NCBI RefSeq assembly: GCF_001422405.1
Contig: NZ_LMMV01000025.1
Coordinates: 359,708-423,707, forward strand
Direction of reading: 5' to 3'
DNA from: Pseudorhodoferax sp. Leaf267
GTDB taxonomy: Bacteria; Pseudomonadota; Gammaproteobacteria; Burkholderiales; Burkholderiaceae_C
DNA length: 64,000 bases
Shown: positions 1 to 64,000 of the stretch, in pieces
Numbering within the stretch: the first letter of the stretch is position 1
Layout of the letters: each line of letters opens with the position of its first letter
Translations under genes and position numbers: made by a program
Notes under the pieces: generated by a model
What the model was told of the DNA's origin: nothing
Databases searched by the model: none
The model's input: only the letters and a program-made list of their open reading frames with translations

Positions 1-791
1 AGCTGCAGGTGGGCAGCAACTGGAACTTCAACGCCGGCCTGCGCCACGACCGTGCCAGGAACAGCGTCGAAGGCGGCTACGACGTGAGCCACAACAGTTT
101 CAACGCCGGTGCGATGTACATCACCTCCGTGGGCATCGCGCCCTACATCAGCTATTCGGAGTCCTTCAAGCCGACGGTGGGGGTAGACAGCGACAACCGG
201 CCCTATGTGCCCTATGAAGGCCGGCAGGCCGAAGTGGGTGTGAAGCTGGAGCCCTCCTGGCTCAACGGCGGCAACATGACCTTCGCCTACTTCGACCTGC
301 AGGAGAAGAACGCGCTGGCGGCCGATGCCTCCAACGTGCAACGCCAGATCGGCAAGCGCACCAACCGCGGCTTCGAATGGCAGGGCGACTTCAAGATCCA
401 GCGCGCCACCGCCATCAAGGCGTCCTACACGCACAACGACTCGGACCAGGACCGCACCGTCACCGACACCGTGCGCACGCCGCTGATCCCGCGTAACCAG
501 GCCAGCCTGTGGGTCAGCCACAAACTGAACCTGGCCGGCACCAACGGCCTCACCGTGGCGACCGGCGCGCGCTACAACGGCTCCACGGTCGACGAGACCT
601 ACTACCCGGGCCGCAAGATCGCCGCGTTCACGCTGCTGGACCTGATGGTGCGCTACGAGATCGACCGCAACTGGGCGCTGCAGCTGAACGCACGCAACCT
701 GACGGACAAGACCTATGTCAGCGCCTGCGACTTTTACTGCTACTACGGCGGTGGCCGCACGGTGGACGTGCAACTGCAGTACCGCCGCTAA
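1..791 (+). CDS. TonB-dependent siderophore receptor, C-terminal part (5' end outside window)
   Basis: The reading frame is open from the window edge, so this is the last ~262 residues of an outer-membrane ferric-siderophore receptor; signal peptide, TonB box and plug lie upstream. What is visible is alternating amphipathic beta-strand sequence of the 22-strand barrel, with the typical YISYSESF strand, the EVGVKLEP strand and a final strand ending in aromatic/basic residues (LQYRR). The last extracellular loop has a Cys-x4-Cys pair (SACDFYCYYGGGR), also seen in the receptor at 5084-7237 and common in FhuA/FoxA-like hydroxamate receptors. Sixteen bases separate it from the PepSY gene, so co-transcription is likely. 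The siderophore cannot be named from this fragment. Confidence 0.93.
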   Translation, partial: LQVGSNWNFNAGLRHDRARNSVEGGYDVSHNSFNAGAMYITSVGIAPYISYSESFKPTVGVDSDNRPYVPYEGRQAEVGVKLEPSWLNGGNMTFAYFDLQEKNALAADASNVQRQIGKRTNRGFEWQGDFKIQRATAIKASYTHNDSDQDRTVTDTVRTPLIPRNQASLWVSHKLNLAGTNGLTVATGARYNGSTVDETYYPGRKIAAFTLLDLMVRYEIDRNWALQLNARNLTDKTYVSACDFYCYYGGGRTVDVQLQYRR

Positions 792-807
792 GGCAGGCTG
801 AACGCCC

Positions 808-1947
808 ATGCTCAGCAGCCGCGCCATCCGCCACTGGACCTGGACCCACAAGTGGTCCAGCCTGGTCTGCACCGTGTTCATGCTGCTGCTGTGCATCACC
901 GGGCTGCCGCTGATCTTCCACCACGAGATCGGCCACCTGCTCGGCACCGAGATCGAGGCGGCCGAGATGCCCGCAGACTCCCCGCGCGCCGACCTGGACG
1001 CCATCATGCGGCTGGCCGGCGAGCGCTACCCGGGCCTGCAGGGCATGTTCGCCTCGCAGGAAGAGGACGACGACCGTGTCTGGTACGTGACCATGGCGCC
1101 CACACCCGACGCGACCGCCGGCTTCAAGCAGGTGGCCGTGGACGCACGCACCGGCCGCGCGCTGGGCGATCCGCCGCTGGACAGCGGCTTCATGTACATC
1201 ATGCGGTCGCTGCACATCGACCTGTTCGCAGGCCTGCCGGGCATGCTGTTCCTGGGCCTCATGGGCGTGCTGCTGCTGGTCTCGCTGGTGTCGGGCACCG
1301 TGCTCTATGCGCCCTTCATGCGCAAGCTGCGGTTCGGCGAGATCCGGCGCGCGCGCAGCCCGCGCGCCAAGTGGCTGGACCTGCACAACCTGCTGGGCAT
1401 CGTCACGCTGGTGTGGTTCACGGTGGTGGGCGCCACGGGCGTCATCAACGCCTGGGCCGACCTGCTGGTCAAGTACTACCAGCACACCGAGGTGGCCGCC
1501 ATGCTGGCGCCCTACAAGGACAAGCCGCCGCTCGCAACGCCCGGCTCGCTGCAGCGCGCCGTGGCCGCTGCGCTGGCCCACGAGCCCGGCATGAAGGTGG
1601 CGTTCGTCGCCTTTCCGGGCACCGGTTTCTCCAGCCCGCACCACTACGGCGTGTACCTGCGCGGTGGCGAGCATGTGACGGCCAAGCTGCTCAAGCCCGT
1701 GCTGGTCGATGCGGCCACCAGCCAGGTCACCGATGCGCGCGCGCTGCCGTGGTATCTGGCCGTGCTGCTGGTCTCGCAGCCGCTGCACTTCGGCGACTAC
1801 GGCGGCGTGCCCATGCAGATCCTGTGGGCGCTGCTGGACATCGTGACCATCGTCGTGCTCGTCACGGGCCTGTACCTGTGGGTCAAGCGGCGCCAGCCGC
1901 AGGCCAAGGGTTCCGCTACCGGCGCCGCGGCGCCCGTGCGCAGCTGA
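808..1947 (+). CDS. PepSY-associated transmembrane protein (siderophore/iron-uptake linked)
   Basis: 379 residues. An N-terminal membrane helix (about residues 17-37), a periplasmic PepSY-like domain (about 40-135), helices near 140-165 and 190-215, a second periplasmic PepSY-like stretch and a C-terminal helix give the layout of the PepSY-TM family. Relatives next to siderophore receptors are thought to act as inner-membrane ferric-siderophore reductases or accessory proteins; that role is inference here. Histidines suited to heme or metal binding lie at the membrane edges (HWTWTHKW, FHHEIGHLL). It follows a receptor gene closely, and its stop overlaps the start of the next small gene (ATGA), so the three form one iron-uptake transcription unit. 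Confidence 0.88.
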   Translation: MLSSRAIRHWTWTHKWSSLVCTVFMLLLCITGLPLIFHHEIGHLLGTEIEAAEMPADSPRADLDAIMRLAGERYPGLQGMFASQEEDDDRVWYVTMAPTPDATAGFKQVAVDARTGRALGDPPLDSGFMYIMRSLHIDLFAGLPGMLFLGLMGVLLLVSLVSGTVLYAPFMRKLRFGEIRRARSPRAKWLDLHNLLGIVTLVWFTVVGATGVINAWADLLVKYYQHTEVAAMLAPYKDKPPLATPGSLQRAVAAALAHEPGMKVAFVAFPGTGFSSPHHYGVYLRGGEHVTAKLLKPVLVDAATSQVTDARALPWYLAVLLVSQPLHFGDYGGVPMQILWALLDIVTIVVLVTGLYLWVKRRQPQAKGSATGAAAPVRS

Positions 1948-2123
1948 TGCGCGCGTCGTTCCTGCGCGTCTGGGGCTGGCCGATCGCGCTGGGCCTGGTC
2001 AGCGGCACGGGTTTGGTCAGCGCGCTGCTGGCCGACGGCTGGTACGACTGGTGGTCCTGGCTGGGCCTGGGCCTGCCAGTCATGGTCGGCGCCTGGTTCT
2101 GGTGGCGCCCGCACAAGCCTTAG
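1947..2123 (+). CDS. Small hypothetical membrane protein (58 aa) coupled to PepSY gene
   Basis: The ATG overlaps the stop codon of the PepSY gene (ATGA), which implies translational coupling. The 58-residue product has two hydrophobic segments (about residues 9-28 and 36-52) separated by a short Trp/Asp/Tyr-rich turn (DGWYDWWSW) and a basic C-terminus (RPHKP). Small two-helix proteins of this kind commonly accompany PepSY-TM genes at the end of siderophore receptor operons. A role as a small subunit of the PepSY reductase is possible but unproven. No catalytic motif is visible. Confidence 0.72.
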   Translation: MRASFLRVWGWPIALGLVSGTGLVSALLADGWYDWWSWLGLGLPVMVGAWFWWRPHKP

Positions 2124-2198
2124 CCACCTTCCTTTTCAAGCAAGCCCGCAGCTGCCGCCACGTGTCTTGCTCCCCGGTTGTCAAAACGAGGAGCTTTC

Positions 2199-2774
2199 AT
2201 GCGACAGCACATTCCACGCCGCGGCGCGCGCCCGCGGACCACCACCCTGATGGGCGCATGCGTGCTGGCCTGCGCGGCCGGCGCGCCGGCGCAGACCGCC
2301 TTGCCCGAGGTGCGCGTGATCGACAGCGCATCGACCACCGAGGGCACCTACACCGCGCGTGAACTGGACATCGGCAAGACCGGCCTGTCGCCGCGCGAGA
2401 CGCCGCAGTCCGTCAGCGTGATCACGCGCCAGCAGCTGGACGATCGCAACGTCACCAAGCTGGACCTCGCGCCGTCCACCACCGTGTCCGTGGGCACCAC
2501 CCGCCAGCGCGTGCGCTCCATGGTCGACCATGGCCTGCCGGCCTATGCCGATGGCCGCCTGCTGGATGTGCCGCGCAGCACCGTGGTCGGCACGCGCGCG
2601 ACCCGCCAGGACATGGACACGCTGGATGTCTTTGTCGAGCTGGAGCACCGGCTGGACAACGGCGGCCTCGTCAAGCCTGCGCTGCGCGACGTGCGCAGTG
2701 AGGGCCTGGAGCTCGAAGCCAGCGGCCAGGTCGCGCCGCGCAGTGCCGTGCTCGCGCTGCGGGTGCGCTACTGA
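2199..2774 (+). pseudogene. Internally deleted TonB-dependent siderophore receptor (191-aa in-frame remnant)
   Basis: The start is supported by a good ribosome site (CGAGGAG) and a clear signal peptide ending ACAAGAPAQT. The first ~85 residues look like a normal receptor start: mature N-terminus, then the plug motif GLSPRETPQSVSVITRQQLD, which the next receptor nearly repeats (GLTPRETPQSMTIITRERM). The sequence then jumps, without losing the frame, to short pieces resembling mid-barrel (DGRLLDVPRS, DTLDVFVELEHRL) and late-barrel segments (VRSEGLELEASGQVAPR) and stops at 191 residues instead of ~700. Most of the plug and nearly all the barrel are missing, so it cannot form a transport pore. 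It reads as a receptor gene eroded by several in-frame deletions; expression as a small periplasmic protein cannot be excluded. Confidence 0.8.
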
Positions 2775-2810
2775 GCCGCAACGATTTCTTCATCACATCA
2801 AAGGCTATCC

Positions 2811-5042
2811 ATGTCCATGCATTGCATCCACCCCCCGCCCGCGCGCCGCGCGCTGTGCATCGCCGTCGTTGCGGTCTGCGGGGCAGCGCCTGCGCTTGCG
2901 CAGACCGCGGCCACGCTCAAGGAGATCACCGTCACCGACGGCCGCGATGCGACCACCGAGGGCACGCGCTCGTACACCACGACGGCGCCCCTGTCCACGG
3001 CCACCAAGCTCGGCCTCACGCCGCGCGAGACGCCGCAGTCCATGACCATCATCACGCGCGAGCGCATGGAAGAGCAGGGCCTGCAGACCCTGTCGGAGAC
3101 CCTGCAGCAGGTGACCGGCGTCTACGTCAGCAACAACGACACCGAGCGCATCACCTACAGCGCGCGCGGCTACAACATCAACAACTACCAGGTCGACGGC
3201 ATGCTGAACACCTTCGGCGGCTCGCTGAAGACCAACGGCGACAACATCGTCTACGACCGCATCGAGGTGGTGCGCGGGGCCACCGGGCTCATGACCGGCG
3301 CGGGTGACCCGTCGGCCACCGTGAACCAGGTGCGCAAGCGGCCCACGCGCGAGTTCCAGGGCAGCGCCGCGCTGCGCCTGGGCTCCCATGACCTGCAGCG
3401 TGCCGAGATCGACCTGTCGAGCCCGCTGGCCTTCGACGGCAAGGTCCGCGGTCGCTTCGTCGCGGCCAAGCAGGAGGCCGGCTCGTTCCGGCCCATGTAC
3501 AGGCAGGACATCGAGGCCGTCTACGGCATCGTCGAGGCCGACCTGGGGCCGGACACCACCATCGCCCTGGGCCACGAGCGCCAGAAGTCCGACCCGCGCG
3601 GCGTGACCTGGGGCACGGTGCCGTACTGGAACGCCGACGGCACCGAGGCCAACATGCCGTTCGACCTGAACCTGTCCACGCCCTGGTCGTCGTGGAACAT
3701 CCGCGAGAAGAAGACTTTCGCCACGGTGGAGCACCGCTTCCACCCCGACTGGCGCGTGCGCGCCGGCTTCACGCACAGCAACCGCGTGCAGGACGGCAGC
3801 CTGTACTTCGGCTTCGGCCAGTACCCGCGGGCCGATGGCAGCGGCATCACCGTGGCCTCGGGCCGCTTCCCGTCCGATGAGGACATGGACGTCGTCGACC
3901 TCAACGTGGACGGCAAGTTCCAGGCCTTCGGCCGCACGCACGACGTGCTGCTCGGCTGGGGCCAATCCAAAAAGGAGCTGAACAGCCTGCGTGTGCAGAA
4001 CGAAGGCGCAGACACGCTGCCGGGGAACTACGGCGTGATCCCGGACTGGCGCACCTGGACCGGCGACGTGCGCCAGTTCACGAGCGTGGACCTGCCGGTG
4101 CCCACCAGCGTCAACCTGATCCGCCAGAAAGCCGCCTACCTGGCCACCAGGCTGCACCTGGCCGACCCGCTGAAGGCCGTGCTGGGCGTGCGCTACGGCG
4201 CGTACGAAACGCGTACGCGCAACAACGCGGCCAGCGGCGCGCAGACCAGCGCCAGCGGCTACAAGAACGACGGCATCTGGACACCGTATGCCGGCCTGCT
4301 GTTCGACCTGACGCCGCAGTGGACGGCCTACACAGCCTACACCAGCATCTTCCAGCCGCAGAACTACCGCGACCGCGCCAACGAACCCATCGACCCGATG
4401 CAGGGCAACAGCATCGAGGCCGGCATCAAGGGCGAGCTGTTCGACAAGCGGCTGAACGTGTCGGCCGCCATCTTCCGCAGCAAGCGCGACAACGTGGCCG
4501 AGATCGACGACAGCGTGCCACCGAACTCGCTGCCCGGCGCGGTGCAGGCCTACCGCTCCACGGGAAAGGGCAACGTGACCGACGGTGTCGAGTTCGAGGC
4601 CGCCGGCCAGATCACGCGGCAGTGGAACGTGGCGGCCGGCTACAGCCACACGCGCTCGCGCCTGGCCAACGGCGAGCCGACCAACACCGGCACGCCGCGC
4701 AACCTGTTCAAGCTGTTCACGAGCTACCGCTTCGGCGATGGCCAGCGCTTCAGCGTGGGCGGCGGCGTGAACTTTCAGAGTGGCTTGTGGGCCACGGCGC
4801 AACGGCCGACCGGTGCCTACGCCGCCAACGGCAATGCGATCACCTCGCCGTCGCGCATCGCGCAAGGCCGCGTGTGGCTGGCCAGCCTGATGCTGGGCTA
4901 CCGCATCAGCGACAACCTGAGCGCCCAGCTCAACGTGAACAACCTGTTCGACAAGCACTACGCGAACCGCGTGGGCTTCTACAACGGCGTGCACTACGCC
5001 GACCCGCGCACCGCGACCGTCACGCTGCGCGCGACGTTCTGA
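2811..5042 (+). CDS. TonB-dependent siderophore receptor (FhuE/FpvA-like)
   Basis: 743 residues, full length for the family. A signal peptide ends at ...GAAPALAQT; the plug follows with PRETPQSMTIITRERM, the VDGML strand, and YDRIEVVRGATGLMTGAGDP, the conserved RIEVVRG(A/P)xG plug motif. The rest is a barrel whose last strand, ATVTLRATF, ends in Phe as needed for outer-membrane assembly. The C-terminal loop (GFYNGVHYADPR) resembles FhuE/FpvA-type receptors for hydroxamate or pyoverdine-like siderophores. I see no extra N-terminal signalling (STN) domain, so it probably does not drive a sigma/anti-sigma pair. AAAGG precedes the ATG; a second ATG two codons later is an alternative. Substrate assignment is inference. 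Confidence 0.93.
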   Translation: MSMHCIHPPPARRALCIAVVAVCGAAPALAQTAATLKEITVTDGRDATTEGTRSYTTTAPLSTATKLGLTPRETPQSMTIITRERMEEQGLQTLSETLQQVTGVYVSNNDTERITYSARGYNINNYQVDGMLNTFGGSLKTNGDNIVYDRIEVVRGATGLMTGAGDPSATVNQVRKRPTREFQGSAALRLGSHDLQRAEIDLSSPLAFDGKVRGRFVAAKQEAGSFRPMYRQDIEAVYGIVEADLGPDTTIALGHERQKSDPRGVTWGTVPYWNADGTEANMPFDLNLSTPWSSWNIREKKTFATVEHRFHPDWRVRAGFTHSNRVQDGSLYFGFGQYPRADGSGITVASGRFPSDEDMDVVDLNVDGKFQAFGRTHDVLLGWGQSKKELNSLRVQNEGADTLPGNYGVIPDWRTWTGDVRQFTSVDLPVPTSVNLIRQKAAYLATRLHLADPLKAVLGVRYGAYETRTRNNAASGAQTSASGYKNDGIWTPYAGLLFDLTPQWTAYTAYTSIFQPQNYRDRANEPIDPMQGNSIEAGIKGELFDKRLNVSAAIFRSKRDNVAEIDDSVPPNSLPGAVQAYRSTGKGNVTDGVEFEAAGQITRQWNVAAGYSHTRSRLANGEPTNTGTPRNLFKLFTSYRFGDGQRFSVGGGVNFQSGLWATAQRPTGAYAANGNAITSPSRIAQGRVWLASLMLGYRISDNLSAQLNVNNLFDKHYANRVGFYNGVHYADPRTATVTLRATF

Positions 5043-5083
5043 TGCCTTTGCACCATGTTTCTCCACATCCACAGGACTTGACC

Positions 5084-7237
5084 ATGCACCGCACAACTCT
5101 CCATCCCGTGGCCGCGGCTGCGGCTGTGTTGCTCACCACGCTGCAAGGCGCGGCCTGGGCGCAGGCCACACCCACCACAGCCACCACGCCGGCCACCACC
5201 GCCGGCACGCTCAGCGAAATCCGCGTGAACGCCAGCGCCGAGCGCGAGACCGCCACCTCCCCCGTCGTCGGCTACCGCGCCAGGCGCGCCGCCACGGCCA
5301 CCAAGACCGACACGCCGCTGGCCGAGACGCCGCAGTCCGTCACCGTAGTCACGCGCGACCAGCTCGTCGACCAGGGCGCGACCAACCTGCAGGACGCGCT
5401 GGCCTATGCGGCCGGCGTGCGGTCCGACGGCTACGGCCTGGACTCGCGCGCCGATTCGGTGATGATCCGCGGCACCGAGCCCAGCATCTACCTGGACGGG
5501 CTGCAGCAGAACTCGGCCGGCTGGTACACCAGCACCACGCGGCCCGACCCGTACGTGATGGAGCGCATCGAGGTGCTGCGCGGCCCGGCCGGCATGCTGT
5601 TCGGCGCGGGCACGGCGGCCGGCGTGGTCAACATGGTCAGCAAGCGGCCGCTGCAGGATGCGCAGCGCGAGGTGGGCGTGCAGTTCGGCAGCCATGGCCG
5701 CAAGCAGGTGCAGGCCGATTTGACCGGGCCGCTGTCGGACCAGTGGTCCTACCGCATCGTCGCGCTGCACCGCAAGGCCGACACCCAGGTCGACTACGTG
5801 CCCGACGACCGCACGCTGATCGCGCCCTCGCTGGCCTGGCGGCCGGACGGCGCCACCTCGCTCGTGCTGCAGGGCTTCTGGCAGAAAGACAAGACCGGCA
5901 GCACGTCGCAGTTCTTCCCGTGGCAGGGCACGTTGCTGCCCAACCCGAACGGCCGGCTGCCCACCAGCCGATTCATCGGCGAGCCGGGCGACGGCTACGA
6001 CAGCGACCGCAAGTCCTTCGGCTGGCAGTTCGAGCACAGGTTCAACGACCAGTGGACGTTGCGCCAGAACCTGCGCATCTCGCGCAACGAAAACGACTCG
6101 GACTACTTCTACGCGAACTTCTTCGGCAACGGCGTCGACGCGGGCCCGGGCGGCTGGAGCGTGGACCCGATCAACCAGCGGCTCATCGAGCGCTACTACG
6201 GCAGAAGCATCACGCGCACGCGCATGACCGGCGTGGACACGCATGCCGAGGGCCATCTGCAGACCGGCGCCGTGCGGCACACGCTGCTGGCGGGCCTGGA
6301 CTATTCGCGCCAGCGCGAGCACAAGCGCGAGGGCGCCAGCCAGACGAGCGTGATCGATGCCTACGCACCGGTCTACGGCGTGAACCTGCCGGACCGCGGC
6401 AACCTGGTGGGCACTCCGGGCACGACGCAGCGCAACGTCGGCGTCTACCTGCAGGACCAGATGCAGCTGGACCGCTGGATCGTCGTCGCCGGCCTGCGGC
6501 ATGACCGCGCGACCGCCGGCACCGACGGCAGCGACGACGAGACCACCAGCGCCACGACCAAGCGCCTGGGCCTGATGTACACCTTGCCCGCGGGCTGGTC
6601 GCCCTATGTGAGCTACACCGAGTCCTTCACGCCCCTGAGTGGCCGCATGGCCAGCGGCGGCCTGTTCAAGCCCTTGCGTGGCGAGCAGGTCGAGGCCGGA
6701 GTGAAGTACATGCCCGAGGGCGCGTCCACCAGCGTCACGGCCTCGGTCTACAAGCTCAAGGAAAAGAACCGCACCATCTCCGACCCGACCGATCCACGCG
6801 TCGGCCTGCAGCTCGATGCGACGCGCAACAAGGGCGTGGAGCTGGAGCTGAAGACGTCGGTGGGCAGGAGAACCGACCTCATTGCGCACTTCAACTACAC
6901 CGATGCCGACGACAAGCTCGGCGGCATGCCGCGCCGCCAGGCCGCGGTGTGGGCCAAGCAGGGCTTCGCGATCGCAGACCTCGCAGGCTTCTCGGTCGGC
7001 GCGGGTGTGCGCTTCATGAGCAGCTTCAGCGACCGCTCCGAGGCCGCGCCCGGCCCGCGGGTGCCATCGGTCACGCTGCTGGACCTGGTGCTCGCCTACG
7101 ACACCGACGCCTGGCGCTTCGCGCTCAACGTGAACAACGCGGCCGACAAGGTGTATGTGAGCACCTGCCTGGCGCGCGGCGACTGCTGGTGGGGCGCGCG
7201 GCGCACCGTGGTGGCCAGCGCGACGTATCGGTTCTAG
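5084..7237 (+). CDS. TonB-dependent siderophore receptor (FhuA/FoxA-like)
   Basis: 717 residues. I chose the ATG at 5084 because it starts a proper signal peptide (MHRTTLHPVAAAA...GAAWAQA); the in-frame ATG at 5042 would add 14 polar residues before it. The plug has TPLAETPQSVTVVTRDQL and VMERIEVLRGPAGMLFGAG, followed by VVNMVSKRP; barrel strands continue to a terminal TYRF. The final loop contains a Cys-x5-Cys pair (STCLARGDCWWG), as in the receptor at the window start. No signalling domain is present. Only 41 bases separate it from the preceding receptor, so the two are probably co-transcribed. Likely imports a ferric hydroxamate siderophore with TonB energy; the exact substrate is unknown. 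Confidence 0.93.
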   Translation: MHRTTLHPVAAAAAVLLTTLQGAAWAQATPTTATTPATTAGTLSEIRVNASAERETATSPVVGYRARRAATATKTDTPLAETPQSVTVVTRDQLVDQGATNLQDALAYAAGVRSDGYGLDSRADSVMIRGTEPSIYLDGLQQNSAGWYTSTTRPDPYVMERIEVLRGPAGMLFGAGTAAGVVNMVSKRPLQDAQREVGVQFGSHGRKQVQADLTGPLSDQWSYRIVALHRKADTQVDYVPDDRTLIAPSLAWRPDGATSLVLQGFWQKDKTGSTSQFFPWQGTLLPNPNGRLPTSRFIGEPGDGYDSDRKSFGWQFEHRFNDQWTLRQNLRISRNENDSDYFYANFFGNGVDAGPGGWSVDPINQRLIERYYGRSITRTRMTGVDTHAEGHLQTGAVRHTLLAGLDYSRQREHKREGASQTSVIDAYAPVYGVNLPDRGNLVGTPGTTQRNVGVYLQDQMQLDRWIVVAGLRHDRATAGTDGSDDETTSATTKRLGLMYTLPAGWSPYVSYTESFTPLSGRMASGGLFKPLRGEQVEAGVKYMPEGASTSVTASVYKLKEKNRTISDPTDPRVGLQLDATRNKGVELELKTSVGRRTDLIAHFNYTDADDKLGGMPRRQAAVWAKQGFAIADLAGFSVGAGVRFMSSFSDRSEAAPGPRVPSVTLLDLVLAYDTDAWRFALNVNNAADKVYVSTCLARGDCWWGARRTVVASATYRF

Positions 7238-7357
7238 CGCGCCCGGCTCCGGATACGCGTTCGGCTCCCAGGCCGAACAACCCGCGCATGGCCTGGCGGA
7301 CTGGTCCTGGCCGATGGCGGGGCCGCCTGCGTGATGCCGGCCGGCCTTGATCGTCAC

Positions 7358-7460
7358 GAAGCGTTTGTGCTCAACGGCCTTGTCGTACAGGGCCTGGCGG
7401 AGCGCTGGCTCGATGAAGCCGTCGTCCCGGCCACGCCCGATGACGCACTACCATCACCGA
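7358..7460 (-). pseudogene. Possible C-terminal remnant of an alpha/beta hydrolase
   Basis: On the minus strand, just after an in-frame TAG, a ~33-residue frame reads GFIEPALRQALYDKAVEHK followed by RFVTIKAGRHHAGG. This resembles the end of alpha/beta hydrolases, where a helix carrying ALY(D/E)xA is followed by a KR(F/L)VxIxGxxH strand bearing the catalytic His. Nothing recognisable precedes it, and the continuation runs into sequence opposite the receptor gene. It may be a scrap of an older gene in the 265-base gap between 7237 and 7503. The match is short and could be chance. Confidence 0.22.
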
Positions 7461-7502
7461 CAGCCCGCGCACGCCTTCCAGTGGCTGTTGTAACGATGGA
7501 GC

Positions 7503-8961
7503 ATGTTCCGCATGAGGCTGACCGCCCTTGGGGTCCTCGTCGCGTTGAGTCTCTTTGCTGTTCCGGCGGCGTCTGCGCCCGTCGAAGATTCTTGCGGCAC
7601 CCCGCGACACGCGAGCGACGGGTGGCAGGTCGAAACGAATCCCGAGTCCGCCGGATTCGATCCGAGCCTTCTTTGCGAAGCCGTGCGGGACTTTTTACAA
7701 AGCTCCCGTAACCTGCACGGCTTTGTGGTCGAGCGCCATGGCCGGCTGATGGCCGAGGCCTATCGCACGGGGCCCGACAGGTCGACATACGCGCTGTGGG
7801 CAAGCCGGGTCGGCTTTGATCAGGACACACCACACGACGTTCGCTCCATCACGAAATCCGTCGTGGCATTGCTTTGGGGCATTGCCGAGAACGAGCGCGC
7901 CGTGCCGCCGCTTGCCACGCCGATTCTGGACCTGCTGCCGGCACTCGCCGATCTGCGCAACGGCGGTCGCGAGCGCATCACGGTGGCCGACATGCTGTGC
8001 ATGCGCAGCGGTCTCGCCTGGGATGAAAGCGGACGTCACGGCCGATGGAATAACGATGAGAACGGCCTGCTGTGGCGTGGCGACCGCGCCCGCTACGTGT
8101 TTGATCGGCGTGTTTCGGCCTCGCCTGGTACGCACTTCAATTACAACGGCGGACTCACTGCGGTGTTGGGGGCTTGTGCTGGAGGAGCGGACGGGCCAGA
8201 GCCTGGAGGCCTATGCCCGTCAGCGGCTGTTCGAGCCACTTGGCCTGCGTGATTGGGAGTGGGTCAATGATGTGCGTGGCCGCACGCGCGCCTACACCGG
8301 GTTGCGCTTGCGCCCGCGTGATGTGGCGCGCATTGGAAGGATGGTGTTGCAGGGAGGGCGCTGGGAAGGCCGGCAAATCGTTCCACAGCCTTGGGTGCAG
8401 ACCTTGCTCTCGCCGTGCAAGCCAGGCGAGGAGTACGGCCACCATTGGTGGCTCGGCAGCGTGTGGGTTCACGGCCAGCAAGTCGGCTGGCATGGGGCCC
8501 TGGGGAACGGAGGGCAGCGCTTGTTCGTTGTACCGAGCCTGGACCTGGTCGTGGTGATGACCGCCGGCGAGTACAACGGCGGACGGAGCATCGGCCGTGC
8601 GCAGCAGCACCTCTTGCAGCAGGTGGTGGCCGCGACAAGCGAGCACGCTGGCAAGCAGGCGGCTGCGACCACGCCTGCCCCCGCAGCGGCAGCGCAGGCG
8701 GGCCCGGTCGAGATGCGCGCCATCAAGCAGTCCATCACCGAGGAAGACGGTGGCGCGCGCGTGTACGTGCATTTGAAGGTCGCTCCTGGAGCGAACCTAC
8801 CGTTCACGACCCTGCGCTTGCGGGTGCGCGACAAGGCCCTCGTGGCGGGACTTCGCAACGGCGCCAGCGTGAAGTTCAGCGCAGAGCGTATCGACGGTGA
8901 GAACACACTCATGGCCATCCGAGCCGTCCCGGCGTGCGTGCGCTTTCAGCCTTGCGATTGA
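7503..8961 (+). pseudogene. Serine beta-lactamase/esterase family protein with CusF-like tail, frameshifted
   Basis: Two overlapping frames make one protein. Frame one has a signal peptide (cleavage near AVPAASA), the class C active-site motif S-I-T-K (Ser115, Lys118) and the Tyr motif FNYNGG, then runs off after VLG. The +1 frame continues smoothly with GLVLEERTGQSLEAYARQRL, the third motif region (HGALGNGGQ) and the end of the hydrolase. The break is a run of five G at 8168-8172; removing one G restores VLGLVLEERTG. After an Ala/Pro linker, the last ~75 residues (VRDKALVAGLRNGASVKFSA...) resemble the CusF/CzcE-type copper-binding fold, but the usual Met ligands are absent. Codon use is more A/T-rich than the neighbours, suggesting transfer. 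A sequencing error in the G run is the alternative. Confidence 0.8.
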
Positions 8962-8984
8962 CCACCAGTTCTGCAATCTGGTGG
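8962..8984 (+). terminator. Hairpin after beta-lactamase-like gene
   Basis: One base after the stop at 8961, CCACCAG (8962-8968) and CTGGTGG (8978-8984) form a perfect 7-bp stem with a 9-base loop. There is no clear T tract, so it is a weak or bidirectional terminator candidate between two convergent genes. Confidence 0.5.
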
Positions 8985-9062
8985 GAACGCCGACATCGGC
9001 ATCGATGCGAGTTCGGGCGGGTAGCGGCCACTCTCGGGCGCGCGGGTTTGTCACTCTCCAGA

Positions 9063-9509
9063 TCACCGCTGCTGGGCCGGGCGCAAGTAGTAGTTGTCAA
9101 AGTCTCCCTGCTCGACCAGCTGGAAGCCATGACGTTGGTAGAAGCGGTTGGAAGCACTGTGCTTCAATGCGCCGACCTTCACCGCAAGGCCCAGAGCATC
9201 CGCCTGATCGAACACGAGCTGGAGAACCTGAGCACCGATGCCCGCCCCTTGACGGCCCGGCCTGATGTACAAGTGGTCCAACAGCAGATGGTCGTCGCAC
9301 GGCTTGGTGACCACGAATCCAACGCGCTCGCCGCACAGTTCGACGTGATGGGTTTGCGCTGGTACGAAGCCAGATTGGAAGCGCTCCCGCGCACGGTCGG
9401 GGTCGAAATGTCCGAGCCGTTCCAAGCTCTCGCGCATGGCTTCGATGCGCCGGGCGACGAGGGCATCAAGATCAGACACCGAAGCGGGCGCGAGCGTGAT
9501 GTGCGGCAT
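9063..9509 (-). CDS. GNAT family N-acetyltransferase
   Basis: The ATG at 9509 (MPHITLAPAS) is preceded by AAGGAA at good spacing, so I prefer it over the longer frame that opens at 9563. The 148-residue product is one GNAT domain: first strand and helices, the acetyl-CoA loop motif R-x-x-G-x-G/A (RPGRQGAGIGAQVL), and the C-terminal ALKHSASNRFYQRHGF segment that closes the fold. GNATs transfer an acetyl group from acetyl-CoA to an amine; the substrate is not predictable here. It is convergent with the frameshifted hydrolase and divergent from the amidase. Base composition is less G+C-rich than the core genes around it. Confidence 0.88.
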   Translation of the reverse strand: MPHITLAPASVSDLDALVARRIEAMRESLERLGHFDPDRARERFQSGFVPAQTHHVELCGERVGFVVTKPCDDHLLLDHLYIRPGRQGAGIGAQVLQLVFDQADALGLAVKVGALKHSASNRFYQRHGFQLVEQGDFDNYYLRPAQQR

Positions 9510-9700
9510 GTGTTCCTTTGTGTTGCCCAGGACTTCGATGGACTGTCTCAGATTCATTAACAAGAAGCAGGTGCGCGATCACCCTTCAAACATTGCGGTA
9601 CAGGACTTGCGAGTTGCACCAGGCCGGGCCATGTTGGCGACGACGACGTTCGCCGGCCTTGCCCGCGTCTTCTTCAATCTCCAAATACACAGGATCGCGC

Positions 9701-11263
9701 ATGCGTCTTCGCTTCTCCCGTCTGGCTTCCACCCTCCTCGGCGCCAGCCTGCTGGCCGCCTTGTCGCCCGTGCAGGCTAAGCCGTTCATTGTGGAGGAGG
9801 CGACGGTCGCCTCCGTCCATGCTGCGCTCAAGGACGGCAGCCTGACCTGCGTCGCGCTGGTGCGCCAGTACCTGGCCCGCATCGAGGCCTACGACCAGAA
9901 GGGCCCGGCCCTGCGCGCGCTCATCACCGTCCACCCCGACGCGCTGAAGATCGCCGCCGAGATGGACCGGCAGTACCGCGCCGACCCGGCCAAGGCCGGG
10001 CCGCTGCACTGCATCCCCGTCATCCTCAAGGACAACTTCAACACCGCCGACATGCCCACCTCGGGCGGCAATGTCGCGATGAAGAACTCGCGGCCCGCGG
10101 CCGACGCGTTCACGGTGGCGCGCATGCGCCAGGCTGGTGCACTGATCCTGGCCAAGTCCAACCTGCAGGAGTTCGCGCGCGGTGGCGTCTCCATCAGCAG
10201 CCTGGGTGGCCAGGTCTTGAACCCGTACGACCTCACGCGCAACCCGGGTGGCTCCAGCGGCGGCACGGGCGCAGCCATCGCGGCCAACTTCGCCGTGCTG
10301 GGCACGGGCAGCGACACGGGCCAGTCCATCCGCTCGCCGGCCTCGGCCAACAGCCTGGTCGGCGTGCGCCCCACGCGCGGCCTGGTGAGCCGCGCCGGCG
10401 TGATGCCCAACAGCGCCACGCAGGACGAGGTCGGCCCGATCGCGCGCACCGTGGCCGACGCGGCCCGGCTGCTCGACGTGATGGTGGGCTTTGACCCGCG
10501 CGACCCGATCACCGCGCTGGGCGTGGGCAAGGCGCCGGCCAGCTACCTGCCGGCGCTCAAGGCCGACGCGCTGCAGGGCGCGCGCATCGGCGTGATGACC
10601 AACCTGATGGGCCGCGAGCCGCGCCATGCCGAGGTCAACGCCGCCATGGAGCGCACCATCGCGAAGATGCAGGCGCTGGGTGCGACGGTCGTGCGCTTCG
10701 ACCTGCCGGCCTACGACAAGCTCGCGCCGGTGCTGGCCACCGACCGCTTCGAGGCGCGCACCGTGTTCGACCAGTACTTCGCCGACCTCGGCCCGGGCCA
10801 GCCGGTGACGAGCTTTCGCCAGCTCGTCGATTCGAAGACCGCGTCGCCTGCGATCCAGAAGACGCTGGAGGCCGAGATCGCCATCGAGAACGGCCTGAAC
10901 GACCCCGTCTACAAGGACCGCACGCTGAGCCGCGAGACACTGCGCATCGCGGTCGCCGCCAAGATGGCCGAGCTGCGCATCGACGCGATCCTGTACCCGC
11001 TGCAGCGCGTGCTGGTGTCGGCGGCCGGGCAGGGCGAGCAGCCCGAGCGCAACGGCACGCTGTCCAACGGCACGGGCTTCCCGGCCGTGACCTTTCCGGC
11101 GGGTTTCTCGGCGCCGACCGCGACGGCGCCGGTCGGCGTGCCCATCGGGGCCGAGCTGCTGGCGCTCGACTACAGCGAGCCGCGCCTGCTGGCACTGGCC
11201 TACGCCTACGAGCAGGCGGCCAAGGTGCGCCAGCCGCCGCGCAGCACGCCGCCGCTCGACTGA
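9701..11263 (+). CDS. Secreted amidase (amidase signature family)
   Basis: 520 residues starting at the ATG at 9701, which opens a Sec signal peptide (MRLRFSRLASTLLGASLLAA...VQA); the longer upstream frame has no such start. The amidase-signature triad is visible: Lys110 in HCIPVILKDNFN, the cis-Ser in GGSSGGTGAAIAANFA (Ser185/186), and the nucleophile Ser209 in GSDTGQSIRSPAS (commonly GGSIR, here GQSIR). The family hydrolyses amide bonds. With export it probably acts in the periplasm on amides, peptides or aryl amides. It is preceded by a 190-base region shared with the divergent GNAT gene and looks monocistronic. Confidence 0.92.
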   Translation: MRLRFSRLASTLLGASLLAALSPVQAKPFIVEEATVASVHAALKDGSLTCVALVRQYLARIEAYDQKGPALRALITVHPDALKIAAEMDRQYRADPAKAGPLHCIPVILKDNFNTADMPTSGGNVAMKNSRPAADAFTVARMRQAGALILAKSNLQEFARGGVSISSLGGQVLNPYDLTRNPGGSSGGTGAAIAANFAVLGTGSDTGQSIRSPASANSLVGVRPTRGLVSRAGVMPNSATQDEVGPIARTVADAARLLDVMVGFDPRDPITALGVGKAPASYLPALKADALQGARIGVMTNLMGREPRHAEVNAAMERTIAKMQALGATVVRFDLPAYDKLAPVLATDRFEARTVFDQYFADLGPGQPVTSFRQLVDSKTASPAIQKTLEAEIAIENGLNDPVYKDRTLSRETLRIAVAAKMAELRIDAILYPLQRVLVSAAGQGEQPERNGTLSNGTGFPAVTFPAGFSAPTATAPVGVPIGAELLALDYSEPRLLALAYAYEQAAKVRQPPRSTPPLD

Positions 11264-11278
11264 GCAGCGCGGGGGCGC

Positions 11279-11902
11279 TTACGGGGCGGCCAGTTGCTGC
11301 AGCCGGTCCGGGTCGGTCAGCTGCAGCCGCGCGCCGTTTTGCAGGATCAGCCCGCGCTCGCGCAGTTGGCGCAGCACGCGCGAGAGCGTCTCGGGCGCCA
11401 TGCCCAGCTGGGCGGCGATGGTGCGCTTGCGCTGCTGCAGCTCGATGCCCACGCGGCCGTCGTCGGCGCGGCGCGCGTGCTGCAGCAGCCATTGCGCGCA
11501 GCGCGCTTCGGCGTCTTGCACCAGCAGGCCCAGCATGGCGTCGGTCTGGCGGCGCTGGGCCAGGGCCATGTCGCGCAGCAGCATGCCAACGGCTTCAGGC
11601 TGGCCGGCCTGCCAGGCGCGCAGGGCCTGGGCAGGGAAGGCCCACAGCTCCACGGCCGCGTCGGCCACCCAGTCGCAGGGCGAGGCCTGGCCCAGCAGCA
11701 CCGAGGCCGCATCGAGCCAGCCGGGCTGGTCGAACGTCACCAGCCGGTGCCGCAGCTGGCCGCGCACCAGGATGCCGGCGGCGACGCGGCCACTGCGCAG
11801 GTACAGCGCGGCCGGGGCCTCGGCGAAGCGCGCGAGCAGCACCTCACCTGCAGCAGCGGTGCGTGCGACGGGGGCGAGCGGAAGTCCGGCGAGCCATGAC
11901 AT
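11279..11902 (-). CDS. Crp/Fnr family transcriptional regulator
   Basis: 207 residues. The N-terminal ~120 residues have the cyclic-nucleotide-like beta roll with SGRVAAGILVRGQLRHRLVTFD and DAASVLLGQASPCDWVADA. The C-terminal part is a Crp-type winged helix with the recognition region TIAAQLGMAPETLSRVLRQLRE. The effector pocket lacks the canonical cAMP phosphate-binding Arg-Ser signature, and no N-terminal FNR cysteine set is present, so the signal is unknown. It converges on the amidase gene (15 bases apart) and is read in the same direction as the YigZ-type gene upstream. Confidence 0.88.
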   Translation of the reverse strand: MSWLAGLPLAPVARTAAAGEVLLARFAEAPAALYLRSGRVAAGILVRGQLRHRLVTFDQPGWLDAASVLLGQASPCDWVADAAVELWAFPAQALRAWQAGQPEAVGMLLRDMALAQRRQTDAMLGLLVQDAEARCAQWLLQHARRADDGRVGIELQQRKRTIAAQLGMAPETLSRVLRQLRERGLILQNGARLQLTDPDRLQQLAAP

Positions 11903-11941
11903 GGTTGCACTGTGTCCCCGCCACGCGCGGCGCGCTTTGCG

Positions 11942-12541
11942 CTAGCGCAAGCTTTGAGCAGATTCCCATGCGAGGCGGCCCTGGCCCAGGTCCGACAGGC
12001 GCTGTTGCAGCCCTGGCGCATCGGGCGTGGGGACCTCCAGCCGCATGCGCACGAGCTGGCCATGCTCGACCTGCAGCAGGCGCGCGCCCGCGGCTTGCAG
12101 CGCGCGCCGCGCGGCGCCCTCCAGCGCATAGGGCAGCACGCATTCCAATGCGGCCCAGCGCACGAGCGTGACCTTGTCTGCCGCCAGCAGCGCCTGGGCC
12201 ACGGCATCGGTGTAGGCCCGCACGAGGCCACCCGCGCCGAGCTTGATGCCGCCGAAATAGCGCACCACGGTGGCCAGCACGCCATCCAGGTCCTGCTGGC
12301 GCAGCACATGCAGCATAGGCCGGCCGGCCGTGCCGCCGGGCTCCCCATCGTCCACCGCGGCCGAGTCGCCACCGGCCAGCAGCGCCCAGCAGACATGGGC
12401 GGCGCCGGGGTGCTCGGCCCACCGCGCGGCCACCACCTGCAAGGCCTGCGCGCGGTCGGCCACGGGCTGCACGCGGGCGATGAAGCGGCTCTTCCTGACG
12501 ATGAGCTCGTGGTCGACCGGGTGGGCAATCGTCTGCGGCAT
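11942..12541 (-). CDS. YigZ/IMPACT family protein (UPF0029)
   Basis: 199 residues from the ATG at 12541 (MPQTIAHPVDHELIVRKSRF). The family signature is clear: KSRFIARVQPV at the start, SAAVDDGEPGGTAGRPML, and the VVRYFGGIKLGAGGLVRAY block, followed by a C-terminal DUF1949-like domain. Bacterial YigZ proteins are conserved cytoplasmic proteins of uncertain biochemical function; the eukaryotic relative IMPACT is a translation regulator. Usual length is about 200 residues. The minus-strand ATG 15 codons further upstream (12586) would add a non-conserved extension. Transcription is leftwards toward the Crp/Fnr gene. Confidence 0.92.
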   Translation of the reverse strand: MPQTIAHPVDHELIVRKSRFIARVQPVADRAQALQVVAARWAEHPGAAHVCWALLAGGDSAAVDDGEPGGTAGRPMLHVLRQQDLDGVLATVVRYFGGIKLGAGGLVRAYTDAVAQALLAADKVTLVRWAALECVLPYALEGAARRALQAAGARLLQVEHGQLVRMRLEVPTPDAPGLQQRLSDLGQGRLAWESAQSLR

Positions 12542-12633
12542 GGGTGCGAGCTTACCCAGGCGCGCTGCGCCCATGGACGACGCCATGCCCTGGCCGTTAC
12601 CGCCGGAAACGACCCTCTCGCTATCATGGTTCG

Positions 12634-13434
12634 ATGCCCGTTGCCCGCCTGTTGTCGCCCCTGCCGCCCACGTCGCGCGGGCCGTGGCGCGTGCTGGCGC
12701 AGTGGTGGGCGGTGCTGCAGTTCGGCGCCGTCGCCGCGGTCTATGCGCTGTCGCCTTCCAGCCACGACGCGCGCAGCCGCGCCGCCGCCGCGCGGCTGCT
12801 GCACGCCAGCAGTTGGCAGACCTTGCCCTGGTTCGGCCTGCTCAGCGCGCTCCTGAGCCTGGCGCTGATCCGCACGCTGGTCGTCACCGCGCAGGGCTAT
12901 GGCCTGTCGCAGTTCGCGCTGGAGCTCGTGGTGCGCGCGCTGGTGCTGGAGCTGGTGCCGCTCAGCGCGGCGCTGTGCGTGCTGCTGCGCGCAGCCCTGG
13001 CCGGCGACCTGCTGCCCGCGCCCGACCCGGCCGGCGGCATGGCGCCGCTGGCGATTGCGCCCGAGCGCTGGCGGCTGGACCTGGTGCCGCGCGTGCTGTC
13101 GCTGGCCTTCGCGGTGCCGGCGCTGGCCGTGGTCAGCGCCGTGCTGGCGCTGGTGCTGGCCTACATCGGCGTACACGGTTTCACGCCCTGGGGCCTGGCG
13201 GCCTACACCCGCATGGTGGGCCGCGTGTTCGACCCGGCCACCAGCCTGGCGCTGGTGCTCAAGACCGCGCTGTTCAGCCTGGCCGTGGCCGTGGTGCCGC
13301 TGGCCAGCGCGCTGCAGGAACCACAGCGCACGGCACAGCACGGCGACGGCTTCTCGGTGCGCAGCGGCACGCTGCGCGTGCTGGCGGTGCTGGTGCTGGT
13401 GCAGGCCGCCTCGCTGGCCTTGCAATATTTTTGA
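12634..13434 (+). CDS. Divergent MlaE-type permease of an MCE lipid transporter
   Basis: 266 residues with five to six hydrophobic segments. The central block VVTAQGYGLSQFALELVVRA then LVLELVPLSAALCVLLRAAL parallels the MlaE/YrbE core, where a Gln-Gly-x-x-x-x-x-x-F segment precedes E-L-x-P-x-x-x-A-L-x-x-x-x-R. The usual R-E-L-G-P is L-E-L-V-P here, so it is a remote member. It lacks the N-terminal STAS domain present in the permease at 37664. Four bases later comes an MCE-domain protein, which fixes the functional link to phospholipid transport across the periplasm. No ABC ATPase is adjacent, unlike canonical Mla operons. Confidence 0.75.
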   Translation: MPVARLLSPLPPTSRGPWRVLAQWWAVLQFGAVAAVYALSPSSHDARSRAAAARLLHASSWQTLPWFGLLSALLSLALIRTLVVTAQGYGLSQFALELVVRALVLELVPLSAALCVLLRAALAGDLLPAPDPAGGMAPLAIAPERWRLDLVPRVLSLAFAVPALAVVSAVLALVLAYIGVHGFTPWGLAAYTRMVGRVFDPATSLALVLKTALFSLAVAVVPLASALQEPQRTAQHGDGFSVRSGTLRVLAVLVLVQAASLALQYF

Positions 13435-13438
13435 ACCC

Positions 13439-14401
13439 ATGGATCTGCAGAACGAACCCTTGCCACCACCCCCGCCGCGCCACGTCGAGTTCAAGGCCGG
13501 CATGCTGCTGGCCCTGGTGCTGATGCTGGTCTGCGCCGCCGCCGGCTACCTGCTGTACGCACGCGGCGTGTTCGAGGAGACGCAGGAGCTGCGCCTGATG
13601 GCCGAGGACTCCGAAGGCGTCACGGTCGGCATGGATCTGACCTTCGCCGGCTTCCCGGTCGGCCGCGTGCGCCGCATCGAGCTGGCCGACGACGCCAGGG
13701 TGCGCATCGTCGTGGCCGTGGCCACCAAGGACGCCGCCTGGCTGCGCAGCACCAGCATCTACACGCTGGAACGCGGCCTGGTCGGCGACGCCAAGCTGCG
13801 CGCCTTCACCGGCGTCCTGACCGACCCGCCGCTGCCGCCCGATGCCGAGCGCCCGGTGCTGCGCGGTGACGTCAGCGCCGAGATCCCGCGCCTGGTGGCC
13901 ACCATGCAGGCCCTGGTCGGCAATGTGGAGCGCATGACGCAGGAGGGCTCGGACATCGACACCAGCCTGGGCAACGTGCGCAGCCTGTCCGAAGGCTTCA
14001 AGGGCCGCTACGGCGTGCTGGGCGCCACGCTGGGCGGCGACGACAACGCGAAGAAGCTGATCGCCGCGCTGGACCGCGCCAACGCGCTGCTGGGCCGCAC
14101 CGACGCGCTGGTGGGCAAGGCCGACCAGCGTTTGTTCGGCAAGAAGGGCGTGGTGGACGATACGCAGGCCCTGGTGCGGCAGCTCAACGCGTTGCTGACC
14201 GATGCGCAGGGCAGCCTGAAAAAACTGGACTCGGTGCTGGTCGAAGCCCAGGCCGTGGGCGCCAACGCGCGCGTGGCCACGCAGGACCTGGCGCCGCTGC
14301 GCGCCGAGGTGGAGAGCAGCCTGCGCCGCGTGGATGCGCTGCTGGGCGAGGTCCACCGCAAGTGGCCGTTCGCGCGGGAGACGGACATCAAGCTGCCATG
14401 A
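13439..14401 (+). CDS. MlaD family protein (MCE domain)
   Basis: 320 residues. A cytoplasmic Pro-rich start, one membrane helix (about residues 21-41) and then an MCE domain (about 48-130) with VTVGMDLTFAGFPVGRVRRIEL, the typical G-x-x-V-x-x-x-G-x-x-V-G-x-V-x-x-I pattern. The remaining ~180 residues are predicted long helix (repeated LLGRTDALVGKADQ, RQLNALLTDAQGSLKKL), as in MCE proteins that build a hydrophobic tunnel or needle. MCE proteins bind lipids in the periplasm and work with an MlaE permease, encoded just upstream. The C-terminus is followed by repeat-bearing DNA and a lipoprotein gene. Confidence 0.9.
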   Translation: MDLQNEPLPPPPPRHVEFKAGMLLALVLMLVCAAAGYLLYARGVFEETQELRLMAEDSEGVTVGMDLTFAGFPVGRVRRIELADDARVRIVVAVATKDAAWLRSTSIYTLERGLVGDAKLRAFTGVLTDPPLPPDAERPVLRGDVSAEIPRLVATMQALVGNVERMTQEGSDIDTSLGNVRSLSEGFKGRYGVLGATLGGDDNAKKLIAALDRANALLGRTDALVGKADQRLFGKKGVVDDTQALVRQLNALLTDAQGSLKKLDSVLVEAQAVGANARVATQDLAPLRAEVESSLRRVDALLGEVHRKWPFARETDIKLP

Positions 14402-14409
14402 AGCCAGTG

Positions 14410-14480
14410 AGACCCCCCAAGCGGCTTCGCCGCTCCCCCCTGTGCTGCGCGAGGGGGGCGCACACAGCGGCCTGGCAGAG
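14410..14480. repeat. Comamonad-type G/C-rich intergenic hairpin repeat
   Basis: Contains AGCGGC-TTC-GCCGCT (14420-14434), a perfect 6-bp stem, flanked by C runs and, further on, a G run (14453-14458) that can pair with them. Sequence of this type recurs between genes in Variovorax/Acidovorax-like genomes in my recollection; no second copy was recognised in this window. Confidence 0.5.
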
Positions 14481-14534
14481 CCAGTTCCGCGGGTGCTCGC
14501 GAACGGGCTTGCCTTCGATCGCCGATGTCCTGCT

Positions 14535-14567
14535 CCCTCTCCCTCTGGGAGAGGGTAGGGGTGAGGG
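14535..14567. repeat. REP-like palindromic element
   Basis: CCCTCTCCC (14535-14543) and GGGAGAGGG (14547-14555) form a perfect 9-bp stem with a TCT loop, followed by TAGGGGTGAGGG. This palindrome and tail match a repetitive extragenic element widespread in proteobacteria. It lies between the MCE gene and the lipoprotein gene and could act as a terminator or RNA stabiliser. Confidence 0.6.
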
Positions 14568-14600
14568 CATGCGGCAGCGGCAGCGCAGGGGCCCATCGAC

Positions 14601-15251
14601 ATGAGGCGCCTGCTGATGTCTGGATGCATCGCGGCCTGGCTGCTCAGCGCCTGCGGCTCCCAGCCACCCGTGCCCGACTGGCAGGGCAACGCCCACGGTG
14701 CGCTGCAATCGGCCGTGGCCGCCACGCTGAACGGCAACACCCGCGTGGCCGAGGCCGACATGGCGCGCGCCCGCAACGAGATCGCGCGCACCGGCCAGCC
14801 GGCGCTGCTGGCGCGGGCCGAGCTGGTGCTGTGCGCGGCGCGCGTGGCCAGCCTGGACCTGGCGGGTTGCCCGGCTTACGAGGCGCTGGCCGTGGATGCC
14901 GCGCCGGCCGAGCGGGCGTATGCGGCCTATCTGTACGGCAAGGGGCAGCCGGCGGATGTGGCGCTGCTGCCGGAACAGCACCGGGGCGTGGCGCGTGGCG
15001 GTGCTTCGGCCGCCGCGCTGCACGACCCGCTGGCCCGGCTCGTGGCGGCCGCCGTGCTGTTGCAGCGTGGAACGCTGGTGCCCGCGGATGCCGTCGACGC
15101 GGCTGCAACGGCGTCTGCGCAGGGCTGGCGCCGGCCGCTGCTGGCCTGGCTCGGCGTGCAGCTGCGGGCGGCCGAGGCAGCGGGCGACGCCGGGATGGCG
15201 CTGCAGTTGCAGCGCCGCATCGGCCTGGCAGCGGGCACTTCCTCGCCCTGA
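14601..15251 (+). CDS. Hypothetical lipoprotein (216 aa)
   Basis: A short signal peptide ends in a lipobox, LLSAC, with Cys at residue 18, so the protein is lipid-anchored. The mature part is Ala-rich and helical, with a repeated pattern of short helices (ARARNEIARTGQPALLARAELVLC, residues ~55-80, and similar) suggesting a TPR-like or helical scaffold. No enzyme motif is seen. It lies 199 bases after the MlaD-family gene on the same strand with repeats in between. Some MCE operons end with an auxiliary lipoprotein, but this one does not look like the PqiC type at 40635, so a link to lipid transport is only suggested by position. Confidence 0.72.
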   Translation: MRRLLMSGCIAAWLLSACGSQPPVPDWQGNAHGALQSAVAATLNGNTRVAEADMARARNEIARTGQPALLARAELVLCAARVASLDLAGCPAYEALAVDAAPAERAYAAYLYGKGQPADVALLPEQHRGVARGGASAAALHDPLARLVAAAVLLQRGTLVPADAVDAAATASAQGWRRPLLAWLGVQLRAAEAAGDAGMALQLQRRIGLAAGTSSP

Positions 15252-15334
15252 CGGGTGACGCGGGCGGTACGCGGCAGAGCGCTCGCCACAGCGAGCCGCA
15301 AGGCATACTGGACCACCAACTTTTGCGCCATACC

Positions 15335-16198
15335 ATGTCCGTTGCCCAGATCTCCCATGCTGCAGGTTCGACCCGGATCTTCGTGTTCGACGAGGTCTAC
15401 CCCTTCCGCGCCGCGCAGGAGCAGGCCGAAAAGAAGAAGCTCAGCGCCTTCGGCCTGCTGGCCAAGCTCAACCCCATGCGCCGGCCCACGGCCGAAACGG
15501 TGCAGTTGACCAAGGAGGAGCTGCGCTACGAGCCGTTCTGGCACATCACGGCCACGCGCTCGATCGACTACCGCAGCCAGGCCACGTACCAGGTGCCGGT
15601 GCACAACGCCTACGCGCAGCAACTGCAGATCGACGGCCTGCGTTTCGACGTGGCGCGGCAGAAGGACAAGGCCCGCATCGAGTTCACGGCGGTGGAGCAA
15701 TGCCACCGCAAGATCGGCTTCGACGAGTACCTGGACGGCATGAAGCGCGACGTATCGGCAGGCTCGCTGCCGGGCTACATCAAGAAGTACAAGTTCACCG
15801 AGCACGAGGAATACGAGAACCCGGCGCTGCTCAAGCCCGCGCTGCCGCTGCAGGCGGCCACCGACCTGGCCATCGCCAAGCTGTCCAGCGAGGCCGTCAC
15901 CGCGCACGAGGTGCTGCGCAACGACTTCGAGTTCGAGCGCCGCCACCTGTACGCGCGGCCCGTGTTCGCGTTCGAGTACCGTTGGGGCCCGGCCGACAAG
16001 ACCGGCGTGATCGAAGTCGACGGCTTGACCGGCGAAGTCGTCGAGACCGGCCGCTGGTTCGACGAGAAGTTCACGCAGCGCTTCTCGCGCGACCACCTGA
16101 TCGACCTGGGTGCCGAGGCCGCCAACATGGCGCTGCCGGGCAGCGGCATCGTGATCAAGGCGATCAGTTACGGCGCCGACGCGCTGCGCAAGCCGTAG
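15335..16198 (+). CDS. Conserved hypothetical protein (287 aa)
   Basis: The chosen ATG (15335) begins MSVAQISHAAGSTRIFVFDE, after which the sequence is well-formed soluble protein of mixed charge: EEQ/KKK helices, an EELRYEPFWHITATRSIDYRS block, and a second half with FEFERRHLYARPVFAFEYRW and GVIEVDGLTGEVVETGRWF. The last phrase resembles a beta-hairpin seen in PepSY-like or bacteriocin-like repeats, and FWHITATRSIDY parallels a domain found in hypothetical proteins beside helicase or AAA genes. No signal peptide or membrane segment except a mildly hydrophobic C-terminus (ALPGSGIVIKAISYGADAL). I do not recognise a function. Confidence 0.72.
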   Translation: MSVAQISHAAGSTRIFVFDEVYPFRAAQEQAEKKKLSAFGLLAKLNPMRRPTAETVQLTKEELRYEPFWHITATRSIDYRSQATYQVPVHNAYAQQLQIDGLRFDVARQKDKARIEFTAVEQCHRKIGFDEYLDGMKRDVSAGSLPGYIKKYKFTEHEEYENPALLKPALPLQAATDLAIAKLSSEAVTAHEVLRNDFEFERRHLYARPVFAFEYRWGPADKTGVIEVDGLTGEVVETGRWFDEKFTQRFSRDHLIDLGAEAANMALPGSGIVIKAISYGADALRKP

Positions 16199-16469
16199 CG
16201 CTGGCGAGGCGGCCGATGCCGACATCCACGCGCCCCGGCGGCCCGCCTGGGCGGGGCGGTCCGACCCGCGCAGCGCAATGGGAAGCGCGGGGCTTTCGGG
16301 CCGATGGCGGCTGGGGCCCGCAGGGCAACATGCTCCAGTTGCGCGATGCGGCGGACTGACACCGCGCGGCAGCGCCACATGCGCACAGCATCGGCACGCC
16401 CATGTCGAAACCACGCCGCCTGCTTCGTCGTGGCGGTGACAGCTTGTTCAACCCCTCAAGGAGATCCCC
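16199..16469. other. Intergenic stretch of 271 bases
   Basis: Between the unknown protein and the YCII-like gene I see no convincing gene. A short frame at 16216-16359 (47 codons, Gly/Pro/Arg-rich) has no ribosome site and looks like chance. The end of the stretch holds the AAGGAGAT ribosome site of the next gene. Confidence 0.5.
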
Positions 16470-16907
16470 ATGCGATTCATGGTCATCGTCAAGGCCACGG
16501 CCGACAGCGAAGCCGGTGTGATGCCGAGCGAACAGCAACTGGCCGAGATGGGCCGCTTCAACGAACAGCTGGTGCAGGCCGGCGTGATGCAGGCCGGTGA
16601 GGGCCTGCACCCCAGCGCCAAGGGCGCGCGCGTGCACTTCTCGGGCGCGAGCCGCACCGTCATCGACGGCCCGTTCGCCGAGACCAAGGAGCTGGTGGCC
16701 GGCTTCTGGCTGTGGAAGTGCGCATCGCTGCAGGAGGCGATAGCCTGGGCCAAGCGCTGCCCGAACCCGATGCCCGGCGACTCCGACCTGGAAATCCGCC
16801 AGGTGTTCGACGCCGACGACTTCGGCGACGCGCTGACGCCCGAACTGCGCGCGCTGGAAGACCGGCTGCGCGCGAAGGTCGCGGGCCAGCAGACAGGCCA
16901 GCCGTGA
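16470..16907 (+). CDS. YCII-related (DGPF) domain protein
   Basis: 145 residues with a strong ribosome site (CAAGGAGATCCCC) before the ATG. It opens MRFMVIVKATADSEAG, continues with FNEQLVQAGVMQAGEGLHPS and has the family hallmark T-V-I-D-G-P-F-A-E-T-K-E. This is the ferredoxin-like YCII fold often annotated DGPF domain. The molecular role is not established for most members; many are co-encoded with ECF sigma factors or SRPBCC/DUF1801 proteins. Here the next gene is a DUF1801 protein whose start codon overlaps this stop (ATGA), matching that pattern, but no sigma factor follows. Confidence 0.88.
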   Translation: MRFMVIVKATADSEAGVMPSEQQLAEMGRFNEQLVQAGVMQAGEGLHPSAKGARVHFSGASRTVIDGPFAETKELVAGFWLWKCASLQEAIAWAKRCPNPMPGDSDLEIRQVFDADDFGDALTPELRALEDRLRAKVAGQQTGQP

Positions 16908-17302
16908 TGCACAAGGGCGACCCGGCCGCGGCAGACAGCGCGGCCTACGTGGCCGGGCTGGACGGCTGGCAGCAGCGCCAGGTGGCGGCGCTGCGCGCGG
17001 CCGTGCTGGAGGCCGCGCCGCTGCAGGAGGTCATCAAGTGGGGCCACCTGGTCTACCTGTCCAACGGCCCAGCGCTGCTGCTGCGGGCCGAACCCAGGCG
17101 CGTGCTGTTCGGCCTGTGGCGCGGCCAGCGCATGGCGGCGCTGGAATCCAGACTCAAGCCCGGCGGCCAGTTCGAGATGGCGACGCTGACGCTGTTCGAA
17201 GACACGCCGCTGGAGCGCGCCACCGTGCTGGCCCTGGCGCGCGAGGCCGTGGCGATGAATGCGGCGCTGGGCGATCCGACGGCGGTGCTGCGCAAGCGCT
17301 GA
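16907..17302 (+). CDS. DUF1801 domain protein
   Basis: 131 residues, start ATG overlapping the previous stop. The sequence shows the DUF1801 pattern: QQRQVAALRAAVLEAAPLQEVIKWGHLVY, where E-x-I-K-W-x-x-x-x-Y is the conserved core, then a basic RAEPRRVLFGLWRGQRMAAL strand. The family shares a fold with frataxin-like proteins, and most members have no assigned activity. It sits in a run of small enzyme-like genes (YCII, GNAT, DUF4188) separated by only a few bases, so co-transcription is likely. Confidence 0.84.
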   Translation: MHKGDPAAADSAAYVAGLDGWQQRQVAALRAAVLEAAPLQEVIKWGHLVYLSNGPALLLRAEPRRVLFGLWRGQRMAALESRLKPGGQFEMATLTLFEDTPLERATVLALAREAVAMNAALGDPTAVLRKR

Positions 17303-17305
17303 GAC

Positions 17306-17923
17306 ATGACGCCGACGGCCAGCGCGGGCCCCTGGCGCGTGGAATGCGTGCCGGCGGGCCACCTCGGCGGCTACGCCAGCATCCCGAGCCGATTCACGAC
17401 CGACGTGGTGATGGACGTCGGCCCTGACGGCCCACCCTTCATGTTGCACGAGCGCCATCTGGGCGCTTCCTTCTCCAAGGACTACGACGTGCTGGAACCA
17501 CCGAGGCAATGGCACGCGCTGTTCGACCTCTCCGCCTGGGCCGTGCTGTCTGTCTCCGGTGCGACGGGCCGGCTGGGCGAGGCCTTGCTCGCCTGGAACA
17601 CGCCCGGCGTCGACATGCTGGAGGGCCGGCGCGACCTGCTGGTCCTGTGGGACATCCGGGTGGGGGCCGGGGCCAGGGGGCGCGGTGTCGGCACAGCGCT
17701 GTTCCGCGCCGCCGAGGCGTGGGGCCGCGCGCGGGCGTGCACGGGATTGAAGGTCGAGACCCAGAACGTCAATGTTGCGGCCTGCCGCTTCTACCGCGCG
17801 ATGGGGTGCGTGCTGGCCCAGGCGGTGCGCGGTGCCTATCCCGGGCTGCCCGACGAGGTGCAGCTGATCTGGAGAAAGCCGATCGACAGCGCCGACGACC
17901 AGCGGCTATCGTGCGCCCCATGA
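17306..17923 (+). CDS. GNAT family N-acetyltransferase
   Basis: 205 residues, starting 3 bases after the DUF1801 stop. The N-terminal ~100 residues are a less conserved region ([21 protein letters not shown]). The C-terminal half is a classic GNAT core: [23 protein letters not shown], containing the acetyl-CoA pyrophosphate-binding loop R-G-R-G-V-G, then a [17 protein letters not shown] segment that completes the site. The start of the next gene overlaps its end by 4 bases. The acceptor is unknown; antibiotic or small-amine acetylation are typical for this group. Confidence 0.9.
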
Positions 17924-18411
17924 TCCGCACCGAACGATTGACCGCGCGCATCGACGGCGACTTCGTCGTCTTCCTGATCGGCATGCGCATCAACAAGCCC
18001 TGGAAGGTCCACCAATGGTGGCCGGTCGTGCAGGCCATGCCGCGCATGCTCAAGGAGCTGGCAGCGCGGCCCGAGGCCGGCATGCTTGGCGGCGAGATGT
18101 GGCTGGGCCGCACCACCCTCATGCTGCAGTACTGGCGCAGCATGGAACAGTTGATGGCCTACGCCAAGGACCGGCAGGCCGCGCACCTGCCGGCGTGGAA
18201 GGCGTTCAACCAGGCCGTCGGCACGAACGGCGATGTCGGCATCTGGCACGAGACCTATGCCGTGGGACCAGGCGCTTACGAGAACATCTACGTGAACATG
18301 CCGGCGTTCGGGCTCGGCAAGGCGGGCGATCTGTTGCCGGCGACGGGGCATCGCCGGTCGGCCGAGGAACGCCTGCGCAGCGATGGGCCGCGGGCCGAAA
18401 GGCCATCCTGA
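17920..18411 (+). CDS. DUF4188 domain protein
   Basis: 163 residues, overlapping the GNAT stop by 4 bases. Characteristic stretches are [77 protein letters not shown] and a C-terminal [14 protein letters not shown]. This matches the DUF4188 family, predicted to have a ferredoxin-like (antibiotic biosynthesis monooxygenase-like) fold. Members are sometimes annotated as phenylacetaldoxime-dehydratase- or monooxygenase-related, without firm biochemistry. Good length match; function unknown. Confidence 0.87.
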
Positions 18412-18436
18412 AGATGCGCAGCGGCATCGTGCGCGC

Positions 18437-19168
18437 ATGAACACCCGCGTCTTTGTGTCCCTGGATGTCGACAGCGCGGACGCCGCGTTCCGACTTGTCG
18501 AGCCATTGGGCGGCGAGGCCTCTGCGTACAAGGTCGGCCTGCAGCTGCTGACCGCGGAAGGGCCCGACGTGGTGCAGCGCCTGGTCGCCATGGGCAAACA
18601 GGTCTTTCTCGACCTCAAGCTGCACGAGATTCCCAACTCCGTTGCTGGCGCGGTCGCCGCTGCTGGACAGCTGGGCGCCACGATGGTGACGGTGCATGCC
18701 TCGGCCGGCTCGGCGGTGCTGCGTGCGGCGGTCGAGGCGGCGCGGGCGTATCCGAGCCTGCAGGTGCTCGCGCTGACTGTCATCACCAGTCTGCGTGATG
18801 AAGACCTGCCGGAGATCGGCCTCGCGCCTTCGGTGGTCGTGCAGGTGGAGCGCCTGGCCCGGTTGGCCGTGGCATCTGGCTGTCAGGGTGTTGTGGCTTC
18901 GGTGCAGGAGGCGGCCGTGCTGGCGAGCGTGCTGCCACCTCGCACGCTGATCGTCGCGCCAGGGATTCAGCTGGGCAGCACGCAGGCGAACGACCAATCT
19001 CGGATCGCAACGCCCGCATTGGCTGCACGCGCAGGCGCGACCCACATCGTCGTGGGGCGTGCCGTGACCCGGGCCGCCGATCCGCTCCAGGCATTCCGTG
19101 AGGTGGCGCAGGGCTTCGATGCCCCCCGCAACAACCGGAAAGTGCGCAAGGGCTGGTTGACGGCATAA
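18437..19168 (+). CDS. pyrF: Orotidine 5'-phosphate decarboxylase family protein (altered catalytic Asp)
   Basis: 243 residues forming one TIM barrel of the OMP decarboxylase superfamily. Substrate-side Lys32 (AYKVG), then D59-x-K61 in VFLDLKLHEIPN, and the C-terminal phosphate loop HIVVGRAVT are present. In authentic OMP decarboxylase the active-site tetrad is Lys-Asp-Lys-Asp (DLKxHDIPN); here the last Asp is Glu64. Betaproteobacteria usually meet their UMP need with the longer 'type 2' PyrF (~270 aa), so this shorter type-1-like protein may be a paralogue with weaker or different activity. Codon use and composition are less G+C-rich than neighbours, consistent with acquisition. Name kept because family membership is clear; activity is uncertain. 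Confidence 0.82.
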   Translation: MNTRVFVSLDVDSADAAFRLVEPLGGEASAYKVGLQLLTAEGPDVVQRLVAMGKQVFLDLKLHEIPNSVAGAVAAAGQLGATMVTVHASAGSAVLRAAVEAARAYPSLQVLALTVITSLRDEDLPEIGLAPSVVVQVERLARLAVASGCQGVVASVQEAAVLASVLPPRTLIVAPGIQLGSTQANDQSRIATPALAARAGATHIVVGRAVTRAADPLQAFREVAQGFDAPRNNRKVRKGWLTA

Positions 19169-19171
19169 AAA

Positions 19172-19190
19172 GATGCGGTTAGTTCGCATC
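19172..19190. terminator. Hairpin beyond pyrF-like gene
   Basis: GATGCG (19172-19177) pairs with CGCATC (19185-19190) around a 7-base loop. On the plus strand it lies 3 bases after the stop but lacks a T tract; on the minus strand the stem is followed by TTTTT, so it has intrinsic-terminator form for leftward transcription. Confidence 0.5.
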
Positions 19191-19341
19191 CGGCGGGATA
19201 TCGTCGATCTTTGGTATGCAGTTCTCGATGCCGACACCAGCCAGTCCATGCAGGGCAGGCGACCGCATCGGCCTCACGGCATGAAATGAATGCGATAAAG
19301 TACGCTTTGTGGGAACTTCTCCAAGTTTTTTATTCCGTCAC

Positions 19342-20055
19342 ATGCTGGCCGAGATCCCGCGCGGCACGCCCTTGTCCATCCCTTTATTGCGCGCGGGGGG
19401 ATTAGGTGCCAAGCAGGCAGCAAGGCTGGCCGAGAGCGGATGGCTCCAGCGCCTGGGACGCGGCACCTACCTCCTGCCCGGCGATCAACTGGACCGCGAT
19501 GCCGCGCTCGCCACGCTGACCGAGTCGGTCCCCGGGCTGCACGTGGGGGGCAGGACGGCCCTGGCCTGGCGCGGCGTGCGGCACAACCTGGCCTTCACGG
19601 AGCGGCTCAGCCTGTGGGGCGACAAGCCCGCCAGGCTGCCCGAGTGGTTCACTGCGGCGTTCCCTTCCCACTACCAGGCAACCCGGCTGTTCGACGATGG
19701 CCTGGCGGCTGCGTCGGGGCTCGCGCCGCTGCCAGGCGGCCGGCTCGATGTGATGGTGTCCACGCCCGAGCGCGCCGTGCTGGAGCTGTTGAGCGACATC
19801 GGCAAGTCGCAGGGGCTGGAGGAGGCCAGGCACCTTGTCGAGGGCGCCCGCGCCTTGCGCATGCACGTGCTGGAGGAACTGCTGGCCCACCTCACCCGCA
19901 TCAAGGTAGTGCGGCTGGCGCATGCGTTGGCCGACGAGCTCGATCTGCCGTGGAAGGACCTGGCGTGCATGCACAGCGAGCGCCTGGGCGGCGGGCGCCG
20001 TTGGGTGTCCACGACCCGGACCGGTGAGCGCCTCAACCTGAAGCGACCGGCATGA
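19342..20055 (+). CDS. AbiEi-type antitoxin (type IV toxin-antitoxin, transcriptional repressor)
   Basis: 237 residues from ATG 19342 (MLAEIPRGTPLSIPLLRAGG); a GTG at 19309 could add 11 residues, and neither start has a convincing ribosome site. The N-terminal winged-helix (about 1-60, QAARLAESGWLQRLGRGTYLLPG) is the AbiEi DNA-binding module. The rest matches the AbiEi C-terminal antitoxin domain (GLHVGGRTALAWRGVRHNL, VSTPERAVLELLSDIG). AbiEi binds inverted repeats in its own promoter and neutralises the AbiEii nucleotidyltransferase indirectly. It overlaps the toxin gene by 4 bases. This frame is intact although the toxin is broken. Confidence 0.88.
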   Translation: MLAEIPRGTPLSIPLLRAGGLGAKQAARLAESGWLQRLGRGTYLLPGDQLDRDAALATLTESVPGLHVGGRTALAWRGVRHNLAFTERLSLWGDKPARLPEWFTAAFPSHYQATRLFDDGLAAASGLAPLPGGRLDVMVSTPERAVLELLSDIGKSQGLEEARHLVEGARALRMHVLEELLAHLTRIKVVRLAHALADELDLPWKDLACMHSERLGGGRRWVSTTRTGERLNLKRPA

Positions 20056-20970
20056 ACGCGCACTACGTCCGCACCGTGCGGTTGCTGCTGGATGTGGCGC
20101 ATGCGGTGTTCGAGACATCCGCCTTCGCCATGAAGGGCGGCACGGCCTTGAACCTGTTCGTGCAGGACATGCCGCGCCTGTCGGTGGACATCGACGTGGT
20201 CTTCGTGCCGCATGCGTTGCCGCGGGATGAAGCCCTGCGCGCCATTGCCGACGAACTGGCCGCGGCCCAGGCGCGCATCGAAGCGCTGGGGTTCGATGCC
20301 GTGCTGCGCAAGGCCAAGGAGGGCAACGAGGCCAAGCTGTTCGTGCGCAGCGCGAATGTCGAAGTCAAGGTCGAGGTGAACTTCGTCTTCCGCGGCACGG
20401 TGCTGCCCCCCGAGCGCAGGCCGCTGAGCCTGGCGGCACAACAGCTGTTCTCCGCCCATGTCGAGGTGCCCGTGCTGGCGCCGCCCGAGCTGTACGCCAG
20501 CAAGCTCGTGGCCGCCCTGGACCGGCAGCATCCACGCGACCTGTTCGACATGCAACTGATGCTGGCCGGCAATGGCTGGAGCGACGCGCTGCTCGACTGC
20601 TTCGTGGTCTACCTGGCCGCCACCACCGGCCCATGCACGAGGTGCTGTTCCCGAACGAGAAACCACTCCACGCGGTGTTCGAAAACGAGTTCGTGGGCAT
20701 GACGGCGGCCCCGGTGCGCGTGGACGATTTGCTGGCGACCCGGCATCGGTTGATCGACGAACTACCGCGCGCCTTGTTGCCGCGGCACCGGCAGTTCCTG
20801 CTGTCCATGGTGCGTGCCGAGCCGGACTGGGGCCTGCTGCCCCATCCCATCTGGCGCAACTGCCGGCGCTGCAATGGAAGCTGCGCAATCTGGCCCAGTT
20901 ACGCAAGAACGCCGCGAAGTTCAAGCAGCAACAGGACGAGCTCGCGGCACGGCTGGATCGCACGGCGTAG
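20052..20970 (+). pseudogene. AbiEii-type toxin (nucleotidyltransferase), disrupted by two frameshifts
   Basis: The start overlaps the antitoxin stop (ATGA). Residues 1 to ~190 are good AbiEii: FAMKGGTALNLFVQ (the G-G-T-A-L nucleotidyltransferase motif), RLSVDIDVVF (the D-x-D metal motif; commonly S-x-D-x-D), and VAALDRQHPRDLFDMQLML. Near 20622-20626 one base is missing; the next frame continues RPMHEVLFPNEKPLHAVFEN. Near 20840-20850 a second base is missing; the third frame finishes HLAQLPALQWKLRNLAQL to the stop at 20970. Inserting one base at each point gives a full-length toxin of ~305 residues. Catalytic motifs lie before the first break, but the helical C-terminal domain would be lost. 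Two independent breaks argue for true decay. Confidence 0.85.
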
Positions 20971-21009
20971 CGCGTTGCGGGCCAGCGCGGCCTGCACGGC
21001 ACGCGTCGA

Positions 21010-21987
21010 TCAATACGCCGCCCCATGCGCTGCCAGCACCGGATCGCCCTCCAGCGCCGTCGATGCCCGCCCATCCACCCCCACCGGCACCTGCCCCACC
21101 AGCGTGGTGCGGTACAGCTGCCGGTCGAAGTCGAGCGCGAAGATGTCGTTCGGCGGCAGGTGGGCCGTCGAGCGGTTGTCCCAGAACGCGATGGAACCGG
21201 GCTCCCACTTGAAGCGCACCGTGAACTCGCTGCGCACCGCGTGTTCCCACAAAAACTCCAGCAGCACGCGGCTTTCGCGCGCGTGCAGGCCGGTGATGCG
21301 CTTCAGGAAGCCCGGGCTCACGTACAGCACCTTCTCGCCCGTCTCAGGGTGCACGGTGACCAGCGGATGCTCGCTGACCAGGCGGCGCTGCTGCACCAGC
21401 TGCTGGTACTCGGCCGAGGCCTGGGCGCCCACGGGCGCGGCGAACAGATGCTCGCCGCGCAGGCCTTCGACGATGCGCTGCATGGGCTCTGACAGCGCGG
21501 CGTAGGCGGCCGCCAGGTTGGTCCACTGCGTGTCGCCGCCGTAGGGCGGGATCGTCACGCCGCGCAGGATGGACGCGGCCGGCGGGTTGTGCGCGGCCGT
21601 CACGTCGGCATGCCAGCCGGTCCAGGGGCGCTGCTCGGCCTGGCCCGTGTGGCGGTTCGCCTTGCGGTGCTTGGCGATCGAATACAGCTCGGGGTAGCCC
21701 TCGACATGGCCGAACACCGGGTGGCCCACCGTCAGCTCGCCGAACTGGCGCGCGAACGCGATCTGCTGCGCGTGGCTCAGGTGCTGGTCGCGGAAGAACA
21801 CCACCTTCCACTGCAGCAGCGCGGCGCGGATGGTGGCGATCTCGGCGGCGGCCAGCGGCGCGCGCAGGTCCACGCCGTGGATCAGCGCGCCGATGTGGGC
21901 GGACTGCGGCAGCACCTGGATGTGCTGCGTCGCGTCCAGCGCGGTCTGCAGCTGGCGCTGGATGTCGGGGGGCAGGGGCATGTTCAT
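21010..21987 (-). CDS. TauD/TfdA family Fe(II)/2-oxoglutarate dioxygenase
   Basis: 325 residues from the ATG at 21987, preceded by GGAGAC. The iron ligands of the HxD...H facial triad are clear: His126 and Asp128 in TGWHADVTAAHNPP and His276 in NRSTAHLPPNDIF; the 2-oxoglutarate-binding Arg is in QLYRTTL. Length and motif spacing match taurine, 2,4-D and alkylsulfatase dioxygenases, which cleave C-S or C-O bonds by hydroxylation. The upstream gene (26 bases away, same strand) is a tripartite-tricarboxylate-type binding protein, suggesting uptake and oxidative cleavage of an organic acid. The exact substrate is not predictable. Confidence 0.93.
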   Translation of the reverse strand: MNMPLPPDIQRQLQTALDATQHIQVLPQSAHIGALIHGVDLRAPLAAAEIATIRAALLQWKVVFFRDQHLSHAQQIAFARQFGELTVGHPVFGHVEGYPELYSIAKHRKANRHTGQAEQRPWTGWHADVTAAHNPPAASILRGVTIPPYGGDTQWTNLAAAYAALSEPMQRIVEGLRGEHLFAAPVGAQASAEYQQLVQQRRLVSEHPLVTVHPETGEKVLYVSPGFLKRITGLHARESRVLLEFLWEHAVRSEFTVRFKWEPGSIAFWDNRSTAHLPPNDIFALDFDRQLYRTTLVGQVPVGVDGRASTALEGDPVLAAHGAAY

Positions 21988-22013
21988 GGTGGTGTCTCCG
22001 TTCTCGTGGGGGT

Positions 22014-23054
22014 TCAGGGGCGGGCCTGGGCCTGGATCTGCTCGGGTGCGTCCTGCAGGCCCAGCTCGGCCAGCAGCGCGCGCGTCTGCACGATCTGGCG
22101 CTGCACGGACGCCTGCGTGGCCTCGGGGCCCAGGAACTGCGGCTTCCACTGGTTCAGCGCGACGAAGGCCTGCCAGTCCGGCAACTGCGTCACGTGCTGC
22201 AGGGCCTGCACCCAGTAGGCCTTCTGCGCGGGCGTGATGCCGGCCGTGGTCATCACGCCCTGGAACGCCTGGCTCACGTAGTCGATGCCTTGCTCCTTCC
22301 AGGTCGGCGCATTGGCGAAGGCGCCGCCCAGGCGCTCGTCGGCGGCGATCGCGATCACGCGCACGCGGTTGGCCTGCAGGTAGGGCAGCAGGTTGGGCGT
22401 CGTCGCCGAGACCACGTCCAGGTGCCCGCCCGCCAGCGCCGTCATGGACTCGGCCGAGGACTTGTAGGGCACGATGCGCAGCCCCTGGATGGGCACGCCG
22501 GCCTGCTTGAGCGGCTGCGCGATGCCCAGATGGATGTGGTTGCCCAGCGTGGTCGCAATGCCGATGGACAGGCCGCCCGGGTCTCGCCGCAGCGCGGCAA
22601 CCAGGTCCTGCGCGTTCTGGATCGGCGAGTCGGCGCGCACCACCACGGTGGTGAACTCGCGGAACAGCGTGGCCAGCGGCGTGAACGCCTGCAGCCGCGG
22701 CGGCAGCGCGCCCTGGGCCACGCTGGTCACGTAGCCGCTGGACAGCGTCATGAGCAGATTGGCGTTGCCGGGCTGGCGCTGCAGGATGTCCAGCGCCTGG
22801 ATCGAATGCGCGCCCGAGCGGTTGCTGACCACGAAGCCCTCGGCCAGCCCTTCGCGCGTGAGCAGCTCGGTGAGCTTGCGCGCGGCGGCGTCCAGCGCGG
22901 CGCCCGCGCCGCTGGGCACGATGAACTCGGGCTTGCCGGGCTTCCAGCCGGTGTCGTTGGCGGGCGCGGCTCGCGCGGCAGAGGTCCAGGCGGGCAGCAG
23001 GCTGGCGGCCAGGGCCGCGAGCGTGGCGCGGCGGGTGGGGGAAGGGTGCGTCAC
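22014..23054 (-). CDS. Bug/TctC-type solute-binding protein
   Basis: I chose the GTG at 23054, which has GGAGAC upstream and opens a signal with a twin Arg (PTRRATLAALAASLLPAWTS). The 346-residue product then shows the TctC fold: FIVPSGAGAALDAAARKLTELL, where PSGAG replaces the usual P(Y/F)xxGGxxD, and IVPYKSSAESMTALAGGHLDV, the substrate-loop motif normally written VPYKGxAPAxxDLLGGHV. It binds a carboxylated solute in the periplasm. No TctA/TctB membrane genes are nearby, as is usual for the many orphan Bug proteins of Burkholderiales. Likely paired with the downstream TauD-type dioxygenase. Confidence 0.88.
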   Translation of the reverse strand: MTHPSPTRRATLAALAASLLPAWTSAARAAPANDTGWKPGKPEFIVPSGAGAALDAAARKLTELLTREGLAEGFVVSNRSGAHSIQALDILQRQPGNANLLMTLSSGYVTSVAQGALPPRLQAFTPLATLFREFTTVVVRADSPIQNAQDLVAALRRDPGGLSIGIATTLGNHIHLGIAQPLKQAGVPIQGLRIVPYKSSAESMTALAGGHLDVVSATTPNLLPYLQANRVRVIAIAADERLGGAFANAPTWKEQGIDYVSQAFQGVMTTAGITPAQKAYWVQALQHVTQLPDWQAFVALNQWKPQFLGPEATQASVQRQIVQTRALLAELGLQDAPEQIQAQARP

Positions 23055-23227
23055 GGGGCGTCTCCAGGCAGGACGCGCGCCGCATGCAGGCCGACGCGCA
23101 CAAGCGTGCACTCTAGGAAGCCGGCCGGCGCAGGCCAACGAAGCTTTGCGCATGTGCTCATGCGGAAAACGCGTAAGCCGTGGCCTGTGATGCAATGCGC
23201 CATCGCTGCAACCATCGAAGGAATGAC

Positions 23228-23449
23228 ATGGGCCCCCTCAAACTGCTGGGCATCGCGCTGATCGTGGCGGGCGTGCTCGGCCTGGCCTACGGCGGCTTCA
23301 GCTACACCAAGGACACCACGGTCGTGAAGCTCGGTCCGATCGAGATTTCCGCCAAGGAGAAGGAGCGCGTCAACGTGCCGATGTGGGCCGGCATCGGCGC
23401 CATCGCGGTGGGCGCCTTGCTGCTCGTGGTGGGCGGCAAGAAGCGCTGA
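23228..23449 (+). CDS. Small two-helix membrane protein (DUF3185-like)
   Basis: 73 residues with GAAGGA before the ATG. Two glycine-rich hydrophobic helices (about 4-24 LGIALIVAGVLGLAYGGFSY and 51-69 MWAGIGAIAVGALLLVVGG) flank a short polar segment (VVKLGPIEISAKEKERV). This pattern matches DUF3185-type inner-membrane proteins of proteobacteria, whose function is unknown. It is 6 bases upstream of the next membrane-protein gene, so the two probably share a transcript. Confidence 0.78.
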   Translation: MGPLKLLGIALIVAGVLGLAYGGFSYTKDTTVVKLGPIEISAKEKERVNVPMWAGIGAIAVGALLLVVGGKKR

Positions 23450-23454
23450 CGCCC

Positions 23455-24051
23455 ATGCCGCGCCTGTTGCGGGTGCTGTTCGGCCTGCAGGTGCTGACGG
23501 CCATCGGCTGGCAGCTGCGCCTGCACGTGGGCGCCGGCTACAGCCTGCTGAATTTCTTCAGCTACTTCACGAACCTGTCCAACCTGTTGGCGGCTGCGGT
23601 GCTGCTGGCGGCGGCATCGGGCGCGGCGTTCGTGGGCACGGCCGGCTTCGCCGCGCTACGGTGCGCCTCGGCCGTCAACATGGCGCTGGTCGGCCTGGTG
23701 TTCGGCGCCCTGCTGCGCAACGTGGACCTGGGCGACCTGCGGCCCTGGGTCAATGCCACGCTGCACTATCTGATGCCGGTCGTGGTGGTGGCCGACTGGT
23801 GGCTGGATCCACCGGCCCACCGGCTGCGCGCGCGCCAGCTGCTGGCCGCGCTGGCGTTCCCCGCGCTGTACCTGGTGTACACGCTGCTGCGCGGCAGCCA
23901 GGTCGGGTGGTACCCGTACCCCTTCCTGAACCCGGCGCGGGCGGGCGGCTATGCCGGCGTGGCGGCCTACGCCGTCGGCATCACGGTCGCGTTCGCGTTC
24001 GTCGGCTGGGCCTTGTTCGCGCTGGGCAACCAGCGCCGCGCGACGCGCTGA
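23455..24051 (+). CDS. Pr6Pr family membrane protein
   Basis: 198 residues with six predicted transmembrane helices. The motif FFSYFTNLSNLLAAAVLL after the first helix, the HYLMPVVVVADWWLDPP segment after the third, and WYPYPFLNP between helices five and six are characteristic of the Pr6Pr (six-helix) membrane-protein family, related to FAR-17a/AIG1-like proteins. Function is not known in bacteria. The gene follows the DUF3185-like gene closely and is itself followed by a tautomerase-like gene after 50 bases. Confidence 0.84.
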   Translation: MPRLLRVLFGLQVLTAIGWQLRLHVGAGYSLLNFFSYFTNLSNLLAAAVLLAAASGAAFVGTAGFAALRCASAVNMALVGLVFGALLRNVDLGDLRPWVNATLHYLMPVVVVADWWLDPPAHRLRARQLLAALAFPALYLVYTLLRGSQVGWYPYPFLNPARAGGYAGVAAYAVGITVAFAFVGWALFALGNQRRATR

Positions 24052-24101
24052 ACGAGCGGCGAGAATCGCGGGCGCACCACCCGTTTCTACCCCGCAAGCG
24101 A

Positions 24102-24497
24102 ATGCCCAGCGCCATCATCGACATCCGCCGCAGCTACACGCAGGACGAAGAGCTGTGCCTGCTGGACATCGTCCACGGCTGCATCGTCGAAGCCTTCCGC
24201 GTCTCGCCCGTGCACCGCAACCTCACGCTCAACGTGCACGCGCCACACCGCTTGCAGGGCCGCACGGACTGCCCGGCACCCGAGTACGTCACCAACATCA
24301 GCATCTTCGTGCTGCCTGGCCGCTCGCTGGCGGCCAAGCGCCGGCTCTACCGCCTGCTCGTCTCGCGGCTGGAGACGCTGGGCATCCCGCCGGCCTGCGT
24401 GCTCGTGCGCCTGCACGAGCTGCCGCCCGAGAACTTTGCGGTGCGCGGCGGGCAGGCCATCTGCGACATCGAACTCGGTTACCCCGTCGACGTGTAG
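24102..24497 (+). CDS. Tautomerase superfamily protein
   Basis: 131 residues. After removal of the initiator Met the N-terminus is Pro (MPSAIIDIRRSYT), the catalytic base of the tautomerase (4-OT/MIF) fold. A long middle segment (PEYVTNISIFVLPGRSLAAK) and RLYRLLVSRLETLGIPPACV, followed by VLVRLHELPPENFAVRGGQA, match the tautomerase_2 type, in which the second beta-alpha-beta unit carries E-x-x-x-E-N-(W/F). Likely catalyses keto-enol tautomerisation or related chemistry; substrate unknown. It lies 5 bases upstream of a GNAT gene. Confidence 0.84.
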   Translation: MPSAIIDIRRSYTQDEELCLLDIVHGCIVEAFRVSPVHRNLTLNVHAPHRLQGRTDCPAPEYVTNISIFVLPGRSLAAKRRLYRLLVSRLETLGIPPACVLVRLHELPPENFAVRGGQAICDIELGYPVDV

Positions 24498-24502
24498 CGC
24501 GC

Positions 24503-25075
24503 ATGGCCACCGCCCGCACCGCGCCCAAGCTGCAGGTCAAGCCGGTGACGGCCGCGCGCTGGGACGACTTCGACCAGCTCTTCGGCGCGCGCGGCAGCCC
24601 CAAGTACTGCTGGTGCATGGCCTGGCGCGCCGACCAGAAGGACGCGAGGAGCCAGACCGGCACGGGCCGCAAGGCGTTGATGAAGGAACTGGTGCAGGGC
24701 GGCACGCCGGTGGGCCTGCTCGGCTACCTGGACGGCGAGCCCGTGGCCTGGTGCTCGCTCGCGCCGTTCGACACTTTCCGCGGCCTGCGCAAGGTGGCGG
24801 AGCCGCCCGAGAAGCTCTGGTCCGTCACCTGCTTCTTCGTGCGCCGCGAACACCGTGGCCAGGGGCTGACACAGCAACTGCTGGCCGCCGCCGTGCGCCA
24901 CGCGCGCAAGCACGGCGCCAAGATCGTGGAGGGCACCCCGGTGCAGCCCACATCGCCGAGCTACCGGCACATGGGCTTCGTGCAGCTGTTCAAGGACGCG
25001 GGCTTCAGCGAGGTGGGGCGTGCGGGCACGCGGCGGCATGTGATGCAGTTGCCGACGCGCAAGAAGGCCGCGTGA
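24503..25075 (+). CDS. GNAT family N-acetyltransferase
   Basis: 190 residues. The acetyl-CoA site is in WSVTCFFVRREHRGQGLTQQ, with R-G-Q-G as the pyrophosphate loop, followed by the helix LLAAAVRHARKHGAKIVEGTPV. The N-terminal part has the GARGSPKYCWCMAWR motif found in a subgroup of GNATs. A C-terminal MGFVQLFKDAGFSEVGRAG closes the fold. The gene overlaps no other frame and is convergent with the toxin-antitoxin pair to its right. Substrate not predictable. Confidence 0.9.
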   Translation: MATARTAPKLQVKPVTAARWDDFDQLFGARGSPKYCWCMAWRADQKDARSQTGTGRKALMKELVQGGTPVGLLGYLDGEPVAWCSLAPFDTFRGLRKVAEPPEKLWSVTCFFVRREHRGQGLTQQLLAAAVRHARKHGAKIVEGTPVQPTSPSYRHMGFVQLFKDAGFSEVGRAGTRRHVMQLPTRKKAA

Positions 25076-25086
25076 AGGGGCCGCTG

Positions 25087-25368
25087 TCACCCATGCAGTT
25101 CGCGCAGGACCTCCGGATGGGCGACCGCGACGCGCAACAAGGTCCTGGCCGCACCATTCGGCGCCCGCCGGCCCTGCTCCCAATCCTGCAGCGTGCGCGC
25201 CGAGACGCCGAGGAGCTGCGCAAAGTCCTGTTGGGACAAGCCGACCTGCGCCCGCGCTTCGGCCGCAGCGGGCAGTGCAACCTGGGTCACCCGCGCCGCC
25301 TCGCCGCGCTTCATCTGCCGCACGGACTCCAGCAGGTCCTGCTGGAACTTCTTCATCTCAGAGGGCAT
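25087..25368 (-). CDS. XRE-family antitoxin (HTH domain)
   Basis: 93 residues. After ~35 polar residues rich in basic and acidic side chains (MPSEMKKFQQDLLESVRQMK), a helix-turn-helix covers about 40-90: ARAQVGLSQQDFAQLLGVSA then RTLQDWEQGRRAPNGAAR. S-Q-x-x-F-A-x-L-L-G-V-S-x-x-T-L-Q-x-W-E-Q-G is the signature of antitoxins partnered with RelE/HigB-like toxins (NadS/HigA type). The toxin gene is upstream on the same strand and overlaps by 11 bases, the toxin-first order typical of HigBA. The antitoxin probably binds the palindrome at 25684-25696. Confidence 0.9.
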   Translation of the reverse strand: MPSEMKKFQQDLLESVRQMKRGEAARVTQVALPAAAEARAQVGLSQQDFAQLLGVSARTLQDWEQGRRAPNGAARTLLRVAVAHPEVLRELHG

Positions 25369-25645
25369 CTTCGATTCCTTGTTTGAGTTCCACGAGGAAC
25401 GAGGTAGGCAAGTTGTCGAACTTGCCTTTCGTGTACGCGATGAGCAACCAGATCGTCTCGTCCATGACGTTGAAGTAGATGACACGTGCGCCGCCGCTCT
25501 TGCCACGGCCTGACGCCGTCCAGCGCACCTTGCGGCTGCCACCGCTGCCTTTGATCAGGTCGCCGGCCTCGGGGTTGGCTGCGATCCAGTTGGTGAATGC
25601 ATCGCGCTCGGCAGGCGACCAGATGTCAGCGGCATAGCGCTGCAA
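25358..25645 (-). CDS. RelE/HigB-like toxin (start uncertain)
   Basis: About 95 residues from TTG 25645. The fold pattern is clear: SPAERDAFTNWIAANPEAGD, then SGGSRKVRWTASGRGKSGGA followed by RVIYF, and DETIWLLIAYTKGKFDNLP. R-K-x-R-(W/V) and G-K-S-G-G-x-R-V-I-Y-(F/Y) are hallmarks of this mRNA-interferase family, which cleaves mRNA on or off the ribosome. Family members normally begin with M-x-T-V-x-E-T-P; here VAETPIL is encoded just upstream of the TTG, but no ATG, GTG or TTG exists between it and the upstream in-frame TAG. The codon where a start would be expected is ACG (25664-25666). The toxin may be start-impaired or use a non-canonical start. Confidence 0.8.
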   Translation of the reverse strand: MQRYAADIWSPAERDAFTNWIAANPEAGDLIKGSGGSRKVRWTASGRGKSGGARVIYFNVMDETIWLLIAYTKGKFDNLPTSFLVELKQGIEDAL

Positions 25646-25683
25646 TATCGGCGTCTCGGCAACCGTTCTCCCGTCGCGATCCT

Positions 25684-25696
25684 ACGGCATTGCCGT
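25684..25696. promoter_or_regulatory. Candidate toxin-antitoxin operator/promoter
   Basis: ACGGCA-T-TGCCGT is a perfect 6-bp inverted repeat 39 bases before the toxin frame. On the minus strand it lies between ATGACA (-35-like, five of six matches) and TAGGAT (-10-like), spacer about 15 bases, the expected site for autorepression. Confidence 0.45.
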
Positions 25697-25774
25697 ATTT
25701 GTCATCACTCCCACCAGAGCGCGAGCCGTGACACCATATGCCGCACACTTCGCCTGGCCGTCCTTCGCAGCGTT

Positions 25775-26620
25775 CTAAGCCCAGGTCTCGATCACCCGGC
25801 TGTCATCGGCCAACCCCAGCCCTGCCTCAGCCGCCTGGCAAAAGCGCGCATGCGCAACCTTCAGCAGTGGCAGCGCCGCGCCGCAGCCCGCGCCGGCCTG
25901 CGCGACGAGCCCGCTGTCCTTCACGAAGATGTCGATGGCGCTGGTCACCTCCACGTCGCCGGTGGCCACCATGCGCGGGCCGCGGTCCGACAGCATCCAC
26001 GAGCCGGCGGCGCCGTCTTTCACGAGGTCCAGCACCGCGGCCGGCTCCAGCCCCAGCCGGCGCGCGAGGTCCAGCGCCTCGGCTGCCGCCGCGATGTGCA
26101 CGGCGCACAGGTGCTGGTTCACGACCTTGATGCTCTGGCCGTCGCCGAGCCGCGCGCCGGTCACGCGCACCGTGCCCATGGGCGCCAGCACCGGGCGGGC
26201 CGCCTCGACATCGCCTGCATCGCCCGACGCGAAGATGAACAGCCCACCGGTCTTCGCCCGCGCCACGCCCCCGGTCACGGGCGCATCGACAACGCGCGCG
26301 CCGCGTTGGCGCAGGGCCTGGCCCTGTTCGCGCACGGCGTCCGGCCCCACCGTGGACATCAGGATCCACAACTGGCCCGGCGGCACGGTGTCGACCGCGC
26401 GCACCAGCCCCGCCAGTTGCGCCGGTGTGGCCACCATCACCACCACCGCGTCGGCCTCCGGTGCAGCGGCCCATTGCGCCACCGTCTCGATGCCCTGGGC
26501 CTTGGCGTTCGCGATGACCGCATCCGACACATCGACCCCGGTGACGCGGTGCCCCGCGCCCTGGACCCGCAAGGCCATCGGCAGGCCGATGGCGCCCACG
26601 CCCACGAACGTGACCTGCAT
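25775..26620 (-). CDS. NAD(P)-dependent 3-hydroxyisobutyrate dehydrogenase-family oxidoreductase, LtnD-like
   Basis: 281 residues. A Rossmann N-terminus (FVGVGAIGLPMALRVQGAGH, G-x-G-x-x-G region) is followed by the substrate motif DAPVTGGVARAKTG and the catalytic Lys in KVVNQHLCAVHIAAAAEALD. The N-Q-H-L-x-x-V-H-I-A-A-A-A-E-A phrase and SWMLSDRGPRM...VTSAIDIFVKDSGLV are the pattern of L-threonate/D-erythronate-type dehydrogenases (LtnD) within this superfamily, rather than of valine-pathway enzymes. It would oxidise a hydroxyl of a short sugar acid. It is the last gene of the leftward operon with transketolase subunits 12 bases upstream; assignment as LtnD-like is inference from motifs. Confidence 0.87.
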   Translation of the reverse strand: MQVTFVGVGAIGLPMALRVQGAGHRVTGVDVSDAVIANAKAQGIETVAQWAAAPEADAVVVMVATPAQLAGLVRAVDTVPPGQLWILMSTVGPDAVREQGQALRQRGARVVDAPVTGGVARAKTGGLFIFASGDAGDVEAARPVLAPMGTVRVTGARLGDGQSIKVVNQHLCAVHIAAAAEALDLARRLGLEPAAVLDLVKDGAAGSWMLSDRGPRMVATGDVEVTSAIDIFVKDSGLVAQAGAGCGAALPLLKVAHARFCQAAEAGLGLADDSRVIETWA

Positions 26621-26632
26621 GCTGCCGCCGGC

Positions 26633-27637
26633 CTACAGCCAGCCCTTGATCTGCGCGCACACGGCCGGCGTCGAGATGCCGTAGCGCTCGTGCAGCGTGG
26701 GCAGCGCGCCCGCGTCCAGGAACGCATCCGGCAGGCCGATCTGGCGGAACTTCGTCGCCACGCCCGAGCGCATGAGCAGAGCGGCCACGGCCTCGCCCAG
26801 CCCGCCGATCACCGAGTGGTTCTCGGCCACCACGACCAGCCGGCCGAGCCTGCGCACCTCGGCCAGGATGGTCGCCTCGTCCAGCGGCTTGATGGTCGGC
26901 ACGTGCAGCACCGCCACGTCCACGCCGTCGGCCTGCAGCTGCTGCGCCGCCTCCAGCGCGCGCATGGTCATGAAGCCGCTGGCGATCACGAGCACGGCGT
27001 TGCCGTCGCGGATCAGCTTGGCCTTGCCCAGCTCGAATCTGTAGTCGTAGTCGTCGAGCACCAGCGGCACGTTGCCGCGCGGCAGCCGCATGTAGACCGG
27101 GCCCTGGTGGTCGGCCATCTGCGGCACGGCCTGCTCGATGTCCAGCGCATCGCAGGGGTCGATGATGGTCAGGCCCGGGATGCCGCGCATCAGCGCCAGG
27201 TCCTCGGTGGCCTGGTGGCTGGGGCCATAGCCCGTGGTCAGGCCGGGCAGCGCGCAGCACATCTTGACGTTGAGGTTCTCCTCGGCGATCACCTGGTGCA
27301 CGAAGTCGTAGGCCCGGCGCGTGCCGAACACGGCATAGGTCGTGGCGAACGGGATGAAGCCCTCCTTCGCCATGCCGCCGGCCGACGCCATCAGCAGCTG
27401 CTCGGCCATGCCCATCTGGAAGAAGCGCTCGGGGTAGGCCTGCGCGAACAGATGCAGGTCGGTGTACTTGGCCAGGTCCGCCGTCATGCCGACGATCTCG
27501 GGCCGCTCGCGGCCCAGCTCGACCAGGGCCTTGCCGAACGGGGCGGCCTTGACGCGCTGGCCCTCGCTGGCGATGGATGCGATCATGGCCGAGGTGGTCA
27601 GCCGCGGCTTCTTGTCTGTCGTGGTGGCGGTGTTCAT
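26633..27637 (-). CDS. Transketolase-like protein, C-terminal subunit
   Basis: 334 residues equal to the pyrimidine-binding and C-terminal domains of transketolase. MGMAEQLLMASAGGMAKEGF contains the catalytic Glu that activates thiamine diphosphate (M-A-E-Q), and FATTYAVFGTRRAYDFVHQ plus TGYGPSHQATEDLALMRGIP complete the cofactor-binding region; a C-terminal transketolase_C domain (IASGFMTMRALEAAQQLQAD) ends it. Its start lies 12 bases beyond the N-terminal subunit's stop. Together they form one split enzyme that transfers a two-carbon ketol unit. Split transketolases with TRAP transporters are known from apulose-phosphate and sulfosugar pathways; the substrate here is unknown. Confidence 0.93.
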   Translation of the reverse strand: MNTATTTDKKPRLTTSAMIASIASEGQRVKAAPFGKALVELGRERPEIVGMTADLAKYTDLHLFAQAYPERFFQMGMAEQLLMASAGGMAKEGFIPFATTYAVFGTRRAYDFVHQVIAEENLNVKMCCALPGLTTGYGPSHQATEDLALMRGIPGLTIIDPCDALDIEQAVPQMADHQGPVYMRLPRGNVPLVLDDYDYRFELGKAKLIRDGNAVLVIASGFMTMRALEAAQQLQADGVDVAVLHVPTIKPLDEATILAEVRRLGRLVVVAENHSVIGGLGEAVAALLMRSGVATKFRQIGLPDAFLDAGALPTLHERYGISTPAVCAQIKGWL

Positions 27638-27649
27638 TGCGATGGCTCC

Positions 27650-28477
27650 TCAGTCTTGCGTGCTGTCGATGTGGGCGATGGCCTGCTGCCATTCCGGCGG
27701 GTCCACGCGGATGAAGTGGTTCTTGTCGCGCGTCTCCAGGAAGGGCACGCCCTTGCCCATCAGCGTGTCGAACAGGATCACGCGGGGCTTGTCGTCCTGG
27801 AGCGCACGCGCCGCGTCGAAGGCTGCGATCACGGCCGCCATGTCGTTGCCGTTCACGCGCTGCACATGCCAGCCGAAGGCCAGCCACTTGTCGGCCAGCG
27901 GCTCGAAGCCCATGACCTTGCCGGACGGGCCGTCGGCCTGCTGGTTGTTGATGTCCACCAGGCAGATCAGGTTGGCCAGCCGGTGGTGCGCCGCGCCCAG
28001 CGCCGCCTCCCAGGTCGATCCCTCGTCCAGCTCGCCGTCGCTCATGGAGTTGTAGACGAAGGCCGGGTTCTTCTTGAGCCGCAGGCCCAGCGCCATGCCG
28101 ACCGCGATCGGCAGGCCCTGGCCCAGCGAGCCGCCCGAGATCTCCATGCCCGGCGTGTAGGTGGCCATGCCCGACATCGGCAGCCGGCTGTCGTCGCTGC
28201 CGTAGCTCTCCAGTTCCTCCTCGGGAATGATGCCGGCCTCCACCAGTGCCGCGTAGAACGCGATGGCGTAATGGCCGTGCGAGAGCAGGAAGCGGTCGCG
28301 GCCCTCCCACGCGGGGTCTTCGGGCCTGTAGGTCATGGCGTGCTTGTAGGCCACGGCCAGCACGTCGGCCCAGCCCAGGGCCTGGCCGATGTAGCCCTGG
28401 CCTTGGACCTCGCCCATGCGCAGGGCGTAGCGGCGCACGCGGTAGGCGCTCTGTTGCAGCGTCGAGAGTTCGGACAT
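27650..28477 (-). CDS. Transketolase-like protein, N-terminal subunit
   Basis: 275 residues; the ATG at 28477 has AAGGAAA upstream. This is the thiamine-diphosphate-binding half: DRFLLSHGHYAIAFYAALVE, GGSLGQGLPIAVGMALGLRL, and the cofactor motif DGELDEGSTWEAALGAAHH through DINNQQADG, which matches G-D-G-E...N-N with Ser replacing the first Gly (SDGE). That substitution occurs in some split transketolases but is worth noting. Together with the next gene it makes a complete active site. Operon position is after the TRAP permease, pointing to a peripheral catabolic role rather than the pentose phosphate pathway. Confidence 0.93.
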   Translation of the reverse strand: MSELSTLQQSAYRVRRYALRMGEVQGQGYIGQALGWADVLAVAYKHAMTYRPEDPAWEGRDRFLLSHGHYAIAFYAALVEAGIIPEEELESYGSDDSRLPMSGMATYTPGMEISGGSLGQGLPIAVGMALGLRLKKNPAFVYNSMSDGELDEGSTWEAALGAAHHRLANLICLVDINNQQADGPSGKVMGFEPLADKWLAFGWHVQRVNGNDMAAVIAAFDAARALQDDKPRVILFDTLMGKGVPFLETRDKNHFIRVDPPEWQQAIAHIDSTQD

Positions 28478-28515
28478 GAGGATTTCCTTGGAGTGGATGG
28501 GAGAGGAATGCAGCA

Positions 28516-30405
28516 TCACAGGAAGCCGATCGAGATCCACGGGACCGCGGCGACGAGAACGGTGCCGATGAACAGCGCCACCATGTAGCCCACGATGGGC
28601 TTCATGCCCTCGTTCGGGTGGATGCCGCTGATCGCGCAGGCCGCGTAGTAGCCCACGCCGAAGGGCGGCGCGAACAGGCCGATGCCCATGGCCAGCGTGA
28701 CCACCATGGCGTAGTGCACTTCGTGGATGCCGACCTGGCGCGCGATCGGGAACAGCAGCGGGCCGAGCAGCACGATGGCCGGGATGCCTTCGAGCACCGA
28801 GCCCAGCACGATGAAGGCCAGTACCGAGACCGCCATGAAGGTGATGGCGCCGCCCGGCAGCGACTGCATGAACTGAGCGAGCGCCGTCGAGAACCCCGAC
28901 TGCGTGAGCGCCCAGGCCATGCCGGTGGCCGCGCCGATGATGAACAGGATGGCGCCCGACAGCGCGGCCGTGCTGACCAGCATCGGGTAGACCCGCTTCC
29001 AGTCGAATTGCCGGTAGATGAACAGGCCCGTCAGCACCGCGTAGACGATGCCGATGGTGGACACCTCGGTGGCCGTGGCCACGCCCTCGACCACCGCGGC
29101 GCGGATGATCACGGGCAGCGCCAGCGCCGGGATGGCGACCCACAGCGACGCGGCGATCTGCCGGCCGGTGGACTTCTGCACGCCCGACAGGTCTTCACCG
29201 CGGTAGCGCCACCACACCAGCGCGGCCAGCGTGATGCCGACCACCACGCCGGGCAGCAGGCCGCCCGTGAACAGCGCGGCGATCGACACGCCCGTGGCCG
29301 AGCCGATGGTGATCAGCACCAGCGAGGGCGGGATGGTCTCGGTCTGCGCGCCGGTGGCCGACAGCAGCGCCACCAGGTCGCCCGGCTTGGCGCCACGCTT
29401 GCGCATCTCGGGGAACAGCGCGGGCGCCACGGCCGCCATGTCGGCCGCCTTGGAGCCCGAGATGCCCGAGACCAGGTACATCGCGCCGATCAGCACATAC
29501 GACAGCCCGCCGCGCACATGGCCCAGCAGGTTCGCCAGGAAGGCCACCATCGCCCGCGCGATGCCGGTCATCTCGATCAACAGCCCCAGCAGCACGAAGA
29601 GCGGCACGGCCAGCAGGATCAGATGGCTCATGCCCTCGTCCATGCGGCCCACGATCACGATGGTGGGCGTGCTGGTGGTCAGCGCGATGTAGCCGAAGGT
29701 GGCCAGGCCGAACGCGAACGCGATGGGCAGGCCGCCCAGCACCATGGCCAGCACGCCGACCACGAAGAACAGCAGCAGGTTCAGGTTGCCCAGCGGCTTG
29801 AGCAGCGGCCCCATCAGCGACAGGGCGCCCGCGATCAGCGCGACCAGGCCGAGGGCCAGCAGCGCGTCCTTCACCGAGCCCAGGCGGAAGATCTGCATCA
29901 GGCCGACCAGCAGCATCAGCCCCAGGCCGATGGGCAGGGCCGCGGCGCGCCAGGAGTTCACGATGCCCATGGCCGGCGTCGTGACGAAGACCTCCTCCTG
30001 CGCGAACTCGTAGGCCGGGTGCACGACGAAGGCCAGGAAGGCCACGGCCGCGGCAATCGCCACCAGGTCGAAGAAGGCGCGCCGCTTCGGTGCCATCTTG
30101 CCCACGATGGCCGTCATGCGCATGTGCTCGCCGCGCTGGAAGGCCACGATGGAGCCCAGCATGGCCAGCCACAGGAACAGGATGGAGGCCAGCTCGTCGG
30201 ACCACGACAGCGGCTCGTGGAACACGTAGCGGCTGGTCACGCCCATCAGCAGCACGACGACCTCGGCCAGCACCAGCAGGGCGGCGGGCACTTCGACCAG
30301 CACGGCGATCAAGCGGTTCAGCTTGTCCAGCCAGGCGACCGGTGTGCGCCGGCCGGCTTCTTCGGCATGCCCGGCCACGCCGGGCACTTCACTTGTGATG
30401 TTCAT
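28516..30405 (-). CDS. Fused TRAP transporter permease (DctQ-DctM fusion)
   Basis: 629 residues. About the first 170 form the small DctQ-type subunit with four helices (FHEPLSWSDELASILFLWLA is its signature). The remaining ~430 are the large DctM-type subunit with ~12 helices, beginning LPIAFAFGLATFGYIAL, with VPLFVLLGLLIEMTGIARAM and GSKAADMAAVAPALFPEM. TRAP permeases use a sodium gradient to import organic acids and related solutes delivered by a DctP-type binding protein, encoded immediately upstream (21 bases). Q-M fusions are common. In this operon it brings the substrate for the dehydrogenases and split transketolase. Confidence 0.94.
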   Translation of the reverse strand: MNITSEVPGVAGHAEEAGRRTPVAWLDKLNRLIAVLVEVPAALLVLAEVVVLLMGVTSRYVFHEPLSWSDELASILFLWLAMLGSIVAFQRGEHMRMTAIVGKMAPKRRAFFDLVAIAAAVAFLAFVVHPAYEFAQEEVFVTTPAMGIVNSWRAAALPIGLGLMLLVGLMQIFRLGSVKDALLALGLVALIAGALSLMGPLLKPLGNLNLLLFFVVGVLAMVLGGLPIAFAFGLATFGYIALTTSTPTIVIVGRMDEGMSHLILLAVPLFVLLGLLIEMTGIARAMVAFLANLLGHVRGGLSYVLIGAMYLVSGISGSKAADMAAVAPALFPEMRKRGAKPGDLVALLSATGAQTETIPPSLVLITIGSATGVSIAALFTGGLLPGVVVGITLAALVWWRYRGEDLSGVQKSTGRQIAASLWVAIPALALPVIIRAAVVEGVATATEVSTIGIVYAVLTGLFIYRQFDWKRVYPMLVSTAALSGAILFIIGAATGMAWALTQSGFSTALAQFMQSLPGGAITFMAVSVLAFIVLGSVLEGIPAIVLLGPLLFPIARQVGIHEVHYAMVVTLAMGIGLFAPPFGVGYYAACAISGIHPNEGMKPIVGYMVALFIGTVLVAAVPWISIGFL

Positions 30406-30426
30406 GGCATGTCTCCGATCAGGCGC

Positions 30427-31449
30427 TCAGCCCAGCTTGCCGGAGACTTTTTCCAGCAGGTCCCACGCGGCGTTGCCGTACTTGCTCTTCCACTCGCCGT
30501 AAAAGCCCGTGCTGGCCAGCTTGCTGCGGAAGTCCTCCTGCGGCACCGTCAGGAAGCTGATGCCCTTGGCCTTCAGGTCGGTCGCCAGGCTGGTGTTGAG
30601 CCTGGCCACGTCGGCGCGCTGGTCGGTGGCCGACTTGTCCAGCTCGCGCGTGATGATTTGCTGCACGTCGGCCGGCAGCTTCTGGAAGGCACGCTTGTTG
30701 CCCAGCACCCAGTAGCCGTCCCACACGTGGCCGGTCAGGCTGCAGGTCTTTTGCACCTCGTACAAACGCGCCGTGGCGATGATGGCCAGCGGGTTCTCCT
30801 GGCCTTCGACCACCTTGGTCTGCAGTGCGGTGTAGACCTCGTTGAAGTTGATGGGCGCGGGGGCCGCGTCCAGCGCCTTGAACAGCGAGGTCAGGGGTGG
30901 CGCGGCGGGCACGCGCACCTTGAAGCCCTTGAGGTCGGCCGCGGTCTTGATCTCGCGCGTGGACGAGGTGACATGGCGGAACCCGTTGTCCCAGATCTTG
31001 GACACCGTGAAGATCGGCGTCTTGGCGATCTCGGCGCGGATGAAGTTGCCCAGCTCGCCGTCCATGGCCTTCCAGACGTCCTCGTAGTTCTTGAACGCGA
31101 AGCCCACGCTGGTGATGCCCGAGACCGGCACGAAGGTGGACAGGATCAGCGAGGACAGGTTGAAGAACTCCACTGAGCCATTGCGCACCTGGGCCAGCAG
31201 GTCGGTGTCGCTGCCGAGCTGGTTGGCCGGGAACAGCTTGATGTTCACGCGGCCCGAGGTGGCTTCGCGGATGCGCTCCAGCGCCTCCTTGGCGCGCAGG
31301 TTGACGGGGTGGGTCGGGTCCTGGCCGGTGGCGTACTTCAGCTCGAACTCGGCCGCGTCGGCACGGCGCGTGGCGATCGAGAAGAGGGGCAGCGCGGTGG
31401 CGCCGGCCAGGATGGAGCGGCGGGTCAGGCCAGTCTTGGGTTGCTTCAT
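30427..31449 (-). CDS. TRAP transporter solute-binding protein (DctP type)
   Basis: 340 residues from the ATG at 31449. The export signal carries a twin Arg (TGLTRRSILAGATALPLFSI), suggesting Tat or Sec export. The mature protein shows the DctP family landmarks: KYATGQDPTHPVNLRAKEAL, GRVNIKLFPANQLGSDTDLL, RNGSVEF and the carboxylate-binding Arg region LKGFKVRVPAAPP, then GQENPLAIIATARLYEVQK. DctP proteins bind sugar acids, C4 acids or similar solutes with high affinity. An intercistronic hairpin precedes it in the operon, which may raise its mRNA relative to the SDR gene. Confidence 0.94.
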   Translation of the reverse strand: MKQPKTGLTRRSILAGATALPLFSIATRRADAAEFELKYATGQDPTHPVNLRAKEALERIREATSGRVNIKLFPANQLGSDTDLLAQVRNGSVEFFNLSSLILSTFVPVSGITSVGFAFKNYEDVWKAMDGELGNFIRAEIAKTPIFTVSKIWDNGFRHVTSSTREIKTAADLKGFKVRVPAAPPLTSLFKALDAAPAPINFNEVYTALQTKVVEGQENPLAIIATARLYEVQKTCSLTGHVWDGYWVLGNKRAFQKLPADVQQIITRELDKSATDQRADVARLNTSLATDLKAKGISFLTVPQEDFRSKLASTGFYGEWKSKYGNAAWDLLEKVSGKLG

Positions 31450-31543
31450 GGTGCTTGTCTCCAGGGGTGAGTGATGGGCCACAGACGGCCGCGACCGGCC
31501 GCTGCCGCTCGTCGGCTTCGGAACTCGAAATGCAGGGGGAGGC

Positions 31544-31562
31544 AGGCCCGGCGCGCGGGCCT
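31544..31562 (-). promoter_or_regulatory. Intercistronic hairpin in the TRAP operon
   Basis: AGGCCCG (31544-31550) and CGGGCCT (31556-31562) form a perfect 7-bp stem with a 5-base GCGCG loop between the SDR and dctP-type genes. No T tract follows on the minus strand, so it may attenuate or stabilise mRNA rather than fully terminate. Confidence 0.4.
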
Positions 31563-31569
31563 CGTGATC

Positions 31570-32319
31570 TCAGTGGATCAACATGCCGCCGTTCACATCC
31601 AGCGTGATGCCGGTGCAGTAGGCGGACAGATCGCTGCCCAGGAACACGCAGGCGCCGGCGATGTCCCTGGGCTGGCCCAGGCGGCCGAGCGGGATGGTCT
31701 CGGCGATCTCGGCCTTCTTCTCTTCGGTCAGCTTGCCCTTGATGATGTCGGTGCCGATCAGGCCGGGCGTGATGCAGTTGACGCGGATGCCGGCCGGGCC
31801 GAGCTCGCGCGCCATGGCACGGGCCAGGCCCAGCACGCCGGCCTTGGCGGCCGAGTAGTGCGGCCCGCCCAGGATGCCGCCGCCGCGCTGCGCCGAGACG
31901 GACGAGATGCAGACGATGGAGCCGCTGCCCTGGCGCTCCATGGCCGGGATCACGGCCTGCGAGCACAGCAGCGTGCCGCGCAGGCTCACGTCCAGCACGG
32001 CGTCGTAGTCGGCGGCCGTGATGTCCACGGTCTTGCGCGGCTGCGTGATGCCGGCGTTGTTGACCAGCACGTCGATGCGGCCGAACTTCTGCAGCACCTG
32101 GGCGACGGCGCGGTCCACGGCGGCCTTGTCGGTCACGCTGGCCACGACGCCCAGGTGTTCGGCGCCCAGTTGCGCGGCGGCCTGGGCCGGCTCGGCGGCC
32201 TCCAGGTCCATGATGGCGACGCGTGCGCCGTGGCTGGCCATTTGCAAAGCGGTGGCGAAACCCAGGCCGTTGAGGCCTGCGCCGCCGGTGATGAGAACGA
32301 CCTTGTGGGTGAGCAACAT
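31570..32319 (-). CDS. SDR family dehydrogenase
   Basis: 249 residues, start ATG 32319. Classical short-chain dehydrogenase: cofactor motif T-G-G-A-G-L-N-G-L-G (variant of TGxxxGxG), acidic DLEAAEPAQ after strand two, indicating NAD(H) preference, NNAG in LVNNAGITQPRKTVDI, catalytic Ser in VCISSVSAQRG, and YSAAK for the Tyr-Lys pair. It probably oxidises a secondary alcohol of the imported substrate. First gene of a leftward operon with TRAP transporter, split transketolase and LtnD-like dehydrogenase, and divergent from a LysR regulator. Confidence 0.94.
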   Translation of the reverse strand: MLLTHKVVLITGGAGLNGLGFATALQMASHGARVAIMDLEAAEPAQAAAQLGAEHLGVVASVTDKAAVDRAVAQVLQKFGRIDVLVNNAGITQPRKTVDITAADYDAVLDVSLRGTLLCSQAVIPAMERQGSGSIVCISSVSAQRGGGILGGPHYSAAKAGVLGLARAMARELGPAGIRVNCITPGLIGTDIIKGKLTEEKKAEIAETIPLGRLGQPRDIAGACVFLGSDLSAYCTGITLDVNGGMLIH

Positions 32320-32395
32320 GCATGTCTCCGAGTGGTTGATGGCGTGATTGTGGAAACACCCATGCATGAAGACAAACGATATGATTTCAGTGAAG

Positions 32396-32412
32396 GATGA
32401 TTTCTCGTCATC
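32396..32412. promoter_or_regulatory. LysR-type operator (T-N11-A) between SDR operon and LysR gene
   Basis: GATGA-N7-TCATC forms an interrupted palindrome (32396-32412). The inner T (32398) and A (32410) are separated by 11 bases, the T-N11-A form of LysR boxes. It lies in the 118-base divergent region, 26 bases before the LysR start. Confidence 0.55.
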
Positions 32413-32437
32413 TATGGGTTTGCCCTGATTCCACGCC

Positions 32438-33370
32438 ATGAGCACATCGCTTCCACCCCTGGGCTGCCTGGTCGCGTTCGAGGCCGTGGCCCGGCGCCGC
32501 AACTTCACCACCGCGGCCAACGAGGTGCACCTCACGCCGTCTGCCGTCAGCCACCAGATCGCCAGGCTGGAGCAGTTCCTGGGCATGCGGCTGTTCGAGC
32601 GCAATGCGCGCAACGTGGAGCTGACGCCGGCCGGCGCCGACTACCTGCAGCGCATCACGGGTGCGCTGGCGGCGCTGGGCGCGGCCACCGACAACGCGCG
32701 CAAGGGCGTGCGCAACGCGCTGCACGTGCATTCCACGCCCAGCTTCGCCACGCTGTGGCTGATGCCGCGGCTGGCGGAGTTCGCCAAGGAGCACCCGCAC
32801 ATCGCGCTGACGATGTCGGCCTCCGTCGACCATTCGGATTTCGCGGTCGGCCAGTCCGACATCGACATCCGCTACGGCGCGCCGCACTGGCCGCAGCTGA
32901 CTGTGCGGCCGATCTTCGACGAGCAGGTCATGCCGCTCGCCAGCGCAGCCTTCATCCGCCGCCACCGCATCGCCACGCCCGAGGACCTGCTGCGCGTGCC
33001 GCTGATCCAGTCCACCGTTGGCGTCGTCCAGTGGCCGGACTGGTTCTCGCTGCACCACATGGCGCACACGCCGGCCAGCTACGCCTACCGCTTCGACCGC
33101 GCCTTCATGGCGCTGGACGCGGCCGTGCAAGGGCTGGGTGTGGCGCTGGAGAGCACCTCCATCGGCGAGCCGCTGCTGCGCCAGGGCCGGCTGCGGCCGG
33201 TGTTCGCCGCGGGCGAAGCGCTGCCGGTGCAGGCGCATTTCCTCGTGTACCCGGCGCGGCATGCGCAGCGGCCCGAGCTCGTGAGCTTCGTCGACTGGCT
33301 GCTGGCGCGCGCGGCGCAGCCGCAGGGCGACAAGCGCGTGGCGGCACGGGCCGCGAGTCGCCGCGCCTGA
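32438..33370 (+). CDS. LysR family transcriptional regulator (GcvA-like)
   Basis: 310 residues. An N-terminal winged helix (LVAFEAVARRRNFTTAANEV, LTPSAVSHQIARLEQFLG) and a substrate-binding domain with the GcvA-type phrase VHSTPSFATLWLMPRLAEFA and SDIDIRYGAPHWPQL. It is transcribed away from the SDR/TRAP/transketolase operon, and a palindrome with T-N11-A spacing lies between them, so it is the likely regulator of that operon, with the imported acid or an intermediate as inducer. The C-terminus is basic and Ala-rich (QGDKRVAARAASRRA). Confidence 0.93.
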   Translation: MSTSLPPLGCLVAFEAVARRRNFTTAANEVHLTPSAVSHQIARLEQFLGMRLFERNARNVELTPAGADYLQRITGALAALGAATDNARKGVRNALHVHSTPSFATLWLMPRLAEFAKEHPHIALTMSASVDHSDFAVGQSDIDIRYGAPHWPQLTVRPIFDEQVMPLASAAFIRRHRIATPEDLLRVPLIQSTVGVVQWPDWFSLHHMAHTPASYAYRFDRAFMALDAAVQGLGVALESTSIGEPLLRQGRLRPVFAAGEALPVQAHFLVYPARHAQRPELVSFVDWLLARAAQPQGDKRVAARAASRRA

Positions 33371-33422
33371 CGCCGCCGCATGCGTGTATAACTTCCAGTC
33401 CCTTAGCGCAAGGACCCGCCCC

Positions 33423-33554
33423 ATGCCCTTCGAACTCTGGCTCGCCCTCGTCGCCGCGTCCGCGGTGGTGTCGGTCATCCCCGGCCCGACACGGCTTGCC
33501 GCCACCAGCGATGCCGCGTTCCCCGGGGTCGTGCTGCGGGGCTTGCGAGCATGA
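33423..33554 (+). pseudogene. N-terminal stub of a LysE family exporter
   Basis: A 43-codon frame starts MPFELWLALVAASAVVSVIP then GPT, which is the start of LysE/RhtB exporters (first helix followed by the conserved P-G-P). It then turns into unrelated sequence (RLAATSDAAFPGVVLRGLRA) and stops. About 160 residues are missing. The stop overlaps the ATG of the lipoprotein gene (ATGA), so the deletion may have fused the exporter's promoter to that gene. An intact LysE gene lies at 34977-35606. Confidence 0.65.
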
Positions 33555-33955
33555 GGGGCTGGCTGTGCATGGCGGGCCTGGCCACGGCGCTGGCCGGCTG
33601 CGGCGAGCGGCCGGCGCCGGCTGCGCGCAACCCTGCCGTCGCGCCCGTGTCGCAGGTCAAGCCCGCCGCGCCGGTGGCGCCCGCCACCGACGCCTGGCTG
33701 GGCCGCTGGCTCGGCCCGGAGGGCACCTTCATCGACGTGCAGAAGGCCACCGACGGCTACACGCTGACCATCCGCAACCTGGACGGCCCGCTGATCTTCA
33801 GCGGCACGCCCGCGGGCGACCGCATCGCCTTCCAGCGCGACGGCAAGCCGCAGACCCTGCGCGCCACCGACGGCCCGGGCACGGGCATGAAGTGGCTGCA
33901 GGAGAAGAAGGATTGCCTGGTGGTGGAAGTGGGCGAGGGCTGGTGCCGCGACTGA
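33551..33955 (+). CDS. Hypothetical lipoprotein (134 aa)
   Basis: Signal peptide MRGWLCMAGLATALAGC ends in a lipobox LAGC (Cys17). An Ala/Pro linker (about 20-45) leads to a small domain with WLGRWLGPEGTFIDVQKATD, YTLTIRNLDG, and a C-terminal Cys pair (KKDCLVVEVGEGWCRD) that may form a disulfide. The layout suggests a beta-sandwich or lipocalin-like periplasmic domain. It resembles a family of short lipoproteins in Comamonadaceae with no assigned function. The start overlaps the stop of the LysE stub. Confidence 0.75.
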   Translation: MRGWLCMAGLATALAGCGERPAPAARNPAVAPVSQVKPAAPVAPATDAWLGRWLGPEGTFIDVQKATDGYTLTIRNLDGPLIFSGTPAGDRIAFQRDGKPQTLRATDGPGTGMKWLQEKKDCLVVEVGEGWCRD

Positions 33956-33956
33956 C

Positions 33957-34409
33957 ATGCCCCGCATCGGCCTGCTCTCGGACACCCACGGGCTGCTGCG
34001 CCCCGAGGCGCTGGCCTTCCTGCGCGGCAGTGACGCCATCGTGCATGCCGGCGACATCTGCGACCCGGCCATCCTCGAGCAGCTGGCCGCCATCGCGCCC
34101 GTGACGGCCGTGCGTGGCAACAACGACCATGGCCCCTGGGCCGAGCGGCTGCCGCACACGGCGCACGTGCAATTCGGCGCCGTGCGGCTGTGCGTGGTCC
34201 ACGACCTGGGGGAGCTCGCGCCGCAGGCGTCGGCCGACGCGCAGGTCGTGGTCTCGGGCCATTCGCACAAGCCCGTGGCCGAGACGCGCGGCGGCGTGCT
34301 CTACGTGAACCCCGGCAGCTGCGGCCCGCGCCGCTTCAAGCTGCCGATCGCGGTGGCCGAGCTGCTGGTGGACGGCAGTGCGGTGTCGGCGCGCATCTTC
34401 ACGCTCTGA
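33957..34409 (+). CDS. YfcE/MJ0936-type metallophosphoesterase
   Basis: 150 residues, starting one base after the lipoprotein stop. All metal-binding motifs of the calcineurin-like fold are present: GLLSDTHG (D-x-H), VHAGDICD (G-D), AVRGNNDH (G-N-x-D/H), VVHDL, and SGHSHKP (G-H-x-H). Small stand-alone members such as YfcE act on phosphodiesters in vitro, with unknown natural substrates. The compact length fits. Adjacent small genes on the same strand suggest a loose operon. Confidence 0.93.
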   Translation: MPRIGLLSDTHGLLRPEALAFLRGSDAIVHAGDICDPAILEQLAAIAPVTAVRGNNDHGPWAERLPHTAHVQFGAVRLCVVHDLGELAPQASADAQVVVSGHSHKPVAETRGGVLYVNPGSCGPRRFKLPIAVAELLVDGSAVSARIFTL

Positions 34410-34411
34410 AC

Positions 34412-34933
34412 ATGGTGCAAGTGGCGCAGACGGACCGGCTGGTGCTGCGCCACCTCACGCCCGACGACGCGCCGTTCTACCGGCAGCAGCTCAATGAGCC
34501 CTCGTGGCTGGCCCACATCGGCGACCGCCAGGTGCACACGCTGGCCGATGCCGACGCCCATCTGCGCGCCAACATCCTGCCGCCCTATGCCGAGCGGGGC
34601 TTCGGCATGTACCTCGTGCAGCGCAGGGCCGATGCGGCGCCCGTGGGCATCTGCGGCCTGGTGCAGCGCGAGGCGCTGCCGGCGCCCGACCTCGGCTTCG
34701 CGCTGCTGGATGCGCATGCCGGCCTGGGCTATGCGCAGGAGGCCGCCCAGGCCGTGCTGCGCCATGCCTTCGCCGACCTGGGGCTGGACCGCGTGCTGGC
34801 CATCACCGCGGTCACCAACCAGCGCTCGGACCGGCTGCTCGACAAGCTGGGCTTCGCGTTCCAGGGCATGGTGCCCGTGGGCGCGCGCTCGCTGCGCCTG
34901 TATACGCGCTTGCCCGATGCTCCGGGATGGTGA
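34412..34933 (+). CDS. RimJ/RimL-type GNAT acetyltransferase
   Basis: 173 residues. The opening QTDRLVLRHLTPDDAPFYRQ, DADAHLRANILPPYAERGFG and VGICGLVQREALPAPDLGFA place it in the RimJ/RimL branch (alanine N-acetyltransferase-like), and GLGYAQEAAQAVLRHAF carries the acetyl-CoA loop (G-L-G-Y-A-x-E-A). NQRSDRLLDKLGFAFQG is the conserved C-terminal segment. Substrate could be a ribosomal protein or small molecule. Start follows the phosphoesterase stop by two bases. Confidence 0.92.
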   Translation: MVQVAQTDRLVLRHLTPDDAPFYRQQLNEPSWLAHIGDRQVHTLADADAHLRANILPPYAERGFGMYLVQRRADAAPVGICGLVQREALPAPDLGFALLDAHAGLGYAQEAAQAVLRHAFADLGLDRVLAITAVTNQRSDRLLDKLGFAFQGMVPVGARSLRLYTRLPDAPGW

Positions 34934-34976
34934 CAATCCACCCCGCATCCTCCAACGTCACCGATCCCCGCCCGCC

Positions 34977-35606
34977 ATGTTCCCCCTCGACACACTGATC
35001 GCCTACCTGTTCGCCACGCTGCTCGTGGTGCTCGCGCCGGGGCCGGACAACATCCTCGCCATCAGCCGCGGGCTGAGCCAGGGCCGCGGCGCGGCGGCGA
35101 TGTCCGCGGTCGGTGCCGGCCTGGGCATCATGGTCCACACGCTGGCCGCGACGCTGGGGCTCACGCTCGTGGTCCAGGCCTCGCCGCTCGCGTTCTGGGC
35201 CGTCAAGATCGTCGGCGCGGCCTACCTGCTGTGGCTGGGCGTCAAGGCGCTGCGCTCGCGCAATCTGATCTCGTTCACGCCGGTCGCGCACCAGGGCCTG
35301 GGCCGGGTGTTCCTCACGGGCCTGCTGTCCAACGTGCTGAACCCCAAGCCCGGCCTGTTCGTGCTGGCCTTCATCCCGCAGTTCGTCAGCGCGCAGCGCG
35401 GGCCCGTGGGCGTGCAGATGCTGGTGTACGGCGCGATCTTCGCGGTGCTGACGGCCGTGATCTTCTCGATCCTGGGCGCTTACGCGGCGCGGCTGTCGGG
35501 TTGGCTGGCACGCCGGCCGCGCGCCACGGCTTGGCTCAACTACGGCGCCGGTGCCACCTTCATCGCGTCCAGCCTGTCGATCCTGGCGCTGGGCAACCGG
35601 CGCTAA
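34977..35606 (+). CDS. LysE/RhtB family amino-acid exporter
   Basis: 209 residues with six transmembrane helices. The first helix is followed by the conserved A-P-G-P-D-N-I-L motif (VVLAPGPDNILAISRGLSQG), and G-x-x-x-G-x-x-x-G in the second (VGAGLGIMVHTLAAT). GLLSNVLNPKPGLFVLAFIP is the second family signature. Members export amino acids or homoserine lactone-like compounds. It is convergent with the patatin gene, with only 3 bases between their ends. Confidence 0.94.
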   Translation: MFPLDTLIAYLFATLLVVLAPGPDNILAISRGLSQGRGAAAMSAVGAGLGIMVHTLAATLGLTLVVQASPLAFWAVKIVGAAYLLWLGVKALRSRNLISFTPVAHQGLGRVFLTGLLSNVLNPKPGLFVLAFIPQFVSAQRGPVGVQMLVYGAIFAVLTAVIFSILGAYAARLSGWLARRPRATAWLNYGAGATFIASSLSILALGNRR

Positions 35607-35609
35607 AGC

Positions 35610-37529
35610 TCAGGGCGGGGCGTCGTCGGCGCGGGCCACGCCCAGCTGCGCCGCCTGGCGCGCGTCCATGGCGGCCAGCACCGTCTTCGCATGCGCATAG
35701 CCGCGCGCCACGATCTGGTCGATACGCTGCCACTGCAGCATGCCCACGCGCTCCAGTGCGGGGTGGAAGTACAGGTCGCAGTTCTGCTGCGCCTGGCGCT
35801 GGCGCGACATGCTGTACAGCGCGGTCACGGTCATGAGATAGGTCGGCAGCAGGGGCACCCGGTAGCGGCGCTGGGCCAGCGGGCGCAGGCGGTCGCGCCA
35901 CAGGCTGATGTTGCCGGGGATGGCCTCGAAGCCGGCCTGTGCCGTGCGCGTGTTCAGGTCGATGCCGATCACCTGGCCCACGCCGCGCATGCTGCGCATC
36001 ACGTCGACCGGGAAGTTGTTGAAGGTGCCGCCATCGCACAGCAACTCGCCGCCGCGCACCACGGGTGGCAGCGCGCCGGGGATGGAGATGCTGGCCAGCA
36101 GCGCCTGCACCAGGTTGCCGTCGTCGATGCGGTGCTCGCAGGCGCGCGAGTAGTTCGTGGCCACGCAGTGGTAGTTCTTCCACAGGTCCTCGATGTCGGC
36201 ATCGAAGCCGGTGAGCTCGTCGACCGCGCGGCGCAGCACGCCGCGCAGCCGCACGCCCTTGAACAGCGAGATCAGCGGGAACAGGTTGTAGTCGCCCGTC
36301 GGGTTCACGGCGAAGGCGCGGCGCGCGTTGGCCATCACCGTGTCGAGCGACTGGTCGGACGCCACGTAGGCCGCCATGACGGCGCCGATGCTGGTGCCGC
36401 CCACCCAGTCGATCTCGATGCCGCGCTCGCGCAGCGCGCGGTACACGCCCAGGTGCGCGAAGCCGCGCGCACCGCCGCCGGCCAGCACCAGGCCGATGCC
36501 GGTGCGCGTGAGCAAGCGGGCCATGCGCGCCATGTCGCGCGCCAGCGAGGGGCGCAGGTGCACATGGCCGGCCAACGGGCGCCGCGCCAGCCAGCCGGCC
36601 GTGCCGCGCGGCGAGCGCAGGTCGGCCGGGTGCAGCAGCACCAGGATCTCGGCCACCTCGGTGCGCGGCGGGCGGTGCATGAGGAAGCGCTCCTCGGTCG
36701 CGTGCAGCGCCATCGGCTGCGTGGCATCGGCCAGCAGCAGCAGCTCATCGCAGTGGCGGCAGCAGCGCTGCGTCCATGCGCTGGGGGCGGCATCGGCCAG
36801 CAGCAGCACGACGTCGTGCGTGGCCTCGATCTCGTCCAGCAGCAGGGCAACGCGCCGGCTGGCCTCGGCCTGCGCTTCGGGGTCGGCGTCGTCCAGCGAC
36901 ACGCCGGCATCGGCCAGCGCGGCGCCGATGTCCGCGCCGCCGACCACGCGCACGCGGCCATGGCCCGTGGACGCCATCAGCCGCTCGCTGAGCTGGGCCG
37001 ACAGGCCGGCGGCGAAGGCAGCCGGGTCCACCCCGGCGGTGATCGGCACCAGGCCGATGGCCACGGGCCGGTCGTGCGTGTTGTGCCGGCCCTCGCCCTT
37101 CAGGCGGTGCACGATCTGCCGGGTCAGCACGATGGAGACCTGGGCGCTGCTTTGCAGCAGCTGCGTGAATTCGGACTTGGCCAGCCGCACCAGCACCGAG
37201 TCGCGCACCGCGACCACGGTGGCCGCGCGTGGCTCGCCGGTGTACAGGCTGAGCTCGCCGACGGTCTGGCCGCGCGCCATCTCGCCGACCAGGCGCTCGC
37301 TGCCGTCGTCGCCGCGCGTGTAGGCCCGCAGCCGGCCGCTGACGACGAGGTACATGGAGTCGCCTTCTTCGCCCTGGTGCATCAGGGTGTCGCCACCGGC
37401 GATTTCGACCCAGCGCAGGTGCTGGCGCAGGTGCTGCAGCGAGGCCGCCTCGACTTCGCCGAAGATCGCCTTCAGATGCCGCGAAAGCAGATCGTCGTGG
37501 AAGCGCTGGCGTGCCGTTGTGGGGTCCAT
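35610..37529 (-). CDS. Patatin-like phospholipase with cyclic-nucleotide-binding domain (NTE family)
   Basis: 639 residues. The N-terminal ~140 form a cyclic-nucleotide-like domain (GGDTLMHQGEEGDSMYLVVS, VGELSLYTGEPRAATVVAV). A middle region (~150-310) has a P-loop-less nucleotide-like fold. The patatin domain begins at GIGLVLAGGGARGFAHLGVY (oxyanion loop G-G-G-x-R-G, about residue 340), with the serine nucleophile in GGTSIGAV (G-x-S-x-G) and the Asp of the dyad in LLCDGGTFNNFP. This is the neuropathy-target-esterase/RssA layout; it hydrolyses lysophospholipids at the membrane. It is divergent from the MCE lipid-transport operon, 134 bases away. Confidence 0.94.
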   Translation of the reverse strand: MDPTTARQRFHDDLLSRHLKAIFGEVEAASLQHLRQHLRWVEIAGGDTLMHQGEEGDSMYLVVSGRLRAYTRGDDGSERLVGEMARGQTVGELSLYTGEPRAATVVAVRDSVLVRLAKSEFTQLLQSSAQVSIVLTRQIVHRLKGEGRHNTHDRPVAIGLVPITAGVDPAAFAAGLSAQLSERLMASTGHGRVRVVGGADIGAALADAGVSLDDADPEAQAEASRRVALLLDEIEATHDVVLLLADAAPSAWTQRCCRHCDELLLLADATQPMALHATEERFLMHRPPRTEVAEILVLLHPADLRSPRGTAGWLARRPLAGHVHLRPSLARDMARMARLLTRTGIGLVLAGGGARGFAHLGVYRALRERGIEIDWVGGTSIGAVMAAYVASDQSLDTVMANARRAFAVNPTGDYNLFPLISLFKGVRLRGVLRRAVDELTGFDADIEDLWKNYHCVATNYSRACEHRIDDGNLVQALLASISIPGALPPVVRGGELLCDGGTFNNFPVDVMRSMRGVGQVIGIDLNTRTAQAGFEAIPGNISLWRDRLRPLAQRRYRVPLLPTYLMTVTALYSMSRQRQAQQNCDLYFHPALERVGMLQWQRIDQIVARGYAHAKTVLAAMDARQAAQLGVARADDAPP

Positions 37530-37663
37530 GTCGGATGGGTGAGGCGCGCGGATTGTAGTCAGCGGTCATCGCGAGCGCGCCGTCCTACGGGGCGCCTCGA
37601 AACAGCTTGGTACGATGCCTGCCTCATCCACCACACCCGCTGACACGGACCCCGCCCATCTGC

Positions 37664-38794
37664 ATGGACGATTCCCGCCCGCCCACCAGCCCCCGCATCG
37701 CTGAACAGGACCAGTCCGACGGGCCCACGGCCGTGTTGACGGGCCGCTGGACGGCCGCCGACCTGGCCGCTGGCAGCACACTGGGCCAGACGCGCAGCCG
37801 CCTGGCGGCGCTGCCGGCCTCGCACGGCTGGGACCTGCAGGGCATCGACCGGCTCGACCACCTGGGCGCGCAGCTGCTGTGGAACCAGTGGGGCCGCACC
37901 TGGCCCGCGCGCGTGGCGCTGCTGCCCGAGCAGCGCAGCATGCTGGAGCGCGTGGCCGAGTTCACGACCACACCCGAGCCGGCACCACCGGCCGGCCTGG
38001 CCCAGCACTTCGACGCGCTGGGCGTGCGCGTGCTGGAGGGCCTGGCCCAGGCCAAGGTCGGCGTGCGGCTGGTCGGCCAGCTCACGCTGGACATCGGGCG
38101 CCTGATCCGCCGCCCGCACCAGGGCCCGTGGCGCGACATCTCGGGCCACCTCTTCCAGATGGGCACCATGGCCCTGCCCATCACCAGCCTGGTCGGCGCG
38201 CTGATCGGCGTGGTGCTGGCCTACCTCACGGCACTGCAGCTGCGCCAGTTCGGCGCCGAGTCCTTCATCGTCAACATCCTGGGCGTCTCGCTGGTGCGCG
38301 AGCTGGGGCCGATGCTGGCGGCCATCCTGGTGGCCGGCCGCTCCGGCTCGGCCATCACGGCGCAGATCGGCGTGATGCGCGTGACCGAGGAGCTGGACGC
38401 CATGCGCGTGATGGGCATCGCGCACGGCTTTCGCCTGGTCATGCCGCGCGCCATCGCCCTGGCCATCGCCATGCCGCTGATCGCCACCTGGACCACGCTC
38501 GCAGGCCTGGCCGGCGGCATGCTCGCGGCCGACCTGGCGCTGGGCATCACACCGGCCTTCTTCCTGAACGCGCTGCCCGATGCGGTGAGCGGCGCCAACC
38601 TGGCGCTGGCGGTCGGCAAGTCGGCCGTGTTCGGCATCCTGATCGCGCTGATCGGCTGCCATTACGGACTGCGTGTGAAGCCCAACACCGAGAGCCTGGG
38701 CAAGGGCACGACCTCGGCCGTGGTGACGGCGATCACGGCGGTGATCGTGGTCGATGCGCTCTTCGCGGTCGCGTTCCGCAGCGTGGGCATCTGA
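37664..38794 (+). CDS. MlaE-type lipid ABC transporter permease with N-terminal STAS domain
   Basis: 376 residues from ATG 37664. Residues ~1-95 form a STAS-like domain (AVLTGRWTAADLAAGSTLGQ, WDLQGIDRLDHLGAQLL); the rest is the MlaE permease with the signature SLVRELGPMLAAILVAGRSG and SAITAQIGVMRVTEELDAMR. Works with the ATPase, MCE protein and lipoprotein encoded next to move phospholipids between inner and outer membranes. The gene opens a four-gene operon and is divergent from the patatin phospholipase, a plausible functional link in lipid turnover. Confidence 0.94.
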   Translation: MDDSRPPTSPRIAEQDQSDGPTAVLTGRWTAADLAAGSTLGQTRSRLAALPASHGWDLQGIDRLDHLGAQLLWNQWGRTWPARVALLPEQRSMLERVAEFTTTPEPAPPAGLAQHFDALGVRVLEGLAQAKVGVRLVGQLTLDIGRLIRRPHQGPWRDISGHLFQMGTMALPITSLVGALIGVVLAYLTALQLRQFGAESFIVNILGVSLVRELGPMLAAILVAGRSGSAITAQIGVMRVTEELDAMRVMGIAHGFRLVMPRAIALAIAMPLIATWTTLAGLAGGMLAADLALGITPAFFLNALPDAVSGANLALAVGKSAVFGILIALIGCHYGLRVKPNTESLGKGTTSAVVTAITAVIVVDALFAVAFRSVGI

Positions 38795-38798
38795 GGCC

Positions 38799-39638
38799 AT
38801 GAGCGACAACAAGATATCGACCGACAGCGCCGAGCCCGTCGTCACCGTGCGCGGGCTGTGGACGGCCTTCGGCACGGGCAAGAACCAGGTCGTGATCCAC
38901 AAGGACCTGGACCTGACCATCCAGCCTGGCGAGGTGGTCTCGCTGGTCGGCGGTTCGGGCACCGGCAAGACCGTGCTGCTGCGCCAGATGCTGGGGCTGG
39001 AGAAGCCGTTCAAGGGCGAGGTCACCGTGCTCGGCGAGCCCGCCGCGCAGCTGGGCCGGCGCGGCGCGGCCAGCCGCGTGGGCATGCTGTTCCAGCAGGG
39101 CGCGCTGTTCTCGGCCTTCAGCGTGCTGGAGAACATCGCCTTTCCGCTGCGCGAGCTGCGCCGCCTGCCCGACGACTTGGTGCGCGACACGGCCCTGGTC
39201 AAGCTGCAGATGGTGGGCCTGGGCCCGCAGCATGCCAACAAGATGCCGGCCGACCTGTCCGGCGGCATGATCAAGCGCGTGGCGCTGGCGCGCGCGCTGG
39301 CCATGGACCCGCCGCTGCTGCTGCTGGACGAGCCCACGGCCGGGCTGGACCCGCACGGCTCGGACGATTTCGTCGAGCTGCTGCGCTCGCTGCACCGCGA
39401 GCTGAACCTCACCGTGGTGATGGTCACGCACGACCTGGACACCTTGTTCGCGCTGTCCAGCCGCGTGCTGGTGCTGGCCGAAAAGCGCGTGCTGGTCGAA
39501 GGCGCGCCGGCCGAGGTCGCCACCTACGACCACCCCTTCGTGCACGATTTCTTCCAGGGCGAGCGTGGCCGCCGCGCCATGACGCCGATCGCGCAGATCG
39601 TGCCCGCTACCGCATCCCCTTCCACCCAGGACACTTGA
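38799..39638 (+). CDS. MlaF-type ABC transporter ATP-binding protein
   Basis: 279 residues, 4 bases after the permease. Walker A is GGSGTGKTVLL, the signature motif LSGGMIKRVALARAL (L-S-G-G-M), Walker B LLLLDEPTAGLD, and switch His in MVTHDL. M-x-K-R after the LSGG motif is typical of the MlaF/Ttg2A subfamily. It energises the adjacent MlaE-type permease. The C-terminal tail (PIAQIVPATASPSTQDT) is low-complexity and ends one base before the next ATG. Confidence 0.95.
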   Translation: MSDNKISTDSAEPVVTVRGLWTAFGTGKNQVVIHKDLDLTIQPGEVVSLVGGSGTGKTVLLRQMLGLEKPFKGEVTVLGEPAAQLGRRGAASRVGMLFQQGALFSAFSVLENIAFPLRELRRLPDDLVRDTALVKLQMVGLGPQHANKMPADLSGGMIKRVALARALAMDPPLLLLDEPTAGLDPHGSDDFVELLRSLHRELNLTVVMVTHDLDTLFALSSRVLVLAEKRVLVEGAPAEVATYDHPFVHDFFQGERGRRAMTPIAQIVPATASPSTQDT

Positions 39639-39639
39639 G

Positions 39640-40638
39640 ATGGAAAACAAATCCCATGCCCTGGCCGCCGGCACCTTCGTGCTGGTGGTCACCGCGCTGC
39701 TGATCGCGCTGTCCGTCTGGCTCAGCCGGGAAAGCGGCAGCAGCCACCCCTATGAGCTGTCCACCAGCGACTCCGTCACGGGCCTGCAGCTGCAGGCGCC
39801 CGTGCGCTACAAAGGTGTGGCGGTCGGCAAGGTCACCTACATCGGCTTCGACCCCCAGGTGCCCGGCAACGTCGTGATCCGGCTCAACGTGGACGACACC
39901 ACGCCGCTGACGCCCAGCACCTTCGCCACGCTGAGCTACCAGGGCATCACGGGCCTGGCCTTCGTGCAGCTGGACGACTCCGGCGACCAGCTGGACGCGC
40001 TGGCCCCGGGCTCCAGCGGCGTGCCGCGCCTGCCGCTCAAGAACTCGCGCCTGGGCGAGCTGACCGACCAGGCGCCGGTGCTGCTGGCCAAGGTGCAGGA
40101 CGTGCTGGACAACATGAACAAGATGCTGAGCCAGCAGAACGTGGACAAGGTCGGCGCCGTGCTGGACAACACCGCCACCGCCACCGCCCGCATCGGCGAG
40201 GCCGCGCAGAACGTCAACAAGCTCACCGCGCAGCTGGAGGCCACCATGCGCACGCGGGTGGACCCGGCCCTGGCCGGCGTGCCCGCCATGACGCAGGAGG
40301 TCAGCGCCAGCCTGGCCGCGGTGCGCAAGGCCGCCGACGACGTGGCCCGCATGTCCACCAACATCGACAAGACCGCCGACCGCCTCAACCAGCCCGATGG
40401 CCCGCTGGACCGCCTGGCCGAGGGCACGGCGGCCCTGTCGCGCGTGGTCGAGACCTTCGGCGCCGCCACGCTGCCGCGTGTGAACCGCGTGACCGAAGAC
40501 GCCTCGCGCGCCGCGCGCCAGCTCAGCCGCACCGTGAACGGAATCAACGACAACCCGCAGTCGCTGATCTTCGGCAGCGGCACCGTCCAACCCGGCCCGG
40601 GTGAACCAGGCTTCGCCGCGCCAGGAGCAAACCGATGA
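39640..40638 (+). CDS. MlaD family (MCE domain) protein
   Basis: 332 residues starting one base after the ATPase stop. One N-terminal helix (AAGTFVLVVTALLIALSVWL), then an MCE domain: VTGLQLQAPVRYKGVAVGKV with Y-K-G-V-x-V-G-K-V. A long C-terminal region predicted helical (about 150-300) contains repeated coiled-coil-like segments (LAKVQDVLDNMNKMLSQQNV; AAVRKAADDVARMSTNIDKT), typical of MCE proteins that span the periplasm as tubes. It stops 4 bases into the lipoprotein gene. Confidence 0.94.
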   Translation: MENKSHALAAGTFVLVVTALLIALSVWLSRESGSSHPYELSTSDSVTGLQLQAPVRYKGVAVGKVTYIGFDPQVPGNVVIRLNVDDTTPLTPSTFATLSYQGITGLAFVQLDDSGDQLDALAPGSSGVPRLPLKNSRLGELTDQAPVLLAKVQDVLDNMNKMLSQQNVDKVGAVLDNTATATARIGEAAQNVNKLTAQLEATMRTRVDPALAGVPAMTQEVSASLAAVRKAADDVARMSTNIDKTADRLNQPDGPLDRLAEGTAALSRVVETFGAATLPRVNRVTEDASRAARQLSRTVNGINDNPQSLIFGSGTVQPGPGEPGFAAPGANR

Positions 40639-41276
40639 ACCGCAAGCCCTTGTTGTCCCTGATCGTGCTGGCCGCCGCGCTGGCCGGCTGTTCCGCCCTG
40701 CCCGACAAGCCGCAGCGCCCCGCGCAGTACGACTTCGGCCCCGGCGCCGTGGCCCAGCAGCCCATGGACCGGCGCGCGCCGCTGCCGCCGCTGGCCTTGG
40801 CCGACATCGAGGCCAGCGGCCCGCTGGAGGCCGCCACCGCCGTGCTGTACCGCCTGGGCTATGCCGACGCGCAGCAGCTGCGCCCCTACGCGCTGGCGCG
40901 CTGGAGCATGCCGCCGGCCCAGCTGGTGGCCCTGCGTTTGCGCGAGCACCTGGGCCAGCGCCGCACGGTGGTCAGCGCGGGCGAGGGCGCGGCCCTGTTG
41001 CGCAGCGAAGGCCAGCAGCCGCTGGTGCTGCGCATGGCGCTGGAGGAGTTCAGCCAGCTGTTCACGGCCCCGGCCACCAGCAGCGGCCTGCTGCGCCTGC
41101 GCGTGACCGTGGTCGACAACCTGCCGGCCGGCGAGAAGATCCTCGCCCAGCGCCAGTTCATCGTGCAAAAGCCCGCGGCCACGGCCGATGCCTCCGGTGG
41201 CGTGCGTGCACTGGCCGAGGCCACGGACGCGGCCGCGGCGGAGCTGTCGCAGTGGCTGGAGACGGTGGCGCGTTGA
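40635..41276 (+). CDS. PqiC/ABC-type transport auxiliary lipoprotein
   Basis: 213 residues, overlapping the MCE gene by 4 bases. The signal peptide (MNRKPLLSLIVLAAALAGCS) ends in lipobox LAGC. The mature domain has YDFGPG, an LYRLGYADAQQLRPYALARW segment and RQFIVQKPAATADASGGVRA, the pattern of the ABC-transport auxiliary (PqiC/LetC-like) family. It anchors in the outer membrane and docks the MCE tunnel. Completes the four-gene lipid transporter. Confidence 0.92.
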   Translation: MNRKPLLSLIVLAAALAGCSALPDKPQRPAQYDFGPGAVAQQPMDRRAPLPPLALADIEASGPLEAATAVLYRLGYADAQQLRPYALARWSMPPAQLVALRLREHLGQRRTVVSAGEGAALLRSEGQQPLVLRMALEEFSQLFTAPATSSGLLRLRVTVVDNLPAGEKILAQRQFIVQKPAATADASGGVRALAEATDAAAAELSQWLETVAR

Positions 41277-41287
41277 GGCCGGTGGCG

Positions 41288-41668
41288 ATGCACCCCGTGC
41301 GCACGCTGGTGGTGCTGGCCGTGGCCTGGGGCGGCCTCACGCTGGCCATGGCGCAGCCTGCGGCGCCCGCCGCGCCGGCCTCGGCGGCTTCTGCCGCGGC
41401 CCCGGCCGGCTCCCCGCCCATGGCGGTGGTCGGCGAGTGGCAGGGCCCGTTCCAGGACACCAAGATCCTCAAGCTGCTGGACGCCGAGGACGGCGTGGCC
41501 TGCTACCTCTACGTGCCGACCAGCGTGCCGTCCGCGCGCGTGTGCACCGGGCAGGAGCCCTGTGCCATCCACTATCCGGGTGGCATCGGCACCGTGTCGT
41601 GCGTGAAGGTGCGCGAGCCGGCCAGGGCGGCACCGAAGGCCGTGCCCAAGGCCGCGCCCACGCGCTAG
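41288..41668 (+). CDS. Hypothetical secreted protein (126 aa)
   Basis: Signal peptide MHPVRTLVVLAVAWGGLTLAMAQP with likely cleavage after AMA. An Ala/Pro spacer is followed by a small domain: VVGEWQGPFQDTKILKLLDA, then two Cys pairs in GVACYLYVPTSVPSARVCTG and EPCAIHYPGGIGTVSCVKV, which suggest two disulfides in the periplasm. The C-terminus is a basic Ala/Pro/Lys tail. Small Cys-containing proteins of this pattern recur in Comamonadaceae; function unknown. It follows the lipoprotein gene by 11 bases and may be co-transcribed. Confidence 0.72.
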   Translation: MHPVRTLVVLAVAWGGLTLAMAQPAAPAAPASAASAAAPAGSPPMAVVGEWQGPFQDTKILKLLDAEDGVACYLYVPTSVPSARVCTGQEPCAIHYPGGIGTVSCVKVREPARAAPKAVPKAAPTR

Positions 41669-41756
41669 CGGCCCACGGGGTTATCCCGGGCGCGCAGGGC
41701 TGGCGCGGCGCACCAGAATGCCGCACCCTGCCTTCCCCTTCGCCCGAGGACACCCG

Positions 41757-42731
41757 ATGAACAAGCTGATCGCCCGCGCCCTGCTGGCCCTGCCGCTGCT
41801 GGCCCTGGCCCCGCTGGCCGCGCACGCGCAGAACGCGCCGTCCAAACCGATCCGCTGGGTCGTGCCATACCCGGCTGGCGGCGGCTCCGACTTCCTGGCC
41901 CGCACCATCGGCCAGGCCCTGGCCACGCAGACCGGCCAGCCCGTGCTGGTGGACAACAAGCCCGGTGGCAACACGGCCATCGGCGCGTCCGAGGTCGCGC
42001 GTGCGCCGGCCGATGGCACGACCGTTCTGTCGGCCGACAACGGCACCATGGTCTTCAACTCCGCGCTGTACAAGAGCCTGTCGTACAGCCCCACGAAAGA
42101 CCTCGCGCCCGTCACGCTGATGGGCCGCTTCCCGATGATCCTGGTCGTGGGCCCGGCCGTCACCGCCAAGGACGCGCGCGCGTTCATCGCGCAGACCAAG
42201 GCCGCGCCCGAGGGCATCAACTTCGCGTCGGCCGGCGCGGGCAGCCCGCACCACCTGGCCATGGAGCTGCTCAAGACCGAGGCGGGCCTGAAGATGACGC
42301 ACGTGCCCTACAAGGGCGCCGCGCCGGCCCTGACCGACGTGGCCGGCGGCCAGGTGCCGGCCATGATGGTCGACATGGCGGCCGGCGCCGGCTTCATCAA
42401 GGGCGGCAAGGTGCGCCCGCTGGCCGTGGCCAACGCCACGCGGCTGCCGCAGCTGCCCGACGTGCCCACCTTCGCCGAACTCGGCCTCAAGAACGTGGAG
42501 GCCGCGGCGCTGGTCGGCATGGTCGTGCCCGCGGCCACCCCGGCCGACACCATCGCCGCGCTGCAGCAGCGCGTGGTCGCCGCCATCCACGAGCCCGGCG
42601 TGCACAAGAAGCTGACCGACTTCGGCGTGGAGCCCGTGGGCAGCACGCCGGCGCAGTTCGCCGATCTCATCAAGACCGAGACCGTGCGCTGGCACAAGCT
42701 GATCCGTGACCTGAACATCACGCTGGACTGA
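41757..42731 (+). CDS. Bug/TctC-type solute-binding protein
   Basis: 324 residues from ATG 41757. Signal peptide (MNKLIARALLALPLLALAPL then AAHAQ). The TctC landmarks are textbook: IRWVVPYPAGGGSDFLARTI, VLVDNKPGGNTAIGASEVAR, ADGTTVLSADNG and MTHVPYKGAAPALTDVAGGQ. The binding site generally holds a dicarboxylate or aromatic acid via the PYPAGG loop. Its stop overlaps the start of a cytochrome P450 (ATGA), so the two proteins are translationally coupled, suggesting that this protein captures the P450 substrate or a related acid. No TctAB membrane genes are present nearby. Confidence 0.95.
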   Translation: MNKLIARALLALPLLALAPLAAHAQNAPSKPIRWVVPYPAGGGSDFLARTIGQALATQTGQPVLVDNKPGGNTAIGASEVARAPADGTTVLSADNGTMVFNSALYKSLSYSPTKDLAPVTLMGRFPMILVVGPAVTAKDARAFIAQTKAAPEGINFASAGAGSPHHLAMELLKTEAGLKMTHVPYKGAAPALTDVAGGQVPAMMVDMAAGAGFIKGGKVRPLAVANATRLPQLPDVPTFAELGLKNVEAAALVGMVVPAATPADTIAALQQRVVAAIHEPGVHKKLTDFGVEPVGSTPAQFADLIKTETVRWHKLIRDLNITLD

Positions 42732-45031
42732 TGTCGCTCTGTCCGGCACACGGCGTCTCGCCCACCGGCTGCCCCGTCAGCCAGCGCGCCGCCGACTTCG
42801 ACCCTTTCGGCGACGGCTACCAGCAAGACCCGCCCGACTACCTGCGCTGGTCACGCGAGCAGGAGCCGGTGTTCTACAGCCCGCAGCTGGGCTACTGGGT
42901 GGTCACGCGCTATGCCGACATCCAGGCCATCTTCCGCGACCACCACACCTTCAGCCCTTCCATCGCGCTGGAGAAGATCACGCCCACCGGCGAGGCGGCC
43001 AATGCCGTGCTGGCCTCGTATGGCTTTGCGCTCAACCGCACGCTGGTCAACGAGGACGAGCCGGCCCACATGCCGCGCCGCCGCGCGCTCATGGAGCCGT
43101 TCACGCCGGCGGCGCTGCAGCAGCACGAGCCGCTGGTGCGCGAACTGGCGCGCGCCTACGTGGACCGCTTCATCGACGACGGCCGCGCCGACCTCGTGGA
43201 CCAGTTGCTGTGGGAGGTGCCGCTCACGGTGGCCCTGCATTTCCTCGGCGTGCCCGAGGAAGACATGGATACGCTGCGCCGCTACTCCATCGCGCACACC
43301 GTCAACACCTGGGGCCGGCCCAAGCCCGAGGAGCAGGTGGCCGTGGCGCACGCGGTCGGCAACTTCTGGCAGTACGCAGGCCAGGTGCTGGACAAGATGC
43401 GCCAGGACCCGGATGCGCCCGGCTGGATGCAGTACGGCCTGCGCAAGCAGCGCGAGCTGCCCGATGTCGTGACCGACTCCTACCTGCACTCCATGATGAT
43501 GGCCGGCATCGTCGCCGCGCACGAGACCACGGCCAACGCGACGGCCAATGCCTTGAAGCTGCTGCTGCAGCACCCCGGGATCTGGCGCGAGCTGTGCGAG
43601 GACGCCAGCCTGATCCCCAACGCGGTCGAGGAATGCCTGCGCCACAACGGCTCGGTCGCGGCCTGGCGCCGGCTCGCGACCAAGGCCGTGCAGGTTGGCG
43701 GCGTGGACATCCCGGCCGGCGCCAAGCTGCTCATCGTGACCTCGTCCGCCAACCACGACGAGCGCCATTTCGCCGATGCCGACGCGGTGGACATCCGCCG
43801 CGCCAACGCCAGCGAGCACCTGACCTTCGGCTATGGCGCGCACCAGTGCATGGGCAAGAACCTGGCGCGCATGGAGATGCAGGTCTTCCTCGAAGAGCTG
43901 ACGCGCCGGCTGCCGCACATGCGGCTGGCCGAGCAGCAGTTCACCTACGTGCCCAACACCTCGTTCCGCGGTCCCGAACACCTGTGGGTGGAGTGGGACC
44001 CCGCGCGCAACCCCGAGCGCGCGGACGCGGCCGTGCTGCAGGCCAAGGCAACGGTGCGCATCGGCGAGCCCTCGGGCCAGGCCATCACCAGGTCCGTGCT
44101 GGTGCAGCGCGTGGACCGCGTGGCCGAGGGCATCGTGCGCCTGCGCCTGGTGGCGCCCGACGGCCGGCCGCTGCCGCGCTGGGCGCCGGGCGCGCACATC
44201 GACGTGGCCTGCGGCGACACCGGCCTGTCGCGCCAGTACTCGCTGTGCGGCGACCCGGCCGACGCGCAGGCGCTGGAGATCGCCGTGCTGCGCGAGGCCG
44301 CCAGCCGCGGCGGCTCGGCCTTCCTGCACGGCGTGCAGCCCGGCGATCGCCTGCGCATCCGCGGGCCGCGCAACCACTTCCGGCTCGACGAGGCCGCGCC
44401 GGCGCTGGTTTTCGTCGCCGGCGGCATCGGCATCACGCCGATCGCGGCCATGGCGCGGCGCGCGCGCGCACTCGGCATCCCATACCAGCTGCACTACAGC
44501 GGCCGGCGCCGCGCCGCCATGGCCTTCGTCGAGGAGCTCGTGGCCCTGCACGGCGACCGACTGCGGCTGCACATCACCGAGGAGGGCGGCCGGCACGACC
44601 TGGCCGCGCTGCTGCGCCAGCCCGTGCCCGGCACCCAGGTCTACGCCTGCGGCCCGCTGCGCATGGTGCAGGCGCTGGAGGCGGCCACCGCGCACTGGCC
44701 CGAGGACGCGCTGCACGTGGAGCATTTCGAGTCCACCATCGGCACGCTGGACCCGTCGCGCGAACACGCCTTCGAGGTCGAGCTCAGGGACTCGGGCATC
44801 ACCGTGCCCGTGCACGCCGACCAGACCCTGCTGGCCGCGCTGCGCGGCGCCAACATCGACGTGCAAAGCGACTGCGAAGAGGGCCTGTGCGGCTCCTGCG
44901 AGGTGCGCGTGCTGGCCGGTGCCATCGACCACCGCGACGTGGTGCTCACGCGCAGCGAGCGCGAGGCGGGGCAGCGGATGATGAGCTGCTGTTCGCGGGC
45001 ATGCGACGGGCGGTTGGTGCTGGCGCTGTGA
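42731..45031 (+). CDS. Self-sufficient cytochrome P450 (CYP116B type: P450-PFOR/2Fe-2S fusion)
   Basis: 766 residues, three parts. Residues ~1-440: P450 with I-helix AGIVAAHETTANATANAL, E-x-x-R in EECLR, and the heme loop FGYGAHQCMGKNLARM with Cys373 as ligand. Residues ~460-670: phthalate-dioxygenase-reductase-like module with FMN site RQYSLCGDP, GGIGITPIAAMARRARAL and YACGPLRMV. Residues ~680-766: plant-type ferredoxin, C715-x4-C-x2-C (CEEGLCGSC) and a final Cys near CCSRA for the 2Fe-2S cluster. NAD(P)H electrons reach the heme through FMN and 2Fe-2S in one chain, as in P450RhF. Such enzymes hydroxylate or dealkylate aromatics and small alkanes. Coupled to a TctC-type binding protein. Confidence 0.96.
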   Translation: MSLCPAHGVSPTGCPVSQRAADFDPFGDGYQQDPPDYLRWSREQEPVFYSPQLGYWVVTRYADIQAIFRDHHTFSPSIALEKITPTGEAANAVLASYGFALNRTLVNEDEPAHMPRRRALMEPFTPAALQQHEPLVRELARAYVDRFIDDGRADLVDQLLWEVPLTVALHFLGVPEEDMDTLRRYSIAHTVNTWGRPKPEEQVAVAHAVGNFWQYAGQVLDKMRQDPDAPGWMQYGLRKQRELPDVVTDSYLHSMMMAGIVAAHETTANATANALKLLLQHPGIWRELCEDASLIPNAVEECLRHNGSVAAWRRLATKAVQVGGVDIPAGAKLLIVTSSANHDERHFADADAVDIRRANASEHLTFGYGAHQCMGKNLARMEMQVFLEELTRRLPHMRLAEQQFTYVPNTSFRGPEHLWVEWDPARNPERADAAVLQAKATVRIGEPSGQAITRSVLVQRVDRVAEGIVRLRLVAPDGRPLPRWAPGAHIDVACGDTGLSRQYSLCGDPADAQALEIAVLREAASRGGSAFLHGVQPGDRLRIRGPRNHFRLDEAAPALVFVAGGIGITPIAAMARRARALGIPYQLHYSGRRRAAMAFVEELVALHGDRLRLHITEEGGRHDLAALLRQPVPGTQVYACGPLRMVQALEAATAHWPEDALHVEHFESTIGTLDPSREHAFEVELRDSGITVPVHADQTLLAALRGANIDVQSDCEEGLCGSCEVRVLAGAIDHRDVVLTRSEREAGQRMMSCCSRACDGRLVLAL

Positions 45032-45035
45032 CGGC

Positions 45036-47099
45036 TCAAGGCGCAGCGGCCACGGCGGCGCAGAGCTCTGGCTGCTGGCGCGCAGCGGGCAGCAACCGGT
45101 ACACGCGCAGAGGCCCGCTTGCGTGGACCAGCGCGAACTGCGCCTCGGGCAGCGGCTGCGGCGCGCTGGTGACCACATAGTCCACGTGCGCGCGCTGCAC
45201 CAGCTGCAGCGTCTCCCCGCGCGCGGCGAAGGCGGCGGCGGCATCGCGCCGGCAGACCCACGTGGCGTGGAAGGCGGTGGACCACATGGCCGCCGCGCCC
45301 TGGGAAGGCAGCCACCACACGGCGCGCCGGGCCTGGTTGGCAAAGCCGTTGTCTGGCACGTCGAGGAAGAAGCTGGCGCCCACCGGCGTGTGCTGCCGGG
45401 CCCAGGACGCGGCGTCGGTCAGCGCGTCGGCCCGTTTGGTGGGTGCTCGCGCATGCTCGAGCGCGAATCTGGCATAGCCGGCCGGCAGCGCGAGCAGCAG
45501 CGGCGCGACGATGCACAGGCGCCCGGCGCCGGCCAGGCGCATGGCGCCCCGCCCGGAACTGCCGAGCTGCCTGGCCGCCAGCGCCGCGGCCGGCACCAGC
45601 AGCAGGGCCGCGACCAGCAAGGCGGCCGTGGGCCCATCGGTGCCTTGCTGCCGCACGCCGGCCAAGGCCGCCAGCAGGGCAGCGGCCAGAGCCGCCACCT
45701 GCCAGCGCGGCGCGGCGAGCATCAGGCACGCCATCAGCGCCAGTGTGGCGACCACCGTCCACACCGTGGTGTCGAGCAGGGTCAGCACGCCGGCCACGGC
45801 GAGGCTGGCGGCCGCCGCAGCGCCACGGGGGCCGGCGCCATCGGCCAACCAGGCAGCCGCCAGCAGCGCCGCCAGCAGGCTGCAGAACACCGCCAGCTTG
45901 GCCGACAGCGCGGCGGTGGGCGCGTCCAGCAGAAGCGATGCCAGTGCGGCGAGCATGGCGGCACGCCAAGGGCGCGCAGGCCGGCCGCCCTGGGCCGCCA
46001 GCGCCAGGCCCAGGATGCTGACCAGCGGTTCCTTGATCAGAAAGCCCGCGACCGCTGCCAGCGCAGGCAGCATGGCACCCGCGCCGCCCGTGGCCAGGCT
46101 CTGCAGCAACAGGACGGCCGCGCAGGCTGCCGACAGCAGCACCGTGATGCTGGCGAAGCGCAGGGGGTGCAGCAGGCCGATGGCGGGCAGTTCGCAGACA
46201 TAGGGTGCCGCCATGGCCAGTACCAGCACGGCCGTGCAGCACAGGTTCAGCAGGCCGAGCAGTTGCACAAGACCCGGCGAACCGGGCGCATGCCGCCACA
46301 GGGCCATGCCGGCGGTCGCGCCCAGCAGCACGGTCTGCAGCGCCGCGCGCGGGTAATCGAGCGCATAGACGTGGCCGCGCAGGAACTCCTGGAAGAACGC
46401 CATCGGCAGGGCCGGGCCGCGCGGGATGCTGTGCAGCCACAGCAGCGTCGGCGTGGCCGCCACGAGGAAGACCGCGGCATAGCGGACCGTGTCACGCGCC
46501 AGCGGCTTCTTCTGGACCGCGGCGATGAACAGCAGCGCCGTGGCAAAGGTCCAGGCGGCCATGAACAGATTGGTGTTGGCCGCCGCGCCCACGGCCAGCG
46601 CGGACAGCAGCACCCGGCCGTGCAGCAGCAGCAACAGGCCCAGCAGACACAGCACGATGGCGTACTGCGTGTGCGTTGCGTAGGTCACGAACAGCTCGGA
46701 GAAGCCCAGCCGCGTTGCGCCCCACAGCCCATAGCAAAAGGGCAGGCCCATGCACACCAGCAGCGTCGCGCGCCGGCTGGCCTGCGCGATGCGGGCGAAG
46801 CCGTACAGCGTCAGCGCCAGCAGCGCATTGCCACCCAGCTGCAGGCCGTAAAACACTGTCTGCACGTTCTGCTCGGTGGCGAACTGCCGAACGACGAGCC
46901 AGAACACGCTGATGAAGTTGGTGAATGTGGCGTGGTACGGGTCGTGCGGGCCCTCCTGTGTCGCCGGGTAGTTCAGCACCACGGGCAAATGCCAGAGATT
47001 GTTCTGCTCCGGGAAGTTCATGCCCGACAGCAGCGTTGCCGACACGGCTGCGACGACACAGACCAGGGCCGCCCAACCATCCTGAAAAAACCGTTGCAT
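45036..47099 (-). CDS. Large hypothetical membrane protein (~687 aa)
   Basis: A polytopic membrane protein with at least 14 hydrophobic helices, starting at ATG 47099 (a GTG at 47111 is also possible; neither has a strong ribosome site). The first helix is followed by MNFPEQNNLWHLPVVLNYPA. The long Ala/Leu-rich middle carries the helices, and a soluble C-terminal region begins RADALTDAASWARQHTPVGA, with DVPDNGFANQARRAVWW and FHATWVCRRD. The layout (many helices then a periplasmic domain) resembles glycosyltransferase- or DUF6798-like membrane proteins, but no catalytic motif is certain. It lies 4 bases from the P450 end on the opposite strand. Confidence 0.8.
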   Translation of the reverse strand: MQRFFQDGWAALVCVVAAVSATLLSGMNFPEQNNLWHLPVVLNYPATQEGPHDPYHATFTNFISVFWLVVRQFATEQNVQTVFYGLQLGGNALLALTLYGFARIAQASRRATLLVCMGLPFCYGLWGATRLGFSELFVTYATHTQYAIVLCLLGLLLLLHGRVLLSALAVGAAANTNLFMAAWTFATALLFIAAVQKKPLARDTVRYAAVFLVAATPTLLWLHSIPRGPALPMAFFQEFLRGHVYALDYPRAALQTVLLGATAGMALWRHAPGSPGLVQLLGLLNLCCTAVLVLAMAAPYVCELPAIGLLHPLRFASITVLLSAACAAVLLLQSLATGGAGAMLPALAAVAGFLIKEPLVSILGLALAAQGGRPARPWRAAMLAALASLLLDAPTAALSAKLAVFCSLLAALLAAAWLADGAGPRGAAAAASLAVAGVLTLLDTTVWTVVATLALMACLMLAAPRWQVAALAAALLAALAGVRQQGTDGPTAALLVAALLLVPAAALAARQLGSSGRGAMRLAGAGRLCIVAPLLLALPAGYARFALEHARAPTKRADALTDAASWARQHTPVGASFFLDVPDNGFANQARRAVWWLPSQGAAAMWSTAFHATWVCRRDAAAAFAARGETLQLVQRAHVDYVVTSAPQPLPEAQFALVHASGPLRVYRLLPAARQQPELCAAVAAAP

Positions 47100-47126
47100 C
47101 ACAAGTGTCACGGAGATGTGAATTTC

Positions 47127-47161
47127 GTAAATATCGAATCGGTAGAGCTTCGATTATTTAC
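47127..47161. promoter_or_regulatory. A/T-rich inverted repeat upstream of the large membrane protein
   Basis: GTAAATATCGAA and TTCGATTATTTAC form a near-perfect inverted repeat (one extra T) around a 10-base loop. The stretch 47115-47165 is much more A/T-rich than its surroundings, so it is a promoter/operator candidate, most likely for the leftward membrane protein gene. Confidence 0.5.
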
Positions 47162-47286
47162 AAAGTGCAACGACCGGTTAGGCGCTTCCCATGTGTATAC
47201 GGCGCTCGCAGCGGCGCGGCACGGCCCGCGGGGCGACGTGTCATGAGGCGGCAGAGGTTGCACGCGGGCTCGCCGCGTGCGCAGGC

Positions 47287-47709
47287 TCAGAGCGGCCGTC
47301 GGTGGGCCAGCAGCTCCAGGAAACCGGTCATCGGGTCCGGTGCCCGGTCGAACACATGGCCCGGCAACAGGCCGAGCACGATCTCGGCCGTGGTGCGCAC
47401 GTTGCAGCCCGGCATCAAATGCCCGCCCAGCACCTTGCCGTCGGCGTCGGCCACGCTGGCATGCAGGTGCACACCGCCCACGCCCAGCGTGCCCGAGATG
47501 GTGAGCAGCTCCAGCGGCCCGTCGATGGCCGTGCCCGTGGGCGCGTTCGCGTAGCGCAGCGACGCCCGGGTCAGGCTGCCCACGGCCGACAGCACGCAGG
47601 CGGCCTGCACCGGCATGGGGGCGGTGGCGGCCGCCTGGCTCCAGGCTTGCAGCGCGCTGCGCAGGTCTTCCCCGGGCGACAGGCGCAGCACTTCGACGCG
47701 TAGTTCCAT
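47287..47709 (-). CDS. PPC domain (DUF296) DNA-binding-type protein
   Basis: 140 residues from ATG 47709 (MELRVEVLRLSPGEDLRSAL). The PPC/DUF296 fold is marked by LSAVGSLTRASLRYANAPTG, ISGTLGVGGVHLHASVADAD and the hallmark G-G-H-L-x-x-G-C-x-V-x-x-T-x-E-x-V-L (KVLGGHLMPGCNVRTTAEIV). Bacterial stand-alone PPC proteins are trimers; plant relatives carry AT-hooks, but no AT-hook is present here. Function in bacteria is not settled. It is divergent from the large regulator gene at 47877. Confidence 0.9.
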   Translation of the reverse strand: MELRVEVLRLSPGEDLRSALQAWSQAAATAPMPVQAACVLSAVGSLTRASLRYANAPTGTAIDGPLELLTISGTLGVGGVHLHASVADADGKVLGGHLMPGCNVRTTAEIVLGLLPGHVFDRAPDPMTGFLELLAHRRPL

Positions 47710-47876
47710 GGGGCCGAGTGTCGCCCGGCCGGCGCCTGGGCGCGCGCAGCACCGTTCTGCTGCCGTCTGTCGCTCTCGAGCGCAACGAATCCACGAAAAT
47801 GCGGCGAATTTACTTGCCATCAGTTACAACGAGCGCCTGGTGCGCTGCACTGCACACGAGGACTGCTTCGCTGGCC

Positions 47877-50423
47877 ATGGCTGACACTGTTTTCCGGTTC
47901 GACCGCGCCGAGTTGCGCCCGGCCACGCGTGAATTGCGCGTGGACGGCCAGCCCGTGCAACTGGGCGCGCGCGCGTTCGACCTGCTGCAGGCCCTGGTCG
48001 CGCACCGCGAGCGCATGCTCAGCAAGAACGAGCTGCTCGACATGGTGTGGCCGCAGCTCGTGGTGGAAGAGAACAACCTGCAGGTGCAGGTCAGCACCCT
48101 GCGCAAGCTGCTCGGCGCCAAGACCATCGTCACCGTGCCCGGCCGCGGCTACCGCTTTGCCGCCACCTTGCACGAGGTGCGTTCCGAGCCCGAGCCCGAG
48201 ACGCCGGCCATGTCGGTGTTGTCGCTGCCCATCGCGCGCGGGCAGGCCGGCAACCTGCCGGGTCCGGCGCAGGCGCTGGTGGGGCGCGAGGCCGAGCTCG
48301 TGACCGTGCCGGCCCTGCTGCGCGAGCACCGGCTCGTGACCCTGCTGGGCGCGGGCGGCATCGGCAAGACCAGCCTGGCGCGGGCCGTGGCGCAGCAGGT
48401 GGGCCATGCCTTTGCCGACGGCGTGTGGATGGTCGAGCTGGCCGATGTGTCCGACCCGGCCGCGCTGCCCGGCGCCGTGGCGCGCGCGTTGCAGCTGAAC
48501 CTGCCGGGCCGCGGCGATCCCCATGACGAGCTGGCCACGCGGCTGCAGGGGCACGAGCTGCTGCTGCTGGACAACTGCGAGCACCTGGTCTGGGCCGTGG
48601 CCGCGCTGGTCGAGCACTTGCTGCAGGCCCAGCCCGCCCTGCGCGTGCTGGCCACCAGCCAGGAGCCGCTGCGCCTGCCCAGCGAGCGCACGCTGCGGCT
48701 GGAGGCGCTGGCCGTGCCCGGGCCCGAAGCGGTGCACGAGGCGCGCTCGCACGGCGCGGTGGCGCTGTTCGCCGCGCGCGTGCAGGCCGTGCAGCCGGGC
48801 TTTGACCTCGACACCGGCAACGAGGCGGCCGTCGTCGACATCTGCCGCGAGCTGGACGGCATGCCGCTGGCGCTGGAGTTCGCTGCGGCGCGCGTGCCCC
48901 TGCTGGGCGTGGCCGGCGTGCGCCAGCACCTGGCGCAGCGCCTGCGCGTGCTCAAGAGCGGCACGCGCGAGGCGCCGACGCGGCACCGCACGCTGCGCGC
49001 CACGCTGGACTGGAGCCACGCGCTGCTGCGCGAAGACGAGAAGAAGGTGTTCCGCCGGCTCGGCGTGTTCGTCGGCGGCTTCGGGCTGGAGCTGGCCCAG
49101 CAGGTGGCGGCCGACGAGGCCACCGACGCCTGGGACGTGCTGGACCTGCTCGGCAACCTGATCGACAAGTCCATGGTCGTGCTGGAGACCGGCCATGTGC
49201 CGCGCTACCGGCTGCTGGAGACGGCACGCGTCTACGCCTGCGACCAGCTCGAGCTGACCGGCGAGTGGCGCGCCATGCAGCTGGCGCACGCGCGCTGCAT
49301 GCTGGCCGTGTTCGACCGGCGCGCGCGCATCGCCACGGCCGGCTTCGAGCCCATGGACCAGTGGGTGCTGCACTGCACGCCCGAGATCGACAACCTGCAC
49401 AGCGCCATCGAGTGGGCGACCGACGCCGGCGAGCGGGCGCTGGCGCTGGACCTCGTGAACCTGGCCGCCGAGTTCATGTACCAGGCCGGGCGCTACCCCG
49501 AATGCGTGCTGTGGATGCGGCGCGTGCAGCCGCTGATCGACGCGCAAACCCCGCCGCTGGTGGCTGCCCGCTTCAAGCTGGGCCTGGCCATGGTCGGCCT
49601 GCACGGCGGCATCGACGGGCCGACGCGGCTGCAGCTGCTCGACGAAGCGCGCGCCACGTTCGAGCAGCACCCGCCGCCGCAGGTGGTGCTGCTCTACACC
49701 ATGTGCATGCGCGCCTACGTGGCCGGCATCTGCGGCGACCTGGCGCTGGCGCGCAGCAGCCTCGTGCGCGCGGGCGAGCTCGTGCAGCAGCCCCACCTGG
49801 CGATCCTGCGCGGCGTGTGGCTCTACATCCAGGGCATGGTCTGCCGCTACGAAGGCCGTTCCGAAGAGGCCTTCGCCTCGTTCACCGAGGCGCTGCCCTA
49901 CGTGCGGCGGGCCGGCGACGGGCGCACGCTGTTCTACCTGCACAACAACCTGGCAGCCGTGCACCACGACATGGGCCACCTGGACGAGGCCGTGGAGCGC
50001 TACCGCGCCACGCTCACGCTGCTGCAGGCCTCGCCGCGCACCGACTCGGAGATGCTGGCCTTCGCGCTGAACTGGTATGCCCATGCGCTAACCGCGCAGG
50101 GCGCGCTGGACGAGGCGCTGGTGCAGGTGCGGCGCAGCGTGCCGCACTGCCGGCGCACACTGGGGCTGCGCCATTTCGCGGGCATGCTGAGCCTGCTGGC
50201 CGCGCGCCAGGGCCGGCTGCGCGAGGCCGCGCTGCTGCTGGGCTGCGACGACGCCGCGCGCCAGCGCCGCGGCGAGGCGCGCACGCCGTTCGACGCGCGT
50301 GCCATGGCCGGCACGCTGGCGCTGGTGGGGGCCACGCATCCGCACGAACGCATCGCGGTCTGGCGCGTGCAGGGCACGGCGCTGGACGAAGAGCAGACGC
50401 AGGCCCTCATCCTGGGCAGCTAG
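47877..50423 (+). CDS. Winged-helix/NB-ARC-type ATPase/TPR transcriptional regulator
   Basis: 848 residues. Residues ~1-100: OmpR/PhoB-type winged helix (GARAFDLLQALVAHRERMLS, VVEENNLQVQVSTLRKLLGA, VPGRGYRF). Residues ~135-430: STAND-type ATPase with Walker A LLGAGGIGKTSLARAV, Walker B LLLLDNCEHLV, and the GMPLALEFAAARV helix typical of NB-ARC/AfsR-like modules. The rest (~450-848) is TPR-like helical repeat (WMRRVQPLIDAQTPPLVAAR, EGRSEEAFASFTEALPYVRR) that likely binds a signal. Similar proteins regulate adjacent oxidoreductase clusters. It runs convergent with and overlaps the end of the GMC/hydrolase fusion by 17 bases. Confidence 0.93.
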   Translation: MADTVFRFDRAELRPATRELRVDGQPVQLGARAFDLLQALVAHRERMLSKNELLDMVWPQLVVEENNLQVQVSTLRKLLGAKTIVTVPGRGYRFAATLHEVRSEPEPETPAMSVLSLPIARGQAGNLPGPAQALVGREAELVTVPALLREHRLVTLLGAGGIGKTSLARAVAQQVGHAFADGVWMVELADVSDPAALPGAVARALQLNLPGRGDPHDELATRLQGHELLLLDNCEHLVWAVAALVEHLLQAQPALRVLATSQEPLRLPSERTLRLEALAVPGPEAVHEARSHGAVALFAARVQAVQPGFDLDTGNEAAVVDICRELDGMPLALEFAAARVPLLGVAGVRQHLAQRLRVLKSGTREAPTRHRTLRATLDWSHALLREDEKKVFRRLGVFVGGFGLELAQQVAADEATDAWDVLDLLGNLIDKSMVVLETGHVPRYRLLETARVYACDQLELTGEWRAMQLAHARCMLAVFDRRARIATAGFEPMDQWVLHCTPEIDNLHSAIEWATDAGERALALDLVNLAAEFMYQAGRYPECVLWMRRVQPLIDAQTPPLVAARFKLGLAMVGLHGGIDGPTRLQLLDEARATFEQHPPPQVVLLYTMCMRAYVAGICGDLALARSSLVRAGELVQQPHLAILRGVWLYIQGMVCRYEGRSEEAFASFTEALPYVRRAGDGRTLFYLHNNLAAVHHDMGHLDEAVERYRATLTLLQASPRTDSEMLAFALNWYAHALTAQGALDEALVQVRRSVPHCRRTLGLRHFAGMLSLLAARQGRLREAALLLGCDDAARQRRGEARTPFDARAMAGTLALVGATHPHERIAVWRVQGTALDEEQTQALILGS

Positions 50424-53400
50424 TGCGCGCCAGCTCCGCGATCAGCCAGGGGTAGATGTCGCGCGCCGCATCGCGCCCCACGAACAGATCCATGTGCGCA
50501 TAGCCGCCGAACACCTGGCGCCGGTACAGGGCCGGGTCGTTGAAGTGGGCCAGCCAGGTCTGCGTGCGCAGCGAGGTCTCGGGGAAGAACAGCTGGTTGT
50601 CCGCGCCGGCCACGAAGCTGATCGGCATCGCCAGCCGCTGCGCGTGGGCCGGTGTCAGGTACACGTCGTCGCCGTTCGCGTCCACGGCCTTGCCCTGCTG
50701 CATGATGAGGCTCAGCTGCTCGAACGGGTGCAGCGACACCGTGCCGAACATGCGCGAGAGCGCCGTGTGCGTGGCGTGGTTCAGCTGTGCATGCTTGTAC
50801 GAGGGGCCGAAGATCGCGAAGACGCGCCTGCACAGCGGGTTCTTGCAGGCCTCGCCGGCCGGCACGGGCAGCTTCCAGGCCAGCGTGTCGATGCTGCGGT
50901 CCAGGTCCGTGGTGCCGGGCACGCTGTCGAAACGGTCGGCCAGCGGCGCGTAGCCCTCCAGCAGCCGCGCCAGGCCGATGTCCGCCTTGGCCTCGTTGAG
51001 CCAGCCCGTCACCGGGTGCAGCGTGAGCTGCGAGGCGATCACCGAGCGCACGCCGGCCATGCCGTCCAGCAGGGCCATGAGCAGGCTCATAGCGCCCACG
51101 CAGTGCGCGATGGCCTGCAGGTCGCGCGCACCGCTGGTGGCCAGGATGAAGCGCACGGCGGCCGGCCAGTCCTCGCGCACGATGTCGTCGATCGTGAACG
51201 GCGCGACCGGGCTGCCCGAATCGGCGCTGGCCCGGTAGTCGAACAGCCACACGTCGTAGCCCTGCGCGCACAGGGCCTCCACGAGGTTGCAGTCCACGGT
51301 GTCGGTGGCGAACGAGGCGGCGCGCACCGAGAAGCCCGGCGCCAGCACCACCGGCCCGCGCGTGCCGCCGCGGTAGCGCGTGAGGTGGATGCGAAAGCCG
51401 CGCGCCGCGTCGCCCACGGGCAGGCCGTAGGCCACGGGCGTGGGCGTCTGCAGCGCGCGCCGCGGCAGGCCCGGCGCGTCCAGCGCCGGGAAGTTGTTCA
51501 GGTCCGCCAGCAGGCCGCCGTAGGCGCGCAACAGCGTGGTGCCGAAGAAGCCGGCGAACTGGCCCAGGTAGACCTGGTTGATCGCATCGCGTGCGCGCGG
51601 GATCTTGTTCTCCAACGCGCCCAGGCCATTCGCAGGCGGCTCCAGGCGGAGGGTGGAGGCCTGCCACAGCAGGTCTTCCAGGCCCAGCGTCAGCACGCCG
51701 CGCGCCACCATGGGCATGGCCGGGTCGTCCAGGTCGTACAGCTGCACGAACAGCGTCGTGGTGTCGGTCCACGGCGAAGAGCCGGGCCGCTGGCGCAGGA
51801 TCTTGTGGCCCTTGAAGCGCAGGCGCGAGGCGTTCTCGCGCTTGAGCACCATCTCGTAGCCCATGGTCCAGGTCTCCACCGCGCGCGGGTCCACGGGCAG
51901 CAGGTGGAACACGCCGCTGGCCACCTGCATGGGCGCCGCGCTTAGGGCCGGGCAGGTCACGCTGCCGCGGATGCGCGCCGGGTGCGTGGGGTCGGTCACG
52001 AGCTGGTGCAGGTCGTCGGTGTGGATGGTCAGCGCGAACGACAGCGTTTGCCCCGCCGCCTGGCCCCAGGCGCAGGCCAGCACGTCGTCGCTGGCCATGC
52101 GCTGGCCCGGGTCGCTGCGCGGCGCCAGCGCCTCGGTGCTGATCCAGCCCGCCATGGTCTCGGTGAACTGGAAGCTGGGCGACAGCAGGGCCGGGTCCTT
52201 GGCGATGATTTCCTGGACGGCCCGCTTAGCCACGTCGAGCGCGCCGTCCTCCAGATCGCCCACGAAGCGCTGCCAGGTGCTGCGGTGCGCGGGCGGCGGC
52301 GCGGCCGTCTCGCCGGGCGGCAGCGGGCGGCGCGCGGGCAGGTCGAGCGCGATGGCCCAGCCGCGCGCATCGCACAGCCGCTGGCAGGCGCGCTCGGCCA
52401 GCGCGGTGATGGTCAGCAGCGGGTTCACGCCTACGGCGCCGGGCACGGCCGCGCCGTCGCAGACGAACAGGCCCTCGTGCACGGCATCGCCCGTGGTGCC
52501 GGCGAACACCCGGCCCTGGTGGTCCACCACGCCCGTCGTGGCGTCGTCGCCCATGCCGCAGCCGCCCAAAGGGTGCACGGTGATGAGCTTGTTGCCCAGC
52601 GGCGCGCTCCACAGCGGGTTGGGAACGAACTGGCCGGCGATCGCCTGGTTCGCCAGGTTCAGCCAGTCGTTGTCGCGCGCGATCACGGGGCTGGCGCCGG
52701 CCTGGGGCCAGACGATGGCCAGGCGGTCGTTCTCCAGCTTGAGCTGGCCGGCGGACGCGTCCACGCTCATGACCAGGTAGGTCTGCGTGCGCGCCACGGC
52801 GCCGGTGTAGGCCGCGGCGACGAGCTGGCTCGGGTGCTGCACCGCCGCGGCCATGGTTTGGGCGTCCATCAGGCGCTCCCTGGCCTGGGCCGCGCCGTAG
52901 GTGAACTCACCGCCATCGGCCAGCGCATCGGCGAAGAACAGCGCCGGTGTCAGCAGCGCGGCCAGCGCGCCGGGGATCACGCCTTCCTCGATCACCAGGC
53001 CGTCGGCCACCATGGGGGTGCCGCGCAGGTCGATCACGCCCGTGATGCACGGCCCGGGCAGGTTGGCCGCAGGCACGCTGTTGCTGCCCGTGCCCACGCC
53101 GTTGATGTTGCGCCGCACGGGCTGGCCGTTCGCGTCGGTGGTGGGGTCCCAATCGTTGTCGTAGCCCAGCGCCAGCACGTCGCCGTTGCCCGAAAAGCGC
53201 TGGCCCAGCCGGCTGGACAGCACCAGGCCCTGATCGCGCGAGCGCAGCAGGATCTCGGTGGAGCCCAGCGCGCCCGCGCCCAGCAGCACCAGGTCGGCGT
53301 ACACGCTGCGCGGCGTGGTGGCCGGCTGCCTGCCGCGCAGCGCCACGGCCTCGAAGAACACGCGCCAGCCCGCGCCCTCGCGTGCCACATGGCGCACGCG

Positions 53401-54102
53401 CGCGCCCGTGAAGATCTCCGCGCCGTGCGCATGCGCATCGGGCAGGTAGTTCATGCGCGTGGTGTTCTTGGCGCCCACGTTGCAGCCGCTGGTGCAGTCG
53501 CCGCACAGCGTGCAGCGCGGCTGCGGCACGCCGAAAGGGTTGATCTGGTCCTCGAAGTTCACCGCGATGGGTGGGCGCAGGAAGGGCTTGCGCAGCACCT
53601 TCGCCGACTTCTCCAGCGCGCTGAGCTTGTTCAGCGGCGGGAAGCTCGCGGGGTAGGGGGAGGGGTCCAGCATCTGGCGCGCGCGTGCGATGTAGGGCGC
53701 CAGCAGGTCCGGGTCGTCGCGAAACGCGCGGGGCCAGGGCGTGGCCGCGAAATGGCGCGGGTCGATCTCCAGCGCCACGTTGGCGTTGATCAGCGAGGTG
53801 CCGCCCAGGCCGCAGCCGACCATGGCCAGCATGTCGGGGTTCATGTGCAGGTTGTAGAGCCCGTCGGCCGGGCCGAGCAGGCCGCGCGCGGTGTCGACCT
53901 GCATGTCGGCCTGGGCGCCGGCCAGGGTGTCGGGGTACTCGCCGGGCAGGATCTCGCGGCCGCGTTCGAGCACGCACACCGTCTGCCCGGCGCGCGCCAG
54001 CCGCGAGGCCGCGACACCGGCGCCGTAGCCCGAGCCGACCACGACGGCCGTGTAGCGCCCGCCGATCTGCGCCAGCGGGCGCGCGATGCGTTCCATGGTC
54101 AT
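50407..54102 (-). CDS. GMC-family oxidoreductase fused to alpha/beta hydrolase (1231 aa)
   Basis: The ATG at 54102 has AGGAGCG upstream and overlaps the phosphoesterase stop. Residues ~1-560: FAD-dependent GMC/cholesterol-oxidase-like half with VVVGSGYGAGVAASRLA, MVGCGLGGTSLINANVALEI and the C-terminal HPLGGCGMG and VGVNPLLTITALAER motifs. It also holds C197-x2-C-x2-C-x3-C207 (CTLCGDCTSGC), ferredoxin-like. Residues ~560-830: unannotated beta-rich linker domain. Residues ~870-1231: alpha/beta hydrolase with VVLAPGFSVRAASFATDTV and the nucleophile elbow AIAHCVGAMSLL, with Cys1001 where most hydrolases have Ser, as in PHA synthases. Possible role: oxidation and ester/thioester chemistry of sterol-like or lipidic alcohols. 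The functional coupling is inference. Confidence 0.92.
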   Translation of the reverse strand: MTMERIARPLAQIGGRYTAVVVGSGYGAGVAASRLARAGQTVCVLERGREILPGEYPDTLAGAQADMQVDTARGLLGPADGLYNLHMNPDMLAMVGCGLGGTSLINANVALEIDPRHFAATPWPRAFRDDPDLLAPYIARARQMLDPSPYPASFPPLNKLSALEKSAKVLRKPFLRPPIAVNFEDQINPFGVPQPRCTLCGDCTSGCNVGAKNTTRMNYLPDAHAHGAEIFTGARVRHVAREGAGWRVFFEAVALRGRQPATTPRSVYADLVLLGAGALGSTEILLRSRDQGLVLSSRLGQRFSGNGDVLALGYDNDWDPTTDANGQPVRRNINGVGTGSNSVPAANLPGPCITGVIDLRGTPMVADGLVIEEGVIPGALAALLTPALFFADALADGGEFTYGAAQARERLMDAQTMAAAVQHPSQLVAAAYTGAVARTQTYLVMSVDASAGQLKLENDRLAIVWPQAGASPVIARDNDWLNLANQAIAGQFVPNPLWSAPLGNKLITVHPLGGCGMGDDATTGVVDHQGRVFAGTTGDAVHEGLFVCDGAAVPGAVGVNPLLTITALAERACQRLCDARGWAIALDLPARRPLPPGETAAPPPAHRSTWQRFVGDLEDGALDVAKRAVQEIIAKDPALLSPSFQFTETMAGWISTEALAPRSDPGQRMASDDVLACAWGQAAGQTLSFALTIHTDDLHQLVTDPTHPARIRGSVTCPALSAAPMQVASGVFHLLPVDPRAVETWTMGYEMVLKRENASRLRFKGHKILRQRPGSSPWTDTTTLFVQLYDLDDPAMPMVARGVLTLGLEDLLWQASTLRLEPPANGLGALENKIPRARDAINQVYLGQFAGFFGTTLLRAYGGLLADLNNFPALDAPGLPRRALQTPTPVAYGLPVGDAARGFRIHLTRYRGGTRGPVVLAPGFSVRAASFATDTVDCNLVEALCAQGYDVWLFDYRASADSGSPVAPFTIDDIVREDWPAAVRFILATSGARDLQAIAHCVGAMSLLMALLDGMAGVRSVIASQLTLHPVTGWLNEAKADIGLARLLEGYAPLADRFDSVPGTTDLDRSIDTLAWKLPVPAGEACKNPLCRRVFAIFGPSYKHAQLNHATHTALSRMFGTVSLHPFEQLSLIMQQGKAVDANGDDVYLTPAHAQRLAMPISFVAGADNQLFFPETSLRTQTWLAHFNDPALYRRQVFGGYAHMDLFVGRDAARDIYPWLIAELARTSCPG

Positions 54103-55583
54103 GCACGCTCCTGGGTGGGGGCATGGAAGAAGTCGTCCAGCAGCGTCGCCGCGCGCTGCTCGGTGGCCTGCTGCACGCAGGCCGAGAACGCCTGCCAGGT
54201 GGGCGCGGTCTGCGCCACGGCGTCGGCCAGCGCGGCCAGCATGGGGTTGCCTGCGTCGCCGAAGCCGCCCGTGCCGCGCGCCTGCACGGGCGCGATGCGG
54301 CCGTTCACGGGGTCGTTGAACAGCCGCAGCGCGGCCATGTTCAGGTCGGCGTCCAGGAACACGGCCGAGGCGCCCTGCGTGGCGGCCATGGTGGGCTGGT
54401 CCATGACCCAGCCGCCGGTGTTGTAGACCGACACGGGCCGCGCGAAGCCGGCCACGGGCAGCTGGTCCTCGAACGGCTTGTGCGTGTGGCCGAAGACGAA
54501 GGCCAGGTCCAGCGCGTCCGGATGCTGCAGCCCTTCGCGCCGCAACTGGCGCCGCACCGGGCCGGCCAGGTACCAGCGCAGGTCGTCCACGTCGGCCGGC
54601 GCCATCACCTGCGCGTAGCTGCCGCGCTGCGACTCGGCGGCCTGGCCCAGCGTGGCGTCGACCGCGCCCAGCACCAGCTGCTCCAGCGTGATGCCCTGCA
54701 CTATGGCCGCGCGGCCACTGGTGCCCATGGTGGCGCCGATTGCGGCGACCAGTTGCCTGGCCACGCGCTGCGAGAACGCATGCGAGGCGCCGCCGTCGCG
54801 CATGATTTCGTAGAGCGTCGTGGCCGACTGCCCGGTGCTGCCGGCACTGCCCAGGTCGGACCACAGGAAGTCGACCCAGGCGCCGTTCTGCGCCTCCAGC
54901 TGCGCGACCGTCAACGTGTCGGCCGGCCGCGCGCTGCGCCCGCCGGGGCCGGGCAGCTGCGCGTTCAGGCTGGAGACCAGGCGGTACATCGGGTCCACGT
55001 AGTGGCCGTGGTGCAGCACCACGCAGCGCTGGCGCGGCCCGTCCAGCAGCGCCAGGTTGGGGTAGGCGATGTCGCACTGCGCGCCGGCCAGGCCCGGCAC
55101 GCTGCGCAGCAGTCGCGTAAGAAGCGGCGAGGGCGGCAGCGTGGCGCCCGGGGTATCGAACAGCGCCGTGTGCTCCAGCAGGTCGCGCGGGATGGCGCCC
55201 GCGTCCAGCGCGCCCTGGAACTGCGCGTCCTGGGCGGCGCGCCACAGGTGGTGGTCGTGGTTGCCGGGCACGCACAGCACGCGCGGCGCGAACAGCGGGC
55301 GGCCCTGCGCGTCCACCAGCACCTCGCGCGCGAACACGGCAAAGGCCTGGGCCACGGCGCCCATGGGCGACAGGCCCATGTCCAGCACGTCGCCGAGCAG
55401 GATCAGCGTGGGCGGCGGCTCGCCCGCGGGCGGTGCGAGTTGCGCCAGCAGCTGGCGCATGGCGGCGCCCAGCGCGGCCAGCGTGTCGCTGCAGCGGGCC
55501 GGGTCGGCGCCACTGAGCGTGCTGTAGGCCGCGCCCAGGTGCAGGTCGGACAGGCAGACGTAGCGTGGGGTGCAGTGGGGCAT
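54099..55583 (-). CDS. Metallophosphoesterase (calcineurin-like)
   Basis: 494 residues. All phosphoesterase motifs appear: VCLSDLHLG (D-x-H), LILLGDVLDMG (G-D-x-x-D), VPGNHDHH (G-N-H-D/E), LHHGHY and VFGHTHKPFED (G-H-x-H). Inserts between motifs and a ~100-residue C-terminal region make it longer than usual (~250-300). A hydrolytic role on a phosphate ester is expected. The stop overlaps the start of the GMC/hydrolase fusion by 4 bases, so the two are translationally coupled, which hints at a phosphorylated intermediate or a membrane lipid substrate. Confidence 0.92.
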   Translation of the reverse strand: MPHCTPRYVCLSDLHLGAAYSTLSGADPARCSDTLAALGAAMRQLLAQLAPPAGEPPPTLILLGDVLDMGLSPMGAVAQAFAVFAREVLVDAQGRPLFAPRVLCVPGNHDHHLWRAAQDAQFQGALDAGAIPRDLLEHTALFDTPGATLPPSPLLTRLLRSVPGLAGAQCDIAYPNLALLDGPRQRCVVLHHGHYVDPMYRLVSSLNAQLPGPGGRSARPADTLTVAQLEAQNGAWVDFLWSDLGSAGSTGQSATTLYEIMRDGGASHAFSQRVARQLVAAIGATMGTSGRAAIVQGITLEQLVLGAVDATLGQAAESQRGSYAQVMAPADVDDLRWYLAGPVRRQLRREGLQHPDALDLAFVFGHTHKPFEDQLPVAGFARPVSVYNTGGWVMDQPTMAATQGASAVFLDADLNMAALRLFNDPVNGRIAPVQARGTGGFGDAGNPMLAALADAVAQTAPTWQAFSACVQQATEQRAATLLDDFFHAPTQERA

Positions 55584-55611
55584 CGGGCGTTCTCGGAGCG
55601 AGGCCGCCTTT

Positions 55612-56580
55612 TTAGGCGGCGAGCAAGAGTTCGTCCAGCTCCGATTCGCCGCGCAGGACGTGGTGCATCTGCGGCAGCACGTCCAGGTGCCGCGCGAAGA
55701 AGGTCACCACGCGCTGCTCGTAGGCACGCGGCTGTGCCCGGTACGAGCCGATGTGGCCGTCGTTCTGCGTGCGCCAGCATTCGGCGCCGCAGGCCTCGGC
55801 CAGGGCCTGCGCGTCGCTGGCCGGCACGAAGCGGTCGCCCTCGCTGTGGATCACGAGCACCGGCCGGCCGCGCAGCAGCGGCATCAGCGCCAGCGGCTGC
55901 ACGCGGCGCACGTCCACGCCCAGCAGCAGCCGGCCGATGGCCAGCGCGCCCGGCAGGAAGCAGGGCGGCAGGTGCGCGAGCTTGCGGTACTGGCGCTCGA
56001 TCATGCCCTCGAAGCTGGCGAAGGCGCTGTCGCTCACCAGCGCGCCGATGGCCGTCTCCTCGGCCGTGGCCAGCACCGCGGCGGCGCCGCCCAGCGAGGC
56101 GCCGAGCACGCCGATGCGGCCCGGTGCGTAGCCGCGCTCGAGCAGGTAGTCGACCGCGCCCAGCACGTCGTGGCGCTCGTGCCAGCCGTAGCTCAGGCGC
56201 GCGGCGCTGCTGGTGCCGTGGCCGCGCAGGTCGATCATCAGCACCGAGATGCCGGCGTCGTACAGCCGCTGCGCCAGCGCGAAGGTGGGCGACTTGAGCT
56301 CGTTGCCGCGGCAGGCGTCCTTGCCGTGCACGAGGATCACCGCACCCTGGCGCGGCTTGGCCGGCAGGTACCAGGCGTCGATGCGGGCGCGGCCGTCGCG
56401 CGAGCGGAAGTGCACGAGCTGCTCGTTCAGGTCCGGATGGTCCTTCTGCAGTTGCGGCAGCTTGCGCTGGATGTGCGTGAAGCGGTGCGCGATGAAGCTG
56501 CACACCGCCAGGTAGGCCAGCGCCGCAACGCCGACCAGCGCCAACGTGGCCAGGGGGAGTTCGATCGGGAAGGCGTTCAT
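55612..56580 (-). CDS. Membrane-anchored alpha/beta hydrolase
   Basis: 322 residues. An N-terminal helix (about 8-30, LPLATLALVGVAALAYLAVC) anchors the protein. The hydrolase fold follows: VILVHGKDACRGNELKSPTF (oxyanion H-G), nucleophile Ser in GVLGASLGGAAAVLATAEE (G-x-S-x-G), catalytic Asp near VIHSEGDRFVPAS and His near QNDGHIGSYRAQ. This matches BAAT-like/cutinase-like hydrolases (DUF1749-like group). It precedes the phosphoesterase-GMC pair on the same strand, 28 bases away, and likely belongs to the same leftward operon. Its promoter region contains a phased array of TTCAG/CTGAA boxes. Confidence 0.92.
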   Translation of the reverse strand: MNAFPIELPLATLALVGVAALAYLAVCSFIAHRFTHIQRKLPQLQKDHPDLNEQLVHFRSRDGRARIDAWYLPAKPRQGAVILVHGKDACRGNELKSPTFALAQRLYDAGISVLMIDLRGHGTSSAARLSYGWHERHDVLGAVDYLLERGYAPGRIGVLGASLGGAAAVLATAEETAIGALVSDSAFASFEGMIERQYRKLAHLPPCFLPGALAIGRLLLGVDVRRVQPLALMPLLRGRPVLVIHSEGDRFVPASDAQALAEACGAECWRTQNDGHIGSYRAQPRAYEQRVVTFFARHLDVLPQMHHVLRGESELDELLLAA

Positions 56581-56637
56581 GGCGGGGCACTCGCTTGGGA
56601 TGGGAGCCCGACTGTGTCCGCGGCGTGGCCGCAGGTC

Positions 56638-56719
56638 TTGAAGCCCGCCTGAAGCGTCCTGAAACCGGCTGGCGGGCGCGGGCTTCAGCCTGTTTCAGCG
56701 CCATTCAGCGCGCATTCAG
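56638..56719. promoter_or_regulatory. Phased TTCAG/CTGAA box array with a 10-bp inverted repeat
   Basis: CTGAA boxes start at 56649 and 56659 (a variant TTGAA at 56638), and TTCAG boxes start at 56684, 56694, 56704 and 56715, so same-orientation boxes recur every 10-11 bases and the two groups face each other. TGAAGCCCGC (56639-56648) and GCGGGCTTCA (56678-56687) are a perfect 10-bp inverted repeat. The array sits between divergent genes starting at 56580 and 56783, the layout expected of a cooperative direct-repeat regulator such as an OmpR/PhoB-type protein. Confidence 0.6.
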
Positions 56720-56782
56720 GACGCCGCAGTCGCATGCGCAGAAGCTGGAGCCTCCTAACCGCAAGCCCTTGAGGAGATCGCC

Positions 56783-57040
56783 ATGAAGACCACTTCCGCC
56801 CAACTCGTCGACGTGTTCAGCCCCTACCCGCCGGTCGTCCAGACGCCGAGCCTGCGCACGCTGCTGGCCGGCTTGGCGCACCAGGCCCTGGAGCGCGTGG
56901 GCCGCACGGTCTGCACCGACAGCGAGGCCGCACGCAACGCCTACCTGGCCGAGGCCGCCAGCCAGGCCGACCTGGAGCGCCGTGCCGCGGCCTGGGAGCG
57001 CGCACAGTCGGCCTACCGCAGCCTGCCACCGGCGCTGTGA
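56783..57040 (+). CDS. Small DUF3563-like protein (85 aa)
   Basis: A strong ribosome site (TTGAGGAGATCGCC) precedes the ATG. The 85-residue product has a variable N-terminus (MKTTSAQLVDVFSPYPPVVQ) and a C-terminal helical part with R-N-A-Y-L-A-E-A-A-x-x-A-D-L-E-R-R, which matches the short core of DUF3563 proteins (A-Y-L-A-x-A-x-D-x-x-D-L-E-R-R-M). These are small cytoplasmic proteins of unknown function in Burkholderiales. The phased TTCAG array lies upstream and suggests it is highly regulated. Confidence 0.72.
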   Translation: MKTTSAQLVDVFSPYPPVVQTPSLRTLLAGLAHQALERVGRTVCTDSEAARNAYLAEAASQADLERRAAAWERAQSAYRSLPPAL

Positions 57041-57051
57041 GCGGCGCAGCG

Positions 57052-57068
57052 GGCGGCTTCGGGCCGCC
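57052..57068 (+). terminator. Hairpin after DUF3563-like gene
   Basis: GGCGGC (57052-57057) and GCCGCC (57063-57068) with a TTCGG loop form a stable G/C stem 11 bases after the stop. No T tract follows, so it is a candidate terminator. Confidence 0.4.
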
Positions 57069-57499
57069 GCTCGCCAGGCAGACGCCGCGCGCAGCGGCAG
57101 CGCGCTGGCCGGCGGCACGAAGCGCATCGGCGGCGCGGCCAACACCCGCGCGCCGGCCAGGATGGGCAGGCTCAGCATCAGGCCCGCCTCGAACACGCCG
57201 GCCAGCAAGCGCAACGCGTGGAACGGTCGTGTGATGAGGCGGCGCCCCTGTGTTTCGGATCGCTGGATGCGGCACTGGCGCAGGCGCGGCACGGCTTCCT
57301 TAATCCGTCTGAAAGTTGAGCGTACGACCGGGCTTTGCACGCCCAGTCCATGTCTTAATTGACCACTCATTCAGAGGTAGTGCAAGTTTTTGAGCCGACG
57401 AGATCAAAAAATGGAGCGGAGCAGGAGGCAGGCCCAGCGCTGTGCGATGGCGGTGCGCGCCAGGCGTGCGGATGGGCTGTGTCTGGTGAAGGGGTCGAC
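57069..57499. other. Long intergenic stretch (431 bases) without a convincing gene
   Basis: G/C-rich up to about 57290, then a locally A/T-rich patch (57297-57425) with CTTAAT at two places and an A run (57407-57415), which may hold the promoter of the gene at 57500. A minus-strand frame runs through 57370-57070, with a hydrophobic stretch (GLMLSLPILAG), but it lacks a good start and ribosome site. I see no further feature. Confidence 0.4.
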
Positions 57500-57760
57500 A
57501 TGACCGACGCCGAACTGCGCCAGGCCTCGCAGGTGCTGCGCTGGATCTGCGAGCGGCTGGACGCCATGCCCGAGCACCGGCGCGAGGCTTTGCAGGCCCA
57601 GGCCTTCTGCCACCTGGCCAACATGGTCGTGCTCGAGCTGGTCGAGCACCTGGACAACGGTAGCGAGCCCTACGAGGCGCTGTGCTCCACGGCCCTGGGC
57701 GGCCTGCGCTTTGACGGCTTCACGCGGCAGGAACTGGCCTGGCTGCTGCTGCAGGAGTGA
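57500..57760 (+). CDS. Small hypothetical protein (86 aa)
   Basis: ATG 57500 is preceded by GAAGGGG. The product (MTDAELRQASQVLRWICERL, then DAMPEHRREALQAQAFCHLA and GLRFDGFTRQELAWLLLQE) is acidic, helical, and lacks signals or membrane segments. An upstream TTG at 57359 would add 47 residues of unlikely composition. It overlaps the convergent GNAT gene by 41 bases. No family recognised; the length and helix pattern recall small regulatory or DUF proteins of Burkholderiales. Confidence 0.6.
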   Translation: MTDAELRQASQVLRWICERLDAMPEHRREALQAQAFCHLANMVVLELVEHLDNGSEPYEALCSTALGGLRFDGFTRQELAWLLLQE

Positions 57761-58265
57761 CCGCGTCCAGCGCCAAGGCCATGCGCGTGAGCCGCGCATC
57801 GCCTGCGCGCTGCGGCATAAAGCCCTGCGCGCGGGCCAGCGCCACCATTGCCTCATTGGTGCGCAGCACGTCGCCATACAGCGTGCGCACGCCATGGCGC
57901 CGCGCGATGCGCACCAGCTGGCGCAGCAGCCGCGCGCCCAGGCCCTGGCCCTGCCAGTCGTCGGCCACGGCCAGCGCGAACTCGGCCTGGTCGGGCAGGG
58001 CGCCATCGCACACATAGCGCACCTCGCCCACCTGGCGCGGGCCGTCGCTGGTGGCGGCCAGCGCCAGCAGCGCCACGTGCTGGCGAAAGTCGATGTCGGT
58101 GAAGTACCTGGCCATGCCAGGCGGCAGCTCCTGCAGCGCGGTCTGGAAGCGCTGGTAGCGCGACTGCTGCGTGAGCCCGCGCGCGACGAAGTCCGACTCG
58201 AGCTGCAGGTCTTGCGGCTCCACGGCACGCACGGTGACGGCGCGGCCATCGGGCAATGCCCACAC
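57720..58265 (-). CDS. GNAT family N-acetyltransferase
   Basis: 181 residues from a GTG start (VWALPDGRAVTVRAVEPQDL). Typical GNAT elements: YQRFQTALQELPPGMARYFT, VGEVRYVCDGALPDQAEFAL and the acetyl-CoA loop WQGQGLGARLLRQLVRIARR. The N-terminal motif FVARGLTQQSRYQRF (commonly LSPESRYxRF) is typical of the GNATs found alone or fused to acyl-CoA synthetase-like proteins that acetylate enzymes or small molecules. The 3' end overlaps the convergent small gene. Substrate unknown. Confidence 0.85.
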   Translation of the reverse strand: MWALPDGRAVTVRAVEPQDLQLESDFVARGLTQQSRYQRFQTALQELPPGMARYFTDIDFRQHVALLALAATSDGPRQVGEVRYVCDGALPDQAEFALAVADDWQGQGLGARLLRQLVRIARRHGVRTLYGDVLRTNEAMVALARAQGFMPQRAGDARLTRMALALDAVTPAAAARPVPAA

Positions 58266-58310
58266 GCCGCTGGTGTGGCGCAGGGGGCAGGCGGGGGGCG
58301 GTGTCCATGG

Positions 58311-58493
58311 CTAGAAGCTGTGAATGAATCGATCGCGACCACGACGGGGTGCGAAGGGCTGCAGGCGTAGGCGCAGTCCGCCGCCCTGGCTGATGCCAGG
58401 GCCAGGACTGCAACGCCCGCATGCAGCCTGGCGCGCCCCGGCCCGAAGGGCGAGGCCCCTGGGCGCGGCAGATGCGATGGAACGGTTGTTCAT
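58311..58493 (-). CDS. Possible small hypothetical protein (60 aa)
   Basis: A 60-codon frame begins ATGAACAACCG on the minus strand, with GCGAGG a few bases upstream, 41 bases beyond the DUF2917 stop in the same direction. The product is basic and Gly/Arg-rich (MNNRSIASAAPRGLALRAGA ...). Arg/Gly-rich short frames are frequent by chance in G/C-rich DNA, so this call rests only on position and a fair ribosome site. Confidence 0.3.
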   Translation of the reverse strand: MNNRSIASAAPRGLALRAGARQAACGRCSPGPGISQGGGLRLRLQPFAPRRGRDRFIHSF

Positions 58494-58533
58494 TGGGGGC
58501 CTCGCATGGGCGTGAGGATTCGTTCGCAGCTCC

Positions 58534-58746
58534 TTAGTGCGTGTGCAGCTGGGCCGGCGTGAAGGCGTAGACCAGCAGCGCGCCGTCGGCCACCGGCGTG
58601 AAGACCTGGCCGGCGCCGATCACGGTGTCGTGCACCTGGTGGTCTTCGGTGATCCACAGCTTGCCGCTGTCGCAGGCCAGCGTGCTCCCGGCGGGCAGGC
58701 GCAGCATGCCGCGCGGGGCCAGTTCGTAGTGGGTGGGGTGGTTCAT
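58534..58746 (-). CDS. DUF2917 domain protein (70 aa)
   Basis: 70 residues (MNHPTHYELAPRGMLRLPAG start). GKLWITEDHQVHDTVIGAGQ, in which L-W-I-T-x-x-x-x-x-x-D-x-x-(L/I)-x-x-G is preserved, is the DUF2917 signature, a short cupin-like protein frequent in Burkholderiales. The function is unknown; DUF2917 genes are very often divergent from a LysR regulator, as here, with only 73 bases between the two starts, so the LysR protein probably controls it. Confidence 0.85.
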   Translation of the reverse strand: MNHPTHYELAPRGMLRLPAGSTLACDSGKLWITEDHQVHDTVIGAGQVFTPVADGALLVYAFTPAQLHTH

Positions 58747-58785
58747 GGTGATGCTCCATGCATGCTTGGGTGGAATGAATGTAGG

Positions 58786-58793
58786 TTCTAGAA
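58786..58793. promoter_or_regulatory. Palindrome in the DUF2917/LysR divergent region
   Basis: TTCTAGAA is a perfect 8-bp palindrome centred in the 73-base gap. GGAATG (58772-58777) and CATTCC (58812-58817) also form an inverted repeat around it. Either could be part of the LysR site; no textbook T-N11-A is obvious. Confidence 0.3.
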
Positions 58794-58819
58794 TCCGCCG
58801 CTTCAAACGGTCATTCCGA

Positions 58820-59776
58820 ATGGCTTGCATGCGTGTAGAGAATGCGAAACCCCTGTTGCCCGCTGCCACGGCACGCGACGAGCTGCCGCGGCTGGATCTG
58901 CTGCGCAGCTTTGCCGTGGCCGCGCGCACGCTGAGCTTCACGCAGGCCGCGCACGAGCTGGCGCTCACGCAGTCGGCCGTCAGCCGGCAGATCCAGCAGA
59001 TGGAGGAGGGCCTGGGCGTGGCCTTGTTCGAGCGCCGCCACCGCGCGCTGGCGCTCACGCCCGCGGGCGAGACCATGGCCCGTGCCGTGCACGACTGCCT
59101 GGAGCGATTGCGAGACGCCACAGCCAGCGTGCGGGCCAGCCAGCGCGCGCGCCAGGTGGCCGTCACCACCACGCCGGGCTTCGCCTCGCTGTGGCTGATC
59201 CCGCGGCTGGCGCGCTTTTCCGCCGACCACCCGCAGGTCGACGTGCTGGTCTCGGCCACCAACGACCTGCTGAACCTGGAGCGCAGCCAGATCGACGTGG
59301 CGGTGCGCTTTTGCGCCATCGGCGCCGGCCAGGGCGCGCCGCTGTTCGAGGAGACCGTGCTGCCCGTCTGCGCGCCGCGCCTGCTGCAGGACGCGGCCCG
59401 CCCTTTGCGCCAGCCGGCCGATTTGGCGCGCCACACGCTGCTGGTCATGGAGGCCCACCACGGCATGCCGCCCATGGCCGACTGGGCGCCCTGGCTGGAG
59501 GTGATGGGCCTGAGTGGCCTGCGCGGCACCAACACCTTGCGCTTTTCCAACTACAACGACGCCGTGGCCGCCGCCCTGGCCGGCCAGGGCGTGGCCATCG
59601 GCCGGCTACCGTTGGTGGCGGCGCTGCTGCGCGATGGCCAGCTCGTCACGCCGTTCGGGGGCAGCGGCCAGTCGCAACGCGGCTACTTCGTCGCGGCCTC
59701 GCCGCAGGCCGCGGCCAATGCCGACGCGCAGGATTTCATCGCCTGGCTGCATGCCGAGGCGCTGCTGCCGTGGTGA
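58820..59776 (+). CDS. LysR family transcriptional regulator
   Basis: 318 residues from ATG 58820; another ATG three codons later is possible, and neither has a clear ribosome site. Winged helix: [40 protein letters not shown]. The effector domain contains [20 protein letters not shown] and [20 protein letters not shown], in the GcvA-like branch. It is divergent from the DUF2917 gene, its likely target. Its stop overlaps the GTG start of the glycosylase gene (GTGA). Confidence 0.92.
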
Positions 59777-60279
59777 GCGCGCCGCTGGAGAGCTTCGCGC
59801 CCGTGGCGCGGCCCAATGCGCGCGTGCTGGTGCTGGGCAGCATGCCGGGCGCGCGCTCGCTCGCGCTGCAGCAGTACTACGGCAATCCGCAGAACGCGTT
59901 CTGGAAAATCATGGGCGCGCTGTTCGGCTTCGACCCCGCGCTCACGCCCTATGCCGAACGCCTGGCCGCGCTGCAGGCCCATGGCGTGGCGCTGTGGGAC
60001 GTGCTGGCCCGCTGCGAGCGCCCCGGCAGCCTGGACAGCGCCATCGTGCCGGACAGTATCGTGCCCAACGACTTCGCGGCCTTCCTGCAGGCGCACCCGC
60101 GCATTGCACGCGTGTGCTTCAACGGCGCCAAGGCCGAAGCCGTGTTCCGCCGCCATGTGGCGCCCGGGCTCGCGCTGCCGCAGCCCATCGAGTTCCTGCG
60201 CCTGCCCTCGACCAGCCCGGCGCACGCCGGCATGCCATTGGCTGCCAAGACCGAAGCCTGGCGCGTCGTGCAGCGCTGA
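59773..60279 (+). CDS. DNA-deoxyinosine (hypoxanthine-DNA) glycosylase, UDG superfamily
   Basis: 168 residues from a GTG that overlaps the LysR stop. The motif [20 protein letters not shown] followed by [10 protein letters not shown] is the characteristic start of family-6 uracil-DNA-glycosylase-superfamily enzymes that remove hypoxanthine (deoxyinosine) from DNA (L-G-S/T-M-P-G-x-x-S-L...Y-Y-x-x-P-x-N-x-F-W). [20 protein letters not shown] and the C-terminal [11 protein letters not shown] are the other conserved blocks. It is a base-excision repair enzyme acting on deaminated adenine. Confidence 0.92.
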
Positions 60280-60335
60280 GCACGCCGCAGTGCCGGTGGA
60301 TAGACTGGCCCGGCCCGACCACCAGAGGAGACAAC

Positions 60336-62789
60336 ATGCACAACGAGAAGGCGCGCCGCGCCATGCCCGCACGCTTCACCTTCTGCGCCCTCGCGCTGGC
60401 CCTGGCCGGCTGCGCCAGCGGCCCGCCCATGGAGATGCGCCCACCCTCGGCCTTCGCCGTGCCGGGCCTGGCGCAACCGGCCGACGTGCTGGTCGACCGC
60501 TGGGGCGTGCCCCATGTCTACGCCGGCAACCAGTACGACGCCTTCCTCGTGCAGGGCTTCATCGCCGCGCGCGACCGGCTCTGGCAGATGGACCTGTGGC
60601 GCAAGCGCGGCCTGGGCGAGATGGCCCGCGACTTCGGCCCCGAGTGGGTGGAGCGCGACCGTGCCGCGCGCGCCGTGCTGTACCGCGGCGACATGTACCG
60701 CGAGTGGCTGGCCTATGGGTCCGACGCCAAGCGCGTGGCCGAGGCCTTCACGGCCGGCGTGAACGCCTACGTGGGCCAGGTGCGCGCCAACCCGGCCTTG
60801 CTGCCGCCCGAGTTCAAGCTGCTGGGCTACCAACCCGCGGCCTGGTCGCCCGAGGACGTGGTACGCATCCGCCACCACGGGCTCACGCTGAACTTCACCT
60901 CCGAGCTGGAGCGCGCGCGCACCTTCTGCGCCGGCCTGGCGGGCGCCAGGGCCGAGTGGCTGCGCCGCGAGCTGGACCCACCCGTCACGCCCAAGCTGGC
61001 CGAGGGCCTGGATCCCTGCGGCATCCCGGCCGCCGAGCTGCGCGCGGCCTACCTGCGCGCCACCGAGTCGCCGCAATTCACCAAGGCCAACACGCCGCTG
61101 GCCTCGGCCACGGCCGACGCGGCCGTCGAACAGCAGGTTGCCCAGGGCGACCCGCTGGGCGCGTACGGCAGCAACAACTGGGTCATCGCGCCGCGCCTGA
61201 GTGCCACCGGCCGGCCCATCCTGGCCAACGACCCGCACCGCGCGCACGGCGCGCCCAGCCTTCGCTACATGGCGCACCTGAGCGCGCCCGGCATGGACGC
61301 CATCGGCGCGGGCGAGCCCTTCCTGCCGGGCCTGTCGATCGGCCACAACGGCACCATCGCCTTCGGCCTCACGCGCTTCTACATGGACCAGGAAGACCTG
61401 TACGTGTACGAGCTCAACCCGCAGAACCCGCAGGAGTACCGCTACCAGGGCCGCTGGGAGCCCATGACGCGCGTGACCGAGCGCATCGCCGTGCGCGGCG
61501 AGGCCCAGCCGCGCGAGCTCGTCAACCACTTCACGCGCCATGGCCCGGTGCTGCTGGCCGAGCCCGGCAAGCAACGCGCCTATGCGCTGCGCGCGGCCTG
61601 GCTGGAGCAGGGCATGGCGCCTTACTTCGGCTCGATGGACTACATGCGCGCGCAGAACTGGGACCAGTTCCGCGCCGCCATGAACCGCTGGGGCGCGCCG
61701 GGCGAGAACCAGGTCTACGCCGACCGCCACGGCAACGTGGGCTGGATCCCGGGCGGGCTCACGCCGATCCGGCCAAACTGGGACGGCCTGTCGCCCGTGC
61801 CCGGCGACGGGCGCTACGAGTGGTCGGGCTTTCGCAACGGCGACGAGTTGCCGTGGGAGTTCAACCCCGCGCGCGGCTACGTGGTCACGGCCAACGAGAA
61901 CAACATCCCGCCCGGCCACCCCGCAGCCACCAAGGGCGTGGGCTACGAGTGGAGCGACGCGGCGCGTGCGCTGCGGCTGAAGAAGCTGTTCCAGGACAAG
62001 GCCGCTGCGGGCGGGCGCTTCACGCTGGAAGACTCCGAGCGCATGCAGAACGACATCGTGTCCACGCCCGCGCAGCGCGTGCTGGTGCTGCTCAGGGGCT
62101 TGCGCAGCGACGATGCGCAGACCGCAGCCGGCCTGCGCTTGCTGCAAGGCTGGGACGGCACGATGGACAAGGACAGCGCCGCCGCCGCGCTGTACGAAGT
62201 GTGGGCAGGCAAGACCCTGCGCCAGGCCGTGCTCAAGGCCGGTGCCGGCGAGGCCGCCGCGCTGGCCGGCACGGGCGACAACACGCGCATGGTGCTGCTG
62301 CTCGAAGACCCGACGGGCTGGATGAGCCCTGCGCAACGCGATGCGCTGCTGCTGCAAAGCCTGCCGGCCGCGATGGCGGAGCTGACCACCAAGCTCGGTG
62401 CCGACCCGGCGCGCTGGACCTGGGGCGCACTGCACCGCGCCGAGTTCCGCCATCCGCTCGGCGCGGTCGTCGATGCGGCCACGCGCAAGCAGCTCGACGT
62501 GGGCGACTGGCCCATGTCCGGCTCGGCCTTCACGCCCATGGCCGCCACCTACCGCGCGAGCGATTACAAGCTGACCTCGGGCGCCTCGTTCCGCATGGTG
62601 CTGGACGTGGGCAACTGGGACGCCTCGCGCGTGATCAACACGCCGGGCCAGTCCGGCAACCCGGCCAGCCCGAACTACCGCGATTTGGCGCCGCTGTGGC
62701 TGGACGGCAAGTACGTGCCGCTGGTCTACAGCCGTGCCGCGGTGGAGCGCGCCACCGTGGAGCGCATCCGGCTCACGCCGGGCAACTGA
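60336..62789 (+). CDS. Penicillin acylase family lipoprotein
   Basis: 817 residues; AGAGGAG precedes ATG 60336. A signal peptide with lipobox LAGC (CALALALAGCAS) anchors the protein. N-terminal alpha-subunit region with DVLVDRWGVPHVYA, FIAARDRLWQMDLWRKRGLG. The Ntn-hydrolase nucleophile is Ser279 in AYGSNNWVIAPRLSATGRPI, the S-N-N-W start of the beta subunit that forms by self-cleavage; oxyanion residues lie in LANDPHR and GLSIGHNGTIAFGLT. Such acylases cleave acyl-homoserine lactones, beta-lactam side chains or other N-acyl compounds. As a periplasmic lipoprotein it may act in quorum quenching; substrate untested. Confidence 0.94.
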   Translation: MHNEKARRAMPARFTFCALALALAGCASGPPMEMRPPSAFAVPGLAQPADVLVDRWGVPHVYAGNQYDAFLVQGFIAARDRLWQMDLWRKRGLGEMARDFGPEWVERDRAARAVLYRGDMYREWLAYGSDAKRVAEAFTAGVNAYVGQVRANPALLPPEFKLLGYQPAAWSPEDVVRIRHHGLTLNFTSELERARTFCAGLAGARAEWLRRELDPPVTPKLAEGLDPCGIPAAELRAAYLRATESPQFTKANTPLASATADAAVEQQVAQGDPLGAYGSNNWVIAPRLSATGRPILANDPHRAHGAPSLRYMAHLSAPGMDAIGAGEPFLPGLSIGHNGTIAFGLTRFYMDQEDLYVYELNPQNPQEYRYQGRWEPMTRVTERIAVRGEAQPRELVNHFTRHGPVLLAEPGKQRAYALRAAWLEQGMAPYFGSMDYMRAQNWDQFRAAMNRWGAPGENQVYADRHGNVGWIPGGLTPIRPNWDGLSPVPGDGRYEWSGFRNGDELPWEFNPARGYVVTANENNIPPGHPAATKGVGYEWSDAARALRLKKLFQDKAAAGGRFTLEDSERMQNDIVSTPAQRVLVLLRGLRSDDAQTAAGLRLLQGWDGTMDKDSAAAALYEVWAGKTLRQAVLKAGAGEAAALAGTGDNTRMVLLLEDPTGWMSPAQRDALLLQSLPAAMAELTTKLGADPARWTWGALHRAEFRHPLGAVVDAATRKQLDVGDWPMSGSAFTPMAATYRASDYKLTSGASFRMVLDVGNWDASRVINTPGQSGNPASPNYRDLAPLWLDGKYVPLVYSRAAVERATVERIRLTPGN

Positions 62790-62792
62790 GCG

Positions 62793-63545
62793 TCAGCGTC
62801 CGCCGGACACGTCCATGAAGGTCATGGTCGTGTAGCTCGCGCCTTCCCCCATGAGCCACACCACGGCCTGCGCCACCTCGTCGGCCGAGCCGCCGCGGCC
62901 CATGGGCACCTGGTGCGCGAGCTGGGCCACGCGATCCGGCAGGCCGCCGGAGGCGTGGATGTCGGTCTCGATCAGGCCGGGGCGGATCGCGTTGACGCGG
63001 ATGCCGTCGGACGCCACCTCCTTGGCCAGGCCGATGGTGAAGCTGTCGATCGCGCCCTTGCTGGCCGCATAGTCCACGTACTGGCCGGCGCCGCCCAGGC
63101 GCGAGGCTGCGCTGGACATGTTGACGATGGCGCCGCCCTGGCCGCCATGGCGCGTGCTCATGCGGCGCACGGCCTCTCGCGCGCAGACCAGCGCGCCGAT
63201 CACGTTGATGTCGAACATGCGGCGCAGGCGCGCCACGCTCATGTCTTCCAGCCGCTGCGTGGTGTCCACCACGCCGGCGTTGTTGACCAGGGCCGTGAGC
63301 CGGCCCAGCTGTGCGTCGACCGCCTCGTACATGGCCAGCACCTGGGCTTCGTCGGCCACGTCGGCCTGCACCGCGATGGCGCGGCCGCCGCCATCCGTGA
63401 TCTGCCGCACCACGGCCTCGGCCGCCGCCGCGTCGCGCGTGTAGTTCACGGCCACGGCCCAACCCTGGCGCGCGGCGAGCAGGGCGGTGGCGGCGCCGAT
63501 GCCGCGGCTGCCGCCGGTGATGAGCACGATCTTGTCCTGGGCCAT
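62793..63545 (-). CDS. SDR family oxidoreductase (FabG-like)
   Basis: 250 residues from ATG 63545, with GGAGGAA upstream. NAD(P) motif TGGSRGIGAATALLAARQGW; NNAG in LVNNAGVVDTTQRL; catalytic Ser in NMSSAASRLGG; Y-x-x-x-K in YVDYAASKGAIDSF. The N-Y-T-R-D after strand two suggests NADP(H) preference. Convergent with the acylase gene (3 bases apart) and divergent from the dienelactone hydrolase gene. Substrate unknown; 3-oxoacyl or sugar reductase are both possible. Confidence 0.94.
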   Translation of the reverse strand: MAQDKIVLITGGSRGIGAATALLAARQGWAVAVNYTRDAAAAEAVVRQITDGGGRAIAVQADVADEAQVLAMYEAVDAQLGRLTALVNNAGVVDTTQRLEDMSVARLRRMFDINVIGALVCAREAVRRMSTRHGGQGGAIVNMSSAASRLGGAGQYVDYAASKGAIDSFTIGLAKEVASDGIRVNAIRPGLIETDIHASGGLPDRVAQLAHQVPMGRGGSADEVAQAVVWLMGEGASYTTMTFMDVSGGR

Positions 63546-63692
63546 GTCTTCCTCCGGGTGTTCGATGTGGGCGCATGGTAGTGCGGGTCGCGCGCATGAC
63601 GCCATCGGCCGCAGGGTCAACGCGAATGCTGCTACAACCCAGGGCCTCGCGGGAATCCCCGCACCCCCACCACTTAAAAGGAGCGCAGCAGC

Positions 63693-64000
63693 ATGGGCCA
63701 GTCCACCAATCTCACGTCCGCCGATGGTTTCGTCTTCCCGGCCTATGTCGCCACACCCGAGGGCAAGCCCAAGGGCGCCATCGTCGTGATCCAGGAGATC
63801 TTCGGCGTGAACTCGCACATCCGCAGCGTGGCCGACGGCTATGCGGCCCAGGGCTACCTGGCCGTGGCACCGGCCACCTTCCACCGCGTCAAGCCCGGCG
63901 TGGAGCTGGGCTACAGCGGCGAGGACATGCAGGCCGGCTCGGCGCTGAAAGCCGCGGTCGAGGCGCTGCCCGCGCCCGGCGTGCTGGCCGACATCCAGGC
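63693..64000 (+). CDS. Dienelactone hydrolase family protein (3' end outside window)
   Basis: The ATG at 63693 has AAAAGGAG upstream. The first ~100 residues are visible: MGQSTNLTSADGFVFPAYVA start, VIQEIFGVNSHIRSVADGYA (oxyanion motif, E-I-F-G-V), and GYLAVAPATFHRVKPGVELG. This is the N-terminus of the dienelactone hydrolase/carboxymethylenebutenolidase family, an alpha/beta hydrolase with a Cys nucleophile (beyond the window edge). In chloroaromatic pathways these enzymes open dienelactones; many homologues have broader roles. Confidence 0.92.
   Translation, partial: MGQSTNLTSADGFVFPAYVATPEGKPKGAIVVIQEIFGVNSHIRSVADGYAAQGYLAVAPATFHRVKPGVELGYSGEDMQAGSALKAAVEALPAPGVLADIQ

Follow-up and report, generated by a model that had tools for sequence, protein, structure and literature searches.

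The window analysed here, a 64,000-nucleotide stretch of Pseudorhodoferax sp. Leaf267 contig NZ_LMMV01000025.1, contains a minus-strand operon of six genes in the order SDR, DctP, DctQM, TKN, TKC and HDH (Table 1). All six frames are open and the intergenic gaps, read from HDH to SDR, are 12, 12, 38, 21 and 120 bases, matching the initial annotation in start, end, gene order and strand. A chance arrangement is excluded, because the frames are open and the same genes recur together in other genomes. DctP, DctQ and DctM domains are all present, which identifies the transporter as a TRAP system. The bacterium that hosts the operon is a soil organism. The operon had been described as free of kinases and aldolases, and this holds for the operon itself and for the 26 window proteins scanned with Pfam; elsewhere, the genome encodes three copies of PF07005 (DUF1537-type, sugar-acid) kinases. 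A glyoxylate carboligase is also encoded in the host genome.

Table 1. Genes of the operon and its divergent neighbour (positions within the window)
Feature	Position	Strand	Remarks
SDR dehydrogenase, 249 aa	31570-32319	-	First gene; Pfam adh_short_C2
TRAP solute-binding protein DctP	30427-31449	-	Pfam DctP
Fused TRAP permease DctQM, 629 aa	28516-30405	-	Pfam DctQ 49-175, DctM 215-624
Transketolase N-terminal half TKN, ThDP-binding	27650-28477	-	Pfam Transketolase_N
Transketolase C-terminal half TKC	26633-27637	-	Pfam Transket_pyr and Transketolase_C
Beta-hydroxyacid dehydrogenase HDH	25775-26620	-	L-threonate dehydrogenase / tartronate semialdehyde reductase family; optional member
LysR regulator, GcvA-like, divergent from operon	32438-33370	+	Pfam HTH_1 and LysR_substrate

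Loci carrying the split transketolase were compared by tblastn, with presence thresholds chosen for this analysis. Only loci with at least 3.9 kb beside the middle of TKC were counted (20 of 106 were dropped in a first count and 21 of 117 in a later one), which left 86 loci (85 distinct) and 96 loci (95 distinct), respectively; the genome loci were the best 80 of at least 567, and the counts lean to close relatives. The SDR was present in 79 of the 85 distinct loci and a LysR protein (at least 38% identity) in 78, and the divergent LysR protein is likely the regulator of the six-gene operon. The SDR and both transketolase halves, in most cases accompanied by the LysR gene, occur together repeatedly in Alpha-, Beta- and Gammaproteobacteria. 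In a sample of 299 genomes of the phylum, where the best few candidates per genome were scored (nine for the SDR, seven each for TKC and DctP), 13 of the 14 close relatives of the SDR have a TKN/TKC-type transketolase at a distance of 5 kb or less, and a TKC-type transketolase with at least 70% identity occurs in 13 genomes, that of Leaf267 included. The SDR, TKC and DctP samples were taken to be the same genomes because their identifiers and number agree. The SDR–TKN–TKC unit was also found in five of 5426 E. coli genomes, and 189 records of a plasmid collection, a few of them chromosome-sized, carry the transketolase at 60% identity or more. Exceptions to the pairing are six of the 86 loci without an SDR at 50% identity (L020, L056, L065, L088, L150 and L169) and a locus of the 96-locus count in which a gene annotated as a 3-oxoacyl-ACP reductase takes its place (L216). 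One K. aerogenes operon has the LtnD-like dehydrogenase but lacks an SDR. Open reading frames in relatives were called with a GC-bias heuristic, which made some wrong-strand calls.

It is therefore the SDR, rather than the LtnD-like dehydrogenase proposed in the initial annotation, that is the defining partner of the split transketolase: LtnD-like proteins of either type are an optional extra, present in 18 of the 85 distinct loci. The suggested comparison of gene neighbourhoods thus bore out the joint recurrence of SDR, TKN and TKC, but not of all six genes, as the transporter type also varies among loci. LtnD remains the best-matching family for HDH, although the match to the L-threonate dehydrogenase model NF043037 reaches 210 bits against a curated cut-off of 350, and that to the tartronate semialdehyde reductase model TIGR01505 reaches 144 bits against 340.75. 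Relatives of HDH also directly follow TKC in two other loci (74% identity in L015 and 62% in L169). The annotated records that were opened name the transketolase only 'transketolase' and its neighbour 'SDR', 'glucose 1-dehydrogenase' or '3-oxoacyl-ACP reductase'; the best solved relative of the window SDR is 7KRK (E 5.8e-93).

TKN and TKC together are a member of the transketolase superfamily in split, ThDP-dependent form: the three Pfam domains are present and the ThDP and metal residues (H66, G114, D155, N185, E411 and H473 in TktA numbering) are retained. The active-site pocket is altered throughout the family. H26 is replaced by Y and H100 by S in all 103 readable TKN rows, while L replaces H461, D469 is lost and a K-Y-T motif replaces the S385 region in all 107 TKC rows, where rows that were too short or below 60% identity were excluded and repeats were kept (104 TKN rows represent 99 distinct sequences, and 107 TKC rows 102). 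The position of S385 is ambiguous by one column, reading Y in an ungapped pairwise alignment with 6YAJ and T with MAFFT. Among the residues typical of a sugar-phosphate transketolase (EC 2.2.1.1), namely H26, H100, R358, S385, H461, D469 and R520, only R520 is in place, whereas both canonical transketolases of the same genome retain H26, H100, S385, H461 and D469. The R358 position reads A, but another conserved Arg sits three residues further upstream; with R520 retained as well, the predicted pocket may still bind phosphate to some extent.

Twenty more loci carry the same signature, with identities as low as 62-63% and one of them from an actinobacterium (the H100 motif was not located in L211), as does L151 at 54-56% identity. 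The more distant L152 (38-43%) shares Y26, L461 and the loss of D469, but has I at position 100 and S for the Y of K-Y-T. In the split enzymes of L099 and L100 (37-41%), S385, H461 and D469 are likewise absent and H26 and H100 are retained, so this portion of the pocket signature also occurs outside the family. A separate full-length transketolase is present in 17 of the 85 loci, and its single aligned member (L085) carries R358I, S385P and D469N.

These residues bear on whether TKN and TKC are simply the copy of an ordinary transketolase that ended up in a sugar operon, fed with sugar phosphates by kinases encoded elsewhere and with pocket changes that do no more than tune its specificity. 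The retention of H66, H261, E411, H473 and R520 would fit such an origin, as would the three DUF1537-type kinases of the genome, the partial loss of the phosphate site in L099 and L100, and the DAK-type kinase that accompanies RpiB in L077 and L088. However, H26, H100, S385, H461 and D469 are lost family-wide, the genome still has two canonical copies, and the kinases sought are rare: tblastn found a DAK-type kinase in three of the 85 loci (L015, L077 and L088; one also lies beside the transketolase in L051) and a glycerate kinase (glycerate 2-kinase) in four. We consider an ordinary transketolase unlikely. Because most sugar-phosphate-binding residues are lost, we propose instead that the substrate cut by TKN and TKC may well be a sugar acid without phosphate, degraded through a hitherto uncharacterised pathway. 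The kinase-free use of an unphosphorylated substrate, suggested in the initial annotation, is consistent both with these losses and with a conserved unit that contains no kinase.

Several characterised systems resemble this operon in part. The premise that known split transketolases act on sugar phosphates does not stand, since SqwGH is described as acting on 6-deoxy-6-sulfofructose (PMC9594981, PMC11659671) and Rif15 on rifamycin S (PMC6002545). SqwGH is a split alpha2beta2 transketolase that uses a phosphate-free sugar and belongs to a catabolic operon (PMC9594981, PMC11659671), but it retains both Arg residues, and its head-group motif is RAFDR in place of the usual RSFHR (PMC11659671). At the positions of the window enzyme taken as equivalent (TktA 358, 385, 434, 461 and 520), the residues are A, Y or T, Y, L and R, if the F of the motif corresponds to TktA F434. 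A sulfonate reading of the operon, modelled on YihU and SqwGH, was set aside, as the pocket motif differs and no sulfonate-specific gene was found among the genes scanned. Rif15 likewise combines two chains with a non-phosphate acceptor, but serves rifamycin biosynthesis, and the donors tested were sugar phosphates and DHA (PMC6002545). The pneumococcal ula2 operon (TktN/TktC) encodes a split transketolase induced by ascorbic acid; it differs in its PTS import and consists of five genes with neither SDR nor TRAP components (PMC4324149). The nearest solved relative by sequence is the Carboxydothermus split transketolase (best matches 6YAK for TKN and 6YAJ for TKC), which has the same two-chain division but carries H at TktA positions 26, 100 and 461, in contrast to Y, S and L in the window, and an S that aligns with the Y of K-Y-T. 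The apulose-4-phosphate transketolase AptAB is reportedly also split and part of a sugar catabolic operon, but uses a kinase product. The use of a non-phosphate substrate by a split transketolase has thus already been published, and the new result is the altered active site. No description of the SDR–transketolase unit was found in the open-licence full-text literature.

Our preferred reading, to which we give somewhat less than an even chance, is that the operon catabolises a small unphosphorylated sugar acid by one general scheme, whatever the acid. We infer the following order of steps. The TRAP transporter would import the acid, and the SDR would oxidise one of its hydroxyl groups; the resulting keto acid would have its carbonyl adjacent to the scissile C–C bond. 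Attack on this carbonyl by the split ThDP enzyme would then break the bond without a kinase. One product would be a shortened oxo acid, which according to the substrate would be glyoxylate, tartronate semialdehyde or hydroxypyruvate; the other would be a two-carbon unit bound to ThDP, to be released as an aldehyde or passed to an acceptor. The LtnD/GarR-like HDH might feed another acid into this route by oxidising it, or else reduce the oxo acid to glycerate. Our initial guess at the substrate is erythronate or threonate, four-carbon acids that would be cleaved as 3-oxo-tetronate. Such a substrate, together with the LtnD-family dehydrogenase, recalls the Ltn/Otn pathway (LtnD, OtnI, OtnK and OtnC), but that pathway requires a kinase and an aldolase-family decarboxylase (PMC12540250); a kinase and an OtnC aldolase are both absent from the operon and the scanned window proteins, and HDH falls far below the LtnD cut-off.

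Accessory genes in relatives point to a small sugar acid as the probable substrate, because some loci encode a lactonase-like protein with a ribose-type ABC transporter (seven of the 96 loci), a D-2-hydroxyacid dehydrogenase (10 of the 85 loci), hydroxypyruvate-reductase-like proteins or the glycerate kinase. The glyoxylate carboligase of the host is in keeping with such a substrate. Apiose or apionate is a lead, since DRL-family genes (L035, L036, L051 and L057) and, in a few loci, DAK, RpiB and TIM-barrel genes lie beside the unit; no useful paper on this reading was found in the open-licence literature. A neutral compound could be imported by the sugar-type ABC transporters of some loci.

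The TRAP proteins provide further clues. R179 of DctP is invariant in a 23-sequence alignment and is taken as the putative carboxylate-binding Arg. The nearest solved protein, with 58% identity, is 4OAN (Rhodopseudomonas palustris RPB_2686), which was reportedly modelled with 2-acetolactate. A second TRAP type has 4P47, 4P9K, 4PDD, 4NQ8, 4P1L and 4PDH as its nearest solved proteins, several of which presumably have D-erythronate or pantoate as ligand. A carboxylate-binding Arg is described for TRAP proteins (PMC4646407), and 2-acetolactate and pantoate/D-erythronate are among TRAP ligands in a section that does not name the structures (PMC5812351). Of the 24 4OAN-like proteins listed from the 299 genomes, three (68-100% identity) adjoin a TKN/TKC-type transketolase and 21 (45-57%) do not, and all nine of these 21 regions that were examined have a CoA-ligase-family gene nearby (four by Pfam and five by clustering with these). 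For this reason the TRAP protein is a weak guide to the ligand, and deriving the substrate from homology to 4OAN was dropped.

Two special cases of the general scheme contribute to its overall probability. The first is a methyl-ketone donor, where the SDR would convert a terminal-deoxy or methyl-branched hydroxy acid to CH3-CO-C(OH)R-COO- and the ThDP enzyme would take off an acetyl or acetaldehyde unit, like acetolactate synthase in reverse. We take H100 to contact the C1 hydroxyl of ketol donors, so that its replacement by S would favour a methyl ketone over a glycolaldehyde unit; the more hydrophobic pocket created by L461 and Y26 would also fit a methyl ketone. The presumed 2-acetolactate ligand of 4OAN fits too, but 21 of the 24 relatives listed are located elsewhere. 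In E. coli 99COLEC, TKC is immediately followed by an adhE-family gene; however, adhE occurs in only one of the 96 loci and AdhE also accepts glycolaldehyde. L-fuconolactonase is the best NCBIfam match of the two lactonase-like proteins that were scanned, yet their scores, 104 and 141 bits, are well short of the cut-off of 400. On balance this donor seems improbable. Still less probable is the special case of a C5 acid, in which the SDR would form a 4-keto-pentonate, the ThDP enzyme would move C4-C5 to an aldose (phosphate) and HDH would reduce the remaining tartronate semialdehyde to glycerate: tartronate semialdehyde reductase belongs to the HDH family and some loci have glycerate 2-kinase or hydroxypyruvate-reductase-like genes, but LtnD-like proteins are restricted to 18 of the 85 loci, HDH scores far below the reductase cut-off and H100 is lost.

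In its broadest form, the general scheme would define an as yet undescribed class of ThDP lyases or transferases, widely distributed and in part encoded on plasmids, that degrades free sugar acids independently of any kinase, through oxidation followed by retro-acyloin cleavage. The SDR product would be HOCH2-CO-C(OH)R-COO- or its CH3-CO- analogue, and its cleavage to a C2 unit and glyoxylate, hydroxypyruvate or pyruvate would amount to a reversed acetohydroxyacid-synthase reaction on a transketolase fold, a proposal that we regard as doubtful in this full form. If the reading of the pocket is true, many enzymes now named transketolase would open a separate sugar-acid route, with plant-associated bacteria among their hosts.

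The six genes that the initial annotation had placed in one operon are real and correctly located; they lie 12 to 120 bases apart, and a LysR gene diverges from the operon. Two of them encode the N- and C-terminal halves of a split transketolase (TKN and TKC), and the others an SDR dehydrogenase, a TRAP binding protein (DctP), a fused TRAP permease (DctQM) and an LtnD-like beta-hydroxyacid dehydrogenase (HDH). The host genome (6.53 Mb in 27 contigs) already encodes two full-length transketolases, each scoring over 500 bits against the Pfam model, which makes the split pair a supplement to them.

Positions of the operon, of other genes in the window and of features at related loci
Feature	Location	Coordinates	Strand
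SDR, DctP, fused DctQM, TKN, TKC, HDH (six genes)	Window	25775-32319	- (leftward)
LysR gene, divergent from the operon	Window	32438-33370	+
AbiEi-type antitoxin (PF11459) adjoining AbiEii nucleotidyl-transferase toxin (PF08843), a type IV toxin-antitoxin pair	Window	19309-20702	+
TctC-type binding protein	Window	22014-23195	-
TauD/TfdA-family dioxygenase, following the TctC-type gene	Window	21010-21987	-
1091-aa ORF whose residues 322-1078 match a penicillin-amidase domain (PF01804, 703 bits); the long stretch before the domain may reflect a misassigned start	Window	59514-62789	+
SDR, xylose-isomerase-like TIM barrel and TRAP transporter; DAK-like gene (34% identity) further off	L209 (genome G105)	7938-12664	
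Second, full-length transketolase	L085	14673-16676	
adhE-family and RraA-like genes, following MFS-SDR-TKN-TKC	L211 (E. coli 99COLEC)	8666-11955	

This transketolase belongs to a coherent and widespread subfamily that is nearly always paired with one SDR, and whose function we infer here. No account of an SDR-transketolase subfamily was found in the open-licence literature searched, and it is apparently uncharacterised to date. A scan using one genome per species retained the best 80 of 567 loci (79-93% identity), among which those nearest to the window's are from Variovorax and other Burkholderiales. Among 299 sampled genomes from the phylum, 13 carry TKC at 70% identity or more, at 14 loci and with the window's own genome included, and three further genomes hold distant relatives (39-56%). 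The SDR gave 14 matches at 58% identity or more in 13 genomes of this sample, and 13 of these matches lie within 5 kb of a transketolase of the window's kind. The exceptions are G105, which has the SDR without such a transketolase, and G352, which has the transketolase without a window-type SDR; the G105 gene set perhaps reflects a different route for what the SDR makes, one that uses a kinase. TKC is also present in 196 records of a plasmid collection; 189 of these reach 60% identity, a few being as large as chromosomes. Of 5426 complete E. coli genomes, five encode SDR-TKN-TKC, on the chromosome in four and on a plasmid in one.

Gene content was counted at the 85 distinct loci that have 3.9 kb or more either side of TKC; they encode TKN (83/85), a window-type SDR (79/85) and a LysR protein at 38% identity or more (78/85). 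The window's TRAP type is found in 23 and a second type in 47, while other loci feature MFS or ABC transporters instead. LtnD-like dehydrogenases are extras outside this core: HDH of the window's own type occurs at two of the 85 loci, L015 (74%) and L169 (62%), and a second type at 16, so LtnD does not anchor the pathway as the initial annotation had assumed. L169 is on the K. aerogenes plasmid pYD-K10_1, typed as conjugative, where the order LysR, TKN, TKC, HDH, MFS includes HDH without SDR, which suggests that SDR and HDH may substitute for each other. A second, full-length transketolase is encoded at 17 of the 85 loci and a D-2-hydroxyacid dehydrogenase at ten; counted over 86 loci, repeats included, ten of the 17 loci have both genes. 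The L085 enzyme, the sole member aligned, is itself altered (R358I, S385P and D469N). Glycerate 2-kinase (4/85), TIM barrel (3/85) and DAK kinase (3/85) genes also occur, and 7 of 96 loci (95 distinct) combine a lactonase-like amidohydrolase and an ABC transporter of the ribose type.

TKN and TKC were aligned with E. coli TktA, whose numbering is used here, and the host's two canonical transketolases. H26, H100, R358, S385, H461, D469 and R520 are all kept in the canonical enzymes, and equivalents of these residues other than H100 are among the substrate-binding residues listed in PMC4601599. Positions 26 and 100 are Y and S in all 103 readable TKN rows (one row masked; 99 distinct sequences), and all 107 TKC rows (102 distinct sequences) feature L at position 461, K-Y-T in the region of 385 and a loop that is shorter and lacks D469. 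The window transketolase has neither the RSFHR phosphate motif nor the RAFDR motif of the sulfosugar enzyme, as given in PMC11659671. R358 is replaced, mostly by A, with a conserved Arg three residues upstream, and H66, H261, D155, N185, E411, H473 and R520 are retained. The split-family motifs recur at 20 further loci, down to 62-63% (Arthrobacter), except that in L211 the scripted search missed the H100 motif. L099 and L100, two split transketolases that are only distantly related (37-41%), lack S385, H461 and D469, yet keep H26 and H100; these losses speak against the uniqueness of the split-family signature. H100 contacts the C1 hydroxyl of the donor in ordinary transketolases, and its loss, together with the adhE-family gene that follows the unit in a single E. 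coli strain (1/96 loci), leaves some room for a methyl ketone as donor, a reading we consider quite improbable.

Contrary to the initial annotation, known split transketolases are not confined to sugar phosphates, since non-phosphate substrates are described in PMC9594981, PMC11659671 and PMC6002545. The initial annotation had also put forward a kinase-free pathway and an unphosphorylated substrate; the core indeed lacks a kinase and the altered pocket favours such a substrate, but sugar-acid-type kinases are encoded elsewhere in the genome. Two conserved enzymes plus an importer suggest oxidation followed by C-C cleavage. The SDR would make a keto acid, which could be a direct donor for the ThDP enzyme, and retro-acyloin chemistry requires no phosphate. 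Tetronate would be split into a C2 unit and glyoxylate, and the host encodes glyoxylate carboligase; pentonate would yield tartronate semialdehyde, with an enzyme of the HDH family and glycerate kinase fitting naturally as the steps after it. Any single substrate is at best unlikely, and the general scheme of SDR oxidation and then ThDP-dependent C-C cleavage without phosphate, at somewhat short of an even chance, is a tentative account of what the subfamily may do.
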